From a virus, in the IMG/VR virus record IMGVR_UViG_3300025411_000012, positions 33,359 to 97,358 of that record: a DNA stretch of 64,000 nt. The stretch is one strand, 5' to 3'. The notes beneath the pieces are model-generated. The model saw only the letters and a list, made by a program, of their open reading frames with translations, searched no databases and was not told where the DNA came from. Positions 1 to 64,000 of this stretch are shown here, one piece after another. The translations under genes and the position numbers were made by a program. How positions within the stretch are numbered: position 1 is the stretch's first letter; every line of letters starts with the position of its first letter.

Positions 1-1
1 T

Positions 2-3000
2 TATTTTACATATTATCCTGCGGTTAGAAATGCCAACACTCCTACCATCACTGTTGGTGGGGTTACATCAGACTATGTAGCATGGACATCGGCAACTGGT
101 GTCGGTGATAGGAACTTAACATCTCTTGATACAACTACTGCTAAGGCTGCTCCTTCTAATATATTTTATCAAGCAGGACAGATTGTTCAATACGGTAACA
201 ATTTCTATAGAGTATTGGTAGGTCATTCTGCTGAATCAACATTTGATGCTAGTTTATATCAAATATTACCATCAATACCTACTACCGGTGGTGCCACTGT
301 ACAAGTTGCAAATTCCTTTAACAAAAATTCTGTAAAAGTTCCTTATGGTACAACTTTCACTAACATACAAGATGTATACGATTTAATCATTGGCTATGGT
401 GCTTGGTTAACTGATCAAGGATTTGTATTTGAACAGTTTAATACCAATTTAGGAACCAATGTTGATTGGCATCTAAGCGGAAAAGAGTTTTTATATTGGA
501 GTACACAAAGCTGGACATCATCTGGTGTTATTACATTGAGTCCCTTTGCTGACCAACTAACATTCCAAACTACAAACTCGGTAGTTAACAATATATTTGA
601 TAACTTCTATGAGTATAGTATTTCCAAGGCAGACGGTACCCCATTCCCTCAAAATAACTTATTTGTTGCTCGTCAAAGCGGGCAATTTACAATCAATGTT
701 ATTAATAGTGTTGAAGGAATTTATTTTGCAAGATTGCTTTGTATACAAAAAGAACATGCCATAGTATTTGATAATACAGATATTTTTGGTGATATTATCT
801 ATGATATTGAAACAGGTGAACGACAAGCAAGAATGAAACTAGTAGGGTTTAGAACCGCCAACTGGAACGGTGATTTCTTTGCTCCGGGATTTTTGTATGA
901 TGAAGCTAAGGTAGTCGAATGGAAACCATTTACAAACTATCTTGCCAGCGATGTGGTAAAATACAATAGCCAATATTATAGTGCTATCTCTAATGTAGCA
1001 GGTACTAAGAGCTTTGTATATACTCAATGGAATATATTAAGTTCAAAACCAACAGCTGGTTTATTTTCTAACTTTGATTACAAAGTAAGTCAGTTTAACG
1101 ATTTTTATAGTTTAGATATTGATAACTTTGATTCAAGTATTCAACAGGCTGCACAAAATTTAACTGGTTATACTCCACGACCTTATTTGAATAATATATT
1201 CAGTGACCCAATCAGTCAGTATAAGTTCTATCAGGGAATGATACGTGAAAAAGGCACTGCAAATCCGATTATTAAGTTAGCCGCAGCCACTATTCAAAAC
1301 TTAAACAGTAAAATAGAGTTTAATGAAGAGTGGGCTTTCCGTGTAGGACAATACGGCTCATTTACAACTTATAATGAATTTGAAGTACCGTTAAAAGAAG
1401 GAACCTTTGTAGAGAACCCACAGATTATTAGTTTTGTCGAATCGGTTCCAAAAGAAAGTAATAGTGTAATATATTATGCTACACCTAATGAACTAACTAT
1501 TGGAACTGGCACATTACCTACAGTAGCAACAAGTACATCTACTGCTACGCTACAGTTATTACATGCAGGTTATGTGCGTTTTGATGATGTTGATGCAACA
1601 GCCTACAACTTTAGCAGTTTACTAGATATTGCCAACAACGATGTTATTAATGATGGTACAACTGTCTGGTTAGGATTTAAGCCAGATGGATCTTGGGATG
1701 TATTGCGTTATACATTCCGCTCAGCTGACATTATTGATGTTAATGCCACACAACCATTTAGTCAAATAACATTTACAACTAGCGGAACACATTCTTTATC
1801 TGTGGGACAGTTAGTTTCTGTAGTTAACTTTAATAGTGAAGTTAACGGAGTTTATACTATTTTGGAAATACCAAGCAACACTGAGTTTACAGTTGCTAGC
1901 ACTCTAGGATCTATAGATTTTAATAATCCGTCAAGCCCTGGTATGTTGTTTACTTTTGACTCTATTAGAGTTGAAACATTTGACAACTTACCTATTGACC
2001 AAACTCTGTATCGTTACAATCTCGGAAGTAAAGTATGGGTTAATACAGGTAATGGAACTGACAACAATGGTTGGGCAGTTTATGAAAAAGTATTAAACTA
2101 TACCAATACTGATGTTAAAAGCATATCAAGTATTTCAAACGAAGGACTTGGTTATAGTATTTCTAAACCAAAAGGTAGCAAGATACTAGCAGTGGGTTCT
2201 CCATATTATACAGGAACCAATGTCGGAGGATTTGTATCTGGTAATGTAGGTTTATATGAGATTAACAACAACAAACTACAAGCAATCTCCTTTTACCAAA
2301 TGTATAATACTGCTGGTACTGGTAACTTGTATGGATATTCTGTAGCATATAATCCTATACCTTTTAGTTCTTCTACCTACGGATTAATCTTTGCCGGAGC
2401 CCCGGGAGCAAATAATAATGCTGGAAAAGTTTTAGTCACGGGGTTAGATACCTATATACAAACTAAACTATTAGCAACAATTACTACTTCTACATCGGGT
2501 TCTGCATTTGGTTCTAGTTTATCAGTAGTACCTACGAGTACTATTACAAGTTTATTATTTGTCGGAGCTCCGGTAGGTAATGGTGCTGTTCACTCATATA
2601 CAGTAAAATCTACAGCCACAGTTAGCTCGGTCTATTCGGGTTCTGTGTCAGGCACTTCGGGATCATTATTCGGTACTTCGATTGCTACAAATAGTACAGG
2701 TAGTTTGGTAGCAATAGGTGCTCCGGGTTACTCACAGGCTACAGGGCAAGTTCGATATTACACCGGTAGTTTATCTTCATTAGGCACAATCACTTCTCCA
2801 TTTGCAACAGGAACCAACTTTGGCCAATCTTTGGCAATGAGTCGAGACGGCTATTATCTTGCTGTAAGTGCTCCTAATCTAAACAATGACGATGGAAGTA
2901 TAGGTGCTGTGTGCATTTATACATTGACAAATAATGCATATGTATTAGATACAACCTTAATAAATCCAGTAATAGGTTCGACAATGAACTTTGGCATAGC

Positions 3001-6000
3001 TATGGATTTTACATCAGAAGCTGATGCCTTGGTTGTTACCGCATTAGGAACAAACACTTCGGTTGTAACTTATTTTGATGAACACACAACTACCTTTGAT
3101 TTAGACACAACTAGATTTACAGAATCTGAAATAATGTCGGGCTCTGCTTATTTGTATTCACGTAGAGGTACACGATTTGTCTATAGCGAAGAACTAGTCA
3201 ACGCAGAAGAAAACATTACAACAGGTACTAACTATGGAACATCTGTTTCATTAGACAACGGTGTTGTACTAGTCGGTGCTCCGGGCGGTTCAACACAACT
3301 AGTAAGTACTGCTACCAGTGCAATCTATCAGTTTACTGCAATAGACCCAGCAGTGGTAGGATGGAATCAGTTACGAGTTCAAGACGATTTTGTATTACCT
3401 TCGGGTGTTCAAAAGATTTGTTTAGTTGATACAGTATCTAATGATATTATTAACTATTATGACTATGTGGATCCGTTAAAAGGTCAAATCGTTGGTCTTG
3501 CTGAGGAAGAACTAACTTATAAAGTTGCAAGTGATCCTGCTATATATAGCATCGGTGATTCTAAAGTAAATGTTAATAATGTATCAAACTGGCTTGACAA
3601 TCAAGTAGGTCAACTATGGTGGGATTTAAGTACTGCCAAGTTTACCTGGTATGAGCAAGGTGATTTAGAATATCGTAGAATCAACTGGAACACACTATTC
3701 CCTGGGGCTAGTATTGATGTATACGAATGGGTTAAATCTACATTGTTGCCAAGTGATTGGGCTATTCAAGCCGACACAACTTCGGGACTTGCAAAAGGTA
3801 TTAGCGGTCAACCTAAATATCCTGACAACAGTACATTGTCGGTTACACAAGAATATGATTCTGCAACAGGTGGCTTTATTAATACCTATTATTACTGGGT
3901 TAAGAATAAAGCAACTATACCTAATGTAGCTGATCGTAGAACCAGCGCACAGAATGTAGCTTCTTATATTGCTAACCCGTTAGCTGCTGGCCTACAGTTT
4001 GCATCTATAATAGATAAAAATACCATAATGTTAGCTAATATTGCTACTGAGTTAAAATCTGATCAAATCAGTCTAAACTTTGCTATTGATAATACTAACA
4101 GTAAAATACCTCGTCACACAGAGTGGCAGTTAATGACAGACGGCAAAGAAACAAGCACACCACCCGGACTGTTAGAACGTAAAATGATTGATAGTTTTAT
4201 TGGATATAGTACAAGTACAGGTGCTCTTGTTCCTGATCCAAAACTGTCAGCTAGAGCTAAGTTTGGTATTGGCATCAGACCTCAACAAACATTATTCAAC
4301 AACAGATTTGAAGCATTGCGTAATGTTATAGATTTTGCCAACAGCATTTTAATAGATGTTCAAGTTACCAGCAACTACAGTTTTAATAACTTAAACGCCG
4401 CTGAGCCTTTTCCTACTCAATATACCGTAATCGAGGATGCTACAGAGTTGGATCCGGTATTTGTTGGAAGTACATCGACTGTTACAGTATTAGTTGATGC
4501 TGATTCTAACAACGGATGGGCAGTATATGAACTACAAAATAGTAAATGGGTAAGAGTAAGAACACAAAGTTATAACACTCCATTATATTGGAAACATGTT
4601 GATTGGGTGTCTACTTCTTACGATGCTTATCGAGATATTACTGTTGCAGTTGACGAGTTATATCAGTTGGCTGAAGTTAGTCTATCTGCCGGGCAATATG
4701 TCAAAGTTAATAATCGAGGCGACGGCAACTATATTATTCTAGAAGTAGCACCTGCTGGTACTGTTGGTGATTTTGGTAATAACTATCTAACTCGTTATAT
4801 ACAAAACGGTACTATTCAGTTCTTAGATACTTTATGGAATCTAGCATTTGGATGGAATCAAACATATAGTTACAGTCAAACATTGTTTGATCAAACTCCT
4901 AACAAGGAAATTCAATTTATTCTTACTGCCTTAAAGGATGATTTGTTTATCAATGATTTAAGAGTCAACTGGAATAAACTATTCTTCAAGGCCATGAAGT
5001 ATGCTGTTTCAGAGCAGCCTGCTATTGATTGGATATTAAAAACATCGTTTATTGATGTAACTAACTATGCGGGACAGTTGACACAGCCTCCTATCTATAA
5101 GTTACAAGATAGTTCTTACTATGAAGATTTTATTAATGAAGTAAAACCCTACCATACAAAAGTTAGAAACTTTACAACTAACTTTAGTAATACAGAGTTT
5201 TCTCAAACATTGACTACTGATTTTGATTTCCCTGCATATTGGAGTACATTAACAAATAAATTTGTTACTACTCCTGTGTCAACATCGTCGTTGGTATATC
5301 CACAATATTTGTCAAACAGTGGTACATATACTACTTCTACTGTACCTACTTTAGAAAGTTTGTTTGTAAATCCTGTTCGACAAATAACTGAGACTATGGT
5401 CTTTGACAGAATTTCTACAAGAAATCAAATTGGCAGTTTGTCTGTAACAGATATTTTTATTGGTGATGGTGCTAGTACTGAATTCGTCCTAAGTTGGGTA
5501 GCACAGGCTGATAGATTTAAAATGAATCTATCTGTTACTGGCGAGTACGTATTGCCTACCGAATACACCGTTCGATATTATAAAGAAACTTATAATGGTT
5601 TTACCAAACACTATTCTAAACTAGTATTCTTAAATATTGATCAAGCTCCTGCATTAGGTGCGGTAGTTACGTTCACTTACGAAAAGAGTGTATCGTTAAT
5701 GTCTGCCGTAGAACGTATTCAAAACTTCTATGCACCGACCGCGGGTATGGCAGGTACTGCTACTGAACAACTGATGGTAGGAGTTGATGATCCTAGAACA
5801 CATATCGGCGGCCAATATGAAGGAAAGAGTTTTGTAAATCCCTACGGTAATATTGTAGGCGGCCCTGATAGTCTTATTAATCCTAGTCATCTTTCTGGTA
5901 CCTACGATATAAACTTATCTCAGCCTTATCCGACATGGTCAGGAACAAACTTAATAAATGCATTAGGTGTTGATCCTGCAGATTTAATCATCGAAGGTGA

Positions 6001-8695
6001 ATATGGATTTGTAACAACAAGTTCTGCCTATGCTCCTGAAGAAGTTATTCCTGGTGTAGTTGCAGATACATTAGGTATTGATGTTTATACTCAAGCAGGG
6101 TATGTTACACCTACTATTGTAAACGGTTCTGGAAATGTCATAGCAGGTACTTCTTGTACATTCCCGTTATCAAGTCTTCCGACTACTATCGGAAGCATTG
6201 TGGTAGCAGTTAATGGTACTGAGTTTGCATACTCAACAGTAACAAATATATCTAATACATTTAATATTGATTGGATAAACTCTGCATTGGTTATTCCTCC
6301 ACAACCCACTGACGGTGTTGTGGCATACACTATTATTGGTGTTGGATCAAACTCATCAGCTATTCCTGGAATCATTGATAGAGTAACAGTTAATACAGTA
6401 GCAAATACTACTACCGCTCAAGCAGTTAGTTTAGGTAGTTTTGATGAAGTTACAGGAGTCTTTGTAACATTAGATGGACAAATACTTTCTTCTAATATAA
6501 TACCTAGCCCGTACTATCAACTTGTTCCAGCTTCTACAACATCTAACAGAGCATCTGTTATTGTTTATAATCTTCCACTGGGTATTGAAAATACATTGCA
6601 GGCTTGGTTCTTTGATAATGTAGGTACTAACTTTAATCAAGTTAATGTAAACTATATAACTGTAAATGGCCAAGCAATTTTTGATCCAAATCAGCCCACT
6701 TTTGCAGGAATAGATATTCCTAATCCTCCGGGAAATGTTGGACCTCCGAGCTCACAGGTAATAGTAGAAGCATCGGACATAGGTAGTAATACTTCTATAA
6801 GATTATTACCACCAAGTGTTACCTATTATACAGTGACATCTACTAGTGTTACTCAATATCAAATCAAAGATGCCTTTAACCCATTTGTAAAAGATGTTAA
6901 CTACGGAGACAACGTTAATGTTTATATAAACGGTTCTCAAATAGCATTAGGTGCAGATTTTACTTTTGACAATAACAATGTAACAATATCCAAATCTTTT
7001 AATGTCGGTGACGTTATTGCGGTTGAATCATATATGCCAAATAACTTTGCAAATCACTATAATAGTTCAACTTCAGTGACCTATGATTATGATTATATTG
7101 TAACTTTGCAAGGTAAACTAGTATTATCACCAAACTGGTATACAAGAACTAATATAAATTATAAGATTACAACTTATACTGATCAGGATTCTATGGGTAT
7201 CGAAACACAAGTGTTTAAAGGAAATCCATATAGAACATATATTTTAGATAGACCTGTTCTAGATCAAAATTACGTTTGGGTTACAATCAACTATCCAATA
7301 TCTAACACAGGTAGATCTGGAGAACAAGTGTTAATAGGCGGCGTTGATTTCCAAGTGTTGTCTGATCAGTTAACTGTTGTTATTGGTGATGCATACGATG
7401 TTACCTCAGATTGTACTGTGGTGATAATGAGTATTGCCGGTCCTTCTAATAAAAACATTCTAGGTTACAGATATTTTAGAAATATTCTGGGACAAGAATC
7501 TTTTACAAGACTGTCTAATAAAAACTCTACATACCTAACACAACCGTTGTATACAACATCTACAGAAATACATGTTGCAGATTCTACAATATTAAGCCCT
7601 GCTGATCCTGGAACAAATACTCCGGGTGCAGTATTGATTTCAGGAGAATTAATAGAGTTCTATGAAAATAGCAATAATGTTTTAAGCCAACTAAGACGCG
7701 GTGCCCGTGGCACAGGTATTATTACTACAGCAACTTTGGGTACTCGTGTAATAGATCAAGGTGTGTATCAAACTGTTCCAATAGCACCTGAACAGGCTTA
7801 TCAAGAAACAGTATTAGCACAGAATACATATACTAATGCTGCTCTAAGTAATACCTATACTATCAAATCTTCATCTATTACTGGATGGATTAATACTTTA
7901 ACAGCTTCTGTTATTAGATGTGATGGTATTTCTTTCCTAACCTCGGTATCACCGTTACCAGTTGATCCTTATACAGGTTCCTTTGTTGTCGGTAATAGAA
8001 TATATTCTGTCTCTACTGCAAGTATTGCAGCCAAAGATCAAATACAAGTTTACTATGGCGGTTATCCGTTGCGTAAAAATATTTCATATTACCAAGACAC
8101 AACAGTACAACATGACAGTATATTGGAATCTCAAATACTTGGAACATTCCCTACAGTATCTTCATTGACTAATGTGTATTCTAGGTTGTCAACTGATTTA
8201 CAATATACTCCGAATCCTGCATATGTTACCACTGACACTAGTATTGTTTGGGTATACAAATCAGGACAATCGCAAGTAAATATTGATTATACTACATCAA
8301 CCAATGTAGGACTTCCAGTTAAATCTACAGGTACAACTTACCTTGTAACAAGTACTAACTTGATTTATTGGTCAACTGGTACAGGTTATATAGTAACTGC
8401 AACACTGGGATTAATTGATTCTGGATTACGTCAACTACCGCCTGATTTTACTATTAACACTAGTACTCAAGTGATAACATTAAATACTTCAACAGTTAAG
8501 TTAAACACAGGAACATTGTTATCGATTGTTATGAAACGTGTAACCTCTAGCTGGAACGATGTTGTATCTGCAGGAACTTCAACTGTTTCTCTAACATCTA
8601 GTACAAGTTTTGAAGCACAGTTCTTACAAGAAGCGCCTGCTATACTTCCTGATGTTTATTTCTATAGTGGAAATGCAATTAAAGGGAACGTATAA
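2..8695 (+). CDS. Giant virion structural protein (tail/baseplate-associated), 5' truncated
   Basis: The frame is open from base 2 with no upstream stop, so the gene starts before the window; the first in-frame start-like codon, a TTG at 215, is mid-protein. About 2,897 residues are visible. The protein is Ser/Thr/Val/Tyr/Asn-rich and beta-structured, with no transmembrane segment. Bases ~2140-3345 encode seven repeats of FG-GAP type (a Gly-Thr-Ser/aromatic-Gly start and a VGAP or similar core), as in integrin-like beta-propellers. A later part (~4880-5190) contains a VKPYHTKVRNF-like segment that I associate with structural proteins of T4-like cyanophages. It is followed on the same strand by three smaller structural genes. 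A virion role is well supported; the precise position (baseplate, whisker or fibre) is not. Confidence 0.85.
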   Translation, partial: YFTYYPAVRNANTPTITVGGVTSDYVAWTSATGVGDRNLTSLDTTTAKAAPSNIFYQAGQIVQYGNNFYRVLVGHSAESTFDASLYQILPSIPTTGGATVQVANSFNKNSVKVPYGTTFTNIQDVYDLIIGYGAWLTDQGFVFEQFNTNLGTNVDWHLSGKEFLYWSTQSWTSSGVITLSPFADQLTFQTTNSVVNNIFDNFYEYSISKADGTPFPQNNLFVARQSGQFTINVINSVEGIYFARLLCIQKEHAIVFDNTDIFGDIIYDIETGERQARMKLVGFRTANWNGDFFAPGFLYDEAKVVEWKPFTNYLASDVVKYNSQYYSAISNVAGTKSFVYTQWNILSSKPTAGLFSNFDYKVSQFNDFYSLDIDNFDSSIQQAAQNLTGYTPRPYLNNIFSDPISQYKFYQGMIREKGTANPIIKLAAATIQNLNSKIEFNEEWAFRVGQYGSFTTYNEFEVPLKEGTFVENPQIISFVESVPKESNSVIYYATPNELTIGTGTLPTVATSTSTATLQLLHAGYVRFDDVDATAYNFSSLLDIANNDVINDGTTVWLGFKPDGSWDVLRYTFRSADIIDVNATQPFSQITFTTSGTHSLSVGQLVSVVNFNSEVNGVYTILEIPSNTEFTVASTLGSIDFNNPSSPGMLFTFDSIRVETFDNLPIDQTLYRYNLGSKVWVNTGNGTDNNGWAVYEKVLNYTNTDVKSISSISNEGLGYSISKPKGSKILAVGSPYYTGTNVGGFVSGNVGLYEINNNKLQAISFYQMYNTAGTGNLYGYSVAYNPIPFSSSTYGLIFAGAPGANNNAGKVLVTGLDTYIQTKLLATITTSTSGSAFGSSLSVVPTSTITSLLFVGAPVGNGAVHSYTVKSTATVSSVYSGSVSGTSGSLFGTSIATNSTGSLVAIGAPGYSQATGQVRYYTGSLSSLGTITSPFATGTNFGQSLAMSRDGYYLAVSAPNLNNDDGSIGAVCIYTLTNNAYVLDTTLINPVIGSTMNFGIAMDFTSEADALVVTALGTNTSVVTYFDEHTTTFDLDTTRFTESEIMSGSAYLYSRRGTRFVYSEELVNAEENITTGTNYGTSVSLDNGVVLVGAPGGSTQLVSTATSAIYQFTAIDPAVVGWNQLRVQDDFVLPSGVQKICLVDTVSNDIINYYDYVDPLKGQIVGLAEEELTYKVASDPAIYSIGDSKVNVNNVSNWLDNQVGQLWWDLSTAKFTWYEQGDLEYRRINWNTLFPGASIDVYEWVKSTLLPSDWAIQADTTSGLAKGISGQPKYPDNSTLSVTQEYDSATGGFINTYYYWVKNKATIPNVADRRTSAQNVASYIANPLAAGLQFASIIDKNTIMLANIATELKSDQISLNFAIDNTNSKIPRHTEWQLMTDGKETSTPPGLLERKMIDSFIGYSTSTGALVPDPKLSARAKFGIGIRPQQTLFNNRFEALRNVIDFANSILIDVQVTSNYSFNNLNAAEPFPTQYTVIEDATELDPVFVGSTSTVTVLVDADSNNGWAVYELQNSKWVRVRTQSYNTPLYWKHVDWVSTSYDAYRDITVAVDELYQLAEVSLSAGQYVKVNNRGDGNYIILEVAPAGTVGDFGNNYLTRYIQNGTIQFLDTLWNLAFGWNQTYSYSQTLFDQTPNKEIQFILTALKDDLFINDLRVNWNKLFFKAMKYAVSEQPAIDWILKTSFIDVTNYAGQLTQPPIYKLQDSSYYEDFINEVKPYHTKVRNFTTNFSNTEFSQTLTTDFDFPAYWSTLTNKFVTTPVSTSSLVYPQYLSNSGTYTTSTVPTLESLFVNPVRQITETMVFDRISTRNQIGSLSVTDIFIGDGASTEFVLSWVAQADRFKMNLSVTGEYVLPTEYTVRYYKETYNGFTKHYSKLVFLNIDQAPALGAVVTFTYEKSVSLMSAVERIQNFYAPTAGMAGTATEQLMVGVDDPRTHIGGQYEGKSFVNPYGNIVGGPDSLINPSHLSGTYDINLSQPYPTWSGTNLINALGVDPADLIIEGEYGFVTTSSAYAPEEVIPGVVADTLGIDVYTQAGYVTPTIVNGSGNVIAGTSCTFPLSSLPTTIGSIVVAVNGTEFAYSTVTNISNTFNIDWINSALVIPPQPTDGVVAYTIIGVGSNSSAIPGIIDRVTVNTVANTTTAQAVSLGSFDEVTGVFVTLDGQILSSNIIPSPYYQLVPASTTSNRASVIVYNLPLGIENTLQAWFFDNVGTNFNQVNVNYITVNGQAIFDPNQPTFAGIDIPNPPGNVGPPSSQVIVEASDIGSNTSIRLLPPSVTYYTVTSTSVTQYQIKDAFNPFVKDVNYGDNVNVYINGSQIALGADFTFDNNNVTISKSFNVGDVIAVESYMPNNFANHYNSSTSVTYDYDYIVTLQGKLVLSPNWYTRTNINYKITTYTDQDSMGIETQVFKGNPYRTYILDRPVLDQNYVWVTINYPISNTGRSGEQVLIGGVDFQVLSDQLTVVIGDAYDVTSDCTVVIMSIAGPSNKNILGYRYFRNILGQESFTRLSNKNSTYLTQPLYTTSTEIHVADSTILSPADPGTNTPGAVLISGELIEFYENSNNVLSQLRRGARGTGIITTATLGTRVIDQGVYQTVPIAPEQAYQETVLAQNTYTNAALSNTYTIKSSSITGWINTLTASVIRCDGISFLTSVSPLPVDPYTGSFVVGNRIYSVSTASIAAKDQIQVYYGGYPLRKNISYYQDTTVQHDSILESQILGTFPTVSSLTNVYSRLSTDLQYTPNPAYVTTDTSIVWVYKSGQSQVNIDYTTSTNVGLPVKSTGTTYLVTSTNLIYWSTGTGYIVTATLGLIDSGLRQLPPDFTINTSTQVITLNTSTVKLNTGTLLSIVMKRVTSSWNDVVSAGTSTVSLTSSTSFEAQFLQEAPAILPDVYFYSGNAIKGNV

Positions 8696-8713
8696 ACTAG
8701 CATAAATATCATC

Positions 8714-9349
8714 ATGGAACAAAAACAAATGAATACCAACACAGAAAAAAAACCCAATGAACAAGGAAACATTGCTGTTCGCGGGCATATTAAAATCTAT
8801 AATCCAGAAACCGGACAAGTGTTTATTGACAAGCCTAATGCTATTAACTATGAAACTTTTAGTATAAGTTTAGCACAAAGTGTTAGTAACCAAGGCCGAG
8901 GAATGATCGAAGGTATGGCATTTGGTAATGGAGGTACTCGCGTTGACGATACCGGTATTATTACATACCTAACACCGAACGTTATTGGTACAACTGCTGG
9001 TCTATATAATCAAACTTATTATAAAGTAGTTGATTCAAATCAAACATACGACTTGGATCCTGCTAGAAACTTTATGGAAGTTAGACATGTCGCTGGCTCA
9101 TTCTATAGTGATGTTTTAGTTAGTTGTTTATTAGATTTTGGTGAGCCCAACGGCCAAATGGCCTTTGACAATGCTACTAACAGCGATGGTACATATGTGT
9201 TTGACGAACTTGGTCTTAGAGCATATAGTCCAAATGGTCCTGGAACTGGGCCGTTGTTAACTCATGTAATTTTTCACCCTGTGCAAAAAAGTTTGAATCG
9301 AATGATTCAGATTGATTATACCATCCGAGTACAGAGTTTAAGTTCTTAA
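8714..9349 (+). CDS. Probable virion structural protein (tail/baseplate accessory)
   Basis: This 211-residue protein starts 18 bases after the giant structural gene and ends 10 bases before the next fibre-like gene, so it belongs to the virion gene run. It has a short polar, Lys/Gln/Asn-rich N-terminus, then a beta-rich body (RGHIKIYNPETGQVF region, then FGNGGT). No enzymatic motif is visible. Family is not recognised with certainty; assignment to the tail rests on context and composition. No good Shine-Dalgarno sequence precedes the ATG at 8714, so the start could be the Met at 8729. Confidence 0.7.
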   Translation: MEQKQMNTNTEKKPNEQGNIAVRGHIKIYNPETGQVFIDKPNAINYETFSISLAQSVSNQGRGMIEGMAFGNGGTRVDDTGIITYLTPNVIGTTAGLYNQTYYKVVDSNQTYDLDPARNFMEVRHVAGSFYSDVLVSCLLDFGEPNGQMAFDNATNSDGTYVFDELGLRAYSPNGPGTGPLLTHVIFHPVQKSLNRMIQIDYTIRVQSLSS

Positions 9350-9359
9350 GGATAGTGTA

Positions 9360-10148
9360 ATGGCATATACAATTTTAAATAATAATAACACAGTTTTAGT
9401 AAGAGTAGCCGATGACTCTATTGATCAATCTACCAGTGTTACTTTTGTTGGTAAAGATTATGCTGGTTACGGACAATACTATAATCAAAACCTAGTAACA
9501 TTATTAACTAATTCTGCCAATCCTAACTATTCCCCTCCCGCTAATCCTTTAGGCGGCCAATTGTGGTATGATACAACATATAAAAAACTTAGAGTATTTG
9601 ATGCTACTTCGGGTACATTTATAAGTGCCGGCGGAGCAACTATTGGTACTAGTCAACCTGCTGGATTAAACGCTGGTGATTTTTGGTATAATAGCAATAA
9701 TGCCACACAAACAATAAATTTCTTTAATGGAAGTTCTTTTGTTACCCTTTCGACCTATCCAATGAATCAACCAACTGGATTGATTACACCTATACTACCT
9801 ATTCTTAATAATACCAGTCCTCCGATAAATCAACAAGTTTCTTTATTAGAAAACTACGGTGTAGTAAAAGGTGCATTAAGTAATAGTTCGTTTACGGTTA
9901 ATGGAACTCAAAGCGTAAACATTTTTAATACAACCAGCTACACTATTACCCAGGGATTAAATATCATTGGTAATATACAAGCTTCTGCAAATGTCATTAC
10001 TAACAATGTAACTGCTACTTCGATAACTGTTAATTCTATTTCTATCGGTGCTGCGACTAGCGGAACTCCTACAAATAACACAACAGCTTCGTCTTGGTTA
10101 AAAATAGTTGTAGCAGGAACTCAGTACTTTTTACCTTTATATCAATAA
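9360..10148 (+). CDS. Tail-fibre-like structural protein, paralogue of the next gene
   Basis: This 262-residue protein shares an N-terminal block with the next gene: MxYIL/TIL, then VR.A..IDQ(S/T)TS(V/L)TFVGK, then GYGQ and an (L/G)GQLW(Y/F) motif. The second half is Thr/Asn/Ser-rich beta sequence typical of phage fibres. A ribosome-binding site (AAGGAT) precedes the ATG. The shared N-terminus probably attaches both proteins to the same tail site while the distal parts differ. Exact function unknown. Confidence 0.75.
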   Translation: MAYTILNNNNTVLVRVADDSIDQSTSVTFVGKDYAGYGQYYNQNLVTLLTNSANPNYSPPANPLGGQLWYDTTYKKLRVFDATSGTFISAGGATIGTSQPAGLNAGDFWYNSNNATQTINFFNGSSFVTLSTYPMNQPTGLITPILPILNNTSPPINQQVSLLENYGVVKGALSNSSFTVNGTQSVNIFNTTSYTITQGLNIIGNIQASANVITNNVTATSITVNSISIGAATSGTPTNNTTASSWLKIVVAGTQYFLPLYQ

Positions 10149-10152
10149 TACT

Positions 10153-11361
10153 ATGTCATACATTTTAACCAAAACCAGCGGTACTGTATTAACAACAGTT
10201 CGAGATGCAACAATAGATCAAACTACAAGCCTTACCTTTGTTGGTAAAAACTTTTCTGGATATGGTCAACCTTTAGAAGAAAACTTCGTTGGGCTATTAG
10301 AAAACTTTAATAACTCTGTGTCTCCAACTAATCCAATACAGGGACAACTATGGTTTAATAATCAAACTCAGCAGTTAAATGTTTCTTATGATGGTACTAA
10401 CTTTAAAGGTATTGCCAGTTTGAGCGTATGTGGATCTAGTACTATTCCAAATAATCCTGTAACTGGAGATATGATTTGGAATACATCTACTCAACAGTTA
10501 TCGGTATATGATCAAACTTCTAATGGATTTGTGTTTATCGGACCATTTGATCAAGGAACTGGCAGCTCGTGGTCATTTACTCCTGAGCAAACAAATCAAT
10601 CTGTTTATCAAGCAACTATTCGTGGGCTTGTAGATGGTTTAAATGTACTAGCAATATCCAATGTTAACTATGTACCTGCAACATATCCGAGCAGTGATTT
10701 AGGCGTAGGCTCTGCTAATACATTTACAGTTGTTAAAGCTGGTATTACCTTGCCTGGAGCAGATTCTGCAACTGGAGTTTCTACAGTATCGACAACATCT
10801 GGATATATGTTATGGGGTACTGCGGCTCACTCACTATTAACATCTGGGTTGAATGTCACTGCCGCCCCTTCTGGAACATTATATATCCCTATGGTTTCTA
10901 ATGCTACAGGTGCATCTAATGCTGTAGTAAACTCATCGTTTAACTATACTAATGGTGTATTAAATGCTACAGCCACTGCCGCTTACTATGCCGACTTGGC
11001 AGAGCGTTACGAAGCTGATGCTATATATGAACCTGGAACCGTTTTAGTAATCGGCGGCCTAAAAGAAGTTACAACTACTACTAAATTTGCTGATACAAGG
11101 GTAGCGGGTATAGTGTCTACAAATCCTGCCTATTTAATGAATAAAGACGCCGGAAATGACGAAACTCACCCTGCAATTGCCTTAAAAGGTCGTGTTCTTT
11201 GCAAAGTTCACGGCTATATTGAAAGAGGTGATCTTTTAGTTACTAGTGACTATGCAGGATATGCTACAGCGGCTAAATCGGTATCTGAAGGATCTGTAAT
11301 AGGAAAAGCCCTGCAAAGTAACTCACAGGGCTTTGGGGTTATTGAAGTTCTTGTAGTTTAA
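10153..11361 (+). CDS. Tail-fibre-like structural protein with DLAERYEAD C-terminal domain
   Basis: 402 residues. The N-terminal ~90 residues match the preceding gene (IDQTTSLTFVGK, GYGQ, QGQLWF), followed by a beta-rich Ser/Thr shaft. The last ~130 residues contain ADLAERYEAD and YEPGTVLVIGG, a domain common at the C-termini of fibre-like proteins in T4-like marine phages, similar to Peptidase_G2-type fibre terminal domains. The stop codon shares bases with the stop of the convergent thyA gene (TTTAAA at 11357-11362). Confident as a virion fibre-type protein; receptor specificity cannot be read. Confidence 0.78.
   Translation: MSYILTKTSGTVLTTVRDATIDQTTSLTFVGKNFSGYGQPLEENFVGLLENFNNSVSPTNPIQGQLWFNNQTQQLNVSYDGTNFKGIASLSVCGSSTIPNNPVTGDMIWNTSTQQLSVYDQTSNGFVFIGPFDQGTGSSWSFTPEQTNQSVYQATIRGLVDGLNVLAISNVNYVPATYPSSDLGVGSANTFTVVKAGITLPGADSATGVSTVSTTSGYMLWGTAAHSLLTSGLNVTAAPSGTLYIPMVSNATGASNAVVNSSFNYTNGVLNATATAAYYADLAERYEADAIYEPGTVLVIGGLKEVTTTTKFADTRVAGIVSTNPAYLMNKDAGNDETHPAIALKGRVLCKVHGYIERGDLLVTSDYAGYATAAKSVSEGSVIGKALQSNSQGFGVIEVLVV
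11305..11334 (-). terminator. Terminator-like hairpin for the thyA operon, inside a convergent gene
   Basis: A perfect 9-bp stem (11305-11313 with 11326-11334) and 12-nt loop lie 24 bases past the thyA stop. On the - strand the stem ends in GGGCTTTTCC, a short T-run. The same DNA codes for the C-terminal residues of the + strand fibre gene, so these codons are under two constraints. The T-tract is short, so termination efficiency is uncertain. Confidence 0.5.
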
Positions 11362-12242
11362 ACTGCCATTGGAGCCTTAATGGCTTCGTGGCTTTCATAG
11401 CCTTCTAGTTCAATATCACTCATTTCAAAATCCATAATAACATTTACTTCTGGATTTAGTTTTAATGTAGGCAAGGGCAATGGTTTACGACTTATTTGCT
11501 CTTTAACTTGATCAAAATGGTTATTGTAAATGTGAGCATCACCGATGGTAATGACCAAATCTCCAACTTCCAGATTACAAACTTGAGCGGCCATATGTGT
11601 AAACAATGCATATGATGCAATATTAAATGGTACACCTAAGAACATATCGGCACTACGTTGATACATCTGGCAACTTAACTTACCGTTAGCAACATAGAAC
11701 TGAGCAAGGATATGACACGGCGGAAGAGCCATTAAATCTAACTCACCTGGATTCCATGCGGTTATAATATGTCTACGACTATATGGATCCTCTTTAATAC
11801 CTTTGATGAGTTCGATCAACTGGTCATGATTTTGTAAAACAACTTTGTTGATACGCACCAAGGGCTTACGCCACTTGCGCCATTGTACTCCGTAGATTCT
11901 ACCTAAGTCACCGGAATGTCTTTGAAGTTTTTTACTAGTCCAATAAGGCGCACTAGCATTATCAGACCATATTGTTTTCTTTTCAGTATAACGTTCACCG
12001 TGTAAGATTTCTCTTAGGCGTAGTTCGTCTCCACTGCCTTCTAAAAACCAAAGTAGTTCACTAACAACAGCTCTCCAGGCCAGCTTCTTTGTAGTAACTG
12101 CTGGAAAGCCTTCTGTTAAATCAAAACGCATTTGAAGACCAAATATACTACGGGTGCCTGTGCCTGTACGATCAGGACGATCGTCACCGTTTTCTAAAAT
12201 GTTTTTAAGTGCGTCTAGATAGACTTTTTCTGGATGTGTCAT
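11358..12242 (-). CDS. thyA: Thymidylate synthase (ThyA type)
   Basis: Makes dTMP from dUMP using methylene-tetrahydrofolate, supplying thymidine nucleotides for phage replication. The 294 residues match the usual ThyA length. Visible motifs: the phosphate-binding DRTGTGT (25-31), the catalytic Cys176 in LPPCH, QRSADMFLGVPFN (195-207) for dUMP and folate binding, and GDAHIYNNH (234-242). The start overlaps the stop of the upstream gene by four bases (ATGA), so translation is probably coupled. T4 has an orthologue (td). There is no intron here. Confidence 0.97.
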   Translation of the reverse strand: MTHPEKVYLDALKNILENGDDRPDRTGTGTRSIFGLQMRFDLTEGFPAVTTKKLAWRAVVSELLWFLEGSGDELRLREILHGERYTEKKTIWSDNASAPYWTSKKLQRHSGDLGRIYGVQWRKWRKPLVRINKVVLQNHDQLIELIKGIKEDPYSRRHIITAWNPGELDLMALPPCHILAQFYVANGKLSCQMYQRSADMFLGVPFNIASYALFTHMAAQVCNLEVGDLVITIGDAHIYNNHFDQVKEQISRKPLPLPTLKLNPEVNVIMDFEMSDIELEGYESHEAIKAPMAV

Positions 12243-12886
12243 TCAGCAGCCGTTTCTACTTCTTTTTTCTTCTTGCTCTTTGGAGGATCAATTTCGTCTG
12301 CTTGTTTGCGTAGTACTTGAGCTTGTTTAAACAATGCATCAGCACGTGAGCGCATTTCGGCAGGAGTAAGTTCTAGACTAGCATTTTTAGATTCTGTAAC
12401 AACAGGTGCAGTGGTGATTTCTTCACCGGCGTTTACACTAGAACTTGTTGTACGAGTTGGATCATCTTTTGGAGCAGTTTTTTTCTTTTGAGTGCCATCT
12501 GTTACCGCTAAGTCTTCGATGCTGATGCCCTTTTGTTGGGCAATCAGTTCATTTAACTCGTCTAACTGAATAGAAGCGTTTGTAGCAGGAGTCATGATAA
12601 CTCCGTTGGTCGGAACCTTTTTAAGAAGACCTCTTTTGTGTAAAGATGCTAGAATGTTTTCACCATCTGGAAACTTACGAACAGCTAAAATGTCTGCTAG
12701 TTCATTTGCTTGTTGTCCACTAATATCTTGTACAATACTCATAATAGTATCATGCCAAGTATCTGGCAAACTGCTAGTTCCGATAACTAGCGCACTAGTT
12801 GCATCTCCGGGTAATGTGCGATAAGCAACAAGGATTTTTGCCCCGTTGTTTTTCATTTTACCCACGTGTTTCATTTCTCTTGCCAT
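12239..12886 (-). CDS. Conserved T4-like phage protein of unknown function
   Basis: 215 residues. The N-terminal ~130 residues are a compact alpha/beta region (ILVAYRTLPGDATSALVIGT). The C-terminal part is low-complexity, Lys/Thr/Ala-rich and probably coiled (QAQVLRKQADEID), ending in KSKKKKEVE. It precedes thyA with a four-base overlap and follows an 84-residue gene by 15 bases. The layout resembles unnamed genes of T4-like cyanophages. A good ribosome-binding site (GAGGTAG) precedes the ATG. No function can be assigned. Confidence 0.75.
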   Translation of the reverse strand: MAREMKHVGKMKNNGAKILVAYRTLPGDATSALVIGTSSLPDTWHDTIMSIVQDISGQQANELADILAVRKFPDGENILASLHKRGLLKKVPTNGVIMTPATNASIQLDELNELIAQQKGISIEDLAVTDGTQKKKTAPKDDPTRTTSSSVNAGEEITTAPVVTESKNASLELTPAEMRSRADALFKQAQVLRKQADEIDPPKSKKKKEVETAAE

Positions 12887-12900
12887 ATTGCTACCTCTTA

Positions 12901-13155
12901 TTAGGCTGTTGGTGCTTCAGTTTGATCAGCTGGTTGTTGAGCCGGAGTAACAGCATTCAAGAATGTGTTTAGACGATCAAATACTTGACCAACTGATGTA
13001 GCTTCTGCGGCACCAAATGCACCGCGACGTACTGCTAAATCAACAACTGCACGTAGATTTTGTAAATCTTGAATGCTTAGTTGTGGTTGTTGTGGTTGTT
13101 CTACTGGCGCATCTCCGCCAACTGCTGTGCTTGCTACTTGTGCTTCATCTGACAT
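12901..13155 (-). CDS. Small conserved T4-like phage protein
   Basis: 84 residues. Both ends are Pro/Gln/Ala-rich and disordered; a helical core (IQDLQNLRAVVDLAVRRGAF, then VGQVFDRLNTFL) lies between. This type of small protein is recurrent in T4-like marine phages, to my recollection, but has no known function. It lies in a run of close-packed - strand genes between the VWA gene and thyA. Confidence 0.7.
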   Translation of the reverse strand: MSDEAQVASTAVGGDAPVEQPQQPQLSIQDLQNLRAVVDLAVRRGAFGAAEATSVGQVFDRLNTFLNAVTPAQQPADQTEAPTA

Positions 13156-13167
13156 TTTTATTTTCCT

Positions 13168-13449
13168 TTATGTTTTATGAATATGTGGACACCCTAAGGA
13201 AAACATTGTGAGTTCCATAGGATCTTCCATACCAACTTCTATTACCTCAGATATTTTATTATTGTTATCTAAGGCAAAAGATTTCTTAATAGTATACCTA
13301 CTATTTAAGTTATAAGTAATCCACTGATCTAACAATTTGATATCGCATAACTTTGATACTTTGACGGTGGTAAAGTGTGCTGGAATGAAACTTAACTGTC
13401 TTATTCCTAACACACTTAAAGGGTTTACTTCACCTCTAGCCAATGCCAT
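13168..13449 (-). CDS. Small conserved phage protein of unknown function
   Basis: 93 residues beginning MALARGEVNPLSVLGIRQLSF. No domain recognised. It lies two bases after the VWA gene and 12 bases before the next gene, so it is part of the same transcription unit, probably expressed from the strong promoter at 14751-14779. Confidence 0.65.
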   Translation of the reverse strand: MALARGEVNPLSVLGIRQLSFIPAHFTTVKVSKLCDIKLLDQWITYNLNSRYTIKKSFALDNNNKISEVIEVGMEDPMELTMFSLGCPHIHKT

Positions 13450-13451
13450 AC

Positions 13452-14729
13452 TTAATCTTCTTTGTAGTAAGCAGTTTGACCAAATGGCGCTACGATAGTA
13501 TCATTACCGTGGATGATGAACAGGCTTTCGCAGTAGTTCTCATCGCCCCAGCTACCGCATGGATAACCATCTGTAAACATAATGAAGCGTTTTGGCTCAA
13601 TGCCTTCTTCCTTCATAAAGTTATAGCAAGCATCAAAGTCAGTACCGCCACCACCTTTGGGTTCATAATCCGTGATCTCGTCGGCATTGTCGCCTGTAAA
13701 CTTAACATAGTTATAAACTTCAGTGTCGAAGCAGAACAAGTCTAGTTTAAAGTCTTTGTATTCTTCCATAATGCCCTTAACTTCACCTAAGAAGTCTTGT
13801 GCCATTTTGTTGCTAATAGAACCAGACATATCGATTGCCACTGACACATCGATAGTTTCTTCGTTCATCATACCTGGCAACACGGCACCGCAATGTTGGC
13901 TCTTACGATTTGGACGTTGGAAACTAAAGTTGCTTTTAATGATACTTTGGATGTTCATACGCAACATTTGACGCCAATCCATTTTGGGTTCAGTAAAGTC
14001 AGTAATGTAACGTTGAACGCCGGCAGGAATACGACCGGCCCCGGCTGCTTGAGCTGCCGCTACCATGGCTTCTTTGATTTCGTCCTTGATCTTTTTCTTT
14101 TCTTCTTCAGTTAGTTTAGGACGACCTTTGCCCTTGCCCTCGCCGTCAACTTCTTTACCATCGCCGCCGTCACTTTCTTCATCGCCATCACCGTCCAAAT
14201 GTTCGTCTAACAACTCACCGATTTCTTCCCAAGAAATCTTTTCAGCATTTTCGTACAAGTGATCATAGATCTGTTCGTAACTCCAGCCACGATACTTATT
14301 ATCTTGGAAGATTTTAATATCTTTTGGAACTTCTCCAATGCGTTCGTCTTTTAAGATTTGATTAACAGCATAGTCGGCGGCAATGTTTGACAACTGACCA
14401 TCACGATTATCGCGGCGTCCCAAATGGTCAAACACATTATGTAGTACTTCGTGTGCAAAACCAAATTCACATTCTTTTGGAGTTAATTTATTAACAAAAT
14501 CGTTACTGTAATAGAAGTTCCGTCCATCTGTAGCCAAAGTACTACACCAGTCACTGGCATCGATTAGTTTCATACGAGTGGCCATGTTGCCAAAGAATGG
14601 GTGACGTAACAACAAACCAATACGAGCGGTTACAAGTTTTTCAACAATCTTGTTTTTTTCCGATTCAGAAAATACTTTACGTTCTGCTTTTGCTAGTTTT
14701 TTATTTGCTGTAGAAGTTTGAGTAGACAT
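13452..14729 (-). CDS. VWA-domain protein with metallopeptidase-like N-terminal domain
   Basis: 425 residues. The N-terminal domain carries HEVLH (93-97) with a further His at 102, the zinc-peptidase-like motif of the DUF2201 group. An acidic Asp/Glu/Gly linker (~175-205) follows. The C-terminal VWA domain has the metal-ion MIDAS motif DMSGS (300-304) and a GGGGTDFD segment. The upstream gene is a MoxR-type ATPase; MoxR-VWA pairs act together in protein remodelling or metal insertion in bacteria (for example RavA-ViaA, CobN-type chelatases). The phage target is unknown. Transcription should start at the near-perfect promoter just upstream, and an AGGAG ribosome-binding site fixes the ATG. Confidence 0.88.
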   Translation of the reverse strand: MSTQTSTANKKLAKAERKVFSESEKNKIVEKLVTARIGLLLRHPFFGNMATRMKLIDASDWCSTLATDGRNFYYSNDFVNKLTPKECEFGFAHEVLHNVFDHLGRRDNRDGQLSNIAADYAVNQILKDERIGEVPKDIKIFQDNKYRGWSYEQIYDHLYENAEKISWEEIGELLDEHLDGDGDEESDGGDGKEVDGEGKGKGRPKLTEEEKKKIKDEIKEAMVAAAQAAGAGRIPAGVQRYITDFTEPKMDWRQMLRMNIQSIIKSNFSFQRPNRKSQHCGAVLPGMMNEETIDVSVAIDMSGSISNKMAQDFLGEVKGIMEEYKDFKLDLFCFDTEVYNYVKFTGDNADEITDYEPKGGGGTDFDACYNFMKEEGIEPKRFIMFTDGYPCGSWGDENYCESLFIIHGNDTIVAPFGQTAYYKED

Positions 14730-14750
14730 TACTGCTCCTGTTAAAATACT

Positions 14751-14779
14751 ATTATACTAAAATTTATCTAGTTTGTCAA
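14751..14779 (-). promoter_or_regulatory. Consensus sigma70-type promoter for the VWA-thyA unit
   Basis: Read on the - strand, a perfect -35 box TTGACA (14774-14779) and a perfect -10 box TATAAT (14751-14756) are separated by 17 bases. It lies 22 bases before the VWA gene and directly after the terminator of the MoxR gene. Such a site should be used by unmodified host RNA polymerase, suggesting early expression. Confidence 0.88.
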
Positions 14780-14780
14780 T

Positions 14781-14800
14781 AAAAAAGGGGCCTAAGCCCC
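14781..14800 (-). terminator. Intrinsic terminator after the MoxR gene
   Basis: On the - strand the stem GGGGC/GCCCC with a 4-base loop (14787-14800) is followed by six T residues (14786-14781). It lies 5 bases past the MoxR gene stop and just ahead of the promoter at 14751-14779, so it separates two transcription units. Confidence 0.88.
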
Positions 14801-14804
14801 AATT

Positions 14805-15884
14805 TTATTCCATAGCCTGGATAATGAACTTACCGTATTTGTCGTGGAAGCGATCAAAGTTCTTTAACTTAGACGCATCAAACGGCAATTGATAGTTCGT
14901 GAGCGCCACTTTGGCCCCCATCACAACCAACTCAGTTGGGAAATTGTCCATCATGAAGCCGAAGAAGTTATCTGCCATCTTGTCCCAATCTTTAACCTTC
15001 TTTTGGCTAGCGGTTTGGAGTTCGTAACACATAGACACTGTCAAAGAATACATAGCAGAAATTTCTTTGATATCACATTTAATAACTTTGCCGTTCAAAA
15101 TGTCTGCTGGGTTAGGCATTTGTTTGGCAACACGACGGTGAGCCATGAACTTAACAGCAAGACCTTCACCAATAGCACCAGCAACCAAATCGGTCAAAGT
15201 ACCTTCTGGCAAGTCGTCGTCCTTTAGCAAGTCGCTAACAAAGCTCCAAGAACGGGGAGTAGCAAACGCACGGCTTGAAGATTTTGGATCAAAATCATAC
15301 AAGTCTTGTTTAGCAAAGCCAACATAGCCAACAACCTGTTCGTGAACCTTGTTGTTAACAGCCCATTCTTGCCAATCTTCAAAATCACTCTTCAATTCTA
15401 AGTGAACGAAACGGTTAGCCAACGGAGCAGGCATACGATAAGTAACACCTTTATCGCTTTCGCGGTTACCAGCGGCAACAATACTAACACCATCTGGCAA
15501 CTTGTAAGTACCAACACGGCGATTCAAAACCAACTGGAAAGCCGCTGCCTGTGTAGCAGGAGCCGCAGAGTTCAACTCGTCCAAGAACAGGATAGCAGTA
15601 GAGTTAGGATCAGTGGGCAATTCAGCAGGAGGAGCCCAACTCATTGTGTTAGCATTGGCATCAAAGTATGGAATACCTTTAATGTCAGTGGGTTCCCAAA
15701 GGCTCAACCGAACGTCGATAACTTCTCGACCTTGTTTGTCACCAATCTGTTTAACAATATCGGATTTACCAATGCCTGGAGGGCCCCACATGAATACAGG
15801 GCGTTGAATCTTAACGCACTTCTCGATACTACGCTTGGCTTCGTTAGGCGTAACGGTGCGATTTGAACTGATCTTTTCTGCCAT
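14805..15884 (-). CDS. MoxR-family AAA+ ATPase
   Basis: 359 residues from the ATG at 15884; a TTG two codons earlier is possible but less likely. Walker A GPPGIGKS is near residue 35, Walker B LFLDELN and a sensor region AAGNRESD follow, matching the MoxR branch of AAA+ proteins. Its partner is almost certainly the downstream VWA protein: MoxR ATPases remodel substrates presented by VWA proteins. The pair is separated by a terminator and a new promoter, so the two can be expressed at different levels. Transcription is likely from the promoter at 15945-15973, about 60 bases upstream. Confidence 0.9.
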   Translation of the reverse strand: MAEKISSNRTVTPNEAKRSIEKCVKIQRPVFMWGPPGIGKSDIVKQIGDKQGREVIDVRLSLWEPTDIKGIPYFDANANTMSWAPPAELPTDPNSTAILFLDELNSAAPATQAAAFQLVLNRRVGTYKLPDGVSIVAAGNRESDKGVTYRMPAPLANRFVHLELKSDFEDWQEWAVNNKVHEQVVGYVGFAKQDLYDFDPKSSSRAFATPRSWSFVSDLLKDDDLPEGTLTDLVAGAIGEGLAVKFMAHRRVAKQMPNPADILNGKVIKCDIKEISAMYSLTVSMCYELQTASQKKVKDWDKMADNFFGFMMDNFPTELVVMGAKVALTNYQLPFDASKLKNFDRFHDKYGKFIIQAME

Positions 15885-15944
15885 AGTCAACTTTCTTAAG
15901 TTAAAAAAATATTTTACTGTTGCACTCTGCTTCAGTATGTAACT

Positions 15945-15973
15945 ATTGTAACGCAGATCTGTGTTTAAGTCAA
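15945..15973 (-). promoter_or_regulatory. Sigma70-type promoter for the MoxR gene
   Basis: On the - strand, -35 TTGACT (15968-15973) and -10 TACAAT (15945-15950) are 17 bases apart, five of six matches in each box. The -35 box overlaps the last codons of the upstream gene. Confidence 0.78.
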
Positions 15974-16348
15974 TGGAGTTTTTGGTTTTTTTGCTTTAGC
16001 GGCACTGTATCTTACAATGTTGCCAGAAAACAACACTAGCTGAATAGCCATTTTTTCATCAAATACATAGATTTCATCTTTGGTAATATACCAAGGGCTT
16101 TCGATTAGATTATCTAACCAAATAATAACTTGATTAGTATATTCTACAGGTTCATCTAATGTAACTTTATGTGCTTTGATATGAGCAGTTAATCGAGCAA
16201 ACCCTTCGTCAGTTAATCTAAGCCCGCCCTTTTCTTTATTACGATAGTTAAACCACCATTGTGGTAACAACTTACGAATGGATTTTTCATCCGTGGGTAG
16301 ATTAAACTGTTCTGCAATATATCGGGTAATATCAATCTTCAGAGTCAT
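15965..16348 (-). CDS. Unknown phage protein
   Basis: 127 residues, basic C-terminus (KAKKPKTPLT). No recognised domain; the central part (LRLTDEGFARLTAH) resembles a small helical domain. Overlaps the upstream gene by 17 bases. Its 3' end carries the -35 box of the next promoter. Confidence 0.6.
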   Translation of the reverse strand: MTLKIDITRYIAEQFNLPTDEKSIRKLLPQWWFNYRNKEKGGLRLTDEGFARLTAHIKAHKVTLDEPVEYTNQVIIWLDNLIESPWYITKDEIYVFDEKMAIQLVLFSGNIVRYSAAKAKKPKTPLT

Positions 16349-16631
16349 TGGTTAACTTTTCTCCAGTAACCAATTTATAGACAGAAAAATCTTGAGTATT
16401 AAACTGTTTATTAAGTTTTTCAGCAAGATTATGGGCATGACCGGCATTTGAAAATGATACTTTTTTATATTTAGGACCAATTTTCTGTGCAAGAATACTA
16501 CTAGTTTTTAAATTAATAGGCTTGTCTTGATAAAATACAGCCCAAATAGCCTCAGCATCTAAAACTTGTTCTGTTTTATACGTCTTTTTATTGGTTAGTT
16601 CTAATAATATGGTTGGCTTGGGTCTGCTCAT
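16332..16631 (-). CDS. Unknown small phage protein
   Basis: 99 residues from the ATG at 16631 (MSRPKPTILLEL). I prefer this to an upstream start at 16700, which would overlap the previous gene by 41 bases and lacks sequence support. The C-terminal half (SFSNAGHAHNLAEKLNKQF) looks like a small alpha/beta fold. An AATAAATA late-promoter-like box lies 22 bases upstream. Confidence 0.6.
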   Translation of the reverse strand: MSRPKPTILLELTNKKTYKTEQVLDAEAIWAVFYQDKPINLKTSSILAQKIGPKYKKVSFSNAGHAHNLAEKLNKQFNTQDFSVYKLVTGEKLTNDSED

Positions 16632-16653
16632 ATACGCTCCATAAGTGCGTATA

Positions 16654-16661
16654 TATTTATT
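16654..16661 (-). promoter_or_regulatory. Late-promoter-like box AATAAATA
   Basis: On the - strand AATAAATA, one mismatch from the T4 late box TATAAATA, lies 22 bases before the start chosen for the 99-residue gene. The match is short and the region AT-rich, so it may be chance. Confidence 0.35.
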
Positions 16662-16878
16662 AAAAACTGTTAAAACCGCCACCGTCCATTTTAATAACAA
16701 TAGTTTCGTCGCTGGTATTAGGGCCGCCTGCTAATCTTGTCATAACCAAAGATAAACTATTCTGTAAATCAGTTACTTCTTTAAGACTTAGCACTAGATT
16801 TTTTTGATTACTTTTAATAGCAATCCGTGCTTTATTTAAAAAATCTTCGATTGGTAATGTGTTTATTGTATTACTCAT
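16660..16878 (-). CDS. Unknown small phage protein
   Basis: 72 residues, mostly helical (IEDFLNKARIAIKSNQKN) with a Gly-rich C-terminus (KMDGGGFNSF). Overlaps the upstream 162-residue gene by 8 bases. No function assigned. Confidence 0.55.
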   Translation of the reverse strand: MSNTINTLPIEDFLNKARIAIKSNQKNLVLSLKEVTDLQNSLSLVMTRLAGGPNTSDETIVIKMDGGGFNSF

Positions 16879-17359
16879 TTGATTTAATCTCTTTTATTAA
16901 TACCGTTTTTAATTCTTCTTCAGTTTTAAAAGGTCCGTAGTATGGATAACGCTCTAAAGTAATTAGTTTAGGGCAAAACGATTTAACCCAACCTTTACTA
17001 AACTTAATAATATAATGTCCTGCACATAACTGACTTTTACTTTTAGAACGTTTTGTATATAAAGGTAGTTTCTTTTGAACATTATATAAAGGTTCATAGG
17101 GTTTAGTCTTACACGGATAATCATAAATGCTATATGATACTGGCTCTAGAATATCTCGTTTTACTTTTTTAATACTTTCTTCAAATAAAGCAATACCCAC
17201 TGCATTTTTAACTTCGGTTAAATCTTTAAAAGGTATGGCTTTACCGTGATGTAATACCAAATAACCTTTTTTGACCTTACTGATACTACCGATTTTTTTA
17301 TTACCGGATTTAATCAACCATTCTTGGTTGGGAATTAATACTTTGGCATTTGTTGACAT
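16871..17359 (-). CDS. Unknown phage protein
   Basis: 162 residues, Lys-rich and basic. It contains a Tyr/Pro/Lys segment in the middle (YDYPCKTKPYEPLYNVQKK) and a C-terminal YYGPFKTEEEL motif. I believe related proteins occur beside the exonuclease gene in other T4-like aquatic phages, but no role is known. It begins two bases after the exonuclease gene ends. Confidence 0.65.
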   Translation of the reverse strand: MSTNAKVLIPNQEWLIKSGNKKIGSISKVKKGYLVLHHGKAIPFKDLTEVKNAVGIALFEESIKKVKRDILEPVSYSIYDYPCKTKPYEPLYNVQKKLPLYTKRSKSKSQLCAGHYIIKFSKGWVKSFCPKLITLERYPYYGPFKTEEELKTVLIKEIKSNE

Positions 17360-17361
17360 TT

Positions 17362-18351
17362 TTATACATACCTTGCATTTAATGGTTCTGCGTAGCTTTG
17401 AACTTGTTCGCTTACTTTGACCATATCAAACTCGGCGCAGAATTTTAATAATCGAATACCAACTTGTGGAATATTTTTTTCTGCCGTAGTTGCTGTATCG
17501 ATTGTTTCTTTAATCAAAAGTTTAATATCTTCGGGTTGTGCTGTCAAGTCGCATAGTGTGACATTACGATTGTAATCGTCTAACACACGGTGTTCGACAC
17601 CTTCGTGGTCAGTCCAGCGCTGGAGCATGAGATTGTTCCAAGAGTATCCTTTGGTATTTCGATCGGCATAGGCCTCCTGGAGACCAACTTTATTCTTTGT
17701 TCCTTTAGTACGAACTCCCGGATAAGCAGAAAAGACGTTGTCTGAGGTATCTCCTCGCATACACTTCTCGAAAAGTAACCACTTGGGGTCTGGTGCAGGC
17801 TTTTCCTCTTTAGTTTTTTTATCAATAACACGCTTGCCTTTAGCATCGAAATATCCTTCGTGTGTTGTAGTGATTTCCATTACACCGTTATATTGTCGAA
17901 CATTTGGAGCAATCAGCTGTGCAAAATCTCCATCTGTTGAAATAATCACGTGGTTATCGTCGGGATGTGCCTGTATGAAACCTGCAATCAAATCATCTGC
18001 TTCGAGTTGCGGATGTTGTAGTACAGTTGTATTGGTTTTCGTAGTGATAAAATCTTTGAACTGGTCAAAGGTTTCCCAAAATACACGTTCTTCTTCTTGT
18101 TCTCTGGGATTCATTGCGGCACGACCTTCTGCTCGTTGTGCCTTATAAGGAGTATAAAAACTTTTACGCCACGAGCGACCTTCTAAACAGAATACCACAT
18201 GGTCACCTTTAAAGTCCTTCCATGCTTTACGAACACTGCCAAGCACTGTATGAATACTCATACCAATCTTGTCATTAAGGTCTCCCCTAATAACATGTCG
18301 TGCTCTAAAAAATGTATTTGCTGTATCTACTAGAATGTATGTTTTGTTCAT
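17362..18351 (-). CDS. rnh: 5'-3' exonuclease of the T4 RNase H / FEN family
   Basis: Removes RNA primers and flaps during lagging-strand synthesis. 329 residues (T4 Rnh is 305). Metal-binding acidic residues typical of the PIN/FEN fold are visible: D9 (LVDTAN), the EADD cluster at 117-120, D140 and D142 in STDGDF, and D201/D204 in RGDTSDN, followed by PGV of the helix-hairpin-helix entry. It is a core replication gene, transcribed with the upstream 144-residue gene (one-base ATGA-type junction). Confidence 0.9.
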   Translation of the reverse strand: MNKTYILVDTANTFFRARHVIRGDLNDKIGMSIHTVLGSVRKAWKDFKGDHVVFCLEGRSWRKSFYTPYKAQRAEGRAAMNPREQEEERVFWETFDQFKDFITTKTNTTVLQHPQLEADDLIAGFIQAHPDDNHVIISTDGDFAQLIAPNVRQYNGVMEITTTHEGYFDAKGKRVIDKKTKEEKPAPDPKWLLFEKCMRGDTSDNVFSAYPGVRTKGTKNKVGLQEAYADRNTKGYSWNNLMLQRWTDHEGVEHRVLDDYNRNVTLCDLTAQPEDIKLLIKETIDTATTAEKNIPQVGIRLLKFCAEFDMVKVSEQVQSYAEPLNARYV

Positions 18352-18785
18352 TAAGAAACTTCCGTTTTACCATCATCACGTAGCGTACGAGTAACAGATC
18401 CACTAGATCTGCGTGTCATATCGATACCCTCTTCGCCTGCAACATTACGACAAAGTTCAGTAAACCATTCGTCAACAACGGCTTCTTCATCTTCGCCTAA
18501 ATATCCGTCAGCACGTAATTGTAACACAAAGTATTCATTCCAGTCAAGTTCAAAGAAACCGTTGCGAGCATTATCTTTGCCTACATGGGTTTCGACTACA
18601 GATACCCACGGTTCTTTATTTTCTGTAGCAATCTCTTTTGGAGTCTTAGTAGGTTTGGTTGCTTCGGCTAACTTGGATTCAGTTTCCTTAATCTTATTAG
18701 CCATTTCTTCTGCATATTTTCTTGCAGCTTGAGCTTCTTCTTCTAGTTTATCTAAGCCCAATGCTTTTTTAATAAAATTTCTCAT
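18351..18785 (-). CDS. Conserved T4-like phage protein, coiled-coil N-terminus
   Basis: 144 residues. Residues ~10-45 are a Lys/Glu/Ala-rich coiled coil. The C-terminal domain contains DWNEYFVLQLRADGY and ends RSSGSVTRTLR. A similar protein precedes replication genes in T4-like cyanophages, to my recollection; its role is unknown. It directly abuts the exonuclease gene. Confidence 0.7.
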   Translation of the reverse strand: MRNFIKKALGLDKLEEEAQAARKYAEEMANKIKETESKLAEATKPTKTPKEIATENKEPWVSVVETHVGKDNARNGFFELDWNEYFVLQLRADGYLGEDEEAVVDEWFTELCRNVAGEEGIDMTRRSSGSVTRTLRDDGKTEVS

Positions 18786-18788
18786 AGT

Positions 18789-19025
18789 TTACCTTTTTAA
18801 TTGCCAAATTAAATGTTCGTGTTTGTTGTGCCACCTATATAGGTATATAGGATCACCTGGGCCAGTAATCATTTTGGTAAATTTATAGCCCCGTTCTAAC
18901 CAAATTCTTTTTCCTGTTAAAGCACAGCGTTTAGGAAAAACTGCAAATTTGTATTCAACACTTGCGGTTTTGTAAAACCATAGGTCATCTGATGTTGTAT
19001 CATTATAATTCTTACCAAACATCAT
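18789..19025 (-). CDS. Unknown small phage protein
   Basis: 78 residues, aromatic and basic, with VFPKRCALTGKRIWL in the middle. Two paired Lys/Arg clusters suggest nucleic-acid or protein contact, but no family is recognised. Overlaps the preceding gene by four bases. Confidence 0.6.
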   Translation of the reverse strand: MMFGKNYNDTTSDDLWFYKTASVEYKFAVFPKRCALTGKRIWLERGYKFTKMITGPGDPIYLYRWHNKHEHLIWQLKR

Positions 19026-19270
19026 TTGCCTTCGTATGCCGGATTTGGAATATCTAACTCAAATATATGGAACTTGTCTTTACTATCGGTAGCACTAGCA
19101 ACCAGTAGTTCCATTGTTCTATATTTTTCTGCTTCCTCTCGAGTAAAATAAAACCCAGTCGCTCCGCCGCCAGGACTAGCCGTACCTGTAGGATACAGAT
19201 AGAAGTTAGGTGATTGTTTTAACAACATATACACCTTTAGAAACTTTGGAGCCAGCAACGGTTCGGCCAT
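19022..19270 (-). CDS. Unknown small phage protein
   Basis: 82 residues from the ATG at 19270, which overlaps the queE stop (TAATG), the usual spacing in this operon. A GTG at 19282 is an alternative. Contains GGGATGFYFTREEAEKY. No function recognised; it may be the last gene of the modification operon. Confidence 0.55.
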   Translation of the reverse strand: MAEPLLAPKFLKVYMLLKQSPNFYLYPTGTASPGGGATGFYFTREEAEKYRTMELLVASATDSKDKFHIFELDIPNPAYEGK

Positions 19271-20127
19271 TAAGTCCCCCACTCGTTTTTGAACAATGGC
19301 ACTTGTAGACGATCACTATAACGCCACCCTCGCTTCATTGCGGCAATGGCAACGGATCGAGCATTGAGATTATAAACAGACTCAACACCGCCGACAGGCA
19401 TAAGGTATACGTGACCTTTAAAACCTGCCGCTCTAAATTCGTCAACTGCTCGTTCTGCATCTTTAATGTCCTCTTCTGTTGATACTACTAATTTCAAATA
19501 TGCTGTACCGTATTCTTCATACTCGCAAACACGATCGGGTTTTATTGCATCCTCCCATGGCTCGCCGCTTGCTGGTAATTTTGCACTGACATTAAATGTA
19601 ATTTCGCGACCAAAGTCTTTATCTTGATGATATTTCCATGTATGTAGATATTCTTTGAATTCTTTCGTTAGCCTCATTGTGCCGTTAGTTTCAAAAGTAA
19701 TTTCTCTCAAATTAGACATCTTAGGATGATCTAACAAATCCGGATATTGCTTTTGCCAACCCAGCAATGGCTCTCCGCCTGTGATTACCAAATGTTCATC
19801 CCGCCATTCTCCATGTGGGAGAATTTCCATAATACGATCCGCAATAGCATCAGTTGTGAGCATTGGGCTTAGATCTTTAAAATCAGGCATCCAGGAGGCG
19901 TATGAGTCGCACCCAGAATTTACCAATGGAAGTTCTTCGTATTTGTTATAAAAATGCGCCACCCGGGCAATATCGTGCCTTTCTTGGCTTTTCTCTCCAA
20001 GTGGCATGCCAAAACCGTCGCAGGTAAAATTGCAACCAAAAGTTCTTAAGAAGATTGACGGTACCCCCATATATCTTCCTTCTCCCTGAATGCTGTAAAA
20101 TAATTCTGCGATTTTAATCTTGCTCAT
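19270..20127 (-). CDS. queE: QueE-like 7-carboxy-7-deazaguanine synthase (radical SAM)
   Basis: Converts 6-carboxy-tetrahydropterin to 7-carboxy-7-deazaguanine. 285 residues. Diagnostic features: YSIQGEGRYMG substrate entry near the N-terminus, the SAM-binding GGEP motif (ITGGEPLLGW) and FETNGT. The Fe-S cysteines are unusual: C32 and C36 (GCNFTC), then the third, C73, 36 residues later in a CDSYASW segment equivalent to the usual CDTxYxW. Radical SAM proteins normally have CxxxCxxC; QueE variants with a longer gap are known. The enzyme shares an operon with mazG, a QueD-like gene and dpdA, so the product most likely feeds a 7-deazaguanine modification of phage DNA. Confidence 0.9.
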   Translation of the reverse strand: MSKIKIAELFYSIQGEGRYMGVPSIFLRTFGCNFTCDGFGMPLGEKSQERHDIARVAHFYNKYEELPLVNSGCDSYASWMPDFKDLSPMLTTDAIADRIMEILPHGEWRDEHLVITGGEPLLGWQKQYPDLLDHPKMSNLREITFETNGTMRLTKEFKEYLHTWKYHQDKDFGREITFNVSAKLPASGEPWEDAIKPDRVCEYEEYGTAYLKLVVSTEEDIKDAERAVDEFRAAGFKGHVYLMPVGGVESVYNLNARSVAIAAMKRGWRYSDRLQVPLFKNEWGT

Positions 20128-20422
20128 ATATATTAGACCATTTCTTTAGTTTTTCTTTTTTAGCAGCAGTAGCGGCTTTTAAGTTATGATATGATATTAC
20201 ATCCAACTCATGTAGAATGTCAATCATTGCGAGTACATCGCCTAACTCTTCTTCTAGGTGTTCTTTGTTTGTTTTTGGTTTGCCAGGCTTGAAATTATTT
20301 AGGCCGAAGCGACTAATTTTACTAATAGCTTGGATTACTTCTGCACATTCTTCTTGTAGAATGTCCATTACTTCTTTGGTTCTCTTATCCATTTTTTGCT
20401 CGATCTGTAAGGTATTGTTCAT
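20114..20422 (-). CDS. mazG: MazG-like nucleotide pyrophosphohydrolase
   Basis: 102 residues. Shows the metal-binding EExxE...ExxD pattern of the MazG/all-alpha NTP pyrophosphatase family (EECAEVI; EEELGDVLAMID). Such enzymes hydrolyse (d)NTPs to monophosphates. In a modification operon this could remove unwanted nucleotides. It overlaps queE by 14 bases and the cupin gene by 38; an internal Met at 20392 would shorten the overlap and is an alternative start. Confidence 0.82.
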   Translation of the reverse strand: MNNTLQIEQKMDKRTKEVMDILQEECAEVIQAISKISRFGLNNFKPGKPKTNKEHLEEELGDVLAMIDILHELDVISYHNLKAATAAKKEKLKKWSNIYEQD

Positions 20423-20846
20423 TATGAATCCACTTGTTGTTGACTAAAAATCCCCACTCCCGCCGTTGTGGCCCAGGCATAAAACAAGTCCATGCTGTTA
20501 CATTGGGATCCAATTCAATGCGATGGTATGAAGTAGGTTTGCAAATACGAAAATGACCAGGGCCACGCCAATGACGAATTTCTCCAATTTTTTCTCCTAG
20601 GCTATTAAACTCGGGTACCCATTCATAGTAACCGCCACGCAGAATAAGTGTGGCATAGGGCCATGGGTGATCGTGAACATCATCGGGGTCACTCTTTAAA
20701 AACTTGTGGATAAAGATATTGAACGGAAATGCTTTACGATCTTTAAGGAAAACATAATAGCGTTCTAGATATGGTTCATTTTCTTCTCGATCCATAATAA
20801 TACGTCGACGACCAATTTTATCCAAGAAGTTTAAAAGGAATTTCAT
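20385..20846 (-). CDS. Cupin-fold protein
   Basis: 153 residues. The core HDHPWPYATLILRGGYYEW followed by a later HRIEL strand is a cupin-type metal site (two or three His in a beta-barrel). The enzyme class cannot be read from this. It sits between the glycosyltransferase and mazG genes with overlaps on both sides, so it is probably expressed with the DNA-modification genes. It could act on a sugar or base intermediate, but that is a guess. Confidence 0.7.
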   Translation of the reverse strand: MKFLLNFLDKIGRRRIIMDREENEPYLERYYVFLKDRKAFPFNIFIHKFLKSDPDDVHDHPWPYATLILRGGYYEWVPEFNSLGEKIGEIRHWRGPGHFRICKPTSYHRIELDPNVTAWTCFMPGPQRREWGFLVNNKWIHNEQYLTDRAKNG

Positions 20847-21937
20847 TTTAAATTTTTCAATAAGTTAGTTGCACTAAAAAAATGTTCAGTTAAGTCCTGT
20901 GCCTGTTTCTTAACCTGCGGCACCTGTTGATTATAAAAATTCATAGTTTGAATGATTAAGGCACATAGTTCTTGTCTGTGGGTTTCATAGGCTTCAAAAC
21001 TTTCTGTCCACTCACTAGGGTACTTGAATCCGCTGTAATACATTTCTGTATATGATAGTCGATCTGGCACCATAGGGATAGCATCTACCATAGCACCTTC
21101 GTAGCAACTAATGCCCAGTGTTTCCTGTAGATTAGCACTGAACACAATCTTAGCACGTTTTAACAATCGATGATATTCATGCTTGGTCAGAGGTTGATCT
21201 TGACAAACAACAAATTCATATTGTGGTAAGTACTTGGCTAGGTCACGGAAAATCTCCACTTGCTTTTCTGGAGCAATACGATGTGGGAACAAGATTAAGT
21301 CATCCTTTTGATAAGGACCATCACCGCTCAGTAGTGTGTCCATATACTCCATAGGCCAGCCTGTACGAACAATTTTACCACTTTCGTATCGACGTTCGAA
21401 GTCCTCATCATGCCAAGGATTCTCACTAGGATAATCGTGTAGTAGATTATTAAAGAACATTCTTACATGGAAGTCTGTGGCAAAATAGTTGTGATCAAAC
21501 GCATGGTAAAAACTCTTTTCAGCGTGTCTAACCCAAGGTTTATCGCCAACAAGGCGTCCTAAGAAGTCTTGAGGATCATAACTGCCCGCATGCCATAAGC
21601 CGTGTGTTGTTACAGGAATCTGCAACAGCTCACTCATGTATTTTAAGTTTATAATGCCAGGATGCCAAGCGTCAGTAAACAAAAAATGATCGCCAGGCTT
21701 AACTGCTCCGGAGCAAAATAAACGACTAATCTGTTCAACTTGAGCAGACTTGTAGATATTAGTGCCGCCAAAATTAAGAAAGGCGCCAGGAGTAGTGGCA
21801 CTAGGAATGTCCGTAGGACCAGAGATAATTTGAACATTGTGATCTTCCTTTGCAAGTAGATAAGGTACATGAGACTGCCATTGTCCCGTGTACCTACTCT
21901 CCACCGCCTCTATATCGACGATGAATACATTTGCCAT
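20843..21937 (-). CDS. GT-B fold glycosyltransferase
   Basis: 364 residues. The C-terminal half has the features of GT4-type glycosyltransferases: FPHRIAPEKQVEIFRDL (donor-binding start), VVCQDQPL, and an ExxxxxxxE-like segment (ETLGISCYEGA). The N-terminal half is a Rossmann-like acceptor domain. The substrate is unknown. Its place between queD-like and queE genes, with four-base and one-base overlaps, allows either DNA-base or virion glycosylation. Comparable enzymes occur in T4-like cyanophages. Confidence 0.82.
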   Translation of the reverse strand: MANVFIVDIEAVESRYTGQWQSHVPYLLAKEDHNVQIISGPTDIPSATTPGAFLNFGGTNIYKSAQVEQISRLFCSGAVKPGDHFLFTDAWHPGIINLKYMSELLQIPVTTHGLWHAGSYDPQDFLGRLVGDKPWVRHAEKSFYHAFDHNYFATDFHVRMFFNNLLHDYPSENPWHDEDFERRYESGKIVRTGWPMEYMDTLLSGDGPYQKDDLILFPHRIAPEKQVEIFRDLAKYLPQYEFVVCQDQPLTKHEYHRLLKRAKIVFSANLQETLGISCYEGAMVDAIPMVPDRLSYTEMYYSGFKYPSEWTESFEAYETHRQELCALIIQTMNFYNQQVPQVKKQAQDLTEHFFSATNLLKNLK

Positions 21938-22161
21938 TACGCTTCCTGACGTGCTCGTGCTTCTCGGCGTGCCTTACGCTCCAAGTACTCTTGCTCTTGT
22001 TGATAACGACGATAGTCGGGACTGCGATACAGATCCTTTTCGTCATACTTAATAAGGTTGAAACGGCAGTGGTCAAGCCACCGATCCAAGTCATCGAACA
22101 CCCGTGTAACTTCGGGTTTCATCTTAAGAGTTTTTTGGATATAGGCAGGGATATTAGCCAT
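21937..22161 (-). CDS. Small charged helical phage protein
   Basis: 74 residues. MANIPAYIQKTLKM start, then DDLDRWLDHCRFNLIKYDE and a very charged tail (YLERKARREARARQ). Probably all-helical. The stop overlaps the glycosyltransferase start by one base. A homologue-like protein occurs in cyanophages, by memory only. Function unknown. Confidence 0.65.
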   Translation of the reverse strand: MANIPAYIQKTLKMKPEVTRVFDDLDRWLDHCRFNLIKYDEKDLYRSPDYRRYQQEQEYLERKARREARARQEA

Positions 22162-22180
22162 GGTGTGTTTTTCCTTTAGT

Positions 22181-22552
22181 TTAGGAGGTTAATGAAATAA
22201 GTGGAGTATATTCTACAATACCATCTGACTCACCATCTTCAGAAACCACAACTTCGTAATATCGTTCTCCGTATGTGGGAATAAGATGGTTTTGCAAAAT
22301 ATCTGTTGCTATCATTTCGCAGGATTTATGATTCTGATTGCCTGCTTTGATAAAATCTTGTAGTGCCCATTTAACAAGGAAGAACTCTAGTTCACGATCC
22401 AAATGCGTGACAGAGATTTTAACTTCAACCTTGAACATATGGCGATGTTCATGTTCTAAGAATTCGATACGAGGATCGATCAATCCTGCGTTAGGATAAA
22501 AATGAAATCCTTCGAATTCTGTTCGAACTTTGATATAAGTGCTAGTTGTCAT
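22181..22552 (-). CDS. queD: QueD / 6-pyruvoyl-tetrahydropterin-synthase-like protein, catalytic residues missing
   Basis: 123 residues of tunnel-fold type. Zinc ligands of the family are present: H17 (FEGFHF), then H36 and H38 (HRHMF, equivalent to HGH). The catalytic Cys normally four residues before the first His of HGH is Leu32 here, and no Asp-His pair is visible in the expected second region; the only Cys is C78. QueD converts 7,8-dihydroneopterin triphosphate to 6-carboxy-tetrahydropterin, the substrate of QueE. The loss of the catalytic set means either a changed mechanism or a different reaction. Operon position with queE and dpdA supports a deazaguanine role. Confidence 0.72.
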   Translation of the reverse strand: MTTSTYIKVRTEFEGFHFYPNAGLIDPRIEFLEHEHRHMFKVEVKISVTHLDRELEFFLVKWALQDFIKAGNQNHKSCEMIATDILQNHLIPTYGERYYEVVVSEDGESDGIVEYTPLISLTS

Positions 22553-22728
22553 TCTGCTGACGGTTTCTTAACAACTTTTTGACTAGCAGTTGTGGGTTTT
22601 GATGGAAGGTTATCTTTCATCATATTATAGATTTCCCACAGCTTCCAGTCAATGCCTTCGAGTACTTTAAACAAGCGTTCTTCTACATCCGGCTTTGGAG
22701 CACCCTTAGTAACCTTAGTTGTAATCAT
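22549..22728 (-). CDS. Small unknown protein (59 residues)
   Basis: An uninterrupted 59-codon frame from the ATG at 22728 to the TGA at 22549. It overlaps the upstream gene's stop and the queD-like start (ATGA) by four bases each, the normal spacing here. The product has a helical core (EERLFKVLEGIDWKLWEIY) and a Lys/Ser/Thr-rich tail. It fills a gap that would otherwise be the only one in this operon. No function known. Confidence 0.65.
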   Translation of the reverse strand: MITTKVTKGAPKPDVEERLFKVLEGIDWKLWEIYNMMKDNLPSKPTTASQKVVKKPSAE

Positions 22729-23264
22729 AATGTTTTGTCCTTACTATATTGAGACCAGTCTGTAAACTTACTACGATCCTTCAGTGAGTGTAGACTGTGT
22801 GACCACACACCGGGATTGGTTGCATTAAAATCTTTATCGTCGATCTTAATCATTGTATTATAATTCCACAAACCGATATACGGGATTGGAACACGAATTT
22901 GTGGAATAAAGTTATTATATTCGTTTAATCCGTTATCTAAAAACTCTTCTGCTAGTGCAACTGGAATATCAAGACTGCAAAAATAATCTTGATCTAAAAA
23001 GTACTGAATCATACTTTCCCAATTTTGCCACTCTTCAAAAGAACTAGGATGAAAACTGTGATTAGCACCAAAGAAGATATGCTTAATATGCTTAGATGTG
23101 TCTAGCCAAGAATTGCTGTCTACAAGAATACTTTCTATCTTATCGATAGGCTGTACGCCTGTAACAAACAAGGTTTCTAATCCAAATGCAGGCGTATGCT
23201 CAATTTCAGTTCCTGTAAAGAACTGAACATCGGTATGTTCGCCTGATGTATAGTTTCGTTTCAT
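22725..23264 (-). CDS. Conserved phage protein associated with dpdA/queD-like genes
   Basis: 179 residues from the ATG at 23264 (MKRNYTSGEHTDV); an upstream start five codons earlier is less likely. Contains HTPAFGLETLFVTG, a GANHSFHP segment, and a conserved-looking Pro/Asn/Asp-rich C-terminus (NYNTMIKIDDKDFN, then NPGVWSHSLH). Similar proteins occur in T4-like aquatic phages, from memory. Gene order (between dpdA and queD-like) suggests a role in the modification pathway, but no catalytic motif is recognised. Confidence 0.7.
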   Translation of the reverse strand: MKRNYTSGEHTDVQFFTGTEIEHTPAFGLETLFVTGVQPIDKIESILVDSNSWLDTSKHIKHIFFGANHSFHPSSFEEWQNWESMIQYFLDQDYFCSLDIPVALAEEFLDNGLNEYNNFIPQIRVPIPYIGLWNYNTMIKIDDKDFNATNPGVWSHSLHSLKDRSKFTDWSQYSKDKTL

Positions 23265-23270
23265 GCTATA

Positions 23271-23299
23271 AGTATACAATCTAATAAAGTTTTACGCAA
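23271..23299 (-). promoter_or_regulatory. Possible promoter inside the dpdA operon
   Basis: On the - strand, -10 TATACT (23271-23276) and a weak -35 TTGCGT (23294-23299) are 17 bases apart, in the 52-base gap after dpdA and 7 bases before the next start codon. Only the -10 box is convincing. Confidence 0.35.
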
Positions 23300-23316
23300 G
23301 ATTAAATATTACCAAA

Positions 23317-24888
23317 TCATAGATCTTCGTTAAACTTATTTTCCAAATCATCTAACTTGCTTTCGTCTAACTCTGGCATAGCAAAAATTTCTGATACAGT
23401 TTTATCAATCACTGGAACATCTATTTCAAAAAAGTTGTTAAATGTATTTTGGGCAGGGCCTCCACGTAGTCTAGAACCTTCCAAACTACGTAAAAATCCA
23501 ATACCTTTATCAATCATAGCAAATGCTTCGTCTTTAGTTTTTGTATTAAAAAGTTCTTCTACAAAACGATCGAAATACAAAATACTACGTGGAACCCATT
23601 CACTATATTCATCGCTGTTGATATTTTTAGAATCTAACTTCTTCCAATGACGCCAGTCGGGTTTATGTTTAGCACGTTCAACATCCATTAGATGATTAGC
23701 ACGTTGTACAGCAACAATGTGTTGATATACATTATGACCCATCATAAGGGCGTAGCTAAAACTATCCCAACTTGTACGACCTTCTTTGCCAATCTTGTTT
23801 AACATGCCAGGTGCATAATGACAAATATCGCCCATGGTCAGCCTGCGGCCGAATTCACTTTCCCACGGGAATGGAATGTCTGATTCGGCAAGTGACTTGT
23901 TATCTGGTGCTTTTTCCATAGCAACACTCCACCGCTTTGTGGTATGTTGCGAGTTTGTGTAGACAAGTCCGTAGGCTGTTGCGACAAACGGTGAGGCGCA
24001 GTCAAAAGATATGGTAATTTCTTCATTGATATGTTTCCTTATTTGTCGTTGAATAGATGTTAGATAGCAAGCCCAATCTAACTGTGCTGTACCCAAAAAG
24101 TGGATCCAGTTTTTGCCTTTTAGCAAACCATCTTCTCTTAATGTCATTAGACGTTTAAGAGCAATATCCATCTTACACATATTAGCACCACCGAATGCCC
24201 AACCTTCGGCTTCCTTGCCCTCGTAAGGACCATTAGGATCGCTAAATTCTTTTACGCCTTGATACCATTTTTCAGCAGTTTCCCAATCGCTACCTTGTAA
24301 AACATTTAGGAACTTGGTCTTACCTTGGCGGTTAACTAGGAAATAATCGTTATTGAAACGAGTCTTATCCAAACAATCATCAAATGTTTTTAGTCCAGTC
24401 TTGTGTGTATGATTTTCATCACATGCCCAAGTAGGAACGTCCAGCATCATTGACCAATCAGCGGTTTGTTCCAACCAATCTAAAATCTGTTGACGAACAT
24501 AGTTAGCCTTGGGCCCTTCAAAATCTAACCAATCAAATTTCAAAACACCTTTACCAATCTGGAATCCGCCTGAATCGCCTAACATCATTGTGTTAGCACG
24601 ATCACGTTGTTGAATCATGCTGTCTTGTGTTTGACTTTTTGTTAAATCTAATTGAGCATGACCTGCAGAATATAAACTATATTTGTAATAGAAGTATCCT
24701 TCTTCGGGATTTAAAAAGTTCATACCTTCAATACCTCGATCAAATCCCGCAGGAATACGATCATCGGGTACAAACTTTTCTAATCTCTGTTTGGCAACAT
24801 AAGTGCTATAGAAAGAGCTAATAGCTGGCAAATAGCAGGCATAATCCTTATTCAATACACTTAAATCTACTGGTGGTTTACTTTTCAT
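23317..24888 (-). CDS. dpdA: DpdA-like DNA-guanine transglycosylase (TGT superfamily)
   Basis: Expected to exchange guanine in DNA for a 7-deazaguanine. I choose the ATG at 24888 (523 residues); a longer frame to 24975 would run into the homing-endonuclease gene. TGT-type features: DSGGFQ (105-110), LDVPTWA (149-155), VLQGSDWE (197-203), FGGANM (232-237), [10 protein letters not shown] (263-272) and ISFDCASP (293-300), where D296 is the likely nucleophile by analogy with TGT. It is the first gene of the operon that includes the queD-like, mazG and queE genes. No QueC or FolE homologue is in the window. Confidence 0.88.
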
Positions 24889-25558
24889 TTCGTTTTTGTT
24901 CCCATAATTTTTTTCTTGCTTCTGACATCTTTCTTTTAGTTTTGTCTGACATCTTTCTACCTTTAAGTGTAGCACTTATTTTCTCTTTTTGCAAGTCCGA
25001 CATTACTTTACCTTTTTGTGCGGCACACATTTTAGCACGGGTTTCGGCACTTACTTCTACTCCTAATCTGGAGCCTTTTTGAACACCTGTCTTGCCTTTA
25101 TTCCAAGGAGTTTTACCTTTACCAGCTTCGCTTAATTTTTTTCTATGCTCTTCTGATTTTGTTTTACCTTTTAACGCTTCTGATATTCTTTCTTTGTGTG
25201 TATCTTTTCTTGGTTTCTTATTTGCTTCGGAAATAGTCTTTCTCCCTTTTTCTGATAGGTACGACCCGATCTTTATATCTTTGTTCCACGGAATAATGCC
25301 TGCCGATCCATCACCACCGTCTGTCCTATTATGTAAAATACCTGTACCTATATCTTTTCGACCATACCATCTAATCATTCTACGCTCAATAGCAAATGCT
25401 CCAAGCTCTGTTAAATTTGTTTCTAATATAACAATTCTATTTAGGTCTTTAGGAACAATAACAGAGTGAGACTTTTGCCACGCTCTGTCATCTTTCCCTT
25501 TACCAATATAATACGGTGTTAAATCTTTAGTTCTCAAATAAGCATATACATAAAACAT
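24878..25558 (-). CDS. GIY-YIG homing endonuclease with NUMOD3 repeats
   Basis: 226 residues. The N-terminus has [18 protein letters not shown], a GIY-YIG-type catalytic start, with [16 protein letters not shown] following. The rest is a chain of short NUMOD3-type DNA-binding motifs ([28 protein letters not shown]). Such free-standing endonucleases copy themselves between related phage genomes. The gene's end overlaps the dpdA start by 11 bases. A perfect late box TATAAATA is 20 bases upstream, as seen for some T4 homing genes. Confidence 0.93.
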
Positions 25559-25577
25559 AATAGTTCTCCTATATGTT

Positions 25578-25585
25578 TATTTATA
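25578..25585 (-). promoter_or_regulatory. T4-type late promoter TATAAATA
   Basis: A perfect TATAAATA on the - strand, 19 bases before the homing-endonuclease ATG, in the 48-base gap upstream. Perfect match to the T4 late box used by the gp55-type sigma factor. Confidence 0.75.
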
Positions 25586-25606
25586 CTTACTTGCTATATA
25601 CACCTA

Positions 25607-25816
25607 TTATTCTTCTACTCCGAAATGTTCTCGCAATGCCTTAGCATCTTCTTCATTCATTGCCAGCCAATCAATACTTTCTTTCACAATTAACTCAGTA
25701 AAATCTTCTAAGTATTTTGTCAAGTCCGCATCTTCTCGATGGCAACTTACCAGTTTACCTTTATGTTCGCTAACTAACCATGATTTAATAGCAAGTTCTC
25801 TAATCTTCTCGTTCAT
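25607..25816 (-). CDS. Unknown small phage protein
   Basis: 69 residues, acidic and helical (EKIRELAIKSWLVSEHKGK; WLAMNEEDAKALREHFG). No domain recognised. It overlaps the next small frame upstream by 17 bases. Confidence 0.55.
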   Translation of the reverse strand: MNEKIRELAIKSWLVSEHKGKLVSCHREDADLTKYLEDFTELIVKESIDWLAMNEEDAKALREHFGVEE

Positions 25817-25928
25817 ATTCTTTGCTTAAAATTACTGTTGCCTTTAATTGGCGTTTAGCTCGTTCGACATCTTCGAGTACTTTATTTAGGTTTTCTTGAG
25901 CGGCTTCAACTGCCGGTGGTTTCTTCAT
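25800..25928 (-). CDS. Mini-ORF (42 residues) resembling the tail of its neighbour
   Basis: ATG at 25928, TAG at 25800. The product begins MKKPPAVEAAQENLNK and is helical. It resembles the C-terminal part of the upstream 126-residue protein (HPAIKAARENLLKAR), so it is probably a partial tandem duplicate. It overlaps that gene by 23 bases. Coding status rests on the resemblance and gene packing. Confidence 0.5.
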   Translation of the reverse strand: MKKPPAVEAAQENLNKVLEDVERAKRQLKATVILSKEYERED

Positions 25929-26286
25929 TGTTATTTTCTTCTTGTTCTACTAATATAGCAGTTATTTCTAGTTGTTGTCTAGCTTTAAGGAGATTTTCTC
26001 TTGCAGCCTTAATAGCAGGGTGATCACTTTGTTCCCATATCTGTTCTTCCTGCATACGTTTGATAACCCAATCTATAGCTCGTTCAGCGCTATATGAAAG
26101 TTTTATTGTAGGGCTGGAATCGATAATAGGTTTCCAGCTTATTCCGTCGTACACATCGAAGCCCTGACGAGATGAATTAAATTTAATCATTCCTGCCATG
26201 TCGGTTCCGTTGTTGTAAAAACTCGGATACTGTGAATATCCGCCGTCTACTTGAATATGCGTACCGCCTGCAATATTCTTAATCAT
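25906..26286 (-). CDS. Unknown phage protein with helical C-terminus
   Basis: 126 residues. N-terminal half (GGTHIQVDGGYSQYPSFY; GFDVYDGISWKPI) looks like a small beta domain of the kind found in virion proteins. The C-terminal half is a helix (IKAARENLLKARQQLEI) with an acidic Asn/Glu-rich tail. It begins two bases after the sliding-clamp gene. Function unknown. Confidence 0.6.
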   Translation of the reverse strand: MIKNIAGGTHIQVDGGYSQYPSFYNNGTDMAGMIKFNSSRQGFDVYDGISWKPIIDSSPTIKLSYSAERAIDWVIKRMQEEQIWEQSDHPAIKAARENLLKARQQLEITAILVEQEENNNEETTGS

Positions 26287-26288
26287 TT

Positions 26289-27023
26289 TTAGACACCTGC
26301 TGGGATAATGTATTTGTAAGTTGCAATACCGCTATCTAGTTCAATCTGCATAGCACCGCCATTACTGAAACTAACTTTAGCATTGTTAGTATCTGCAATC
26401 TTTAAAATACTCAATACATTACTAACTGGATATGTCCAAGCCTTAGTTAGCTTTCCAGTAACGCCTGTAGCAAATGTAAACTCACCTGCATGGCTGCTTT
26501 GATCTCCAAAAGAGAAAATCAACTTATCTCCATCTGTCTTAGCCAAGAAACTTGTATGTTCTGTATTTGCACCTGCTTGGAACTGAAAGCGTTGAATGCC
26601 GGTAACAGTAGGAGTAACTTCAACTTCCCAGTTAGCACCTTTGAACTTAACAGTCTTAAGTTTTTCTTCAATAACATCTTGATTCATGAAACGATAATCG
26701 TTCTTGAAATCACCGTCCTTGTTTTCAAAATGTAATCCTGTTGGGATGTTAACACCGTTGCGTTGACCAGTTACTAACTCAATCTTAGCATCTTCTTGGT
26801 ATTCTTTACCTTCGATAAGATAACGAAGTTTTTCAAGTTGTGGCATACCAAATGTACCGATCAACTGTGGATATGGATCTGTAGTTTCTGCGTATAGAAT
26901 AACACTTTTGTTTTCTTCAATACTATCGATTAATGTTTTGTCTGATGTGCCAGTTACCTTAACAATGTTTAGGAAACCTAGTTTTTGTGTATGAGCTACG
27001 ATGTCTTTAAGTAAATCTTGCAT
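26289..27023 (-). CDS. 45: Sliding clamp (T4 gp45 type)
   Basis: 244 residues from the ATG at 27023 (MQDLLKDIVAHTQKLGF), similar to T4 gp45 (228). A start 16 codons earlier would run through the promoter and lacks sequence support. The protein is the DNA polymerase processivity ring; in T4 it is also the coactivator of late transcription. Identification rests on overall length, clamp-like beta composition, and position directly after the polymerase gene. Confidence 0.85.
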   Translation of the reverse strand: MQDLLKDIVAHTQKLGFLNIVKVTGTSDKTLIDSIEENKSVILYAETTDPYPQLIGTFGMPQLEKLRYLIEGKEYQEDAKIELVTGQRNGVNIPTGLHFENKDGDFKNDYRFMNQDVIEEKLKTVKFKGANWEVEVTPTVTGIQRFQFQAGANTEHTSFLAKTDGDKLIFSFGDQSSHAGEFTFATGVTGKLTKAWTYPVSNVLSILKIADTNNAKVSFSNGGAMQIELDSGIATYKYIIPAGV

Positions 27024-27042
27024 GATAAAAGTCCTTTGTATA

Positions 27043-27071
27043 AGTTTATTTAGGTTGAGAAGTAAAGTCAA
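27043..27071 (-). promoter_or_regulatory. Sigma70-type promoter for the sliding clamp gene
   Basis: On the - strand, -35 TTGACT (27066-27071) and a weaker -10 TAAACT (27043-27048), 17 bases apart, in the gap between the polymerase and clamp genes. The -10 matches four of six. Confidence 0.55.
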
Positions 27072-27079
27072 TGACTATT

Positions 27080-29749
27080 TTATTCAAATGAGAATAAGGA
27101 GTTAAATGTATTGGTCTCAGTAGTAGAACTTAAATCCCACTCCAATACACCGATAAGATTTTCAATCTTGTTATTAATAATAGTTGCTTCCATTTCTGCA
27201 TGGTCAAATGGAAGTTCTTGGAACCACTTAGGTAATCGTAGTTCGTCGACTGGATAAGCAATGCTAGTGAATCCCAATGGATTTGGACGCATCTTGCAGA
27301 CAATAACTTTCATACCGTCAACAATCTGTTGACTGTATTTGTCACCGTTCATACGTTTCAATGTGTTCCAGTTGATACTAGCACGAACGTGTCCTGGCAT
27401 ATTGGCCTTGCCAGCTTTCTTTTCTTTTTCTTGATATTCAGCAATATTATTGGCACGTTTTGGTGAACCTTTTTCCCATCCAGGTCGGGCCTTGAACTCG
27501 GTTCTAAACTCGCTAATCATATCTAGAATCTCTCGTTCTTCACTGCCATTCAGTACTTTGGTAAGAACTTCTTCCAAGAACTTTTGCATAAATTCTGGAG
27601 TGTCACTGCGTTTCAAATCTAAACCCATGGCTTTGATCTTACCAGGCTTGCCATTAACATCACTGCGCTTGCCTTCTTTATCGTAGTACAATACAGCATA
27701 GCGTTTCTTAGTAATGAATAAGCCTTTAATAGCAACGATTTCACGACCAGCTTTAATAACTTCTCCACGTGATTTTGGGCAGTGATGAGAGTTTAACATA
27801 TGCTGCGGGAATGTACTATTCACCTCATCGGCAATGGTATCATATAGCTGAACAACGGTATCTTTAGTCCAAGGAATCTGCCCTTTGGCAATTTCATTCT
27901 TCAAGGATGTATAGGCGCTGAAGTAAGCGGAGTCAGTGTCTCCATAAATGATACTTTTGCCGATGTGGTTGTATTCGCCTGTGATGACTTCGTTAATTTT
28001 TGCTGCCATGTGTCTTGCGATTCCTCGGCCTGTAAGAGTGGTTGACTGACCAATGCGATTATCGAAAAAACGACAACCAGCGTTGAGAATAGCACCGTAT
28101 AGGCTATTGAGGTTAATCTTTTTAACCAATTGACGTTTGTCCCAGTATTCTTCTTCAATTTTGTTCTCCGCTTTGATAGCTTCTTTGAGCTTGGCCTGCA
28201 TTTCCTTACGCTCTTTATACCAGCGGGCAAGCAACCCTGGAATAATACCTTCCTTTTCGTGTGTAAAAATAGTGCCATTAGAACTCAACATCCATGGATT
28301 ATTACTTTCAAAGATAAGTTCATAAATTTGAGCACCGCTCATTACACTGGTCTCGCCATTTTCCCAGTCGATGATGATATCGTGAGCACGGTCTTGGTTC
28401 ATAACAAATTCGTATTCGTTACTGCCAAACTTACCTTCCCATGCACCTGCAAAACTAGTACCCTTGGAAATTTTATCTTCGATTTCTTCTTTGGTATAAT
28501 CTTGACGTAACTGTCCGACAATAGTTTCTGGACCCATGTTCAATGCACGAATCACTGATGGATATAGTGAGTTAATATCCATTGAACCGATATAGTCGTG
28601 AAGTCCTTTTTTAGGATAAGCAACATACGCACCTGCTGCCTGTGTGTTTAGTGTATCATCTCGCTTAGGACGACTAGGCACAATAAGACCGCGGTGATGT
28701 GCTTCATTTACAATAGCCTGTTCTGTAACAGCTACAGCACCCATTGTAGTTTGTAGCAACACGGTGTTTTCATGAGCAACAGTATTAGCAAGGTCGATGA
28801 ACTTGAGTTTCTTATCTAACTTATCTAATAGCGCACAGTCTTGTCTATTATATTCGATAAACTTACGGAAGTCGTTATTGTAAAGTTGATCTAATGTGCC
28901 TTCGTAGACAGTCTTAGATTCGCCTACTTCCATTTCTCCGATTGCATCCAATCGATAAGTGTGACGTTCTTCATATGTGTACTTTCTGTACAACTCGAGA
29001 CTATCAAGATGAACGCGACCGACAAGGTCATAAGTAACAGCGGCCTTTCCATACTTTTCGTACTCTCTCTTTTTAGGTAGTTGATCCCATAAGCAAAAAC
29101 GACGAGTATCTTCCTTACTCAATGTTTTTGTAACTCTATTTACTGTGTAGGGAATATCGAAGCCTTCTGAGTTCCAACCACTTAGCACATCTGCATCCTG
29201 AATCAAGTCCAAGAATGTATTAAGCATTTCATATTCAGTTTCAAATAAAACAGTATTAGGAAATTCTTTAACTTGCTCTTGTGCTTGTTCCATGGTCAAT
29301 GTTTTAGGTGGAACAGCAAGACAAACTAGTGTATCTAACCATTGTAGGTGAACAGCGATAGCAGTGATTGGCATAAATGCATCGTCTGGACTTGCATAGC
29401 CACGTTCTGGATCGAAGTCCACCTCAATATCAAAAAATGCTACATTTAGTTTTGGAGCATCTTTGCCAAGATAGTTTTCTTCTAGTGTGCGGAATACAGG
29501 ATTGATATCGCTTTCATAAAGTTTATGATTGCTGTGAATTCTCTGTTCTTTTGTGAATTCTTTAAATGTTCGGGCTGTAACTTTATTAAGATTTTCGCCG
29601 AAGATTGACTTATACTTGCCCCTTTGATCGGGATAGTAAAACATATAACGAGCAGGATATTCTTGGAATATTCTACCTTTCTTAGGATCACGTTCAACAA
29701 CATAGACAATGTCTTTGTCACGATCCCATCGTGAATCTACATAACTCAT
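27080..29749 (-). CDS. 43: Family B DNA polymerase (T4 gp43 type)
   Basis: 889 residues (T4 gp43 has 898). Proofreading exonuclease: FDIEVDFD with D107/E109, GWNSEGFDIP (191-200), and Y300/D304 in YNRQDC. Polymerase: motif A D391-SLYPS (394-398), motif B KxxNxNSLYG (543-551), and motif C YGDTDS (602-607). The C-terminus ends in FNSLFSFE, a hydrophobic peptide like the clamp-binding tails of this family. No intein or frameshift. A hairpin overlapping the ribosome-binding site may regulate translation. Confidence 0.97.
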   Translation of the reverse strand: MSYVDSRWDRDKDIVYVVERDPKKGRIFQEYPARYMFYYPDQRGKYKSIFGENLNKVTARTFKEFTKEQRIHSNHKLYESDINPVFRTLEENYLGKDAPKLNVAFFDIEVDFDPERGYASPDDAFMPITAIAVHLQWLDTLVCLAVPPKTLTMEQAQEQVKEFPNTVLFETEYEMLNTFLDLIQDADVLSGWNSEGFDIPYTVNRVTKTLSKEDTRRFCLWDQLPKKREYEKYGKAAVTYDLVGRVHLDSLELYRKYTYEERHTYRLDAIGEMEVGESKTVYEGTLDQLYNNDFRKFIEYNRQDCALLDKLDKKLKFIDLANTVAHENTVLLQTTMGAVAVTEQAIVNEAHHRGLIVPSRPKRDDTLNTQAAGAYVAYPKKGLHDYIGSMDINSLYPSVIRALNMGPETIVGQLRQDYTKEEIEDKISKGTSFAGAWEGKFGSNEYEFVMNQDRAHDIIIDWENGETSVMSGAQIYELIFESNNPWMLSSNGTIFTHEKEGIIPGLLARWYKERKEMQAKLKEAIKAENKIEEEYWDKRQLVKKINLNSLYGAILNAGCRFFDNRIGQSTTLTGRGIARHMAAKINEVITGEYNHIGKSIIYGDTDSAYFSAYTSLKNEIAKGQIPWTKDTVVQLYDTIADEVNSTFPQHMLNSHHCPKSRGEVIKAGREIVAIKGLFITKKRYAVLYYDKEGKRSDVNGKPGKIKAMGLDLKRSDTPEFMQKFLEEVLTKVLNGSEEREILDMISEFRTEFKARPGWEKGSPKRANNIAEYQEKEKKAGKANMPGHVRASINWNTLKRMNGDKYSQQIVDGMKVIVCKMRPNPLGFTSIAYPVDELRLPKWFQELPFDHAEMEATIINNKIENLIGVLEWDLSSTTETNTFNSLFSFE

Positions 29750-29763
29750 ATTATTTTTCTTCC

Positions 29764-29783
29764 TTGAGATTTCAGGCTCTCAA
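29764..29783 (-). promoter_or_regulatory. Hairpin at the gp43 ribosome-binding site, candidate autogenous operator
   Basis: On the - strand a 6-bp perfect stem (TTGAGA/TCTCAA) closes an 8-nt loop, immediately upstream of and overlapping by two bases the AAGGA ribosome-binding site of gene 43. T4 gp43 represses its own translation by binding a hairpin with an 8-nt loop at the same location. The loop sequence differs from T4's, so the match is in architecture only. Confidence 0.5.
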
Positions 29784-29819
29784 ATACCACTATGCGATTT
29801 ATGGCTCGCTAGACCGTTC

Positions 29820-30116
29820 TCAAAAATATTTAGCCAACATTCGAATGAGGCCTATAGAATCTATGCTTACAAGCAAGACATAGTTAGCAAGCATGCCAAA
29901 TGATTGCCTAGTAAAACTAGCCCAAGCATACAACATACAGCCAAAAATCCAAGCGGGATATAGTAGAACCAATGGAGGATTGGGTACCGTGACCGCCATC
30001 GTGATGCTACACGCGATGCTAATAGTCCAAGCCACAAACTCAGCAATGAACCTAATATGATTAGATTTGTAGTCATCTTTGATCCATTGTATAGTGTCTA
30101 ATATAATTTTACGCAT
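29820..30116 (-). CDS. Small membrane protein, unknown function
   Basis: 98 residues from the ATG at 30116 (overlapping the upstream stop by 8 bases); an ATG-less extension to 30152 is less likely. Two or three hydrophobic segments are visible (FIAEFVAWTISIACSITMAV; PPLVLLYPAWIFGCMLYAW; MLANYVLLVSIDSIG). A charged N-terminus (IKDDYKSNHIRF) precedes the first. The 70-base gap after it holds the gp43 hairpin. Role unknown. Confidence 0.65.
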   Translation of the reverse strand: MRKIILDTIQWIKDDYKSNHIRFIAEFVAWTISIACSITMAVTVPNPPLVLLYPAWIFGCMLYAWASFTRQSFGMLANYVLLVSIDSIGLIRMLAKYF

Positions 30117-30381
30117 CGTCGCGACGATTTGCGTGGCCGCTGATGTCAACAATAGTTTCTAAATCATCAAATTCACGGAATACTTGATCCCATTGGTCTT
30201 TTTGTGCAATCTTAATAGCCTTGCGAATAACACTGGGCTTGACATCTAGTTCTTCGGCTACTGCTTTGATAGTTTCATTCAGACCTTCTGTAAGGTCTTG
30301 AATTTCCTGCATGACTGTGCAACCTTCTGCTACGATTTGTTTAATCTTTGCCTGTTCGGGTGCGCCAAAACTTTTACTCAT
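30109..30381 (-). CDS. DsbA-like small dsDNA-binding protein
   Basis: 90 residues from the ATG at 30381, which has AAGGAG upstream. All-helical: two heptad-like helices (KIKQIVAEGCTVMQEIQDL; NETIKAVAEELDVKPSVIRK) then an acidic tail. It matches my memory of cyanophage proteins annotated as DsbA-like; T4 DsbA (89 residues) binds DNA near late promoters. Transcribed from the strong promoter at 30404-30431. Confidence 0.65.
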   Translation of the reverse strand: MSKSFGAPEQAKIKQIVAEGCTVMQEIQDLTEGLNETIKAVAEELDVKPSVIRKAIKIAQKDQWDQVFREFDDLETIVDISGHANRRDDA

Positions 30382-30403
30382 AAAAAATCTCCTTGTTAGT
30401 AAG

Positions 30404-30431
30404 TTTATACTATACAAGGAGTAAATGTCAA
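30404..30431 (-). promoter_or_regulatory. Near-consensus sigma70-type promoter for the DsbA-like gene
   Basis: On the - strand, perfect -35 TTGACA (30426-30431) and -10 TATAAA (30404-30409), 16 bases apart. It begins within the last codons of the upstream gene and lies 22 bases before the DsbA-like start codon. Confidence 0.82.
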
Positions 30432-31171
30432 CTTTTGTCGTATAATTCTGAGTATTTTTCTTTTAATACTTTCTGTGCGTTTTGATAGTTGGTCACTGTT
30501 TGTATTAATGCCGGTGTTCTGGGAATTTCTGTAACTTTTTCTACAAATGATAATGTCCCTTCTGCATCATTTGTTAATGTTGTATAAGGAATATTAAAAT
30601 ATTTTTCTATGCAGTCTTCTAAAAAATCATCAATATATCCACATCGTTTATTTTGTTTTTTTAATATCTTGGCTATTATAGAAGTTGGTAGATCTTTTAA
30701 ACTAGATGCACTAGTTAATAGCGGTAAATCACTGTTTTTTGATTGTTCAATATTATAAAGATCGTAAACATCATTTTTTCTATCATCTGTCAATCCGGGC
30801 GTTATAGGATCATTACCCCACATTTTTAAAAAATGATTTATTTCTATTTCATGATAATCATCAGGAGTAATGGTTATTCCTATCAATGAATAGTTTATGT
30901 ACATGTTTTTTATTGTTAAATCATCACCTGTACTAACTTGTACTATATAAGGACTCGATGTATCTTTAGGTTCGAATTCAGTAAATTTTGGATTCCATGG
31001 CGTTTCGGATTTTATAGTTGTGTGGTTATTAATATATTGAAACCAATATAAATGTGCATCGCCTTTTGGAAAATCGTATGTATTCCAATTTAAAAAAGAA
31101 TGAGCAATAAGTCCGCCTAAAAAACTATGCCCGTCACCACCACGGCTGAATACAGCATATATATCTTTCAT
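30428..31171 (-). CDS. Unknown phage protein with a possible P-loop-like N-terminus
   Basis: 247 residues. The N-terminus VFSRGGDGHSFLGGLIAHSF recalls the glycine-rich loop of sulfotransferase-like or kinase-like folds, and a similar GSCGHFMSTLL segment starts the protein at 49698-50513. No complete family pattern is recognised. Directly follows the deaminase gene with no gap. Confidence 0.55.
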   Translation of the reverse strand: MKDIYAVFSRGGDGHSFLGGLIAHSFLNWNTYDFPKGDAHLYWFQYINNHTTIKSETPWNPKFTEFEPKDTSSPYIVQVSTGDDLTIKNMYINYSLIGITITPDDYHEIEINHFLKMWGNDPITPGLTDDRKNDVYDLYNIEQSKNSDLPLLTSASSLKDLPTSIIAKILKKQNKRCGYIDDFLEDCIEKYFNIPYTTLTNDAEGTLSFVEKVTEIPRTPALIQTVTNYQNAQKVLKEKYSELYDKS

Positions 31172-31801
31172 TTAGTTGTTTAGATCAAATGCTTTAAGAT
31201 TTTTTTCGATTTGATCTGGACGAACATCACGGGTCAAACTCATTGAGTAGCGGGGATCATTGGCCTGTTTCTTAGTGGCAATAACCCCACTGGCATCTTC
31301 TATAGGATGATTTTCATCACCTAAGAATGTATCAGCAAACTTTTTACATAGTTTTGTGATGTCCTTATTACCGGTACATTCTACGGTAAATTCAAAATCT
31401 TCATCATGTTGGCTAGGATCACTGTATCCACAATAGACTTTTTTTACAGGACTAGCATTGATGTAATCTGTACAACTACCTTGATACCGATCTGCCATAG
31501 CACCATCGCATGGACTTAGAGTTGTTAGTATAATACTACCTTCAGGGATATCGCCATACTCTCGTTCGTAAGCATCTATAGCATTACGTTCAGCATGGCT
31601 CCATTTGTTGCCAACTTTCATACTGGTACGAGCAACCGCACGATGATCTGGATCTAATACACAGGCCGACACCATACCAAATTTTTTGGGATCTTTCTTT
31701 TGTCCAGCAATGATTAAATTGCAAAGTTCAACAAGGTACTTATCCAAGTGTTTACGACCGTGGATTTTGTAATCGCTCTTGATAAACTCTAAGATTTTCA
31801 T
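31172..31801 (-). CDS. Zinc-dependent cytidine/deoxycytidylate deaminase-like protein
   Basis: 209 residues. Zinc-deaminase motif: H69-A-E71 (SHAERNAI) and PC98...C110 (LSPCDGAMADRYQGSC), an 11-residue gap between the Cys ligands instead of the usual two. Substrate unknown; dCMP, cytidine or a pterin-like base are possible. The N-terminus MKILEFIKSD resembles the capsid-targeting-like starts of the next genes but lacks the Glu-small cleavage site. Overlaps the next gene upstream by four bases. Confidence 0.75.
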   Translation of the reverse strand: MKILEFIKSDYKIHGRKHLDKYLVELCNLIIAGQKKDPKKFGMVSACVLDPDHRAVARTSMKVGNKWSHAERNAIDAYEREYGDIPEGSIILTTLSPCDGAMADRYQGSCTDYINASPVKKVYCGYSDPSQHDEDFEFTVECTGNKDITKLCKKFADTFLGDENHPIEDASGVIATKKQANDPRYSMSLTRDVRPDQIEKNLKAFDLNN

Positions 31802-32379
31802 TTCTTTTTAGCCCGGCCTGCTTTCATGTTTGCTAGCCAATGTGCCATACGGGCCTTTTCACCTGTTGAATGTTTGGCAGTATTTCTTAAACTACTAACA
31901 CTTGCTTTGGTATTTACGCCACTACGTTTGGCAAGACCTTTTCGTCCGGGATTTTTTCCATCGGCAAAGTTCTCATCTGTTTTACCTGCTTTTTTTTTAG
32001 CAATAGCAATAGCAGCCTGTTGAGCAGGATTGGCTGCTTCTTTCAATGTTTGTAATACATTGTATAGTTGTTCAACACTTTCACAATGCCATTTACGTAG
32101 TGCTTTATTGATACGGCTATTTGGATCTCTCTTGGTCGAGGCTCCTGTACGATGTTTCTTCATGCCCTTCATACGAGCACAGAAACTCTTACGACGTTTG
32201 CTGGCCTTGCTGCCTTTCTTTAACTTACTGGGTTTAGTAGTCACAGCAGTTTGTAGTTTACTACCGGGATGTTCGCGACGATAACTCGCTACGCCTTTTT
32301 TATTAAGGCCACCGTTTTTATTTTTACCACTTGATTTTTGCCAAGCGGCTGATTCAGTAATAAATTCTTCGGCTCTCAT
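31798..32379 (-). CDS. Basic protein with capsid-targeting-like N-terminus
   Basis: 193 residues, strongly Lys/Arg-rich. It starts MRAEEFITESA, very like the T4 capsid-targeting sequence (MKTYQEFIAEA), with a predicted cut after E9. The middle segment KSFCARMKGMKKH ... ALRKWHC resembles small modules in other aquatic phage proteins. A second hydrophobic-x-E|A site is in QTLKEAANPAQQ. Best guess: DNA-associated internal head protein. No enzymatic motif. Confidence 0.65.
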   Translation of the reverse strand: MRAEEFITESAAWQKSSGKNKNGGLNKKGVASYRREHPGSKLQTAVTTKPSKLKKGSKASKRRKSFCARMKGMKKHRTGASTKRDPNSRINKALRKWHCESVEQLYNVLQTLKEAANPAQQAAIAIAKKKAGKTDENFADGKNPGRKGLAKRSGVNTKASVSSLRNTAKHSTGEKARMAHWLANMKAGRAKKK

Positions 32380-34868
32380 TTCTTTTTCTTCTTAGGATTT
32401 TTAGCGCCGTAGCTGGCAGCAATAGCCATCTGACGTATTTTTTCTGGACTCTTGTTTTTAAACTGATGATGACCTTTTGCGTTAGGTGTTTGAGCAGCTT
32501 TGGCAAAATCATCAATATACTTTTTTACTGGATCATTGGGTTTAAGTTTTTCAGCTAACTTAGAAGATAGTGACTCTAAATAAGCATCTTGTTCTTCGCC
32601 CATATCGTGTTCATCGTCTACAGCATTAAACACCGCATCTAAGTAATCAGCGGCCTTAGTAACTTTACTTTGTTGCCACGGTTCCAATGTATCGCCTTGT
32701 GCTTGCATTTGTTTGACAGCATGACGTAGTTTAGATGCATGTTTGACTAGACTCTTTAGTTGGCTGCTGGTCATGCCATTGGCTTCATCATTATACCATT
32801 CTGGATTTTCGTGAACACTATCATCGTGACCAGCACCGGCCCATTTGCTAGTACCGTGTGCTGTAGCAGCCGCTCCTTGTCCCCAACCTTTGCCTACATC
32901 GCTATGATCTTCTTTAAGACCACCAACTTTCATGGCCTGTTCTTTATTTGAACTATATCCTTGAGCAATGGCCTGTTGTCTTTGGTTAGGCCAAATATTG
33001 GCAACATACATTTTTCCATCACGAACAATGTACCAAGATTCCTTGTCCATTTCGTCACCAGCAGGACCACCTGTACCGTATCTTGTGCTGCGGTTGTAGT
33101 CCATTTGACGTTGTTGATCGCGCTCGTTATCGTTGGCGTAATAGCCGCCTTCGTCATCATGACGACCTTCGTTAGGTACACAGTTACGAACTTGTCCACC
33201 GTTCTTACCTTTCTTAGTACCAGCCGCATGATGTCCTGGCCAACATTTAGTAAAACCATTTGAGTCCTTAGCACCTTTCTTGATCTCATTAAGATTACCA
33301 TGTGTTTGGCACATACCGCAATCTGGGCATACTGCTTCCATTGTCATCATACTTTCTTCGTGCTTTTTCTTACCGGCACAGTGAGCCTTTTGACTAAAGC
33401 CTTTTGGATGACTACAGTTGATTGAACTCTTATACTTCTGACTCCACTCTTCCGCCACACCTTGCTCTTTAGGCATAGGAATATATCCTTTGCCACTACA
33501 ACGACGACACGATTTGGTAGGGTCTAAAGTATCTTCGCCACTGCCATCGCATTGCGGGCAGGTGCGAGTGGCTTGATCTTCCGCCACACCTTGCTCGTTA
33601 ATTCTTAATTGTTTCTTTGTGTAGGCGATATTACTATCAAAACTTTTTTGACCTTTTTCTTCTGTGGGTTTGGTTATATCCGAATGAACTTGTTTTCCGC
33701 CAGCATAAACTCTTACTTGATATCCCCATGGTGTCTTATGTAGTTCATGTGTGTATGGTCCTATTGTTTCAGAGCGGATAACAGATTCTTTTAGTGAGCC
33801 TTCCGCCACACCTTCCTTCATTCTGCGACCATGTTGATCTAATACTATAAGTTTGCCGCCGAATTTTTTAATATGAGCCAATGCCAAGTCTCGTGATAGG
33901 AATGTTTTAACAAACTCATTTTTGCTATCAGGAAATACACCATACTCAGTTGGTTCAGGGGTATATGTAAGTTTACCTTTTGCTTCCGCCACACCTTCCT
34001 GTAATCCCGGAATAGGATGTAATCCTTTGGGAATTTCTCCAGTCCAATGCTGTGATCCGTGCCTTGCTGGTAAATCTCTTATGGCATTTTCTTCCGCTAA
34101 CTCACACAATTCAGTATGATGTAAAAATATAGTGCTACCACAATCATAACAAGGATAGTTATCAAATGGGTCCTCATCGTCATCGCCACCACTCATAGCA
34201 AATTCATTCAAGGAGCCTTCCGCCACACCTTGCTCGTCACTCTTGTTAATCAAATCGATGTTACCAAACTGACGAAGATGTTTTATTGTGTTATTAAGAT
34301 GGTGGTAATAATCTGGATCGTCTTTACTGACACCATTTTGTGCTAATAATTTTTCAGCATAACGATGTGTTGGCATTTCTTTCTTCAATAGTTCCGGAGC
34401 GCCTTCCGCCACACCTTCTTCTTTTTTAACAACAAAGTTTATGTTTTTGTTTCCGGTGTTGGGATCAATGTATGTGCTTTTGAATACTTTACCGCCGTGT
34501 TCTCGAGCGTAGGCAAATGCTTCATGTTTGTTATCAAATCTATTAGTAGGCGGTTTAATCATAGGGCTTGCTTCTTCCGCCATATCTAATTCACGGGCTT
34601 TGTGTTTTACATCGCCCTGCTTTTCGGCCTTCTTCTTATCCTTGTGAGCACCGGCACCGCCCATCTTGGCGTTCTTGGCCACAAAGTTTCTTGGTTTACT
34701 AGCAGGTATTTCTTTAGGACCCATTCTGCTTTGAACAATAATACTATCTTTGCCTAATGGTTTACTAACGCTAGCAATGCCGCCAGCACTTGTTCCGCCA
34801 CTTGTAGCAGATTCTAACGTATAAACGGTAGTGTCTTTAAAGTTTTTAGATTTAAATTCGTTGTTCAT
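32376..34868 (-). CDS. 830-residue modular protein with six GVAE repeats (candidate internal-head polyprotein)
   Basis: A long protein of unlike modules. The N-terminal ~100 residues are Gly/Ser/Lys-rich. Six almost identical (E/Q)(E/Q)GVAE segments end at residues 155, 217, 295, 356, 430 and 473, marking modules of 62, 78, 61, 74 and 43 residues. Modules include a Cys-pair knuckle (YPCYDCGS, ~245), a DnaJ-like zinc-finger pair (CPQCDGSG and CRRCSGKG, ~437-460) and, after the last repeat, Cys-rich segments (NCSHPKGFSQKAHC, VCPDCGMC). The C-terminal ~150 residues are helical and basic, ending ASYGAKNPKKKKK. Adjacent genes encode capsid-targeting-like N-termini. Each repeat resembles a gp21-type cleavage site (hydrophobic-x-E|small). 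Processing is an inference. Confidence 0.75.
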   Translation of the reverse strand: MNNEFKSKNFKDTTVYTLESATSGGTSAGGIASVSKPLGKDSIIVQSRMGPKEIPASKPRNFVAKNAKMGGAGAHKDKKKAEKQGDVKHKARELDMAEEASPMIKPPTNRFDNKHEAFAYAREHGGKVFKSTYIDPNTGNKNINFVVKKEEGVAEGAPELLKKEMPTHRYAEKLLAQNGVSKDDPDYYHHLNNTIKHLRQFGNIDLINKSDEQGVAEGSLNEFAMSGGDDDEDPFDNYPCYDCGSTIFLHHTELCELAEENAIRDLPARHGSQHWTGEIPKGLHPIPGLQEGVAEAKGKLTYTPEPTEYGVFPDSKNEFVKTFLSRDLALAHIKKFGGKLIVLDQHGRRMKEGVAEGSLKESVIRSETIGPYTHELHKTPWGYQVRVYAGGKQVHSDITKPTEEKGQKSFDSNIAYTKKQLRINEQGVAEDQATRTCPQCDGSGEDTLDPTKSCRRCSGKGYIPMPKEQGVAEEWSQKYKSSINCSHPKGFSQKAHCAGKKKHEESMMTMEAVCPDCGMCQTHGNLNEIKKGAKDSNGFTKCWPGHHAAGTKKGKNGGQVRNCVPNEGRHDDEGGYYANDNERDQQRQMDYNRSTRYGTGGPAGDEMDKESWYIVRDGKMYVANIWPNQRQQAIAQGYSSNKEQAMKVGGLKEDHSDVGKGWGQGAAATAHGTSKWAGAGHDDSVHENPEWYNDEANGMTSSQLKSLVKHASKLRHAVKQMQAQGDTLEPWQQSKVTKAADYLDAVFNAVDDEHDMGEEQDAYLESLSSKLAEKLKPNDPVKKYIDDFAKAAQTPNAKGHHQFKNKSPEKIRQMAIAASYGAKNPKKKKK
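33450..34421 (-). repeat. Six copies of an 18-bp in-frame repeat
   Basis: Copies at 33450-33467, 33579-33596, 33801-33818, 33984-34001, 34218-34235 and 34404-34421. All share an invariant 14-base core (+ strand TTCCGCCACACCTT), coding GGT GTG GCG GAA for Gly-Val-Ala-Glu. Synonymous sites are conserved although several codons are GC-rich for this genome, so the identity is at the DNA level and not only the protein level. Intervals are irregular and in frame. Confidence 0.88.
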
Positions 34869-35236
34869 TTCTTTCTATTCCTAGGATTCCAATCAGCTAT
34901 TGGACTAGTCTTATTTACATCTTTACTTTCTCTACTGCCACCAGGTGTTAGTTGAACTTTTGGAGTACCTACTAGATTAGCCGCGGCTTGTAGAATGTTA
35001 TCTTCAACGTCAGTGTATCCAATAGTAACCATTTTCAAGCCTGTTGGACCTGCAACATCCATTTTTTGATTCGGTAATCCTGCAACAGCAACACCAAATC
35101 TATAAGCAAGATAACCACTACTATTATCTAATTCTGGCCAGATATGACTATTAGGTAGTGCTTCAGCTACATCAGGGTGCCAACCGCTTGCACCTGAATA
35201 GTCTTTGGCTTCTTTTACAAATTCTCTTGCTCTCAT
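34865..35236 (-). CDS. Small protein with capsid-targeting-like N-terminus
   Basis: 123 residues. It begins MRAREFVKEAKD, matching the T4 capsid-targeting pattern with a predicted cut after E9. A second site is in DVAEALPN. The body (GWHPDVAEALPNSH; YLAYRFGVAVAGL) suggests a small alpha/beta domain. C-terminus is basic. Four-base overlaps with both neighbours. Probably packaged in the head; function unknown. Confidence 0.65.
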   Translation of the reverse strand: MRAREFVKEAKDYSGASGWHPDVAEALPNSHIWPELDNSSGYLAYRFGVAVAGLPNQKMDVAGPTGLKMVTIGYTDVEDNILQAAANLVGTPKVQLTPGGSRESKDVNKTSPIADWNPRNRKK

Positions 35237-35682
35237 AGTCTTGCATCCTTACTTAAACTAGCACGTAGGAACCAAAGGTGTTTCTTATGTGCATCCATAC
35301 GCTCTGCTAGAAAGTTGCTTAGGCCATGTTCGCCTTCGCCTTCAGCAGCATCATAGTTTTTCTTTAAGATTATCAATAACTTTTCGCTATCTATGATCAG
35401 TTCTTTAACCATGTCATCTTTACTGGGTACACGATCTTCATCTTCGATCTTAGTTAACATACTTAGGTTATGATAACTTGTGGGCATATAGGCATTTAGC
35501 TTACGAACATTTTCAGCAAATGGATCGATTGATTCATATACTTCATTATAGATTTCTTCAAATAGTTTATGGTATTCGTAAAAGTCGCTGCCTTCTACAT
35601 TCCAGTGAAAACTATGAGTTTTCACATAGAAGCTAAAAGTGCTACTAAATGCTATTCGAGTTAATTGAACTAACTTATCCAT
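35233..35682 (-). CDS. Dps-like ferritin-fold protein
   Basis: 149 residues from the ATG at 35682 (MDKLVQLTRIAF), which lacks the odd upstream extension to 35712. The Dps ferroxidase pattern is present: H26-W (SFHWNVEG), H38 (YEYHKLF), D53 and E57 (IDPFAE). Four-helix-bundle length fits Dps (~150-170). Dps proteins protect DNA and store iron. Position inside the putative head-cargo block suggests it may be packaged with the DNA, but its own N-terminus shows no targeting pattern. Confidence 0.82.
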   Translation of the reverse strand: MDKLVQLTRIAFSSTFSFYVKTHSFHWNVEGSDFYEYHKLFEEIYNEVYESIDPFAENVRKLNAYMPTSYHNLSMLTKIEDEDRVPSKDDMVKELIIDSEKLLIILKKNYDAAEGEGEHGLSNFLAERMDAHKKHLWFLRASLSKDARL

Positions 35683-35684
35683 TA

Positions 35685-35966
35685 TTATTTTCCATACCAT
35701 AGTTCGAACCATGCGGGAGTGCCTGGGCGAATATTATTTGCCTTCATATATTGTGCTTTGTCATTGCCACTCATTCCGGCTTTGTCTATATTTAGTTTAT
35801 TTGCTTCGGCAACTTTGGCCTTGTATTCAGCCAACCTAACCGTGCTGCCCAAGCCACCCATATAACTAGCAATTTTAAGTTCGTGTATAGGATCGTTGGG
35901 CGCAAGATAACAATCATCGGGACTATCCTGAGTTATGTTTTCTTTTGTAATACGAAACTGTTTCAT
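35685..35966 (-). CDS. Unknown small protein of the head-cargo block
   Basis: 93 residues. MKQFRITKENITQ start; central YKAKVAEANKLN contains a VAE|A site like those in the neighbours; C-terminus RPGTPAWFELWYGK. No family recognised. Overlaps the next gene by four bases. Confidence 0.6.
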   Translation of the reverse strand: MKQFRITKENITQDSPDDCYLAPNDPIHELKIASYMGGLGSTVRLAEYKAKVAEANKLNIDKAGMSGNDKAQYMKANNIRPGTPAWFELWYGK

Positions 35967-37075
35967 TTTAGCTGACTCTCAATTAATCTTGCTAGGGCAT
36001 CGGCCTTATCTTCAACCCAGTTCTCGCCTATGTTTTGTCCACGCCAGTTAGGTTGTGCTGTATAGTTTGCTTCACCGCTATAGCCAGGTTTGTTGACGGC
36101 ATAACTTCCCCCGTCTGGAGTTTCCTTTACACCTTGTTCGGCCCTGCGGCGGAACAACTCTTTAGATATATTTTGTGCTATATTTGTTTTATCCTGTGAT
36201 TTACTTAGATTTTGTAATACTTGGATCAATACTTTTGTTGGATATTTGGTGTAATCTGCTTGATTGATATTTTCTCCAACATTTTGATCAGTCTTTTTAG
36301 GTTCTTCTTTTTTAGGAATACTGCTGGGAGTTCTTTTTAAACTAGCATCACTCTTGGCACGTTGTTGATCCCATGCCTTGCTCAATTTAGCAGCAGCACT
36401 CATACGGGCTTCTGCTACTTTGCCTTTTTTAGTAGGAGTCATGGCCTTCATACGTTGTTCGGCCTTGTTCATTAAGTCTCGTACTTCATCATCACTGAGT
36501 TCGGGATTCATAGCATTACGCCAAACCGCAAACTTTTCTTCTTCACTCTTGGCAGGATCCATTAATACGGCTCGCATAGGTGTAGCACGTGGTCCTTCTT
36601 GATCACGGCTCGGATCCTTGGTTTCTTGACGACTTATGACGTTTAATGTGTTGAAATTAAAGGGAATATTGCCAGATTTGTTAGGTTTTCCGTTGTAATT
36701 TTTAACATAGCTTAATGCCTTAACTTGATCAGCACCTACCACAACGGTGGCAGCTGTATAACCCATTTCATTTAATTTGGCTAGTACCCGAGTTAAGTCT
36801 GGCATTTCTTCTGTAGCAGTTTGGAAAATATGTCCGCTTTGTGGAAATACTTTTTTGTAGATAGCTAGTTTTTCTTTAGGGTTGATAGGATCATCTTTAC
36901 CCACCGTACGACTAACAACAAAGTATGGATCTGCTCCCAACTCTTTGGCCTGTGTAATAACACTGCTGGCCAAGAACATGTGTCCCTTGTGTCCCATACC
37001 ACGACCCCAACCGACCACCGCAGCCTTACCTTGACCAGTTCTTGATAGATCTTCAAAAATATTTCTTAATAACAT
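35963..37075 (-). CDS. HxGH nucleotidyltransferase-fold enzyme (cytidylyl/NMN-adenylyltransferase-like)
   Basis: 370 residues from the ATG at 37075 (MLLRNIFEDLSR), chosen because it starts one base before the upstream stop codon ends; a longer frame to 37219 would overlap that gene by 140 bases. The HxGH motif H29-K-G-H32 (GRGMGHKGH), a VVVGADQV strand and a later SRQETKDPSR define the nucleotidyltransferase superfamily. A Lys/Ser-rich linker follows, then a diverged copy of the GVAE repeat near residue 315 (AEQGVKE) and a short C-terminal domain. Substrate unknown. Confidence 0.75.
   Translation of the reverse strand: MLLRNIFEDLSRTGQGKAAVVGWGRGMGHKGHMFLASSVITQAKELGADPYFVVSRTVGKDDPINPKEKLAIYKKVFPQSGHIFQTATEEMPDLTRVLAKLNEMGYTAATVVVGADQVKALSYVKNYNGKPNKSGNIPFNFNTLNVISRQETKDPSRDQEGPRATPMRAVLMDPAKSEEEKFAVWRNAMNPELSDDEVRDLMNKAEQRMKAMTPTKKGKVAEARMSAAAKLSKAWDQQRAKSDASLKRTPSSIPKKEEPKKTDQNVGENINQADYTKYPTKVLIQVLQNLSKSQDKTNIAQNISKELFRRRAEQGVKETPDGGSYAVNKPGYSGEANYTAQPNWRGQNIGENWVEDKADALARLIESQLK
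36122..36139 (-). repeat. Diverged seventh copy of the GVAE repeat
   Basis: Encodes EQGVKE; 14 of 18 bases match the commonest form of the repeat in the 830-residue gene. It lies near the end of the neighbouring nucleotidyltransferase-fold gene, two kilobases away. Confidence 0.6.
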
Positions 37076-37076
37076 A

Positions 37077-38216
37077 TTAGTCTTTCCTCGGTGCCCAGTT
37101 GGCTTGGTCAATGGCTTTGACAAATTGACCTGGTAAATCATTTTTAAATTGTGTACCGGGGTGTGCTTGTACATAACCTTCAGGTTTAGTTTGACGAATT
37201 CCACCATGTGTGCCTGCACTGATTAGTTGTATTAGTTTGAGTTTTTCATGGCTAATCATTTCTACAGCATGTAATACAATATCTAGTCCAGGATCATTTA
37301 ATACCTTACCTGCTTGTCCCGCAGATAAGTTAGCCTGTGCCCATTGAGCAAACTTTTGTTTAACGCCGGGAATACGAAGATTTTGATTATAGAACTTGTA
37401 CAATATATCACCAGGTTTACTTAGTCCTGGTTTGGGTGCTAGAAACCCATCGATAGCCTGTGCATTTTTTGTAATGTATTGTTCGACTTTACTAACACCT
37501 GCAGGATCTAGTGTAGGAGCCTTTTCAACATATGTAGTACCTTGAACAATAATGTCTGGTGTACTTAATGCTTCTGCATTGGGATAACGGCTTTCTTCAC
37601 TGCTGCCTAATGTTTCATACCAACCTGTGGCAGCAACCATGACTTTGGCGATTTTAATACGTTGTCCTAATTTGCTACCTACCGGAATATGAAATTCAGT
37701 GATGTTGGGTTTGAAATCGTATTCTTGACTTTGTGGATTTAATCTAGGTGGTTGATCAGGACTGAATAAAATACCGCCTTCAATGTATCCACGTTCTGGA
37801 CTTGCGGCTTCAAAGTATCTCCACAAGTTGGCCATACCGCTGGCAAAATGTTCACGTTGACGTTCTTTACCAGGTTCGACTCGACCTGTGCCTAAAATAA
37901 ATGCCTTGATATCTTCGGGACTATACATTACGGTTTTTACACCGTTGTCTAATTCGGTCTTACCACGTTTTAAATATTCCCAAGCATTTTTAGGTATCAT
38001 ACTAAACCGGCCTTGCTCGTCCTTGCCCCAATATACAACAGGACTGCCATCCCATTTTAATTCAATGCCGTGTCCTTCCTTAGTCATGCTTTGTAGACGT
38101 TCGATGGCATGTAGGCCACCTTGACTACCGTTAGTAAACACTAGGTCTTCGATATGTTGATATTTACGACCTACAGTAGGTGCTGCTGCTTCTGTTAATA
38201 GTTCGCGGATCTTCAT
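37077..38216 (-). CDS. Ligase-like covalent nucleotidyltransferase with capsid-targeting-like N-terminus
   Basis: 379 residues. It begins MKIRELLTEAAAP, with a predicted cut after E9. The nucleotidyltransferase motif I KWDG is at 54-57 (IELKWDGSPV), where K54 would be adenylylated in DNA/RNA ligases. An EGGILFSPD segment near 147 could be motif III. Possible jobs: nucleic-acid end joining or repair on injected DNA. Whether it is a ligase or another KxDG enzyme is not certain. Followed by the Pol-beta-like gene with a four-base overlap. Confidence 0.72.
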   Translation of the reverse strand: MKIRELLTEAAAPTVGRKYQHIEDLVFTNGSQGGLHAIERLQSMTKEGHGIELKWDGSPVVYWGKDEQGRFSMIPKNAWEYLKRGKTELDNGVKTVMYSPEDIKAFILGTGRVEPGKERQREHFASGMANLWRYFEAASPERGYIEGGILFSPDQPPRLNPQSQEYDFKPNITEFHIPVGSKLGQRIKIAKVMVAATGWYETLGSSEESRYPNAEALSTPDIIVQGTTYVEKAPTLDPAGVSKVEQYITKNAQAIDGFLAPKPGLSKPGDILYKFYNQNLRIPGVKQKFAQWAQANLSAGQAGKVLNDPGLDIVLHAVEMISHEKLKLIQLISAGTHGGIRQTKPEGYVQAHPGTQFKNDLPGQFVKAIDQANWAPRKD

Positions 38217-38944
38217 AGTATGTGGTCCATTAAAAATCTAAACCATTCACGACTACCTTCTTGTAGACTAACATCAGGTGCATACTTGTCTCTGATTGCT
38301 GTGTATTTTTCTGGATAAGGTTTAAGAGCATTTAGTATGGCATGTACTGAACTCATATCTTGAGCAGTGGCATTTGGACCAATAATGCGTTTGGCAATTT
38401 CGTCTTTGTTATTAGTGATTAGTTCTTTAGTAGCACGATTTACTAGACCTTTATATGGACTTATCATCATGCTTAGTTCAGGTGTGCTGCTTAGATTAGC
38501 AAGGTCGGCCCAGATAGCGTGTAATGTGCCGCCCTTCATTTTAGGATCTTGACTATAGTCGTGTGTATGTAACGGTTGTGCAGCCTTAGCATTTTCCACA
38601 GCCATGATATCTACTTGTACTAACTTATCAGTATTACCGATTGGTATACCTACATGGATACTAACTCCAGTACGGGCAGCAAACAGTCCTTTGTTTTTAA
38701 AATACTGTTCTAATGCCTGACGACTTAGTTTAAGTTCTTTTGCAGGAAACGCCTTCATTAATTCTGCGGCGTCTACCAATACATCGATATCACTACTAAC
38801 TTCTTTCTTACCTGCAGACCCTATTGGATATAAGTTTATTCCTGGTGGTAGGGCTTTTTCCAGATTAGCCATGACTAGTGGAAAATTTTGTTTTGTTAGT
38901 TCAACAGCACTAGGAACTACATTGCCACCTTCGTTTAAATTCAT
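38213..38944 (-). CDS. Pol-beta-like nucleotidyltransferase
   Basis: 243 residues from the ATG at 38944 (MNLNEGGNV); the longer frame to 39010 would overlap the next gene. The signature GS (42-43) ... SDIDVLV (51-57) with D52/D54 and a later VQVDIMA Asp are the three acidic residues of the Pol-beta/CCA-adding fold. It may add nucleotides to ends or transfer nucleotides to a protein. Pairing with the ligase-like enzyme suggests they act together. The N-terminus LNE|GG is also a possible protease site. Confidence 0.72.
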   Translation of the reverse strand: MNLNEGGNVVPSAVELTKQNFPLVMANLEKALPPGINLYPIGSAGKKEVSSDIDVLVDAAELMKAFPAKELKLSRQALEQYFKNKGLFAARTGVSIHVGIPIGNTDKLVQVDIMAVENAKAAQPLHTHDYSQDPKMKGGTLHAIWADLANLSSTPELSMMISPYKGLVNRATKELITNNKDEIAKRIIGPNATAQDMSSVHAILNALKPYPEKYTAIRDKYAPDVSLQEGSREWFRFLMDHIL

Positions 38945-38945
38945 C

Positions 38946-39320
38946 TTATACTCCAATTTGATATTTGCCGTGAACAATATCTTCTCGATAGTGATCGAAT
39001 AATCGTTCACACATGTCTTTCATTAATTCTTTGCTAAAATGATCCTTAAAACGACCAGGCATTTTATTACTTTCAAAAAACTCACGGCATCCTTTTGCAA
39101 CCATTGGCTCAAATGCTTTAACCATATCTTCTTTATCTAGAGAACCGCCTTTGTGTGATTTATGAATCTTTACTGCTAATGGATGAAAATAATCTTTATG
39201 AAGGCGGTCGTGGTCTATAATGTACCAGAATAGGTCATTCCCGATACCTTGATCATCGCGTTCTTTACGCATTTCTTTAGCGATGTCTTTGGCTTTTCCG
39301 AAGAATTCTTTTAATAACAT
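38946..39320 (-). CDS. Unknown helical protein of the head-cargo block
   Basis: 124 residues. It starts MLLKEFFGKAKD, the same shape as the capsid-targeting-like starts but without a Glu at the cut position. Rich in Lys, His and Asp, with HKDYFHPLAVKIH and a histidine-rich C-terminus (FDHYREDIVHGKYQ). First gene of the block, with a late-type box 52 bases upstream. Similar proteins occur in cyanophages, from memory. Confidence 0.65.
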   Translation of the reverse strand: MLLKEFFGKAKDIAKEMRKERDDQGIGNDLFWYIIDHDRLHKDYFHPLAVKIHKSHKGGSLDKEDMVKAFEPMVAKGCREFFESNKMPGRFKDHFSKELMKDMCERLFDHYREDIVHGKYQIGV

Positions 39321-39371
39321 ACTGATTCCTTATCAATCACAGTTAGACACTGAGATAGTAATACTATCGAG

Positions 39372-39379
39372 TATTTATT
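39372..39379 (-). promoter_or_regulatory. Late-promoter-like box for the head-cargo block
   Basis: AATAAATA on the - strand (TAATAAATA in context), 51 bases before the first gene of the block. One mismatch from the T4 late consensus. Late expression would fit virion cargo. Confidence 0.4.
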
Positions 39380-39400
39380 ACAAATTAAACAAATAGGAAA

Positions 39401-39796
39401 TTAGTGATTGTAGAGAACAGATTGTACTTGACCGTCGTTGATCATAACAGTACTGCGAACCCACACAAAGTTACCGTAAAAGTTATAAACATCTACAGTA
39501 CTGGTATTGCGATCCATGATTTGTGTATAGGTGCTGGTAGTACCTACAACATTAAACCAGTCAGTTTCAGATGGGTTTGTGGCTAAAGAAGCCTGCATGG
39601 TAACAGTGCCTACAAAAGATGGACTACAGGTATACATTACTGTATGTAGTCCATCTCCGCTACTAAAATATCCATCGCCCTTTGCAGGATTACTTACATA
39701 GACAAGTGTGCTAGTACCGCTGTTAGGGTACTGTACTGCTACACTGGCAGTTCCGAGGTAGTTGATAAATTCAAGGGCTTGGCTAAGTGCTGACAT
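39401..39796 (-). CDS. Probable small virion structural protein
   Basis: 131 residues, beta-rich and Ser/Thr/Val-rich (VSNPAKGDGYFSSGDGLHTVMYTCSPSFVGTV). No enzymatic motif. A perfect TATAAATA lies 22 bases before its start codon, so it is probably a late, virion-type gene. It overlaps the upstream gene by 58 bases, unusually much for this genome. Confidence 0.65.
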   Translation of the reverse strand: MSALSQALEFINYLGTASVAVQYPNSGTSTLVYVSNPAKGDGYFSSGDGLHTVMYTCSPSFVGTVTMQASLATNPSETDWFNVVGTTSTYTQIMDRNTSTVDVYNFYGNFVWVRSTVMINDGQVQSVLYNH

Positions 39797-40500
39797 GTGT
39801 TATCCTGATCTAGATTAATATTTATACTAGATCTTGGGATATGTTCTTCAACTTTCTTAACATCTTGTCCCATGAACAAGCCGATCATAGCCAGCGTACC
39901 TGAGTCTTCTACATAGATATAGGGGCTTTGATACCACCCCTTGACAAACCAATGAACAGTGCCTCTGGGAATCTTAACCTTTGAGCTATAGTTATGGATC
40001 CAAGATTCAAATCGTGCCTTGGTATCTGCTTTACAACTAGGACTAAAATATACCTTGTACTTGTATTTGTTAAAGGGTATTTTATTACACAATACTTTTT
40101 TATGTCCGTTATCGTTCAAATAGTCTAATTCAGCCGCACTTTCTGGCTCATGTAATTCTACAATGTATTGGTCTAATTCCTTTACCAACTCGTTGTAAAG
40201 ATCAGTATCCTTGCAATAGATATTAAAGAAATCACCTTCTACTCGAATTTGTAGATCTTGGTCCAGGAACGGTTCTACACTTCGTGTAAAGTTTAGTAGC
40301 CGCGCCTTTTCTTCGGCGCCAATGGATCTAAAATCCCAGTAGTTGGACATACCCGGTCTGGCTCGATTTAGGCAATAATTCACAACCTCGTCGATGCCGA
40401 GCCGTTTAACCATCCAAAAGTTCTTGCCCCAACATTCAATCTTGTAGGGCCATTTCTTATAGAATAGTTTAGATGTTTTCAGTGTTCGATGTTTCGCCAT
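39739..40500 (-). CDS. Unknown phage protein
   Basis: 253 residues, aromatic-rich, with KWPYKIECWGKNFW at the N-terminus and KYKYKVYFSPSCKADTKARF in the middle. No family recognised. Overlaps clpA by 32 bases upstream; an AAGG ribosome-binding site supports the ATG at 40500. Its 3' end contains the late promoter for the next gene. Confidence 0.6.
   Translation of the reverse strand: MAKHRTLKTSKLFYKKWPYKIECWGKNFWMVKRLGIDEVVNYCLNRARPGMSNYWDFRSIGAEEKARLLNFTRSVEPFLDQDLQIRVEGDFFNIYCKDTDLYNELVKELDQYIVELHEPESAAELDYLNDNGHKKVLCNKIPFNKYKYKVYFSPSCKADTKARFESWIHNYSSKVKIPRGTVHWFVKGWYQSPYIYVEDSGTLAMIGLFMGQDVKKVEEHIPRSSININLDQDNTCQHLAKPLNLSTTSELPV
39819..39826 (-). promoter_or_regulatory. T4-type late promoter TATAAATA
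   Basis: Perfect TATAAATA on the - strand, inside the end of the 253-residue gene and 22 bases before the small structural gene. Confidence 0.75.
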
Positions 40501-42748
40501 CTGTGACCTTTTCTACTGGTAAAATATCTACTACTTCAAGTTTAAGTTTGTTGTCAACAATCGTAAGATCAACAACACCACCATTGGTTAACTTACCAAA
40601 CAAGATTTCCTTACTCAACGGGCGTTTGACTTGATCGTCAATAACACGTTGTAATGGGCGAGCACCCATCTTACTATCAAATCCATTAGACACCAAATAC
40701 TCCAATGCTTCAATAGTGGGTTTGACAACAATATGTTTGTCCTTGACCAACAAGTTGAGTTCGTTAATAAACTTCTTAACAATCATGATCATAGTTGCAT
40801 GATCTAACTTGCCAAACTTGATAATGCCATCCAACCGATTACGGAATTCAGGTGCAAAGAACTTGTTAACAGCATCCTTGGGATCGCCGTCACGTTCTAA
40901 ACTACCAAAACCTACTGAATTCTTTTCAGCATCGGCGGCACCTAGATTAGATGTCATAATAATAATGGTTTGACGACCATCAGCCTTCTTACCATTGCTG
41001 CCTGTGATAAAGCCATTATCCATCAACTGTAGCAACACAGTGAGTACACTGGGGTGGGCCTTTTCAACTTCATCCAACAACAGTACACAGTTTGGATTCT
41101 CTTGTAGTTGCGTAATCAACTGACCAGCATTGTCATCAAATCCGACATAGCCCGGAGGAGCGCCAATGAATTTGGCTACACTATGTTGTTCCTGATATTC
41201 GCTCATATCAAAACGAACAAGTTTAACACCCAAGTTGCTGGCAAGTTGTTTAGCGGCTTCAGTTTTACCAACACCAGTTGGACCAACAAACAAGAAACTA
41301 CCCACTGGTTTGTTTAAAGACTTCAATCCAGATTGTGCAATAAACACTTTATCTAGCAATACTTCAATGGCTCGTTCTTGACCATAGACTTTGGCTTTCA
41401 TATTCTTTTCTAAGTTGACTAGATTATTGCTTTCTTTGTTACTAAGTTGTTCCAAAGGAAGGTTAGTAATCTTAGCGACTTCGAATAGAATCTCGTCATG
41501 GTCAACAATACCGCCTTCTTGATCCTTGACTTTAAAGCGAGCACTAGCACAGTCAAGCAAATCGATAGCCTTGTCTGGCAACTTACGATCGTTGATATAT
41601 TTGGCACTATATTTTACAGCATCGATAATTGCTTGATTTGTGATCTTAACACCGTGATGTTTTTCGTAATACTTTTTGAGACCTTTGAGAATTTTAACAG
41701 CCACTGCTTCGGTTGGCTCGTCTACAGTGACACGTTGGAATCGACGCATTAGAGCACGATCCTTTTCAAAGTGTTTACGATATTCTTCCCATGTAGTACT
41801 AGCAATAACTTTAATCTTGCCTTTGCCCAATGCACTCTTAAGCATATTGGCCATATCGTTGGCGCCACCACTGCCGCCAGCACCTGCACCATTCATCATA
41901 TGAGCTTCATCGATGAACAAGATACAGTTGCCACGTTTTTCGATTCCGCTAATAACACCCTTCAGGCGTTCTTCAAAATCACCACGATACTTACTACCGG
42001 CAAGCATGGCACTAATATCTAAACTTAATACAGTATGATCTTTGATAAACTTTGGAACTTTACCTTCAAAAATCTTACGAGCAAGGCCTTCTGCAATAGC
42101 AGTTTTACCCACACCTGGATCGCCGATGAGAATAGCATTGGCTTTATTACGACGAGCGAGTACCAATGTGATTTCTTCGATTTCTTTTTCTCGACCAATA
42201 ACTGGATCAATAGTTTTGGCCTTGGCTTTTGCACTTAGATCTGTACAGAACTGTGCAATCATCCTTTCTATTTGCGGATTTGATTTAGAACGAACTTCCT
42301 CTTCATCGATATCCCTAATAGCATCTTTGTTTAAGAAAGCAATAAACTTGTCTTTATCGATTTCTGCTTTATTGATAAAATATGATGCATGGCTTTTCTT
42401 TTCGCTGAATAGACTAATAAAGCAATCCACATGATCGATGGTATCGCGGCCACTAAACACCACTTGCGTAAATGCACGATTAAGCATTTGCTCTACCTTA
42501 GAAGTTTTCTTTGGTTTAGCAATATTAGGATTTACAATATCGAGTAAATCTTTGTCAATAAAGTTTTCAACATCTTTTTTGAGTTGATCTGTGTCGGCTC
42601 CAAAATCTTTTAGAATTTTTACAAAAGGTTCATTGTTTAATAGTCCGCACAAAAAATGCTCTAGTGTAATATATTCGTGATTATGACTAGATGCATTTTG
42701 TACAGCATGTTCAAAAATCTTTTCTAAATCTTTACTTGGTTCCAACAT
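40469..42748 (-). CDS. clpA: ClpA-like AAA+ unfoldase with a ClpP-docking loop
   Basis: 759 residues, the length of E. coli ClpA (758). N-terminal Clp_N double repeat (LEHFLCGLL), then two AAA+ domains: Walker A GDPGVGKT (209-216), Walker B LFIDEAH (277-283); second Walker A GPTGVGKT (489-496), Walker B LLLDEVE (556-562). The tripeptide VGF (612-614), where ClpA has IGL in the ClpP-docking loop, suggests that it can dock on host ClpP. No ClpP is in the window. It lies in one run with peptide deformylase and DnaJ, a phage proteostasis group. Confidence 0.95.
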   Translation of the reverse strand: MLEPSKDLEKIFEHAVQNASSHNHEYITLEHFLCGLLNNEPFVKILKDFGADTDQLKKDVENFIDKDLLDIVNPNIAKPKKTSKVEQMLNRAFTQVVFSGRDTIDHVDCFISLFSEKKSHASYFINKAEIDKDKFIAFLNKDAIRDIDEEEVRSKSNPQIERMIAQFCTDLSAKAKAKTIDPVIGREKEIEEITLVLARRNKANAILIGDPGVGKTAIAEGLARKIFEGKVPKFIKDHTVLSLDISAMLAGSKYRGDFEERLKGVISGIEKRGNCILFIDEAHMMNGAGAGGSGGANDMANMLKSALGKGKIKVIASTTWEEYRKHFEKDRALMRRFQRVTVDEPTEAVAVKILKGLKKYYEKHHGVKITNQAIIDAVKYSAKYINDRKLPDKAIDLLDCASARFKVKDQEGGIVDHDEILFEVAKITNLPLEQLSNKESNNLVNLEKNMKAKVYGQERAIEVLLDKVFIAQSGLKSLNKPVGSFLFVGPTGVGKTEAAKQLASNLGVKLVRFDMSEYQEQHSVAKFIGAPPGYVGFDDNAGQLITQLQENPNCVLLLDEVEKAHPSVLTVLLQLMDNGFITGSNGKKADGRQTIIIMTSNLGAADAEKNSVGFGSLERDGDPKDAVNKFFAPEFRNRLDGIIKFGKLDHATMIMIVKKFINELNLLVKDKHIVVKPTIEALEYLVSNGFDSKMGARPLQRVIDDQVKRPLSKEILFGKLTNGGVVDLTIVDNKLKLEVVDILPVEKVTDGETSNTENI

Positions 42749-43272
42749 TATTTAAATTTCCTGTTTAATCTTACAATCTTTGTTTTCTTTGGTTTAGACT
42801 TTTTAACAGCCATTTCCCATTTCAATGAACTTACTCTGTCTTTGAATACAATACCTTCTAAATGATCCAACTCATGTAAAAAGCATTTGCAGTTATACCC
42901 GTCAAATTCTGATTCTTGCCATTCTCCCTTTGAGTTTTGCCATCTTGCTAATATCTTCTTAGGACGCTTAATGTTAACATAAATCCCAGGAAAACTCAAG
43001 CATCCTTCTTCGAGATCATCGGTTTCGTCAGTCCATTTAACAATAACTGGATTGAAAAATGCCTGTGCTAGTTCTGGACTGGCCTTGTATCCCATAACGA
43101 ATACACGCATATCTAACCCAACTTGGGTAGCAGCCAAGCCGATCCCGTCATTGGCCAGCATTGTTTCGATTAAATCCTTTTCTAACTGTATAGGATCAGT
43201 GATTGGATTTTCAAAATCAAACTCTTTTACAACTGTTCTTAGGCTATTGTGTGGAAATTTTAATATTTGCAT
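42748..43272 (-). CDS. def: Peptide deformylase
   Basis: Removes the formyl group from new N-termini. 174 residues, standard length. All three signature motifs are present: GIGLAATQ (43-50), EGCLS (89-93) and HELDH (133-137), giving the metal ligands C91, H133 and H137 and catalytic E134. Phage deformylases are known from cyanophages and may support high protein output. Abuts clpA by one base. Confidence 0.97.
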   Translation of the reverse strand: MQILKFPHNSLRTVVKEFDFENPITDPIQLEKDLIETMLANDGIGLAATQVGLDMRVFVMGYKASPELAQAFFNPVIVKWTDETDDLEEGCLSFPGIYVNIKRPKKILARWQNSKGEWQESEFDGYNCKCFLHELDHLEGIVFKDRVSSLKWEMAVKKSKPKKTKIVRLNRKFK

Positions 43273-43279
43273 ATGGTAT

Positions 43280-44119
43280 TTAAAATGTTATTTGTTTTAG
43301 AATATCTTTTTGTACTTGATTGAGTGCAGGAATAATAATGTTTACTGATATTAACATGCGTCCTTTGAATCTATTATCATTTACCTTAGGCATACCGTAG
43401 CCAGCTGCCGATAACATCTGTCCATGCTGTGTTCCCGGGTTTACAGTTAGTTCTAAAGTACGTTTATCAATAGTTTCTACTAGGTATTTTTTACCTAACA
43501 TAGCATCGATGCAGTTAACATCAAGTTGGGTTACTAAATCATCGCCTTGTCTAATAAACTTAGAATGTGGTTGAACAGCAACAGTAAGATGTATATCACC
43601 CCTAGGAACACCTTGTATGCGATCATCGCCCATTCCGGATAATCGTAATGTCATACCATCGTTAATACCTGCTGGGATTTTAACTTCTAATACCTGATCA
43701 CGACCGCTAGGCAATGTTAGGTTAGCAATCATATCTTTGCCACTAAATGCTTCTTCTAATGTAATAGTAGTTTGTATGTTTAGTGTTTGATTGCGTGGTT
43801 GCTGTGGCCTTCCTTGTCCAAAACCAAATCCAAACGGGCTACCGCCGCCACCAAACATACTATTGATAATGTCTTCAAACCCCGGAGGAACTCCGCCGCC
43901 AAAATGGCCACCTCCCCCAAACTGGGGTCTAGGGTTATCGTATTCTGCCCTGGATTCGGGATTACTTAAAATACGATATGCTTCTTCAACTTCTTGGAAC
44001 TTACGAGTATCGCCACCTTTATCAGGGTGCCAGGCACTTGCTTGTTTCCTATAGGCCTTTTTGATTTCTTCAGGTGTGGCCGATTTAGAAACACCTAATA
44101 TTTCATAATAATTATTCAT
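43280..44119 (-). CDS. dnaJ: J-domain protein (DnaJ/CbpA type, no zinc finger)
   Basis: 279 residues from the ATG at 44119. J-domain residues 1-65 with HPD (31-33), Gly/Phe-rich linker (GGGGHFGGGVPPGF), then a CTD without Cys-rich zinc repeats, as in CbpA/DnaJB-type proteins. It should stimulate host DnaK. The start overlaps the stop of a tiny upstream ORF (ATGA), so translation is probably coupled. Confidence 0.95.
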   Translation of the reverse strand: MNNYYEILGVSKSATPEEIKKAYRKQASAWHPDKGGDTRKFQEVEEAYRILSNPESRAEYDNPRPQFGGGGHFGGGVPPGFEDIINSMFGGGGSPFGFGFGQGRPQQPRNQTLNIQTTITLEEAFSGKDMIANLTLPSGRDQVLEVKIPAGINDGMTLRLSGMGDDRIQGVPRGDIHLTVAVQPHSKFIRQGDDLVTQLDVNCIDAMLGKKYLVETIDKRTLELTVNPGTQHGQMLSAAGYGMPKVNDNRFKGRMLISVNIIIPALNQVQKDILKQITF

Positions 44120-44211
44120 TTTTGTTTTTGCAATTGCCTCCGTGCCATCTTTGATAATTGCCAAGGACCTGCGTTTTTATCTACGCCTAATGTTTGATAA
44201 TGATCTGCCAT
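44116..44211 (-). CDS. 31-codon ORF resembling a J-domain start, before dnaJ
   Basis: ATG at 44211, TGA at 44116 overlapping the dnaJ start. The product begins MADHYQTLGVDKNAG, the typical opening of a J-domain, then becomes a basic tail and stops. Either a remnant of a duplicated dnaJ or a leader that couples translation. It begins a few bases after the terminator/promoter element. Confidence 0.5.
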   Translation of the reverse strand: MADHYQTLGVDKNAGPWQLSKMARRQLQKQK

Positions 44212-44216
44212 AATAG

Positions 44217-44247
44217 AAAAAAGGTATAGTAAATTATACTATACCTT
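44217..44247 (-). terminator. Intrinsic terminator overlapping a promoter
   Basis: On the - strand an 11-bp perfect stem (GGTATAGTA and flanks, 44221-44231 with 44237-44247) is followed by six T residues. It ends the lysis-region transcript after the secreted protein at 44268-44471. The hairpin also contains the -10 box of the promoter at 44233-44261. Confidence 0.75.
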
Positions 44248-44261
44248 TAGAGTTAAGTCAA
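44233..44261 (-). promoter_or_regulatory. Sigma70-type promoter for dnaJ-def-clpA
   Basis: On the - strand, -35 TTGACT (44256-44261) and perfect -10 TATAAT (44233-44238), 17 bases apart. The -10 box lies in the terminator hairpin. Confidence 0.75.
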
Positions 44262-44267
44262 CTAAAA

Positions 44268-44471
44268 TTATTTCTTATCTGGTACTACTTCTGCACCTTC
44301 TAATTTCTTATGAACTTTGATTTTTTTACAATCTTGAACAGCCTTGCCATCTTTCATAACTGGCTTACCTGCTTTGTCTAGTTTGTCATGACAAACTTCT
44401 TTTACTTCTGCTTCGGCAAATGCCATGCCAACGAATGCTGTTGCTAATAATGCGATTAATAGTTTTTTCAT
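44268..44471 (-). CDS. Small secreted Lys-rich protein
   Basis: 67 residues from the ATG at 44471. MKKLLIALLATAFVGMAFA is a clear Sec signal peptide with a likely cut before EAE. The mature part is Lys-rich with two Cys (EVCHDKLDKAGK; QDCKKIKVHKKLEG). I recall similar small proteins from freshwater Betaproteobacteria, so it could be host-derived, but this is memory and not a search. It is the last gene of the lysis region, before a terminator. Confidence 0.65.
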   Translation of the reverse strand: MKKLLIALLATAFVGMAFAEAEVKEVCHDKLDKAGKPVMKDGKAVQDCKKIKVHKKLEGAEVVPDKK

Positions 44472-44482
44472 TTTTATTTCCT

Positions 44483-45115
44483 TTAAATGACTGGATCTAC
44501 TTGTGGTGCAGGAGCCGGTTTGCCCCCAAACCCTGTTACTACTTCTGCTGTTGTTGCAACTGGAGTTGTTCCCCAACTTGGGGTTGTCTCGACTGATGCT
44601 GTTGAAGGTGTGCTTCCAAACCCGCCTGGAGTAGGTACTGCGGCGGCTGCGCCGAATCCTCCTGGCGTAGGTGTGCCAAATGCTGGTGCGCCAAACGCTG
44701 GTGGGGTGACTGTTGAGCCGACATTTCCAAATCCTCCTAATGGTTGTGAACCAAACGAGTTAGTAACTGCTGGCGCACTTGGTGGTGGGCTTACTGGCGC
44801 TGTTGGACGATCCCAACCTTTGTTTGCCGCATCCAATGCTGCTTTTTGAGCATCTTTGTCTCCATTTGACAACATAATACCTGACAATGTGCCTGTTAAG
44901 AATGTAGCAATAGGAATAATCAGTTCAAAGAACTTTTGGTCAATTGGACTAATAGCATTAAGTGGTTGTGTTACAAATATCAAAGAATATAACACAACGA
45001 ACACAATACCAGTTAATGTCAATGCTAGGCAAATACCGATAAAGAATTTCAAACGAGCCATCAACTGCTCTTCGGTATATAAAATAGGTTGATGTTGTTG
45101 GTTATTATTTTCCAC
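44483..45115 (-). CDS. Membrane protein next to the endolysin, holin candidate
   Basis: 210 residues from a GTG at 45115, chosen because AAGGAG lies six bases upstream (45122-45127) and the overlap with the previous gene is then 11 bases. An ATG at 45205 would overlap by 101 bases. Two transmembrane segments (FFIGICLALTLTGIVFVVL; ELIIPIATFLTGTLSGIML) are followed by a Pro/Gly/Ala/Thr-rich tail. The pattern and position fit a holin or a membrane accessory protein. Confidence 0.6.
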   Translation of the reverse strand: MENNNQQHQPILYTEEQLMARLKFFIGICLALTLTGIVFVVLYSLIFVTQPLNAISPIDQKFFELIIPIATFLTGTLSGIMLSNGDKDAQKAALDAANKGWDRPTAPVSPPPSAPAVTNSFGSQPLGGFGNVGSTVTPPAFGAPAFGTPTPGGFGAAAAVPTPGGFGSTPSTASVETTPSWGTTPVATTAEVVTGFGGKPAPAPQVDPVI

Positions 45116-45419
45116 AATTCGCTCCTTGGGCTGTTGCTGGGGTTGAACAACACGGCGTCGGCGCGACGGAAGCCAACGGTTTAATATCTGCTTTAGTTGG
45201 GTCATCTTTTGGTGGTCCTAATCTCGGGTCTCTTTGACCTTTAAAAATATGTTCGGGGCAGGTTCTTGTAACATCACAAGTAGGAAACTTGCATAGTTCC
45301 TTGTCCCAGTTTAGTGGATCTTGGCAAGGATAGCGGAATCTATCCCCGCTACACATAGCCATGAGTACTGGTATTGCGATTACTACCGCCGCCCATCTCA
45401 TTAATTTATGATCATTCAT
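45105..45419 (-). CDS. Small membrane-anchored Cys-rich protein of the lysis region
   Basis: 104 residues from the ATG at 45419 (MNDHKLMRWAAVVIAIPVLM), overlapping the endolysin end by 26 bases. N-terminal hydrophobic segment, then a Cys-rich periplasmic part (RYPCQDPLNWDKELCKFPTC; TRTCPEH) and a Pro-rich tail. Similar proteins occur in other T4-like aquatic phages. Function unknown. Confidence 0.65.
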   Translation of the reverse strand: MNDHKLMRWAAVVIAIPVLMAMCSGDRFRYPCQDPLNWDKELCKFPTCDVTRTCPEHIFKGQRDPRLGPPKDDPTKADIKPLASVAPTPCCSTPATAQGANCGK

Positions 45420-45444
45420 CATTGTGTTTTGCTCCTTTTGGCAT

Positions 45445-46065
45445 TTAAACGCCAAATATTTGTAGTGCATGTTGATAATTTTTGATACGATCATCGAGAC
45501 CTAATGTACCGCCATTGATACGTTTGGTCATTGTGGTAATATCGCCATTATCAGCATATTGATTTAGGTTGTTGGCTTCCCAGAACCAGCAAGCACTTTG
45601 TACACAACCTTCGAATGTTTTTAAATATTCGCTAGCATCGTCGATGCTGATTTGTAAACTGTCAGCAAATGCTTGATAGTTACTGCGACCAGTTAACTGA
45701 ATAAGTCCACGACCGCAGAACTTCCAACCATCACCTGATTCTTCTGGACCATTGCCCATACGACCGGCATATGCTCTGTTGGCAATCTTTTCTTGATTGT
45801 GAGCATATTGAGCGGCATTGCCAGCATTAAAATAACGAGGCCAAACACGTACTAGACTTTCTGCTTTATAGTTTAAATTTTCTTTAATAAAGTTAAAATT
45901 CCCACTTTCGTGAGCACATTGTGCTAGGAAAGCTGCTACTCGTTTTGGAGTATTGATTTCATAATCGGGTAATGCTTGTGATAAAGCATCAAACCAATGA
46001 TCTAAATAGGGATTTTTTCCTATAATCTGTGATAGTTGTTCTTTTGTTAGTGCGAAATCTGCCAT
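45445..46065 (-). CDS. GH19-type endolysin
   Basis: 206 residues. Chitinase-like lysozyme: catalytic E53 (QCAHESGNF), the conserved GDGWKFCGRGLIQLTGRSNY region (111-130), and a WFWEANNLN segment. No signal peptide, so it needs a holin for export. Neighbouring genes supply membrane and spanin-like functions. Confidence 0.93.
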   Translation of the reverse strand: MADFALTKEQLSQIIGKNPYLDHWFDALSQALPDYEINTPKRVAAFLAQCAHESGNFNFIKENLNYKAESLVRVWPRYFNAGNAAQYAHNQEKIANRAYAGRMGNGPEESGDGWKFCGRGLIQLTGRSNYQAFADSLQISIDDASEYLKTFEGCVQSACWFWEANNLNQYADNGDITTMTKRINGGTLGLDDRIKNYQHALQIFGV

Positions 46066-46069
46066 AATA

Positions 46070-46330
46070 TTATCCTGCTAAACTTGCTAATGTAATCAAT
46101 CCATTTATAGCAGTATTTAACATTTCTAGGTTAGCTAAATCATTCATGGATTGTTGAATTCTTGCTGTATTGTTTAAATCTGCTATGGCCTGCATGTATT
46201 CTTCTTTGGTTAGTTGCCCTGCCTTAAACATTTCTGTATATTGATTAGCGGTATTAGCCGCTTGTTGGATCACTGGATCAGGACTTGTAAAGGCTTGTCC
46301 TAGTTGGCCTTGGAATGTTTCTACGCTCAT
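46070..46330 (-). CDS. Unknown helical protein of the lysis region
   Basis: 86 residues, Gln/Ala-rich and helical, with a weakly hydrophobic C-terminus (MLNTAINGLITLASLAG). Lies between the endolysin and a lipoprotein gene, overlapping the latter by four bases. It could be a lysis regulator or a holin-like peptide; not decided by sequence. Confidence 0.55.
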   Translation of the reverse strand: MSVETFQGQLGQAFTSPDPVIQQAANTANQYTEMFKAGQLTKEEYMQAIADLNNTARIQQSMNDLANLEMLNTAINGLITLASLAG

Positions 46331-46728
46331 CTTGGTCTCCTTGCAATGGTTTCTTGCATTTTGTCAGCGTTGGTTTCTACGCTAGTAAACTTAATCTTAC
46401 AAAACCCCGGACTTACCTTATCAAACTTAGCATATTGATCTGCTAGACCCTGTGCTATAGTATGTAGATCTCGACTGGCACTAATAACATTGTCATTACG
46501 TGGTACATGTTCGCTGTATAGCACAAATAGTTGTGTATCGTTTGCTACTTTAACGGCATTGACCTTGCTTAGAACAGGATCATCGCATTGTGCTTTGGCC
46601 AACTGTGCTTCTGCTCTAATGTCAGTTATTAACTTATATTCGTTAGGATCGTAGTGTGTCATCAGATACGCATCTAATAATGTACATCCTGATAATAATA
46701 GCAATGGTAACAATAAAAGTTTTTTCAT
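46327..46728 (-). CDS. Lipoprotein of the lysis region
   Basis: 133 residues. Signal peptide with lipobox LLLSGC, then TLLDAYLMTH and a soluble periplasmic domain with two further Cys. Part of a chain of overlapping genes (ATGA junctions) with another lipoprotein and a coiled-coil membrane protein. Possibly an outer-membrane lysis component. Confidence 0.65.
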   Translation of the reverse strand: MKKLLLLPLLLLSGCTLLDAYLMTHYDPNEYKLITDIRAEAQLAKAQCDDPVLSKVNAVKVANDTQLFVLYSEHVPRNDNVISASRDLHTIAQGLADQYAKFDKVSPGFCKIKFTSVETNADKMQETIARRPR

Positions 46729-47000
46729 TTTATACTATCAAATATTTTCTTTTGGCTGTTATACCATTCAATCCAGTTATCTACTTTGACTTTACATTCA
46801 TAGTATTGTGAGTAGTTAGCAGTAACGCCTGCTATTACTTGACTTAACTGTGTAGTTTTTTCAACATCTAATTTTGCTAGATCTGGACAAGTTGTGATCA
46901 AATCTTGTGGAACATCTGGAAATTTAGCAACTATAGGTACACCTTGACTAGCACAACCAGCAAGTGAACAAATTGCACATATTAAAAGGAGTCGTTTCAT
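46725..47000 (-). CDS. Lipoprotein, o-spanin candidate
   Basis: 91 residues with lipobox SLAGC at residue ~15, then a Pro/Lys-rich stretch and a helix (QLSQVIAGVTANYSQYYECK). Its start overlaps the end of the coiled-coil membrane protein gene by four bases. Gene order and features fit a Rz1-like outer-membrane subunit. Confidence 0.6.
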   Translation of the reverse strand: MKRLLLICAICSLAGCASQGVPIVAKFPDVPQDLITTCPDLAKLDVEKTTQLSQVIAGVTANYSQYYECKVKVDNWIEWYNSQKKIFDSIK

Positions 47001-47458
47001 TTTGTACCCCCTGTTTGATTAAACGGATTTGTAGCCGCATTGTTTAAGATTTTAACTACAACAGGATCCAATTTACATTCTGCATTGATTATTTTTTCAT
47101 TAACCTGTATTTCTTTTTGTATTTGAACTTGAACATCATGAACAATTTGTTTTTGTTTAACAATCTTAGTTTCGATCACGGTGTTAACTTCTTTTGATTG
47201 TTCTGCTGCTAGTCTAACTTTTTCTTCGGCTTCTTTAACTTTGGCACGCCATGACATTTCGTTAGCATAACTACCTTCGCCGTAAACACCTGCAACAATT
47301 AATAAAGTTGCTAATATACGAATTGGTTCTTTATATACATTAAACGCTGGAAAAAAGCCGAGTAATAGCCCTATTACATATAAGACTAGCCCTACTCCTA
47401 AAACACTCAAAATCGCAAACTGTAATACACTATCTGGAATAAAAGATAGCATCCACAT
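46997..47458 (-). CDS. Coiled-coil inner-membrane protein, i-spanin candidate
   Basis: 153 residues from the ATG at 47458 (MWMLSFIPDSV). Two N-terminal hydrophobic segments (LQFAILSVLGVGLVLYVIGLLLGFF; RILATLLIVAGVYGEG), then a long periplasmic coiled coil (KVKEAEEKVRLAAEQSK through QIQKEIQVNEK). With the following lipoprotein it resembles an Rz/Rz1 spanin pair that fuses the membranes at lysis. The two membrane segments are unusual for Rz, which has one. Confidence 0.6.
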   Translation of the reverse strand: MWMLSFIPDSVLQFAILSVLGVGLVLYVIGLLLGFFPAFNVYKEPIRILATLLIVAGVYGEGSYANEMSWRAKVKEAEEKVRLAAEQSKEVNTVIETKIVKQKQIVHDVQVQIQKEIQVNEKIINAECKLDPVVVKILNNAATNPFNQTGGTK

Positions 47459-47459
47459 C

Positions 47460-48227
47460 TTACCACCTATTTTTTTGGAGTACAACCGCACGGGTACCGT
47501 TTCTAATCAGAAACTTGTCTCCAACCTTGTTTATATCGTAGTTACCTAAATATTTGTTTAAGAATGTTACCTGACTATTGCTACTTTCGTCTAATGACAA
47601 TGCACCGGGCAACGTTTCTTTAACATCTTCATAATCACCGATAGCAATAAATGTAGCATCTATATTGCCACTATATGGTTTGCTAAATGTAATAGTATTA
47701 TCTGATTCTAAAGTAACTTCTACAGTGCCTTGATCAAAAAACTCTTGTACATCTGTAGTTTTAATTTCTGTAATCTTGTTATCATAATCTGCAGGAGTCA
47801 TTGGAATATGTTCCATAACAGATTGTTCATTGAACTCTACACTACTTGGTGCTTTTTGATATCTAAATCTCCAGGTCTTATTGCCTGTTAGTTTGCTTAC
47901 ACCGTCTAATAAATGTTTTAGATTTTCTGGAAGTTGAGGATTGCGCTCTAACTCAACAAAAACTTGATATTGACCGTCATGTTCTTCACCTGTGCTCATG
48001 TCGGCATCTAAGATATAGGTGTAACCACGTTCGATAAACTCAACTAGATCTGTTGCAGGATGTTTTTCTTTAACACGAAATCCTAATACAACAATATCAG
48101 CATCGTTGCCCATTTTACTTTTATATTGGTCAACGGTAAAAACTTCACTAACTAGATCTTTAAGATCGTTAGAGCGAAGACTTTCGTTTAGATTACGCGG
48201 TTGGTGCTGTTTCATCTGCTGTGTCAT
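47460..48227 (-). CDS. Conserved T4-like phage protein of unknown function
   Basis: 255 residues. Two similar-looking alpha/beta halves (DADIVVLGFRVKEKHPATDLVEFIERG and the C-terminal FLNKYLGNYDINKVGDKFLIR). I recall relatives in T4-like aquatic phages, without a role. A later in-frame Met at 48215 is an alternative start. Overlaps the next gene by 35 bases. Confidence 0.7.
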   Translation of the reverse strand: MTQQMKQHQPRNLNESLRSNDLKDLVSEVFTVDQYKSKMGNDADIVVLGFRVKEKHPATDLVEFIERGYTYILDADMSTGEEHDGQYQVFVELERNPQLPENLKHLLDGVSKLTGNKTWRFRYQKAPSSVEFNEQSVMEHIPMTPADYDNKITEIKTTDVQEFFDQGTVEVTLESDNTITFSKPYSGNIDATFIAIGDYEDVKETLPGALSLDESSNSQVTFLNKYLGNYDINKVGDKFLIRNGTRAVVLQKNRW

Positions 48228-48732
48228 TGCCTGGTTCCTCTAAACCTAACTCGCCTGTACTGGCAGTACCGTCATTTTTATATTTCATTAATTCAGCCAT
48301 TTGAACATGATCTTTATTTTGTTGCCCAACATAAACATCTTGCATTAATTTCTTAGGCATAGTGATTTCTACAACCCAAACTGGGTGTGCATCAATCTTA
48401 CCTTTCTTTGTGCCTGGTCTAAAATCGTCTGGATGTTTAATCTTACGTGGAACCATAACATGTTCACGTTTGTAAACAACTTGGCAACCATAATCGTATA
48501 ATCGTTTAGCACCTTCAGGATCTGGCATTTCTTTTTCGTGCCACATAAATGCACATTTGACAGCATATCGTCCGACATCTGGTCCTTCGACTAACTCGCC
48601 TTCTTCCCAGTTCTTGAAAACATAGATATCCAACTCGTCAAGAACACGCTCAAAGTCTTTAATAACTTTAAAAGCATTATCGTTCTCTGCTAGTTTTTGG
48701 ACGTTTTTGATTACTTCTACAATATCGTGCAT
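48193..48732 (-). CDS. Conserved T4-like phage protein, possibly virion
   Basis: 179 residues from the ATG at 48732 (MHDIVEVIKNVQKL). Contains KNWEEGELVEGPDVGRYAVKC and HPVWVVEITMPKK; acidic Glu/Thr/Ala-rich tail. A late-type box CATAAATA lies 20 bases upstream, so it is probably a late gene. First gene of a long - strand run, divergent from phoH. Confidence 0.7.
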   Translation of the reverse strand: MHDIVEVIKNVQKLAENDNAFKVIKDFERVLDELDIYVFKNWEEGELVEGPDVGRYAVKCAFMWHEKEMPDPEGAKRLYDYGCQVVYKREHVMVPRKIKHPDDFRPGTKKGKIDAHPVWVVEITMPKKLMQDVYVGQQNKDHVQMAELMKYKNDGTASTGELGLEEPGNDTADETAPTA

Positions 48733-48752
48733 GGTGGTTCTCTTTGCTTTAG

Positions 48753-48760
48753 TATTTATG
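48753..48760 (-). promoter_or_regulatory. Late-promoter-like box CATAAATA
   Basis: One mismatch from the T4 late consensus, 20 bases before the ATG at 48732, in a 134-base divergent intergenic region where a regulatory site is expected. Confidence 0.55.
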
Positions 48761-48816
48761 TTTAGCAAGATTTAAACAAGATTAAACTTTTACCCATTTT
48801 GAGCTGATTTTTTCGA

Positions 48817-48822
48817 TATAAT
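48817..48822 (+). promoter_or_regulatory. Possible -10 box for phoH
   Basis: A perfect TATAAT on the + strand, 44 bases before the phoH start. No good -35 box at 16-18 bases, so it may need an activator or be chance in AT-rich DNA. Confidence 0.35.
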
Positions 48823-48866
48823 GTAAATATCTATGCAGGTCGATCTTCAATTTACGGAGGCATAAT

Positions 48867-49625
48867 TTGTCCAGAGCAAGAAGACGTAACGAGAAAGAGC
48901 AGGTTCAGCGTGATCCACGCTTCCAACCTGACACAAATAACTTGATTCAAATCAAGCCTTATTTGAAAAGAAATAAGCAGGTAACGATTGTTCCACGCAA
49001 CCTAGCACAAGAACAATATCTAGAACTGCTGAAAAATCCCAAGAAATTCATTGTATTTGCCATCGGGCCAGCAGGCACGGGTAAAACAATGTTGGGTGTA
49101 CAGATGGCTATTAAACAGTTAAAGGAGGGGATGATTAGTAAAATCATTATAACCAGGCCAGCTGTAAGTGTAGATGAGGAGCATGGTTTCCTACCGGGAA
49201 CCTTAAATCAAAAGATGGAGCCTTGGACTCGTCCCATTATGGATGTGTTTGAGGATTATTACCATCCAAAAGAAATAGCAGAAATGCTAGAAGATGGCGT
49301 TATTGAAATAAGTCCCTTAGCCTACATGCGAGGTAGAACTTTTAAAAATGCGCTTGTTATCGCAGACGAAATGCAAAACGCCACACCTAGTCAAATGAAA
49401 ATGTTACTTACACGCATCGGCGACAATAGCCGTATGGTAGTAACTGGAGACTTAAACCAGGCTGACCGCCCAAGAGAAAACGGATTGCTAGAATTTTGTA
49501 ATTTATACGGCCAAGGAGGTGAGTATCGTATGATTGCTATGGCAAGGTTTGAACAACAACACGTTGAGCGTCACCCTGTAGTCAGAGAAATTTTAAAACT
49601 ATATAAGGATACAGATATCGACTAA
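48867..49625 (+). CDS. phoH: PhoH-like ATPase
   Basis: 252 residues. Starts at a TTG with a strong GGAGG ribosome-binding site (48856-48860) six bases upstream. P-loop GPAGTGKT (67-74), TRPAVSVDEEHGFLPG (97-111), and Walker B VIADEMQN (164-171), the pattern of the PhoH NTPase domain. PhoH genes are widespread in marine and freshwater phages. Its exact role in infection is unsettled. Confidence 0.95.
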   Translation: MSRARRRNEKEQVQRDPRFQPDTNNLIQIKPYLKRNKQVTIVPRNLAQEQYLELLKNPKKFIVFAIGPAGTGKTMLGVQMAIKQLKEGMISKIIITRPAVSVDEEHGFLPGTLNQKMEPWTRPIMDVFEDYYHPKEIAEMLEDGVIEISPLAYMRGRTFKNALVIADEMQNATPSQMKMLLTRIGDNSRMVVTGDLNQADRPRENGLLEFCNLYGQGGEYRMIAMARFEQQHVERHPVVREILKLYKDTDID

Positions 49626-49651
49626 CACACTCTCTTAACCCCACAAGAGCG

Positions 49652-49685
49652 CCGCACAGTTTTCGACCTGCAATCGACTGTGCGG
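49652..49685. terminator. Stem-loop after phoH
   Basis: A perfect 9-bp stem (CCGCACAGT/ACTGTGCGG) with a 16-nt loop, 26 bases after the phoH stop and just before the next gene. There is no clear T-tract, so it may act as an RNA-stability or regulatory structure and not a classical terminator. Confidence 0.45.
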
Positions 49686-49697
49686 TTAAATATTTGT

Positions 49698-50513
49698 ATG
49701 TTTAAAGACCCTGAAAATTTTTATATAATAGACTACACCGAAGGATCCTGTGGACATTTTATGTCTACCTTATTGATAAATCTTTTAGCAAATGAAAAAG
49801 ATGCAATACCTTGGAATCATTACAGGGGGGCAGTAGCTTCGGGACACTGGACAGGATATGCCAAAGAACATTTGTCTTTGCCACCTGAAAAGGCTAGAGT
49901 GTGGGATGTTAAACTAAAACAGGAAAGTCCATTTGATTCTGTAGTAGTATGGGGTGTTCCCGAAACAGAACAATATTACAGCATACATTATATGGATCCA
50001 AATGAATATTTTACTACTTTTAAAATTCCTAAGAACTTTAAATATCTTGCCATAACATATGAAAAATCTGATTTGCTATTAATCAAAACTTTATTTTATT
50101 ATAAAAATCTTTGGCAGTTTAATAGATGGTATCAAGAAGATAAAGAGCGTTACTCAAAACAAGTTCGAGATTTATTTGATGATTTTGATTTTGCTAACAA
50201 TGGTTACACTAAACCCTATTCAGAAATTTCTTTATTTTTAAAAGAATTTGTAGAAATAAGATCAAATAATTTTATGGATTTAGAAGTCAATAGCTTTTCA
50301 AACTGCATATCCAAACTTAAGCCAGAATATAAACAATACATCCATACAATAAATTTTCATGACGTTTGGTACAATCCTGATGCAGCTCTACAACGATTAA
50401 GCGAAATAACAGGAAGACCTGTTACTCCGTATGTTAGACATTTATATCAACTTTATATTAAAGAAAATACACAGCACTTTGACCAGTACGGTATTAAAGT
50501 CTACCCAACTTAA
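49698..50513 (+). CDS. Unknown protein with a P-loop-like N-terminus
   Basis: 271 residues from the ATG at 49698; a GTG at 49680 lies in the stem-loop and is less likely. YTEGSCGHFMSTLLINLL near the N-terminus resembles the GGDGHSFLGG start of the protein at 30428-31171, so the two may be distant paralogues. C-terminus contains WYNPDAALQRLSEITGRPVT, as in sulfotransferase-like or kinase-like folds. Converges on gene 44 with a 20-base overlap of coding ends. Confidence 0.6.
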   Translation: MFKDPENFYIIDYTEGSCGHFMSTLLINLLANEKDAIPWNHYRGAVASGHWTGYAKEHLSLPPEKARVWDVKLKQESPFDSVVVWGVPETEQYYSIHYMDPNEYFTTFKIPKNFKYLAITYEKSDLLLIKTLFYYKNLWQFNRWYQEDKERYSKQVRDLFDDFDFANNGYTKPYSEISLFLKEFVEIRSNNFMDLEVNSFSNCISKLKPEYKQYIHTINFHDVWYNPDAALQRLSEITGRPVTPYVRHLYQLYIKENTQHFDQYGIKVYPT

Positions 50514-51417
50514 TCAAGACTGCTGCTAACCCAATCTCTGGATCAATCAATGCAGTATGGTCCACCAGACCTTGTTTAATAATCAATACTGCTGAATCTT
50601 TTTGTTCTTCAGTCTGACCTAACAAATCTAGATTATTATACAACCAAGTATAAATTTCTGGAATCTCTTCGGGTCGTGCTCGGCCGCACAGCAACTTGCG
50701 AGCATCTTGTATTCGGCCAGCTTTAAATAACTCAACCATTTCAATCTTATAATCACTGCTATCACTATCACCCGATGTGGGACTAGTTAATCCTCCGGCT
50801 TCGGTAATATTTTGCTGAACAAGATTGATACACTTTCGCAAATCTGGATAACTTAGTTTGACATAGGTATCTAATGTATCTAAATCAAACTCAATGTTTT
50901 CATTCATTAGGATTGTGGCAACACGAGCTGTAAATTCTGTTTGATCAGTTTTATCTACATGAAACCCCTGGCAACGACTGTGTAGTGCTGGAATAATCTT
51001 ATTAGGATAGTTACAGGTTAAAATAAATCTAGCTGTGTTGGAATAAGTCTCCATCAATCCACGCAGGATAGCCTGTGAGTTTAAAGACAAATAATCTGCT
51101 TCATCTAACAGCACAACCTTAAATGGTCCAAACGGGATCATTTGAACAAAGTTCGTGATTTTATTACGAACAGTATCTACATCATTTTCACGTGACGCAT
51201 TGATTTCCAATACATCAAAATCTTCGATACCTAATTCGTTCATTAGAACTTTAGCTAAAGTAGTCTTGCCAATACCTGCTGAACCGCTTAACAACAGATG
51301 AGGAATGCTGCCTTCTTTGATCCAAGACTGTACTTGGCGTTGTTGCGCCACATCTTTAAAAACATATTCTTTAATAGTTTTAGGGCGATATTTTTCTACC
51401 CAAAGCTCTTTAGCCAT
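50494..51417 (-). CDS. 44: Clamp-loader ATPase (T4 gp44, RFC small subunit type)
   Basis: Loads the gp45 ring onto DNA. 307 residues (T4 gp44 is 319). Walker A GSAGIGKT (45-52), Walker B VLLDEAD (102-108), and the arginine-finger motif SRC (147-149). In T4 the small subunit gp62 follows immediately; here the next gene downstream is convergent, so gp62 is elsewhere or very diverged. Confidence 0.95.
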   Translation of the reverse strand: MAKELWVEKYRPKTIKEYVFKDVAQQRQVQSWIKEGSIPHLLLSGSAGIGKTTLAKVLMNELGIEDFDVLEINASRENDVDTVRNKITNFVQMIPFGPFKVVLLDEADYLSLNSQAILRGLMETYSNTARFILTCNYPNKIIPALHSRCQGFHVDKTDQTEFTARVATILMNENIEFDLDTLDTYVKLSYPDLRKCINLVQQNITEAGGLTSPTSGDSDSSDYKIEMVELFKAGRIQDARKLLCGRARPEEIPEIYTWLYNNLDLLGQTEEQKDSAVLIIKQGLVDHTALIDPEIGLAAVLIKLGRL

Positions 51418-51716
51418 TATTCTTCATCCTCTAGATATTCACATGCACCAGTTCCACGATTAATGTCTTTGGCAATTTCGTAGCCCCAGTCGTAGTTGTT
51501 GTCGTAGGCTTCTTTCCACTCAGGAGTATCTTCGTCGGCGTCGATATAACCTTCTAGTGCATAGGCCCACCATTGTGCAAATTCATCTTCTTCGATGGAG
51601 TTGATATCAACTACTCCGGGCTTTTCAAGAATTTCACGAACGATGTCGATACTGACACCTTCGCCAACATATTCTTCTAATGCTTCGTCAGTTAATTCTA
51701 ACAGAACATTAGCCAT
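51417..51716 (-). CDS. Small acidic phage protein
   Basis: 99 residues, strongly acidic, with EEYVGEGVSIDIVREILEKPG and aromatic WWAYALEGYIDADEDTP. No family recognised. It shares one base with the start of gene 44, so translation is probably coupled. Confidence 0.65.
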   Translation of the reverse strand: MANVLLELTDEALEEYVGEGVSIDIVREILEKPGVVDINSIEEDEFAQWWAYALEGYIDADEDTPEWKEAYDNNYDWGYEIAKDINRGTGACEYLEDEE

Positions 51717-52222
51717 TATTCATCTTCCTCAGCTTCGGAAAAAGTAATAACATTACCTTCTGGATCTGCACAGATAATACGAACAGTTTCGCCATCTTCA
51801 TTTTTAATTTCAATAGGCCCCCAAATCCACCAGTGAGTATCGCCTTGCCGCCAGCCTTGTTCTTCTAGATTGTAGGCTGTATGATCTTCGAGGAACTCAC
51901 GGAGTTCATCTTCCTCGTCATCAGTAAGCCCTTCGATTTCAACATCATACCAGCAACCACCGTCAAACATTTCATTAAGTTCGACACTTTCAATATTGTT
52001 GACTTCACAGTCTAACATATCAATACTATCTTTCTTACCATCGCCTCCGGGTACAAATGTAAATTCAAATTCTGGAGGATTGTCGTCTGAAGTTTCTACA
52101 GTCCACTCGCCATAACGGAAACCGTTAGTGACAGTGACTTGACCTTCGCCTTCTTGTTGGTGATATGACTCGACTTCTTGACAAGACTTTTTATAATATG
52201 TACTAACGGCCCAGGTTGCCAT
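51716..52222 (-). CDS. Acidic conserved phage protein
   Basis: 168 residues, Glu/Asp/Trp-rich (GFRYGEWTVETSDDNPPEFE; WRQGDTHWWIWGP). I recall similar acidic proteins in cyanophages. Negative charge may suggest DNA mimicry, but no evidence beyond composition. Shares one base with the next gene. Confidence 0.65.
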   Translation of the reverse strand: MATWAVSTYYKKSCQEVESYHQQEGEGQVTVTNGFRYGEWTVETSDDNPPEFEFTFVPGGDGKKDSIDMLDCEVNNIESVELNEMFDGGCWYDVEIEGLTDDEEDELREFLEDHTAYNLEEQGWRQGDTHWWIWGPIEIKNEDGETVRIICADPEGNVITFSEAEEDE

Positions 52223-52232
52223 GATATTTTCC

Positions 52233-52424
52233 TTATTCCAGATCCATTGAATTCCACTCTTTAATCACAGCAACGAGTTCTTCCTCTGTGTTACAAAGAG
52301 TTTTAACAGATGCCCAGTCGTCTTTCTTATTGCGACCACTAACTTCTACCATCCAACCGTTGTCGTAACGATTAAGGGTGATGTTTTCATTTACTTTTGC
52401 TAATTTACCTAGTTTATTCGCCAT
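52233..52424 (-). CDS. Small protein, tandem paralogue 1
   Basis: 63 residues. YDNGWMVEVSG, then DDWASVKTL and EELVAVIKE: the same three blocks as the next gene upstream, so the two are a tandem duplication. No function known. Confidence 0.65.
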   Translation of the reverse strand: MANKLGKLAKVNENITLNRYDNGWMVEVSGRNKKDDWASVKTLCNTEEELVAVIKEWNSMDLE

Positions 52425-52636
52425 TATTTTGCCCTATCCATTAATGAAATATCTTTAATACATTCAACCAGTTCATCAAATGAGTGATACATAAGTTTAA
52501 CTGATTTCCAGTCATCGGTTTCGGCTTTGCCGCCAATTTCGATACCGTAACCGTTATCGAAAAAGTAAACAGTAAAAACATCATTTACTTTTTTTATTTT
52601 GTCACTAACTTTAGTGATACTTGCTTTTTTTGCCAT
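52424..52636 (-). CDS. Small protein, tandem paralogue 2
   Basis: 70 residues. FFDNGYGIEIGG, TDDWKSVKLM and DELVECIKD align with the 63-residue neighbour. Lys-rich N-terminus. One-base overlap with it. Confidence 0.65.
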   Translation of the reverse strand: MAKKASITKVSDKIKKVNDVFTVYFFDNGYGIEIGGKAETDDWKSVKLMYHSFDELVECIKDISLMDRAK

Positions 52637-52637
52637 A

Positions 52638-52892
52638 TTATACTAACTCCTCTAAAATACCTAAAAATTCTGCAAAGATTAACAATGCGCCAGCAATGAT
52701 TAACTCGCCTCGAACTAATGCAATACCTGCGCCAATTCTAACTCCACTCTTTACAAGGCTAACATAGAAATGCCTCTTGCTAGGATCCATGGGTTGGATT
52801 TTAAATAGTGGCGGATGCATAGGGCACCGACCTTGTTTATAGTCACACAAAGGTGAATATTCTTTATTACAAATGTTACAATGTGTTGTCAT
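52638..52892 (-). CDS. Small zinc-knuckle membrane protein
   Basis: 84 residues. N-terminal Cys-rich knuckle (HCNICNKEY; CPMHPP) then a C-terminal hydrophobic segment (GAGIALVRGELIIAGALLIFAEFLG). Probably membrane-associated with a metal-binding head. Served by the promoter at 52899-52927. Confidence 0.65.
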   Translation of the reverse strand: MTTHCNICNKEYSPLCDYKQGRCPMHPPLFKIQPMDPSKRHFYVSLVKSGVRIGAGIALVRGELIIAGALLIFAEFLGILEELV

Positions 52893-52898
52893 AGTTAA

Positions 52899-52927
52899 AT
52901 TATACTATAGTTTAAATTTTTAATCAA
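52899..52927 (-). promoter_or_regulatory. Sigma70-type promoter upstream of the gene-44 run
   Basis: On the - strand, -10 TATAAT (52899-52904) and -35 TTGATT (52922-52927), 17 bases apart, starting inside the end of the SDR gene. The -10 box is only 6 bases before the next ATG, so the message would be nearly leaderless, or the site mainly serves later genes such as gene 44. Confidence 0.7.
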
Positions 52928-53502
52928 GCAGTAAAGGTTAAATCTAATATCTGATGCGGCTGTTGTATTGCCCAATTACACAAATCAAAAACATAGTTTG
53001 TATTCATTTTTTCAAAATGTAAATGTTTAGTCATATCAGTATCCACTAAACCAGGTTTTAAATGAATGATTTCTGGAGATTTCCAACTTAATGTTCTTAA
53101 CTCGTTGACTGTGTGCTCTAAAGAAATCTTATGTGTTTCATACATAAGTAATCCATATTTTGCTTCTTCTGTGTTAGGATGTAAAGACCTGTATACCTCA
53201 GAAAGAGAACTACCAATCACTACGATTTTTTTAGATTGTCCTTGCCATAGTCGGTGTAGTTTAAGTAATAAATCAGTTTGAATAAATCCCTCCATTACGG
53301 AAGTAAAATTTCCTGAATAGGCATTGTTAATAAAAACATCGCAATCGGCTGATTTTTTAATTATCTTATCTACATTTTTTGGATTAACAATGTCGTATCC
53401 ATTAGAACGACTGAACCCTATAACTTTGTGGCCTTGTTTTTTAAAACCTTCAGCCAAAGCAAGACCGATACCTTTTGTATGACCGGTTATTGCTATTTTC
53501 AT
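52924..53502 (-). CDS. Short-chain dehydrogenase/reductase (SDR)
   Basis: 192 residues from the ATG at 53502. NAD(P)-binding TGHTKGIG (6-13), NNAYSG (59-64), catalytic S98/S99 and Y121-x3-K125 (YETHK). Substrate unknown. The preceding frame to 53550 lacks support. SDR genes are common auxiliary genes of T4-like aquatic phages. Confidence 0.85.
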   Translation of the reverse strand: MKIAITGHTKGIGLALAEGFKKQGHKVIGFSRSNGYDIVNPKNVDKIIKKSADCDVFINNAYSGNFTSVMEGFIQTDLLLKLHRLWQGQSKKIVVIGSSLSEVYRSLHPNTEEAKYGLLMYETHKISLEHTVNELRTLSWKSPEIIHLKPGLVDTDMTKHLHFEKMNTNYVFDLCNWAIQQPHQILDLTFTA

Positions 53503-53503
53503 A

Positions 53504-53896
53504 TTAACCGCGTAAGCTCTCCATAGTAATAATCTTTGACAAACTTTCACCTAAATCCTGATCATGACCGACAATGTGTAGTTGATTCATATTGCGATCC
53601 TTAGCTTCATCGTAGCGCATAGTTTCAACAATAGTTCCACCATTGGCACGAAATACATTCATACGCAGCGGATTACCTTCTAGTCTTGGACTATGATCGA
53701 GGGATACAACGGTATTACTTGCTAGACTATTTTCTTCTTCATAGGCTCGTTTGCCAATATTAACTAGCCATCGTTTAAAAAAGTTCATTTTCTTTTCCTT
53801 TGGTTCTTCTTCCCACCTTGCCATTGATCTTATTTGTTGTTTCCTATTACCACTACTGAGTTTTGCTGTTGTTGCGTACATACTACCTTGACTCAT
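53504..53896 (-). CDS. Unknown phage protein
   Basis: 130 residues. N-terminal basic, Ser/Gln-rich (YATTAKLSSGNRKQQ) and a middle NFFKRWLVNIGKRAYEEEN. C-terminal LDHSPRLEGNPLRMNVFRANGG. Homologues exist in T4-like aquatic phages, from memory; role unknown. Overlaps the cytidylyltransferase by four bases. Confidence 0.62.
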   Translation of the reverse strand: MSQGSMYATTAKLSSGNRKQQIRSMARWEEEPKEKKMNFFKRWLVNIGKRAYEEENSLASNTVVSLDHSPRLEGNPLRMNVFRANGGTIVETMRYDEAKDRNMNQLHIVGHDQDLGESLSKIITMESLRG

Positions 53897-54357
53897 TTTT
53901 TTGTCCTTTCTGCTTCTGCTACACGCTTGCGTAGACTTGAACTACTAAATGAATGATCTCGTCCGTTATAGACAATTTCTATTCCACGGTCATAACAGAT
54001 ATCTCTACCTGTAAATTCTTTGTCTGCGTACTCTATACCTAATATTCTAACATCTATCGGCAATGTGAGCAAGATATCTTCGAGGTCTTTTTCAGTCTGA
54101 TATACAACTATTTCGTCCACATAACGAACTGCGGCAAGTTGGATTTGCCGTTCCACAATACTTTGAACTGGCGGATTTTTGGTATCGGGTCTATCGATTG
54201 ATGCATCTGTTTGTAGTGCAGCAATTAGGTAATCACAATGGTTTTTAACTTCGGCCAACATGGCAATATGTCCTGCATGTAGTAAATCGAACTGGCTAAA
54301 CACAATACCAATCTTTTTACCATCTGCTTTGAGTGCTTTAACTTTATTGAATATCAT
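53893..54357 (-). CDS. Cytidylyltransferase-like enzyme
   Basis: 154 residues. The HxGH motif in FDLLHAGHIAM, and SSSSLRKR near the C-terminus, define the glycerol-3-phosphate cytidylyltransferase/TagD-type family. It activates a small molecule with CTP or ATP; the substrate cannot be read. A separate family member, with a larger domain, is at 35963-37075. Confidence 0.82.
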   Translation of the reverse strand: MIFNKVKALKADGKKIGIVFSQFDLLHAGHIAMLAEVKNHCDYLIAALQTDASIDRPDTKNPPVQSIVERQIQLAAVRYVDEIVVYQTEKDLEDILLTLPIDVRILGIEYADKEFTGRDICYDRGIEIVYNGRDHSFSSSSLRKRVAEAERTKK

Positions 54358-54593
54358 TTCTTAAGTATCTTGATTATTTTTCGTTGTTCTTGTTCTCGTA
54401 ACCATTCATCTTCTGTCGTACCGAAACTTGGACAACGACTAATAGCATCGTCTAAAATTTCTTTTAATTGATAAAGGTCTTGTTTAACACACCAACCGTT
54501 AAATCCGTCAGTGTATGGACTTTGGCAAGTATATGCCGCTGAATTGATTTGTTGTGCTATGTTAGCAACTTCTAAAGGTTTCTTAAATCCCAT
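54354..54593 (-). CDS. Unknown small phage protein
   Basis: 79 residues from the ATG at 54593 (MGFKKPLEVANIAQQ). Contains CQSPYTDGFNGWCVKQDLYQLK; two Cys may pair. A start at 54608 is possible. The strong promoter at 54599-54627 lies directly before it, leaving almost no leader. Confidence 0.6.
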   Translation of the reverse strand: MGFKKPLEVANIAQQINSAAYTCQSPYTDGFNGWCVKQDLYQLKEILDDAISRCPSFGTTEDEWLREQEQRKIIKILKK

Positions 54594-54598
54594 ACTAG

Positions 54599-54627
54599 AT
54601 AATAGCATGGGAGTTAATCTATGTCAA
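54599..54627 (-). promoter_or_regulatory. Near-consensus sigma70-type promoter
   Basis: On the - strand, perfect -35 TTGACA (54622-54627) and -10 TATTAT (54599-54604), 17 bases apart, just after the gp31-like gene. The next ATG is 5 bases after the -10 box, so that gene would be leaderless unless a later start is used. Confidence 0.75.
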
Positions 54628-54630
54628 TAC

Positions 54631-54972
54631 TTAAACACCTTGACTGCGATAAATATCGCTGGGTTTTTCGTCCGCAATCATCATCATGGCAGCGACATCG
54701 GCTTTTTGAAGTTTGGTAATAGATCCATCTTCATTTTCATACTCTGCTGCACGGCTCCAGCGGCCGTGTTCCATAAGAACCCAATCGCCTACTTTAACAT
54801 CAGTTTGGTCCGGACCTACTGCCCAAACTCGACCCCAACGAGGTTTGATACCTTGTACTTTACCGTCATCACTTTTTACAATAATGCCACTTTTGGTTTT
54901 TTCATCACCAAATTCCATATCGGACAGTATTACACCGTTGCCTAATGGTCTTAATGTTCCTGTTACTTTCAT
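54631..54972 (-). CDS. 31: GroES-like co-chaperonin (T4 gp31 type)
   Basis: 113 residues (T4 gp31 is 111). LRPLGNGVILSDM, then a mobile-loop-like stretch (GDEKTKSGIIVK) and the WGRVWAVGP...VKVGDWVLMEHGRW core of the Cpn10 barrel. In T4 it pairs with host GroEL to fold the capsid protein. Together with ClpA, deformylase and the J-protein it forms a phage set for protein folding. Confidence 0.9.
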   Translation of the reverse strand: MKVTGTLRPLGNGVILSDMEFGDEKTKSGIIVKSDDGKVQGIKPRWGRVWAVGPDQTDVKVGDWVLMEHGRWSRAAEYENEDGSITKLQKADVAAMMMIADEKPSDIYRSQGV

Positions 54973-55266
54973 TTATTCCTCTGTTGATTGTTGTTGATTT
55001 TTAGTTGATTTAGTCGTCGCAGGTGCTACAACTTGTGGCGGTACAATTTCAGGAGCTTCTGTGTTAGAAACTGTTGATTTTTTAGCAGGAGTATCATAAT
55101 ATGATGCTACTACTTCTTCGCGCTTTTTAATGATTTCTCCGCCAGGCCCTATTTGATCTCCGCGGGCATTCACTCTAACATTGCCTACTGCAAGAGTTAG
55201 CTCGTTTTGTTTAGCTAACTTGTTCATGTCTACCATTTTACCTTGAGCTGATCTGTGTAATGTCAT
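54973..55266 (-). CDS. Conserved T4-like phage protein, unknown function
   Basis: 97 residues. The N-terminal HRSAQGKMVDMNKLAKQNE and VNARGDQIGPGG blocks look well conserved in T4-like aquatic phages, as I recall. The C-terminal ~40 residues are disordered (Thr/Pro/Gln-rich). Directly upstream of the gp31 gene. Confidence 0.68.
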   Translation of the reverse strand: MTLHRSAQGKMVDMNKLAKQNELTLAVGNVRVNARGDQIGPGGEIIKKREEVVASYYDTPAKKSTVSNTEAPEIVPPQVVAPATTKSTKNQQQSTEE

Positions 55267-55784
55267 TTTATTTCTCCTTTTAGGAACTCTTGAATATCAA
55301 GTTCGTATCTTAGACTGTCAATTTTGTGTATGCCTATCAAATATAAAACATATGATGCTACACTACTACCGCGACCTACGCCCCAAACAATATCATGTTC
55401 TCGCATAGTATCTACCAAGTATTTACAATAGTGCAGAACGTCAAACATATTATGTTGAATAAACAGTTCTAACTCTTCGGTGACCCTTGCTGTTTGCTGG
55501 TCTGTAGTACACATACCGTAAAGCATTTCTACAAGATTTGGACAGTAGTCCTTGGGCATAAACCATTCTGTTTGATTTGCTTCATCAAACAGTTCAACGC
55601 TGTCAAACTTATCGTGTTTGATTTTTTTGAGTTCGGGAAATCGATCTGCATTTTTGGATCTTGCTTGATTGAACTGTTCAATCATATCCACATATACATC
55701 GTCAAAGTTAACAATCTTGCCTGCGTATAATGCGTTAAACGCTTCGATTTCTGTTAGTTCAACTTCGCCGTAGTTATTGATTTT
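55263..55784 (-). CDS. DnaE-like fragment (DNA polymerase III alpha homologue piece)
   Basis: 173 residues from a GTG at 55784 (VKINNYGEVELTE); an ATG at 55832 would overlap the upstream gene by 59 bases. The C-terminal VGRGSSVASYVLYLIGIHKID and SLRYELDIQEFL correspond to the GRGSAAGSLVAYLLGI motif of bacterial DnaE. The catalytic Asp residues of a polymerase are not visible in this short protein, so it cannot polymerise alone. Similar fragments are known from cyanophages, to my recollection. Possibly a replication or repair accessory. Confidence 0.65.
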   Translation of the reverse strand, partial: KINNYGEVELTEIEAFNALYAGKIVNFDDVYVDMIEQFNQARSKNADRFPELKKIKHDKFDSVELFDEANQTEWFMPKDYCPNLVEMLYGMCTTDQQTARVTEELELFIQHNMFDVLHYCKYLVDTMREHDIVWGVGRGSSVASYVLYLIGIHKIDSLRYELDIQEFLKGEIK

Positions 55785-56325
55785 CACTCTTACCGCCCTT
55801 GATAATTCGAGGTTCGAATTTCGGGCTATCATTAAGTTCTAAATCATCCCAGGATACATCTATTGTTGTACCTGTTTCTAGATTGTCCATATTCCACCAA
55901 TGTTCGCCCGATAAATCTAATCCAGATTCTTCCGGATCTCGTATACAATACTGTACATGATCTCCAACGGCACTGTCAACAGTCATAAAGCCAATTTCAA
56001 AATATTTTGCAGTTATTACTTGGAATTTTCTGAGCAATACACTACCTACAAAATAATCGTAGGGTTCTGTGGGAAACTGTACTAAGTTACTGCTCGATAT
56101 ATTTAAAGGTTCTAACAATATGTTTTTATCGAAAATAAAAATGCTATTGTGTAAACAACTATCTACAAAAGTTCTTAGTCTTCTAAATCCCATGGCAAGA
56201 TCATGAGGACTTACTGGTTCTATTGCTATCCCTATACTATATTGATTAGGAATAATAGTTGTATCTGATATAAGAGTACAGGCAAAGTTAGTGGGCCAAA
56301 TGTAATGTTCTAGGTCATTCGACAT
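55774..56325 (-). CDS. Unknown phage protein
   Basis: 183 residues, hydrophobic-rich in parts but without transmembrane pattern (IPNQYSIGIAIEPVSPHDL; VGSVLLRKFQVITAKYFEIG). C-terminus acidic (WDDLELNDSPKFEPRII). No family recognised. Overlaps neighbours by 11 bases each. Confidence 0.62.
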   Translation of the reverse strand: MSNDLEHYIWPTNFACTLISDTTIIPNQYSIGIAIEPVSPHDLAMGFRRLRTFVDSCLHNSIFIFDKNILLEPLNISSSNLVQFPTEPYDYFVGSVLLRKFQVITAKYFEIGFMTVDSAVGDHVQYCIRDPEESGLDLSGEHWWNMDNLETGTTIDVSWDDLELNDSPKFEPRIIKGGKSENQ

Positions 56326-56560
56326 TGATTAAATCATCCAATCCGCTATCTTGACTTTTCTTTGCAAGTGCTTTGTTAGCAGTTACTTGCCGTTGTTGTT
56401 GTTCCATTTTAAATGCATCTAAATTTAAAATAATCTGTTGAGCAACACTACCATTTCCTAATCGTAGTGCTGTATAGTATTTTTTAGTTAACTCGAAAAT
56501 TTTGTTATCGAGATCTTGATCTTTCATTTTGCTTAAATCTGGTAATAAGGGATTGAACAT
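56315..56560 (-). CDS. Small helical phage protein
   Basis: 81 residues. Helical, charged (KIFELTKKYYTALRLG; ILNLDAFKMEQQQRQ). Begins two bases after a fibre-like gene ends. Function unknown. Confidence 0.62.
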   Translation of the reverse strand: MFNPLLPDLSKMKDQDLDNKIFELTKKYYTALRLGNGSVAQQIILNLDAFKMEQQQRQVTANKALAKKSQDSGLDDLINVE

Positions 56561-56561
56561 A

Positions 56562-57821
56562 TTAAAATCCTATAGCCATCCATTCGATTGCTTCGACTCC
56601 CGATGCTGGAGTAGAACTGTAACCGGGTGAGTTAATAAATCTAATATTAAATCCGGTAGCTGCTGTATTGACTACTTGGACCTGTGAATCAATACCATTG
56701 TCGTCTGTGATATTCCATGCAGTTGCCATTACTTGTAATGCACCGTTTGGAAAACCTGTTTGTTGAACTCCGTTTTGTATTGGGGAGATACCGGGGATGA
56801 TCGGGAATGATATAGTGGTAGTAATGTTTCCTGCTGAGGAAGTATTAAAGGCCGCATTGGCCAAAGTGCCCCAAATCATAATTAATCCACTGGGTAATAC
56901 ATGGTATCCGACTCCTGTAGTGTTTCCAGTACCGTCGCCACCTGTAAGACTACATCTCCATGTAGCAGTATTATTTCTTTGTTCTATTACTTGATTTGCA
57001 TCAGTGAATATTAGATCACCGTCTATGGTTAAATTAACAAATTTTACAGAAGTTGATGTGCTTGATAGATTACCTTGCACATTCATATTTCCATTAACTA
57101 CCAGGTTACCGTTGATATTTAGAGAGTTTGTAATACCAACCCCTCCTTGTACAACCAAAGTTCCTGTATTATATGCTGTTGATTCTATTCCAGCAGAAAA
57201 TACAACATCCTGACTAAATGCTTCTGAAAGTAAAGTTGTTACAGTGTTGGCATTGATTACAGTGAATAACTCAAATGTTGGATTTGTAACATATACAACA
57301 TTGTCAACAAATGTCGGCGGGGGGTCAAAATAAACAGTATAACCGTCTATAGCAGTTATAGTATATGGGCCACTAGCAGTGGGATTTTTTCCATAAAATG
57401 TTCCCCCTACTAGTAGTTCGGTTGTTGTATTATAAGACATAAAACTACTAGTAGCAGCCGATAGAGATTCTATAGACATTGGTACAACATTTGGAAACAT
57501 TGCTATAGAACCTGCGGCAGGGGTATTGTTTGCGTTTTTTCCAATAACTACAACATCATTCAACTGACCGATGCTAATAGAATCTATAGAACCTAATTTT
57601 AAAGTTTTTAAAGCATTAACAATATGAGTTCCTGTAATAATATTAGTAGTTGTATTATTAATAGTAGCTGCTAGTGTATCTATATACGAGTTTAATGTAG
57701 TTAACGATGCTTGTATATTATTGAAATTGTCACGAAACCCCTGTGCGTTATTATTTTCGCCAGGAAGGGGGTATAGGGAATTTATATTATTAATATATTG
57801 TGTTGCGCCAGTTGTGCTCAT
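56562..57821 (-). CDS. Fibre-like structural protein, paralogue A
   Basis: 419 residues. N-terminal YPLPGENNNAQGFRDNFNNI and a later NSYIDTLA block, a beta-rich Thr/Asn shaft, and a C-terminal domain with YHVLPSGLIMIWGT and FPIIPG. The same three blocks are found in the next two genes, so all three arose by duplication. A tail-fibre or adhesin role is likely. Distal sequences differ, which suggests different receptors. Confidence 0.78.
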   Translation of the reverse strand: MSTTGATQYINNINSLYPLPGENNNAQGFRDNFNNIQASLTTLNSYIDTLAATINNTTTNIITGTHIVNALKTLKLGSIDSISIGQLNDVVVIGKNANNTPAAGSIAMFPNVVPMSIESLSAATSSFMSYNTTTELLVGGTFYGKNPTASGPYTITAIDGYTVYFDPPPTFVDNVVYVTNPTFELFTVINANTVTTLLSEAFSQDVVFSAGIESTAYNTGTLVVQGGVGITNSLNINGNLVVNGNMNVQGNLSSTSTSVKFVNLTIDGDLIFTDANQVIEQRNNTATWRCSLTGGDGTGNTTGVGYHVLPSGLIMIWGTLANAAFNTSSAGNITTTISFPIIPGISPIQNGVQQTGFPNGALQVMATAWNITDDNGIDSQVQVVNTAATGFNIRFINSPGYSSTPASGVEAIEWMAIGF

Positions 57822-57825
57822 AATT

Positions 57826-58914
57826 TTAGTGTCCTATTGCAAACCAAGTAAACGCTCCGGCCGAAGAGTTTTGAACTGCTGATGCATTACTCATAAACAC
57901 AAACGAAGAATTGTTATAACTAACAATATTTGGAAATACGTCCCAATAAAATGCTCCGGGTGTTCCTGGAGTATTATTTGCTGGCGGTGTTCCTGCGGCC
58001 CCTGCATTGTAGTTTAAGTTCCAATAGCTCATTTGAAGATTTAAACATGCATTTGGAAATCCGGGATTAGATTGTCCAGGCAATGTTGGGAATGGAATTG
58101 TATTTGTCGATTGCCAAGAAACTAACCCAGTAGTCCCCCACATCATTATTAATCCTGTGGGTAATATTTGATATCCTGAGGTAAGATTAGTAGCAGACGA
58201 TGTAGAGGAAGTGATTGATTGTGTGTCTGAAGTAACAAAAAAGTTTAAAAAAGATGATGTGTTTAAAATAATAGCAGGGGATGCATCATTATTTTTATCT
58301 TTAAGTATTAAATTGCCAGTTAAGGTAACACCGTTAAACGTTACATTACTTGATGTATTGATCAGATTTCCTTGAACAGTTAAGTTTCCATTAATGCCAA
58401 GACCGCCACCAACATTTAATGTTTTGCTAATACCGACCCCACCTTCTACAACTAACGTACCGTTGGTATAAGCATCTGAATCATCTCCAGCAGATAATAT
58501 TAAATCTTGATTAAATGACTGCGATATCATCTTATTAACATCGCTACTAGTCACTACTACAAAATCTTGGAATATAGGATTACTTCCGTTTTTAAAAAAC
58601 CCCACAGACCCTGCTGCTGCTGTTCCGTCTGGATTTTGTCCAGTGATAACAATATCGCCTAACTGTCCGGTACTGATGTTAGTTCCTGTACCTAATTTTA
58701 ACAAGGTTAATGCAGATAATAGTTGTGTAGCAGTAACAGTTGATGCATTTACATTTAATGTAGTTCCTGCTAAGTTATCCATGTAGGAGTTTAAATCATT
58801 CAACGAAGTTTGTATATAGTTGAAATTATTTCTAAATGTCTGGCTGGAGTTATCTATACCCGATTGTGGATATAGTGTATTAATAAGTTGTGTACTAGTT
58901 AAGGCTGCGGTCAT
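57826..58914 (-). CDS. Fibre-like structural protein, paralogue B
   Basis: 362 residues. Shares YPQSGIDNSSQTFRNNFNYI, the DLNSYMDNLAG block and QILPTGLIMMWGTTG with the neighbours. Lacks the central ~60-residue extra segment of paralogues A and C. An AATAAATA box lies 13 bases upstream. Confidence 0.78.
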   Translation of the reverse strand: MTAALTSTQLINTLYPQSGIDNSSQTFRNNFNYIQTSLNDLNSYMDNLAGTTLNVNASTVTATQLLSALTLLKLGTGTNISTGQLGDIVITGQNPDGTAAAGSVGFFKNGSNPIFQDFVVVTSSDVNKMISQSFNQDLILSAGDDSDAYTNGTLVVEGGVGISKTLNVGGGLGINGNLTVQGNLINTSSNVTFNGVTLTGNLILKDKNNDASPAIILNTSSFLNFFVTSDTQSITSSTSSATNLTSGYQILPTGLIMMWGTTGLVSWQSTNTIPFPTLPGQSNPGFPNACLNLQMSYWNLNYNAGAAGTPPANNTPGTPGAFYWDVFPNIVSYNNSSFVFMSNASAVQNSSAGAFTWFAIGH

Positions 58915-58926
58915 TGTTTTTATCTT

Positions 58927-58934
58927 TATTTATT
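58927..58934 (-). promoter_or_regulatory. Late-promoter-like box AATAAATA
   Basis: One mismatch from the T4 late box, 12 bases before paralogue B's start; matches the box before paralogue C. Confidence 0.45.
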
Positions 58935-58937
58935 GGG

Positions 58938-60113
58938 TCAATAACCTGTTGCAAACCAAATAACACTACTGCCGCCATTGGCACCGTTGTGTGTTTTGTT
59001 GTTTATTAGAGTTAGGCCTTGTGCTGATATACTTACAATCTGAGACATCATAGCATAATTTGTAGTAGCCGCTGAGTTTTGTACAACTGTTTGTGCATTA
59101 ACACAGGCATTTGGAAATCCGGGAGTTGAATATCCTGGTAATGTCGGAAACACCACAGACCCTTGATTATCGAATGGAATATATGAACTTACACCCCACA
59201 TCCATATCATTCCTCCAGGAAATACCTGATATCCGCCGTTAGCATTAAATGACGAATCCCATGAATTAACATTTAGTACTAGAGTTGGTGAAGCATCGTT
59301 GTTAGAATCTGCAAGAGTAAGATTACCTGCTACCATTAATCCGTTTAATACTGTATTTGCAGAGTTTGATGTATAGTTTCCCACTAGATTTACATCGCCA
59401 GTGATATTAGTATTACTATTAACATATACATTACCACTAACTCCCATACCGCCTTGTACCTGTAAGGCACCTGATGTAGTTGAAGTTGAATCGTGTCCGT
59501 CTGTTAGAGTGACTATTCCTGCAAATGCTGACGAAATTAAATTACTAACTGTACTGGCATTAATAACAGTGTAGTCCTGAAAAATAGGATTTGTAATGTT
59601 TATTCCTACATCGTCAAATCCAGGATCTGGACTAACATAAATGGTATATCCATCTACACCTGTGACAGTATAAACTGTGGTTGTATTAACAGGTGTAAAT
59701 GAAGCACCTGGTAAAATATTTGTTGTAGTATTGAAAGTTGTAATAGAATGTGAACTAGACGAAATACTTTTAACTGCTATTGGTATAACATTAGGAAAAA
59801 ATGCTATAGATCCTACAGCAGCAGTCCCATTAGGATTAACACCTTGAACTTTAGTTTCGTTTGATGAACCTACAGTAATAAAGTTGTTAGCACCTAACTG
59901 TAAAGTTTGTGACGCAACTATAGTAGTTGCAGTAACACTTGGGGCATTTATATTAGACGGTGGACTAGCCAACGCATTCATATAAGAATCTAAACTTGCC
60001 AAGGCCTGTTTAATATTTCCAAAATTATCGCGAAATCCTTGAGCATTGTTAAGTACTCCGGATGTTGGGTAGTTTACATTAATTTTGTTAATATATGGCA
60101 GTGCCGATGTCAT
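58938..60113 (-). CDS. Fibre-like structural protein, paralogue C
   Basis: 391 residues. Shares YPTSGVLNNAQGFRDNFGNI, the SLDSYMNALA block and VFPGGMIWMWGVSS with the other two. The central extra segment is closest to that of paralogue A (VNTTTVYTVTGVDGYTIYV). Late-type box 20 bases upstream. Confidence 0.78.
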   Translation of the reverse strand: MTSALPYINKINVNYPTSGVLNNAQGFRDNFGNIKQALASLDSYMNALASPPSNINAPSVTATTIVASQTLQLGANNFITVGSSNETKVQGVNPNGTAAVGSIAFFPNVIPIAVKSISSSSHSITTFNTTTNILPGASFTPVNTTTVYTVTGVDGYTIYVSPDPGFDDVGINITNPIFQDYTVINASTVSNLISSAFAGIVTLTDGHDSTSTTSGALQVQGGMGVSGNVYVNSNTNITGDVNLVGNYTSNSANTVLNGLMVAGNLTLADSNNDASPTLVLNVNSWDSSFNANGGYQVFPGGMIWMWGVSSYIPFDNQGSVVFPTLPGYSTPGFPNACVNAQTVVQNSAATTNYAMMSQIVSISAQGLTLINNKTHNGANGGSSVIWFATGY

Positions 60114-60132
60114 TGTTATCTCCAGATAGTCT

Positions 60133-60140
60133 TATTTATT
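60133..60140 (-). promoter_or_regulatory. Late-promoter-like box AATAAATA
   Basis: One mismatch from TATAAATA, 19 bases before paralogue C's start. Confidence 0.5.
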
Positions 60141-60148
60141 GTTAAAAA

Positions 60149-62029
60149 TCAATCAAAAAAGAACATCTGCCATAGTCTACAGTTATCTTGATTATATCCA
60201 AAATATCCCAGTGCAGAATGTAGGTATCCTGCGTTAAAAATAACTAATCTGTTGTAAACATTTCCGATAACATCTACAGGTTCTAAAATAGTTTTATCTA
60301 GATTTTGCGAACCCGGTCTAAACGCCTCCATAATGCCTTCTTGACTGTTATGGAACACTCTATTCTTTTTAATGGCATGTGTGCCTGTACCTGTTTCGAA
60401 AGGAGCATCGGGAGTTAGATAAATCATAGCAGCCCATTTTTGACTGTCGCAATGATAAACTAATGGCTCACCTTCTGTGTTATATTGAAAACGACCATTC
60501 ATACCATGTTCTTCCCACGCAGTGATTTCGCGACCCATGATACGTTCAAACTCAGGTTTTAGTTCAGGGAATAAAAACTGTTTAAAAGTTCTACGTCCAA
60601 TATATCCCCGACCGATACCACCTTGATGATATTCTTGTTCAAGTGCAAACTTTCTAATAGCATCCGGATCTTTATAAAAGTTATCTACGACCCAAAATCC
60701 CGGTCTAGGATTGCTATTGATTTTGCTATTAGAAATAACAGTATTAATACTTCTATTAATGAGAGGTGCCTTAACTACAGTAGGCTCTGGGAACATATAG
60801 TCTCCAGCATACTGTAAATTATATTCAGTAACATTCTGCATCTTAGCAAGCACTTCCGCATCTATTAGATCAGGGTGTGCCCACCAATCTTCATAACTGT
60901 GAAGTTTATTATATCCAATGTCGTTGGCAACTAATACATACCCTTTAGATTTCAAAAACTCTCTAGACTGGTCTCGTATTGATTGATCAACATAGTAATC
61001 GTGTTCATAAGTGATTACCGCAAACTTGTGTGTGTCGAATGGTATTTTTTTTAAGATATTAAATGTTTGCTCAGGAGGATCGCAATCTAGTTGAAGAAAA
61101 TCTATTGTCTTTTCTAAGTTAACTTTATCAATGAACTTGGTGTAATCAATTTGTGTAGCGTCTAAACAAAACACTAGATTATTTCTTTCGTTCATGAACT
61201 TTTCAACAAGTTCCCTGTTAAAATCAATACTAGCGCCAGTCCATCCGAATTTAGTTTCTAATAATGCTGTGTTATTGCTTTTAAATGGATCGGCACTACC
61301 TATTTCTAAATAAGTTCCGTTTGTTTTTCCATTTAACATAGATAGCACAAACATGTCTTGATATGATTGCGAATAGTTGTCATCGATTGTTTCGATGTTA
61401 TTAAACTTAAATCGTATATTGTCTAACATTGACTTTTTATATTTAGATACTGTATATCGAGTTGCTGTATTTTGAGGATAACCAATAGAGTTAAGATTAT
61501 TTTCTACAATATTTGAAAATAACTCTTCCATAGGATAGTTGTATTTTAGATCAGCCATGATTTCTCGGGCCTCTTCATTTTTACCAACCCACCATGCTGC
61601 TACACCTTTTTGGAAATATAATCCATACCACCCCGGATATAATACATCTGATCGTAATGGATCTTGATTAAACTCACATATTGTTAGCCCTAATACAGCA
61701 AATGTATAAGAGTTTTGCCAATCTTTTTTCTTTTCGTATAATCTGCTTAACAAGAAATATGCTTCTGGTCTGTTGTGTATTAGTACGATGGCTTTTTGTA
61801 AGATTGCTTCTTCGGTCATGTCTCTGAGACCTTGCCGATCAAAACATCTAGCACATTTAAGTAATGCTTCATATTGTTTTAAATCGTCAGTGGCACGTTC
61901 TGCGGCACGTAGATAAAAACTCAATGCAGCACCTGTTTGACCTAATGAATCGTATTCCAGTGCTAGGTTAAAATTAGCATCCGAATCTTCTGGGTTATCA
62001 ATGTAATAAGAAAGTTGTGTTAGTTGCAT
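60149..62029 (-). CDS. TPR + FkbM-type methyltransferase + 2OG-dioxygenase-like fusion
   Basis: 626 residues in three parts. Residues ~1-170: TPR-like helical repeats (ANFNLALEYDSLGQTGAAL; AYFLLSRLYEKKKDW). ~215-390: SYQDMFVLSMLNGKTNGTYLEIGSADPF, an FkbM-type SAM-binding fold (EIGSADP for SAM) with DFLQLDCDPPE. ~430-626: FWVVDNFYKDPDAIRKFAL, then YHCDSQKWAAMIYLTPDAP with a His-x-Asp pair and a late NAGYLHSALGYFG His, a DUF6445-like 2OG-Fe(II) oxygenase pattern. It lies among fibre and propeller genes, so a virion modification role is possible. Confidence 0.8.
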   Translation of the reverse strand: MQLTQLSYYIDNPEDSDANFNLALEYDSLGQTGAALSFYLRAAERATDDLKQYEALLKCARCFDRQGLRDMTEEAILQKAIVLIHNRPEAYFLLSRLYEKKKDWQNSYTFAVLGLTICEFNQDPLRSDVLYPGWYGLYFQKGVAAWWVGKNEEAREIMADLKYNYPMEELFSNIVENNLNSIGYPQNTATRYTVSKYKKSMLDNIRFKFNNIETIDDNYSQSYQDMFVLSMLNGKTNGTYLEIGSADPFKSNNTALLETKFGWTGASIDFNRELVEKFMNERNNLVFCLDATQIDYTKFIDKVNLEKTIDFLQLDCDPPEQTFNILKKIPFDTHKFAVITYEHDYYVDQSIRDQSREFLKSKGYVLVANDIGYNKLHSYEDWWAHPDLIDAEVLAKMQNVTEYNLQYAGDYMFPEPTVVKAPLINRSINTVISNSKINSNPRPGFWVVDNFYKDPDAIRKFALEQEYHQGGIGRGYIGRRTFKQFLFPELKPEFERIMGREITAWEEHGMNGRFQYNTEGEPLVYHCDSQKWAAMIYLTPDAPFETGTGTHAIKKNRVFHNSQEGIMEAFRPGSQNLDKTILEPVDVIGNVYNRLVIFNAGYLHSALGYFGYNQDNCRLWQMFFFD

Positions 62030-62030
62030 T

Positions 62031-63035
62031 TTATTCTTTCAATAAATCTGCTAAAAGTGATTCTGGCATTTTAACAATAAATGCAGCATTATCTTGGAAT
62101 CCAAAGGACAACAATAAGTCTCCTTTATAAAATGTTGCTCCACAGCAAAACTCGATATCAGCCTTCATGAAACTAAATGTGTCAGTATATTTGATCAAGT
62201 TCCAGTTTTTATCCCAAACTAGAAATCTATGAAGATATGTTCCGTCCTTTTCTCCTGCAGGACTCTTAAACAAGTTTACCTCGTGTATCAAAGCAATATA
62301 ATAATCGCCGTACGGAATAACATGGCTACTTCCTCTAAAGTCTGGAACTCCTTGAATGTACGTGGTTTCATCTAAATGAATAGTAGTTGTAGTATTGTTT
62401 ACCGGATCAAATTTTACAACTTCTGTTGGATTACACCATTTAACGTATGTAAACGGTTGATCCAAGACTGGCATCCAGTTTTTTTCGCAATATGTATCGT
62501 TTAGTTTAGTAGCGGGGATTCTTGTTCTTTTTATTTCTTTTGCTGAGCTACTTGAAATCTCTAACTCAGACAGTTCCATACGTCCTTGTCCATTAGTTGT
62601 GGTATCTCTACGAACACCACAATGATAAAGCGTATCATTCCATCGAAATAATCTAGCATCTTCTAGACCAATAAACTCCCAAAGTGGTTCTACATCTAAC
62701 TTTGATGTATCTACTTTGTTTACTGTTTTAATGGTTAAATCTTCATTTAGTTCAGCAATATAATTCCAAGTACGCAGTTTAATATCGTTTTCAGGATGAA
62801 TATATTGTAAAGGCCCCCAACGATGTTGGAATTGTTTGCGCTCAGAATGGTATAATGTATAGTTTACATGGCGAATGTTACACAGGATTTTGTCTCCATC
62901 TATATAAATGGAAGGGTTCATTAATCCAGTGCCATTGGTTTGATCTGCTGGAATTATGAGTGGATGTATGCTGCCACCGGCATCTATGGCACATTTGACC
63001 AAGCCGTACTTTTTAAATTTGGATATTAAGCTCAT
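62031..63035 (-). CDS. GH130-like five-bladed beta-propeller protein
   Basis: 334 residues. GLEDARLFRWNDTLYHCGVR resembles the GH130 signature for mannoside phosphorylases and related hydrolases; PSIYIDGDKILCNIRH and NPTEVVKFDP blades follow. It has no signal peptide. Located between the collagen-like fibre and the oxygenase fusion. Possibly a glycan-active tail or sugar-processing enzyme; whether it is catalytic is unproven. Confidence 0.72.
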   Translation of the reverse strand: MSLISKFKKYGLVKCAIDAGGSIHPLIIPADQTNGTGLMNPSIYIDGDKILCNIRHVNYTLYHSERKQFQHRWGPLQYIHPENDIKLRTWNYIAELNEDLTIKTVNKVDTSKLDVEPLWEFIGLEDARLFRWNDTLYHCGVRRDTTTNGQGRMELSELEISSSSAKEIKRTRIPATKLNDTYCEKNWMPVLDQPFTYVKWCNPTEVVKFDPVNNTTTTIHLDETTYIQGVPDFRGSSHVIPYGDYYIALIHEVNLFKSPAGEKDGTYLHRFLVWDKNWNLIKYTDTFSFMKADIEFCCGATFYKGDLLLSFGFQDNAAFIVKMPESLLADLLKE

Positions 63036-63036
63036 G

Positions 63037-63073
63037 TAACCTTAAATAATTTTAGACAAACTATTTAAGGTTA
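63037..63073 (-). promoter_or_regulatory. 12-bp perfect hairpin covering a ribosome-binding site
   Basis: On the - strand TAACCTTAAATA pairs with TATTTAAGGTTA across a 13-nt loop; the second arm contains the AAGG ribosome-binding site, one base before the start codon of the GH130-like gene. Such hairpins can block translation of read-through transcripts. Confidence 0.55.
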
Positions 63074-63086
63074 GGGGTAGTTGTAC

Positions 63087-64000
63087 TTAACTATTCTTGA
63101 GTGCTGCTATTTCTGTTGTTAACTCTTTAATAGCTTCAATTAATACGCCTACAATATTACCGTAAGCAACACTTAACAATCCATTTTCGTTATCGATAAC
63201 AACTTCTGGTAATATTTTTTGTATTTCTTGAGCAATAACACCTGTACCGTCTTTATTATTATCCAAACGTGTGTATGTTACACCTCGCATAGACATTACT
63301 TTATCTAACGCATTTTGTATAGTTTTTACATCTGTTTTAATACGCTCATCGGAATATGCTGTGACGTTTCCGCCGCAAGTCAAATCTCCGTTATAGGTTA
63401 ATCCACTGCTACCAGTTACACCACTTCCGGTACCGTAAACGACATAACTATTAGAAATACTTAGTGTAGCACCACTGGTACCTTGCGGACCTGTGCCTCC
63501 TGTACTGCCAGTTGATCCTGTGGTACCTTGCGGCCCAGTTGATCCTGTTGATCCGGTATATCCTTGCAGTCCGGTAGAACCATTAGAACCATTAGATCCA
63601 GCAGTTCCTTGTGGTCCAGTAGAGCCTGGATTACCTTGTGGTCCTGCACCTCCAGTAGTTCCCTGTGCACCTGTAGATCCAGTTGTACCTTGAGCGCCTG
63701 TAGCACCAGTAGTTCCTTGCGGTCCGGTAGAACCAACAAATCCTTGGGTACCAGTAGTTCCTTGCGGTCCGGTGGCACCTGTAGTACCTTGTGGTCCCGT
63801 AGCACCTGTTGTTCCCTGAGAACCTGTGCCACCACTGCTACCAGCACTACCTTGTAGACCAGTACTACCCTGAGTACCACTGCCTCCACTGCTACCAGCA
63901 CTACCTTGTAGACCAGTACTACCCTGAGTACCACTGCCTCCACTGCTACCAGCACTACCTTGTAGACCAGTACTACCCTGAGTACCACTGCCTCCACTGC
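63087..64000 (-). CDS. Collagen-like tail fibre with C-terminal S74-type chaperone, 5' part cut off
   Basis: The frame is open to the window end. From the distal end: a Gly-X-Y collagen-like shaft ([18 protein letters not shown] repeats and variants with GPQG), a beta-linker, then the C-terminal [19 protein letters not shown] and [15 protein letters not shown] of the S74/endosialidase chaperone family, which trims itself off after trimer folding (catalytic Ser-Asp in SDERIK). A start-like TTG at 63383 is mid-gene. At least 303 residues are visible. Trimeric fibre or receptor-binding protein. Confidence 0.88.
63834..64000. repeat. 54-bp tandem repeat in the collagen-like gene
   Basis: Identical copies begin at 63834, 63888, 63942 and 63996 (last cut by the window end), each 54 bases, encoding 18 residues of Gly-X-Y. 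The exact DNA identity indicates recent expansion. Confidence 0.92.

Follow-up and report, generated by a model that had tools for sequence, protein, structure and literature searches.

Background

The nearest functional precedent that we found for the gene considered here is A064R of chlorovirus PBCV-1. According to the available part of PMC9614988, A064R is a protein of 638 amino acids with three domains, which builds the terminal part of the viral capsid glycan and, through its methyltransferase domain, O-methylates the last sugar, and A061L is a second methyltransferase that adds another methyl group to the PBCV-1 glycan. A sugar-capped collagen-like spore protein, as described in the available part of PMC10050317, was used as a background analogy. 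In T4-like phages the tail-fibre region gathers glycosyltransferases, which are read as modifiers of the host O-chain in the available part of PMC7029224.

The gene lies in the final 64 kb of a virus record of 97,358 bases; these 64,000 nucleotides are the whole stretch analysed and are called the window below. Neither a TPR-FkbM-2OG fusion nor its pairing with a GH130-like protein was announced in the literature titles and abstract openings searched, PMC5647855 and most subscription journals aside.

A three-domain protein

At positions 60149-62029 the earlier note had described an enzyme made of TPR, FkbM methyltransferase and 2OG-oxygenase-like domains. This observation was right, and the strand, which it left unstated, is the minus strand. 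The reading frame is complete, with an ATG at 62029 and a stop codon ending at 60149, and encodes a protein of 626 amino acids (P0001), whereas the sole frame of at least 60 amino acids on the plus strand here is one of 64 amino acids. The identical protein is found on two metagenome contigs (L001 and L002). The features of the gene are as follows.

60149..62029, minus strand: TPR-methyltransferase-2OG protein P0001, 626 aa (ORF call; AF2 model)
61472..62029, minus strand: TPR scaffold, residues 1-186 (Pfam TPR just under the cut-off; VIA-align)
60830..61414, minus strand: class I SAM methyltransferase, FkbM-like, residues 206-400, boundaries set by ourselves (30-sequence alignment; Foldseek; Pfam in relatives)
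60725..60778, minus strand: low-confidence linker, residues 418-435 (AF2 pLDDT under 50)
60152..60709, minus strand: Fe(II)/2OG-oxygenase-like domain, residues 441-626 (conserved motif; PHROG 1644; DUF6445; BFVD)

The AlphaFold (AF2) model, built on an alignment of 45 sequences, has a mean pLDDT of 88.7 and a pTM of 0.49, the latter in line with domains that are joined flexibly. The three domains are backed by the relatives, by AlphaFold and Foldseek and by an invariant HxD...H...R motif. The profile check suggested in the earlier note was borne out by the relatives, which match Pfam, and by PHROG 1644, but the single P0001 sequence stayed below every Pfam cut-off for the three domains, and the NCBIfam profile search gave nothing above cut-off.

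Structural searches of the PDB with Foldseek and VIA-align were run with the whole model. The Foldseek list opens with SPINDLY and O-GlcNAc transferase, matched via the TPR part, and class I methyltransferases follow from row 15. The first VIA-align row was set aside because it spans residues 1-414 at an rmsd of 18; the further rows cover residues 1-192 only, with Z of about 15-17 against solved TPR proteins. The Pfam TPR match of P0001 has an E-value of 5e-5, slightly under the cut-off, and the model has ten helices within residues 1-182. In the viral structure library (BFVD) the matches are to proteins named phage 'Methyltransferase FkbM' and cyanophage '2OG oxygenases', and to glycosyltransferases.

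Residues 199-397 form the alternating helices and strands of the class I Rossmann SAM fold (AF2 and Foldseek), and the class I methyltransferases matched by Foldseek include 7xpl and 3eey, with E of about 1e-6 and rmsd of about 4 Å, and 4qtt. In the 30-sequence alignment of this domain, EDW at 380-382 is invariant and the E of an EIG motif nearly so. Pfam PF05050 (FkbM / Methyltransf_21) has no match on the single P0001 sequence; Methyltransf_21 is matched in 4 of 22 family members (best E 0.0016), and the top viral structural match of P0001 is a phage 'Methyltransferase FkbM' of 416 amino acids. We call the domain FkbM-like and do not file it as an FkbM member.

In the third domain H526, D528, H604 and R618 are invariant in 26 of 26 aligned sequences, and from the motif they form we infer putative roles in iron and 2OG binding. 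DUF6445 (PF20043) scores 19.6 bits on P0001 against a cut-off of 24 and exceeds the cut-off in some relatives, e.g. L025 (29.8 bits); at E 0.01 it is matched by 20 of 22 members, the remaining two being without such a region. PHROG 1644 matches residues 444-626 (E 3e-27), and two viral structural matches of P0001 in BFVD are named 2OG oxygenases. Among the PDB matches listed for the whole of P0001, whose rows are filled by TPR and methyltransferase structures, no 2OG structure occurs; this says nothing against the double-stranded beta-helix fold expected of such oxygenases. Sequence profiles of the 2OG and methyltransferase domains gave no credible match in the PDB, and no paper on DUF6445 was found. 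The PHROG label 'minor coat protein' was not accepted as a function, since a relative in S-SCSM2R is annotated as a 2OG-Fe(II) oxygenase.

The author of the earlier note knew of no phage system with this fusion, and uniqueness was rejected by a search for the domain combination, which returned many other such frames. The plain TPR-methyltransferase-2OG frame occurs in 19 of 46 TPR-bearing loci, counted by hand among the 57 loci first gathered, and is therefore not a chance arrangement. In a larger collection the fusion makes up 35 of 103 non-redundant TPR frames, and one case lies in the isolate S-SCSM2R.

A propeller gene directly upstream

The earlier reading of the locus was right in outline and incomplete, in that it overlooked a partner gene which ends 1 nt before the start of the TPR gene.

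62031..63035, minus strand: partner protein, beta-propeller of the GH130/GT108 kind, 334 aa (AF2; Foldseek; VIA-align)

The predicted model of the partner (pLDDT 88.9, pTM 0.90) clearly has a beta-propeller fold of the GH130/GT108 type, a type with five blades. The first 42 Foldseek rows are mannoside phosphorylases or synthases, Leishmania MPT, or putative or hypothetical glycosidases and proteins, with GH43 coming after. VIA-align Z reaches 24.5 (3.2 Å over 273 residues), with 18.0-19.0 for the MPT enzymes and 18.6 and below for GH43 propellers. The motifs GLED and GVRRD are invariant in 27 of 27 partner members, and are presumed to be equivalent to GH130 residues. Pfam gave no match on the window protein; at E up to 1, PF04041 is found in 18 of the 27 members (best 6.8e-5), the window protein not being one of them. 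The partner sequence profile had no credible match in the PDB. Relatives are annotated as 'beta-mannosyltransferase' in DSL-LC02 and 'MGP protein' in S-SCSM2R. On one contig (L006:4017-5006 and 5003-5980) tandem propeller copies, 57% and 44-46% identical to the window partner, precede one TPR-methyltransferase-2OG gene.

Phosphorylases and hydrolases predominate among the structures matched, so the partner might degrade rather than build. A further reading takes the propeller as a mannoside phosphorylase in a cassette for the synthesis or salvage of a small molecule, with the fused domains tailoring a soluble sugar or sugar nucleotide. Phosphorylases do provide most of the top structural matches of the partner, cytidylyltransferase-like and epimerase-like genes lie downstream, and a mannose-6-phosphate isomerase domain is present in one of the 35 long TPR frames described below; a TPR scaffold and a place beside fibre genes would however be unexpected for a soluble metabolite, and we regard this as the most improbable of the readings considered.

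Pairing of the propeller and TPR genes

Among the 46 TPR-bearing loci, a partner lies within 4 kb upstream in 43, and in 33 of these 43 it overlaps the TPR frame by 4-29 bases (frames as called here). Two of the three others (L019 and L020) are truncated where the contig begins, and the third (L041) has another gene upstream, presumably a UV endonuclease. In the best 80 of at least 592 partner loci, a TPR frame was found downstream in 73 and was adjacent or overlapping in 67; the other seven comprise two at a contig edge, one fusion of propeller and TPR, three with the TPR frame elsewhere and one with none. The best 80 of at least 589 2OG loci have TPR in the same frame in 66; of the remaining 14, four run off the start of the contig. 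Both sets of 80 are top scorers, biased to close relatives and with many near-identical contigs.

The propeller and TPR also occur in a single frame, in both orders: propeller first in L131, and TPR first in L133, L138, L139 and L142, the latter four forming one cluster at 90%. Such fusions are a hint, from sequence, that the two may act jointly. In 19 sequences, identity correlates with that of the TPR at r=0.86 for the partner, 0.80 for the methyltransferase and 0.51 for the TPR protein's own fused 2OG domain, and mean identities are 49% (TPR), 59% (partner), 65% (methyltransferase) and 78% (2OG); Mantel permutation results are inflated by the relatedness of these sequences, and the lower correlation of 2OG may partly stem from its high conservation. 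From the correlations of 0.86 against 0.51, together with the pairing, the partner and TPR appear to be the fixed unit, with the oxygenase as an add-on that is either more mobile or under tighter constraint.

Partner-TPR pairs were also seen in MAG records titled Verrucomicrobia, Woesearchaeota, Bacteroidetes and Rhodobacteraceae (L058-L062). Three of them (L060-L062) share one gene order, and in the one examined (L061) T4-type terminase and tail-sheath stabiliser genes come next, so such bins may hold phage contigs; all three look like phage contigs binned into MAGs. The label CcmH/NrfG carried by the S-SCSM2R relative was not taken as a function, as it probably mirrors the TPR alone.

Modules carried on the TPR scaffold

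By hand count, the 46 TPR loci comprise 19 with the plain fusion, 14 with extra sequence before the 2OG domain, 8 with 2OG in a neighbouring frame, 2 with TPR and methyltransferase, 1 with TPR and 2OG, and 2 truncated. Where 2OG lies in the neighbouring frame in L044, L047 and L057, the TPR-bearing frame matches P0001 over the TPR only. Pfam searches of ten variant proteins gave an extra FkbM domain in L025, L026, L029, L033 and L044, FkbM with radical SAM and SPASM in L022 and L057, GT17 preceding 2OG in L044 and L047, and FkbM with Methyltransf_24 and no TPR match in L045.

In total, 234 loci contain 203 complete TPR frames, which fall into 103 clusters at 90%: TPR-methyltransferase 43, TPR-methyltransferase-2OG 35, TPR without methyltransferase, 2OG or propeller 18, TPR-2OG 5, TPR-propeller 1 and propeller-TPR 1. 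These proportions are not abundances, because the loci were gathered with cassette queries. Pfam families on the 35 longer TPR clusters, tallied over 25 of 29 families (the matches listed), were FkbM (20), GT25 (7), radical SAM (6), GT2 (4), the LPS-synthesis domain WavE (3), GT17 (2) and GT7C (2), as well as the mannose-6-phosphate isomerase domain already mentioned, DUF6445 and several generic methyltransferase families.

In one phage (L018/L203) the same contig encodes TPR-methyltransferase and TPR-2OG as separate proteins; P0001 is the joined equivalent, which ties the two activities together. An apparent absence of 2OG in the near relatives L017 and L018 was rejected, since a second TPR protein on these contigs carries it.

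Genes between the partner and the TPR frame in L003, L004, L026 and L034 include FkbM, GT11, GT25 below the cut-off and Methyltransf_24. Downstream, L033 has a GT25-Methyltransf_24 gene; upstream of the cassette of L022 lies a gene for ribonucleotide reductase. Across 18 genome-contig loci, the methyltransferase was matched without TPR in 13. Four bacterial methyltransferase loci include one in which the domain is fused to GT11 (L063) and one in which it stands beside GT1 (L065); in the other two (L068 and L073) no family was found on the one protein examined in each.

Several glycosyltransferase families, together with methyltransferases and radical SAM, are thus carried on the same TPR, which makes a glycan the likelier substrate. 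The cassette is part of a mix-and-match kit, present in hundreds of viral sequences, whose probable role is to build and cap sugars. Many of the scaffold modules belong to generic methyltransferase families that are not specific for sugars, which weighs against a glycan.

Fibre genes and candidate acceptors

The earlier note had placed the gene between fibre genes, and Pfam agrees: collagen-like and gp53-like fibre genes flank the cassette.

63087..64000, minus strand: collagen-like fibre with S74 chaperone end, putative acceptor (Pfam Collagen 3.7e-21, Peptidase_S74 7.2e-16); incomplete, since the window reaches the contig end
58938..60113, minus strand: fibre-like protein with gp53-like C-terminus, putative acceptor (Pfam PF21882 8.3e-7)
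57826..58914, minus strand: second fibre-like protein (PF21882 5.1e-4, below cut-off)
56562..57821, minus strand: third fibre-like protein (PF21882 7.7e-6)

Distances to collagen-family matches were taken in 16 records chosen from the 57 loci, with coordinates copied by hand among the matches listed. Such matches occur in 15 of the 16, and in 13 of these 15 they lie within 8 kb of the cassette, against 4.7 expected; none of 20,000 shuffles reached 13, and 414 of 20,000 reached the observed median. The record of L022 has no collagen match and was left out (13 of 16 if counted as a miss), and the sample holds the near-identical pairs L008/L040 and L015/L016. The cassette of S-SCSM2R comes after a baseplate wedge gene, with the nearest collagen match 7.5 kb off. 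The result is one of co-location with the fibre region and cannot choose between the phage's own fibre and the host surface.

One reading of this neighbourhood is that the 2OG and methyltransferase domains act directly on amino acids of the fibre, i.e. of a collagen-like stalk, as mimivirus L230 does on lysines; that precedent is taken from the available part of PMC9614988. A collagen-like gene is indeed next upstream in line, and a cyanophage protein named prolyl-4-hydroxylase and a megavirus procollagen-lysine dioxygenase are among the viral structural matches of P0001. The megavirus match is weak (E 5e-5, TM 0.23/0.17, 9% identity), and glycosyltransferases on the same scaffold favour sugars. 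Furthermore, the Y positions of the nearby collagen-like repeats (n=1,077, from the 17 of 57 loci with runs of at least 8, including the window phage and the near-identical L017 and L018) are Gln in 60%, Thr plus Ser in 26%, Pro in 0.9% (10 positions) and Lys in none. At these 1,077 positions the Lys or Pro substrate of collagen lysyl or prolyl hydroxylases is absent or almost so, which makes hydroxylation of the animal type unlikely, and we consider the direct reading improbable. The Y composition is compatible with O-glycosylation; it may be general in phage stalks.

Alternatively, the glycan machine could modify the host surface polysaccharide (LPS or O-chain) at infection and so alter receptors against superinfection. 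This is somewhat unlikely in our estimate, though less so than direct action on the stalk. Proximity to fibre genes is no proof of a fibre substrate, because the same region gathers glycosyltransferases that are read elsewhere as host O-chain modifiers, a role proposed in the available part of the pelagimyophage study (PMC7029224). The WavE domains occur in 3 of the 35 long TPR frames, and the Pfam description of GT25 assigns it to LPS biosynthesis. A standalone relative of the 2OG domain occurs in S-SSM7 amid glycosyltransferases and nucleotide-sugar genes, including a UDP-glucose dehydrogenase. This cluster, like a standalone relative in S-WAM2 that follows tail-fibre genes, also speaks for the glycan-building system proposed below. 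Against a host target, no hydrophobic segment above 1.54 on a 19-residue scale was found in 22 TPR-family and 27 partner-family members, and the best whole-model PDB matches, O-GlcNAc transferase and SPINDLY, modify proteins, though they match only via the TPR.

Other genes of the window were noted as well. About 6-7 kb downstream of the cassette lie a cytidylyltransferase-like gene (53893-54357, minus; PF01467) and an epimerase/short-chain dehydrogenase-like gene (52924-53550, minus), a possible sugar-nucleotide supply for the cassette. The T4 late-promoter motif, which we take to be TATAAATA, has two sites in the window, fewer than the 8.7 expected by chance, and neither is near the operon. 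A 189-aa protein (55263-55832, minus) matches part of the NTPase domain of bacterial DNA polymerase III alpha (PF07733, 5.5e-13), which is odd beside what is presumably a family-B-like polymerase at 27080-29749. Genes that we take to encode a QueE-type radical-SAM protein (19270-20127, minus) and a DpdA/TGT-like transglycosylase (23317-24975, minus) suggest 7-deazaguanine DNA modification in this phage; a presumed GIY-YIG homing endonuclease-like gene (24878-25558, minus) overlaps the start of the transglycosylase-like frame. By eye, an 830-aa protein (32376-34868, minus) repeats an 'EQGVAE' or 'EGVAE'-like motif many times, and its neighbour (35963-37219, minus) has similar motifs.

Proposed function

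We propose that P0001 is the tailoring subunit of a two-gene phage glycan-building system whose carrier is most likely the phage's own fibre or another virion protein, and give this a probability of roughly 0.48. The upstream propeller, by its predicted fold, would transfer a sugar, plausibly mannose. The TPR of O-GlcNAc transferase docks protein acceptors, and in the same style the TPR of P0001 may dock with the propeller, a protein acceptor, or both. The motifs, and the other enzymes found on the scaffold, suggest that the FkbM-like domain would O-methylate and the 2OG domain hydroxylate the glycan, either while it is being built or afterwards, so that the sugar would be capped and specific to the phage. 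The gene location and the lack of membrane segments suggest, as the likeliest carrier, a tail-fibre or another virion protein of the phage itself, synthesised in the cytosol from genes nearby. Module swaps on the TPR would diversify the sugar from phage to phage.

The suggestion in the earlier note that a virion protein or surface glycan is methylated and hydroxylated is supported as far as tailoring goes, with a glycan as the likelier target. Glycan tailoring by the cassette is probable, and self-decoration of the virion is in our judgement more likely than modification of the host. More broadly, and more tentatively than the proposal for P0001, phages (T4-like where checked) may combine a fixed core of mannosyltransferase-like propeller and TPR with swapped modules, yielding a lineage-specific capped fibre sugar that would alter adsorption, host range or recognition. 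The conserved two-gene core in the Synechococcus phage isolates S-SCSM2R and DSL-LC02 makes self-decoration testable. If true, it would account for many genes that now lack an annotation or go under the names 'minor coat protein', 'MGP protein' or 'CcmH/NrfG'.

Comparison with known systems

A064R, like P0001, is a three-domain viral enzyme with a methyltransferase; compared by its description in the available part of PMC9614988, it differs in having two glycosyltransferase domains and neither TPR nor 2OG. Mimivirus L230 is likewise a viral fusion with a 2OG-type (lysyl hydroxylase) domain, in a virus with collagen-like proteins, but it is fused to a glycosyltransferase and targets the Lys of Gly-X-Y, according to the same part of that article (PMC9614988).

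O-GlcNAc transferase and SPINDLY share with P0001 an N-terminal TPR before the catalytic part, and the good match is confined to that TPR. Pfam at E up to 1 gives neither GT41 nor any other glycosyltransferase on P0001, whose residues 206-626 are taken up by the methyltransferase and 2OG domains. The phage FkbM proteins A0A6J5KVN0 and A0A6J5KM45, the best and third-best BFVD matches, align over 416 and 452 columns, which suggests that they consist of TPR plus methyltransferase; with 416 and 413 amino acids they have, unlike P0001, no room for a 2OG domain.

The partner resembles the GH130 mannoside phosphorylases and the Leishmania GT108 MPT in predicted fold, with VIA-align Z of 18.0-24.5 over 255-289 residues. 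It differs from them in its sequence (9-15% identity), in being viral and in being paired with a TPR protein.
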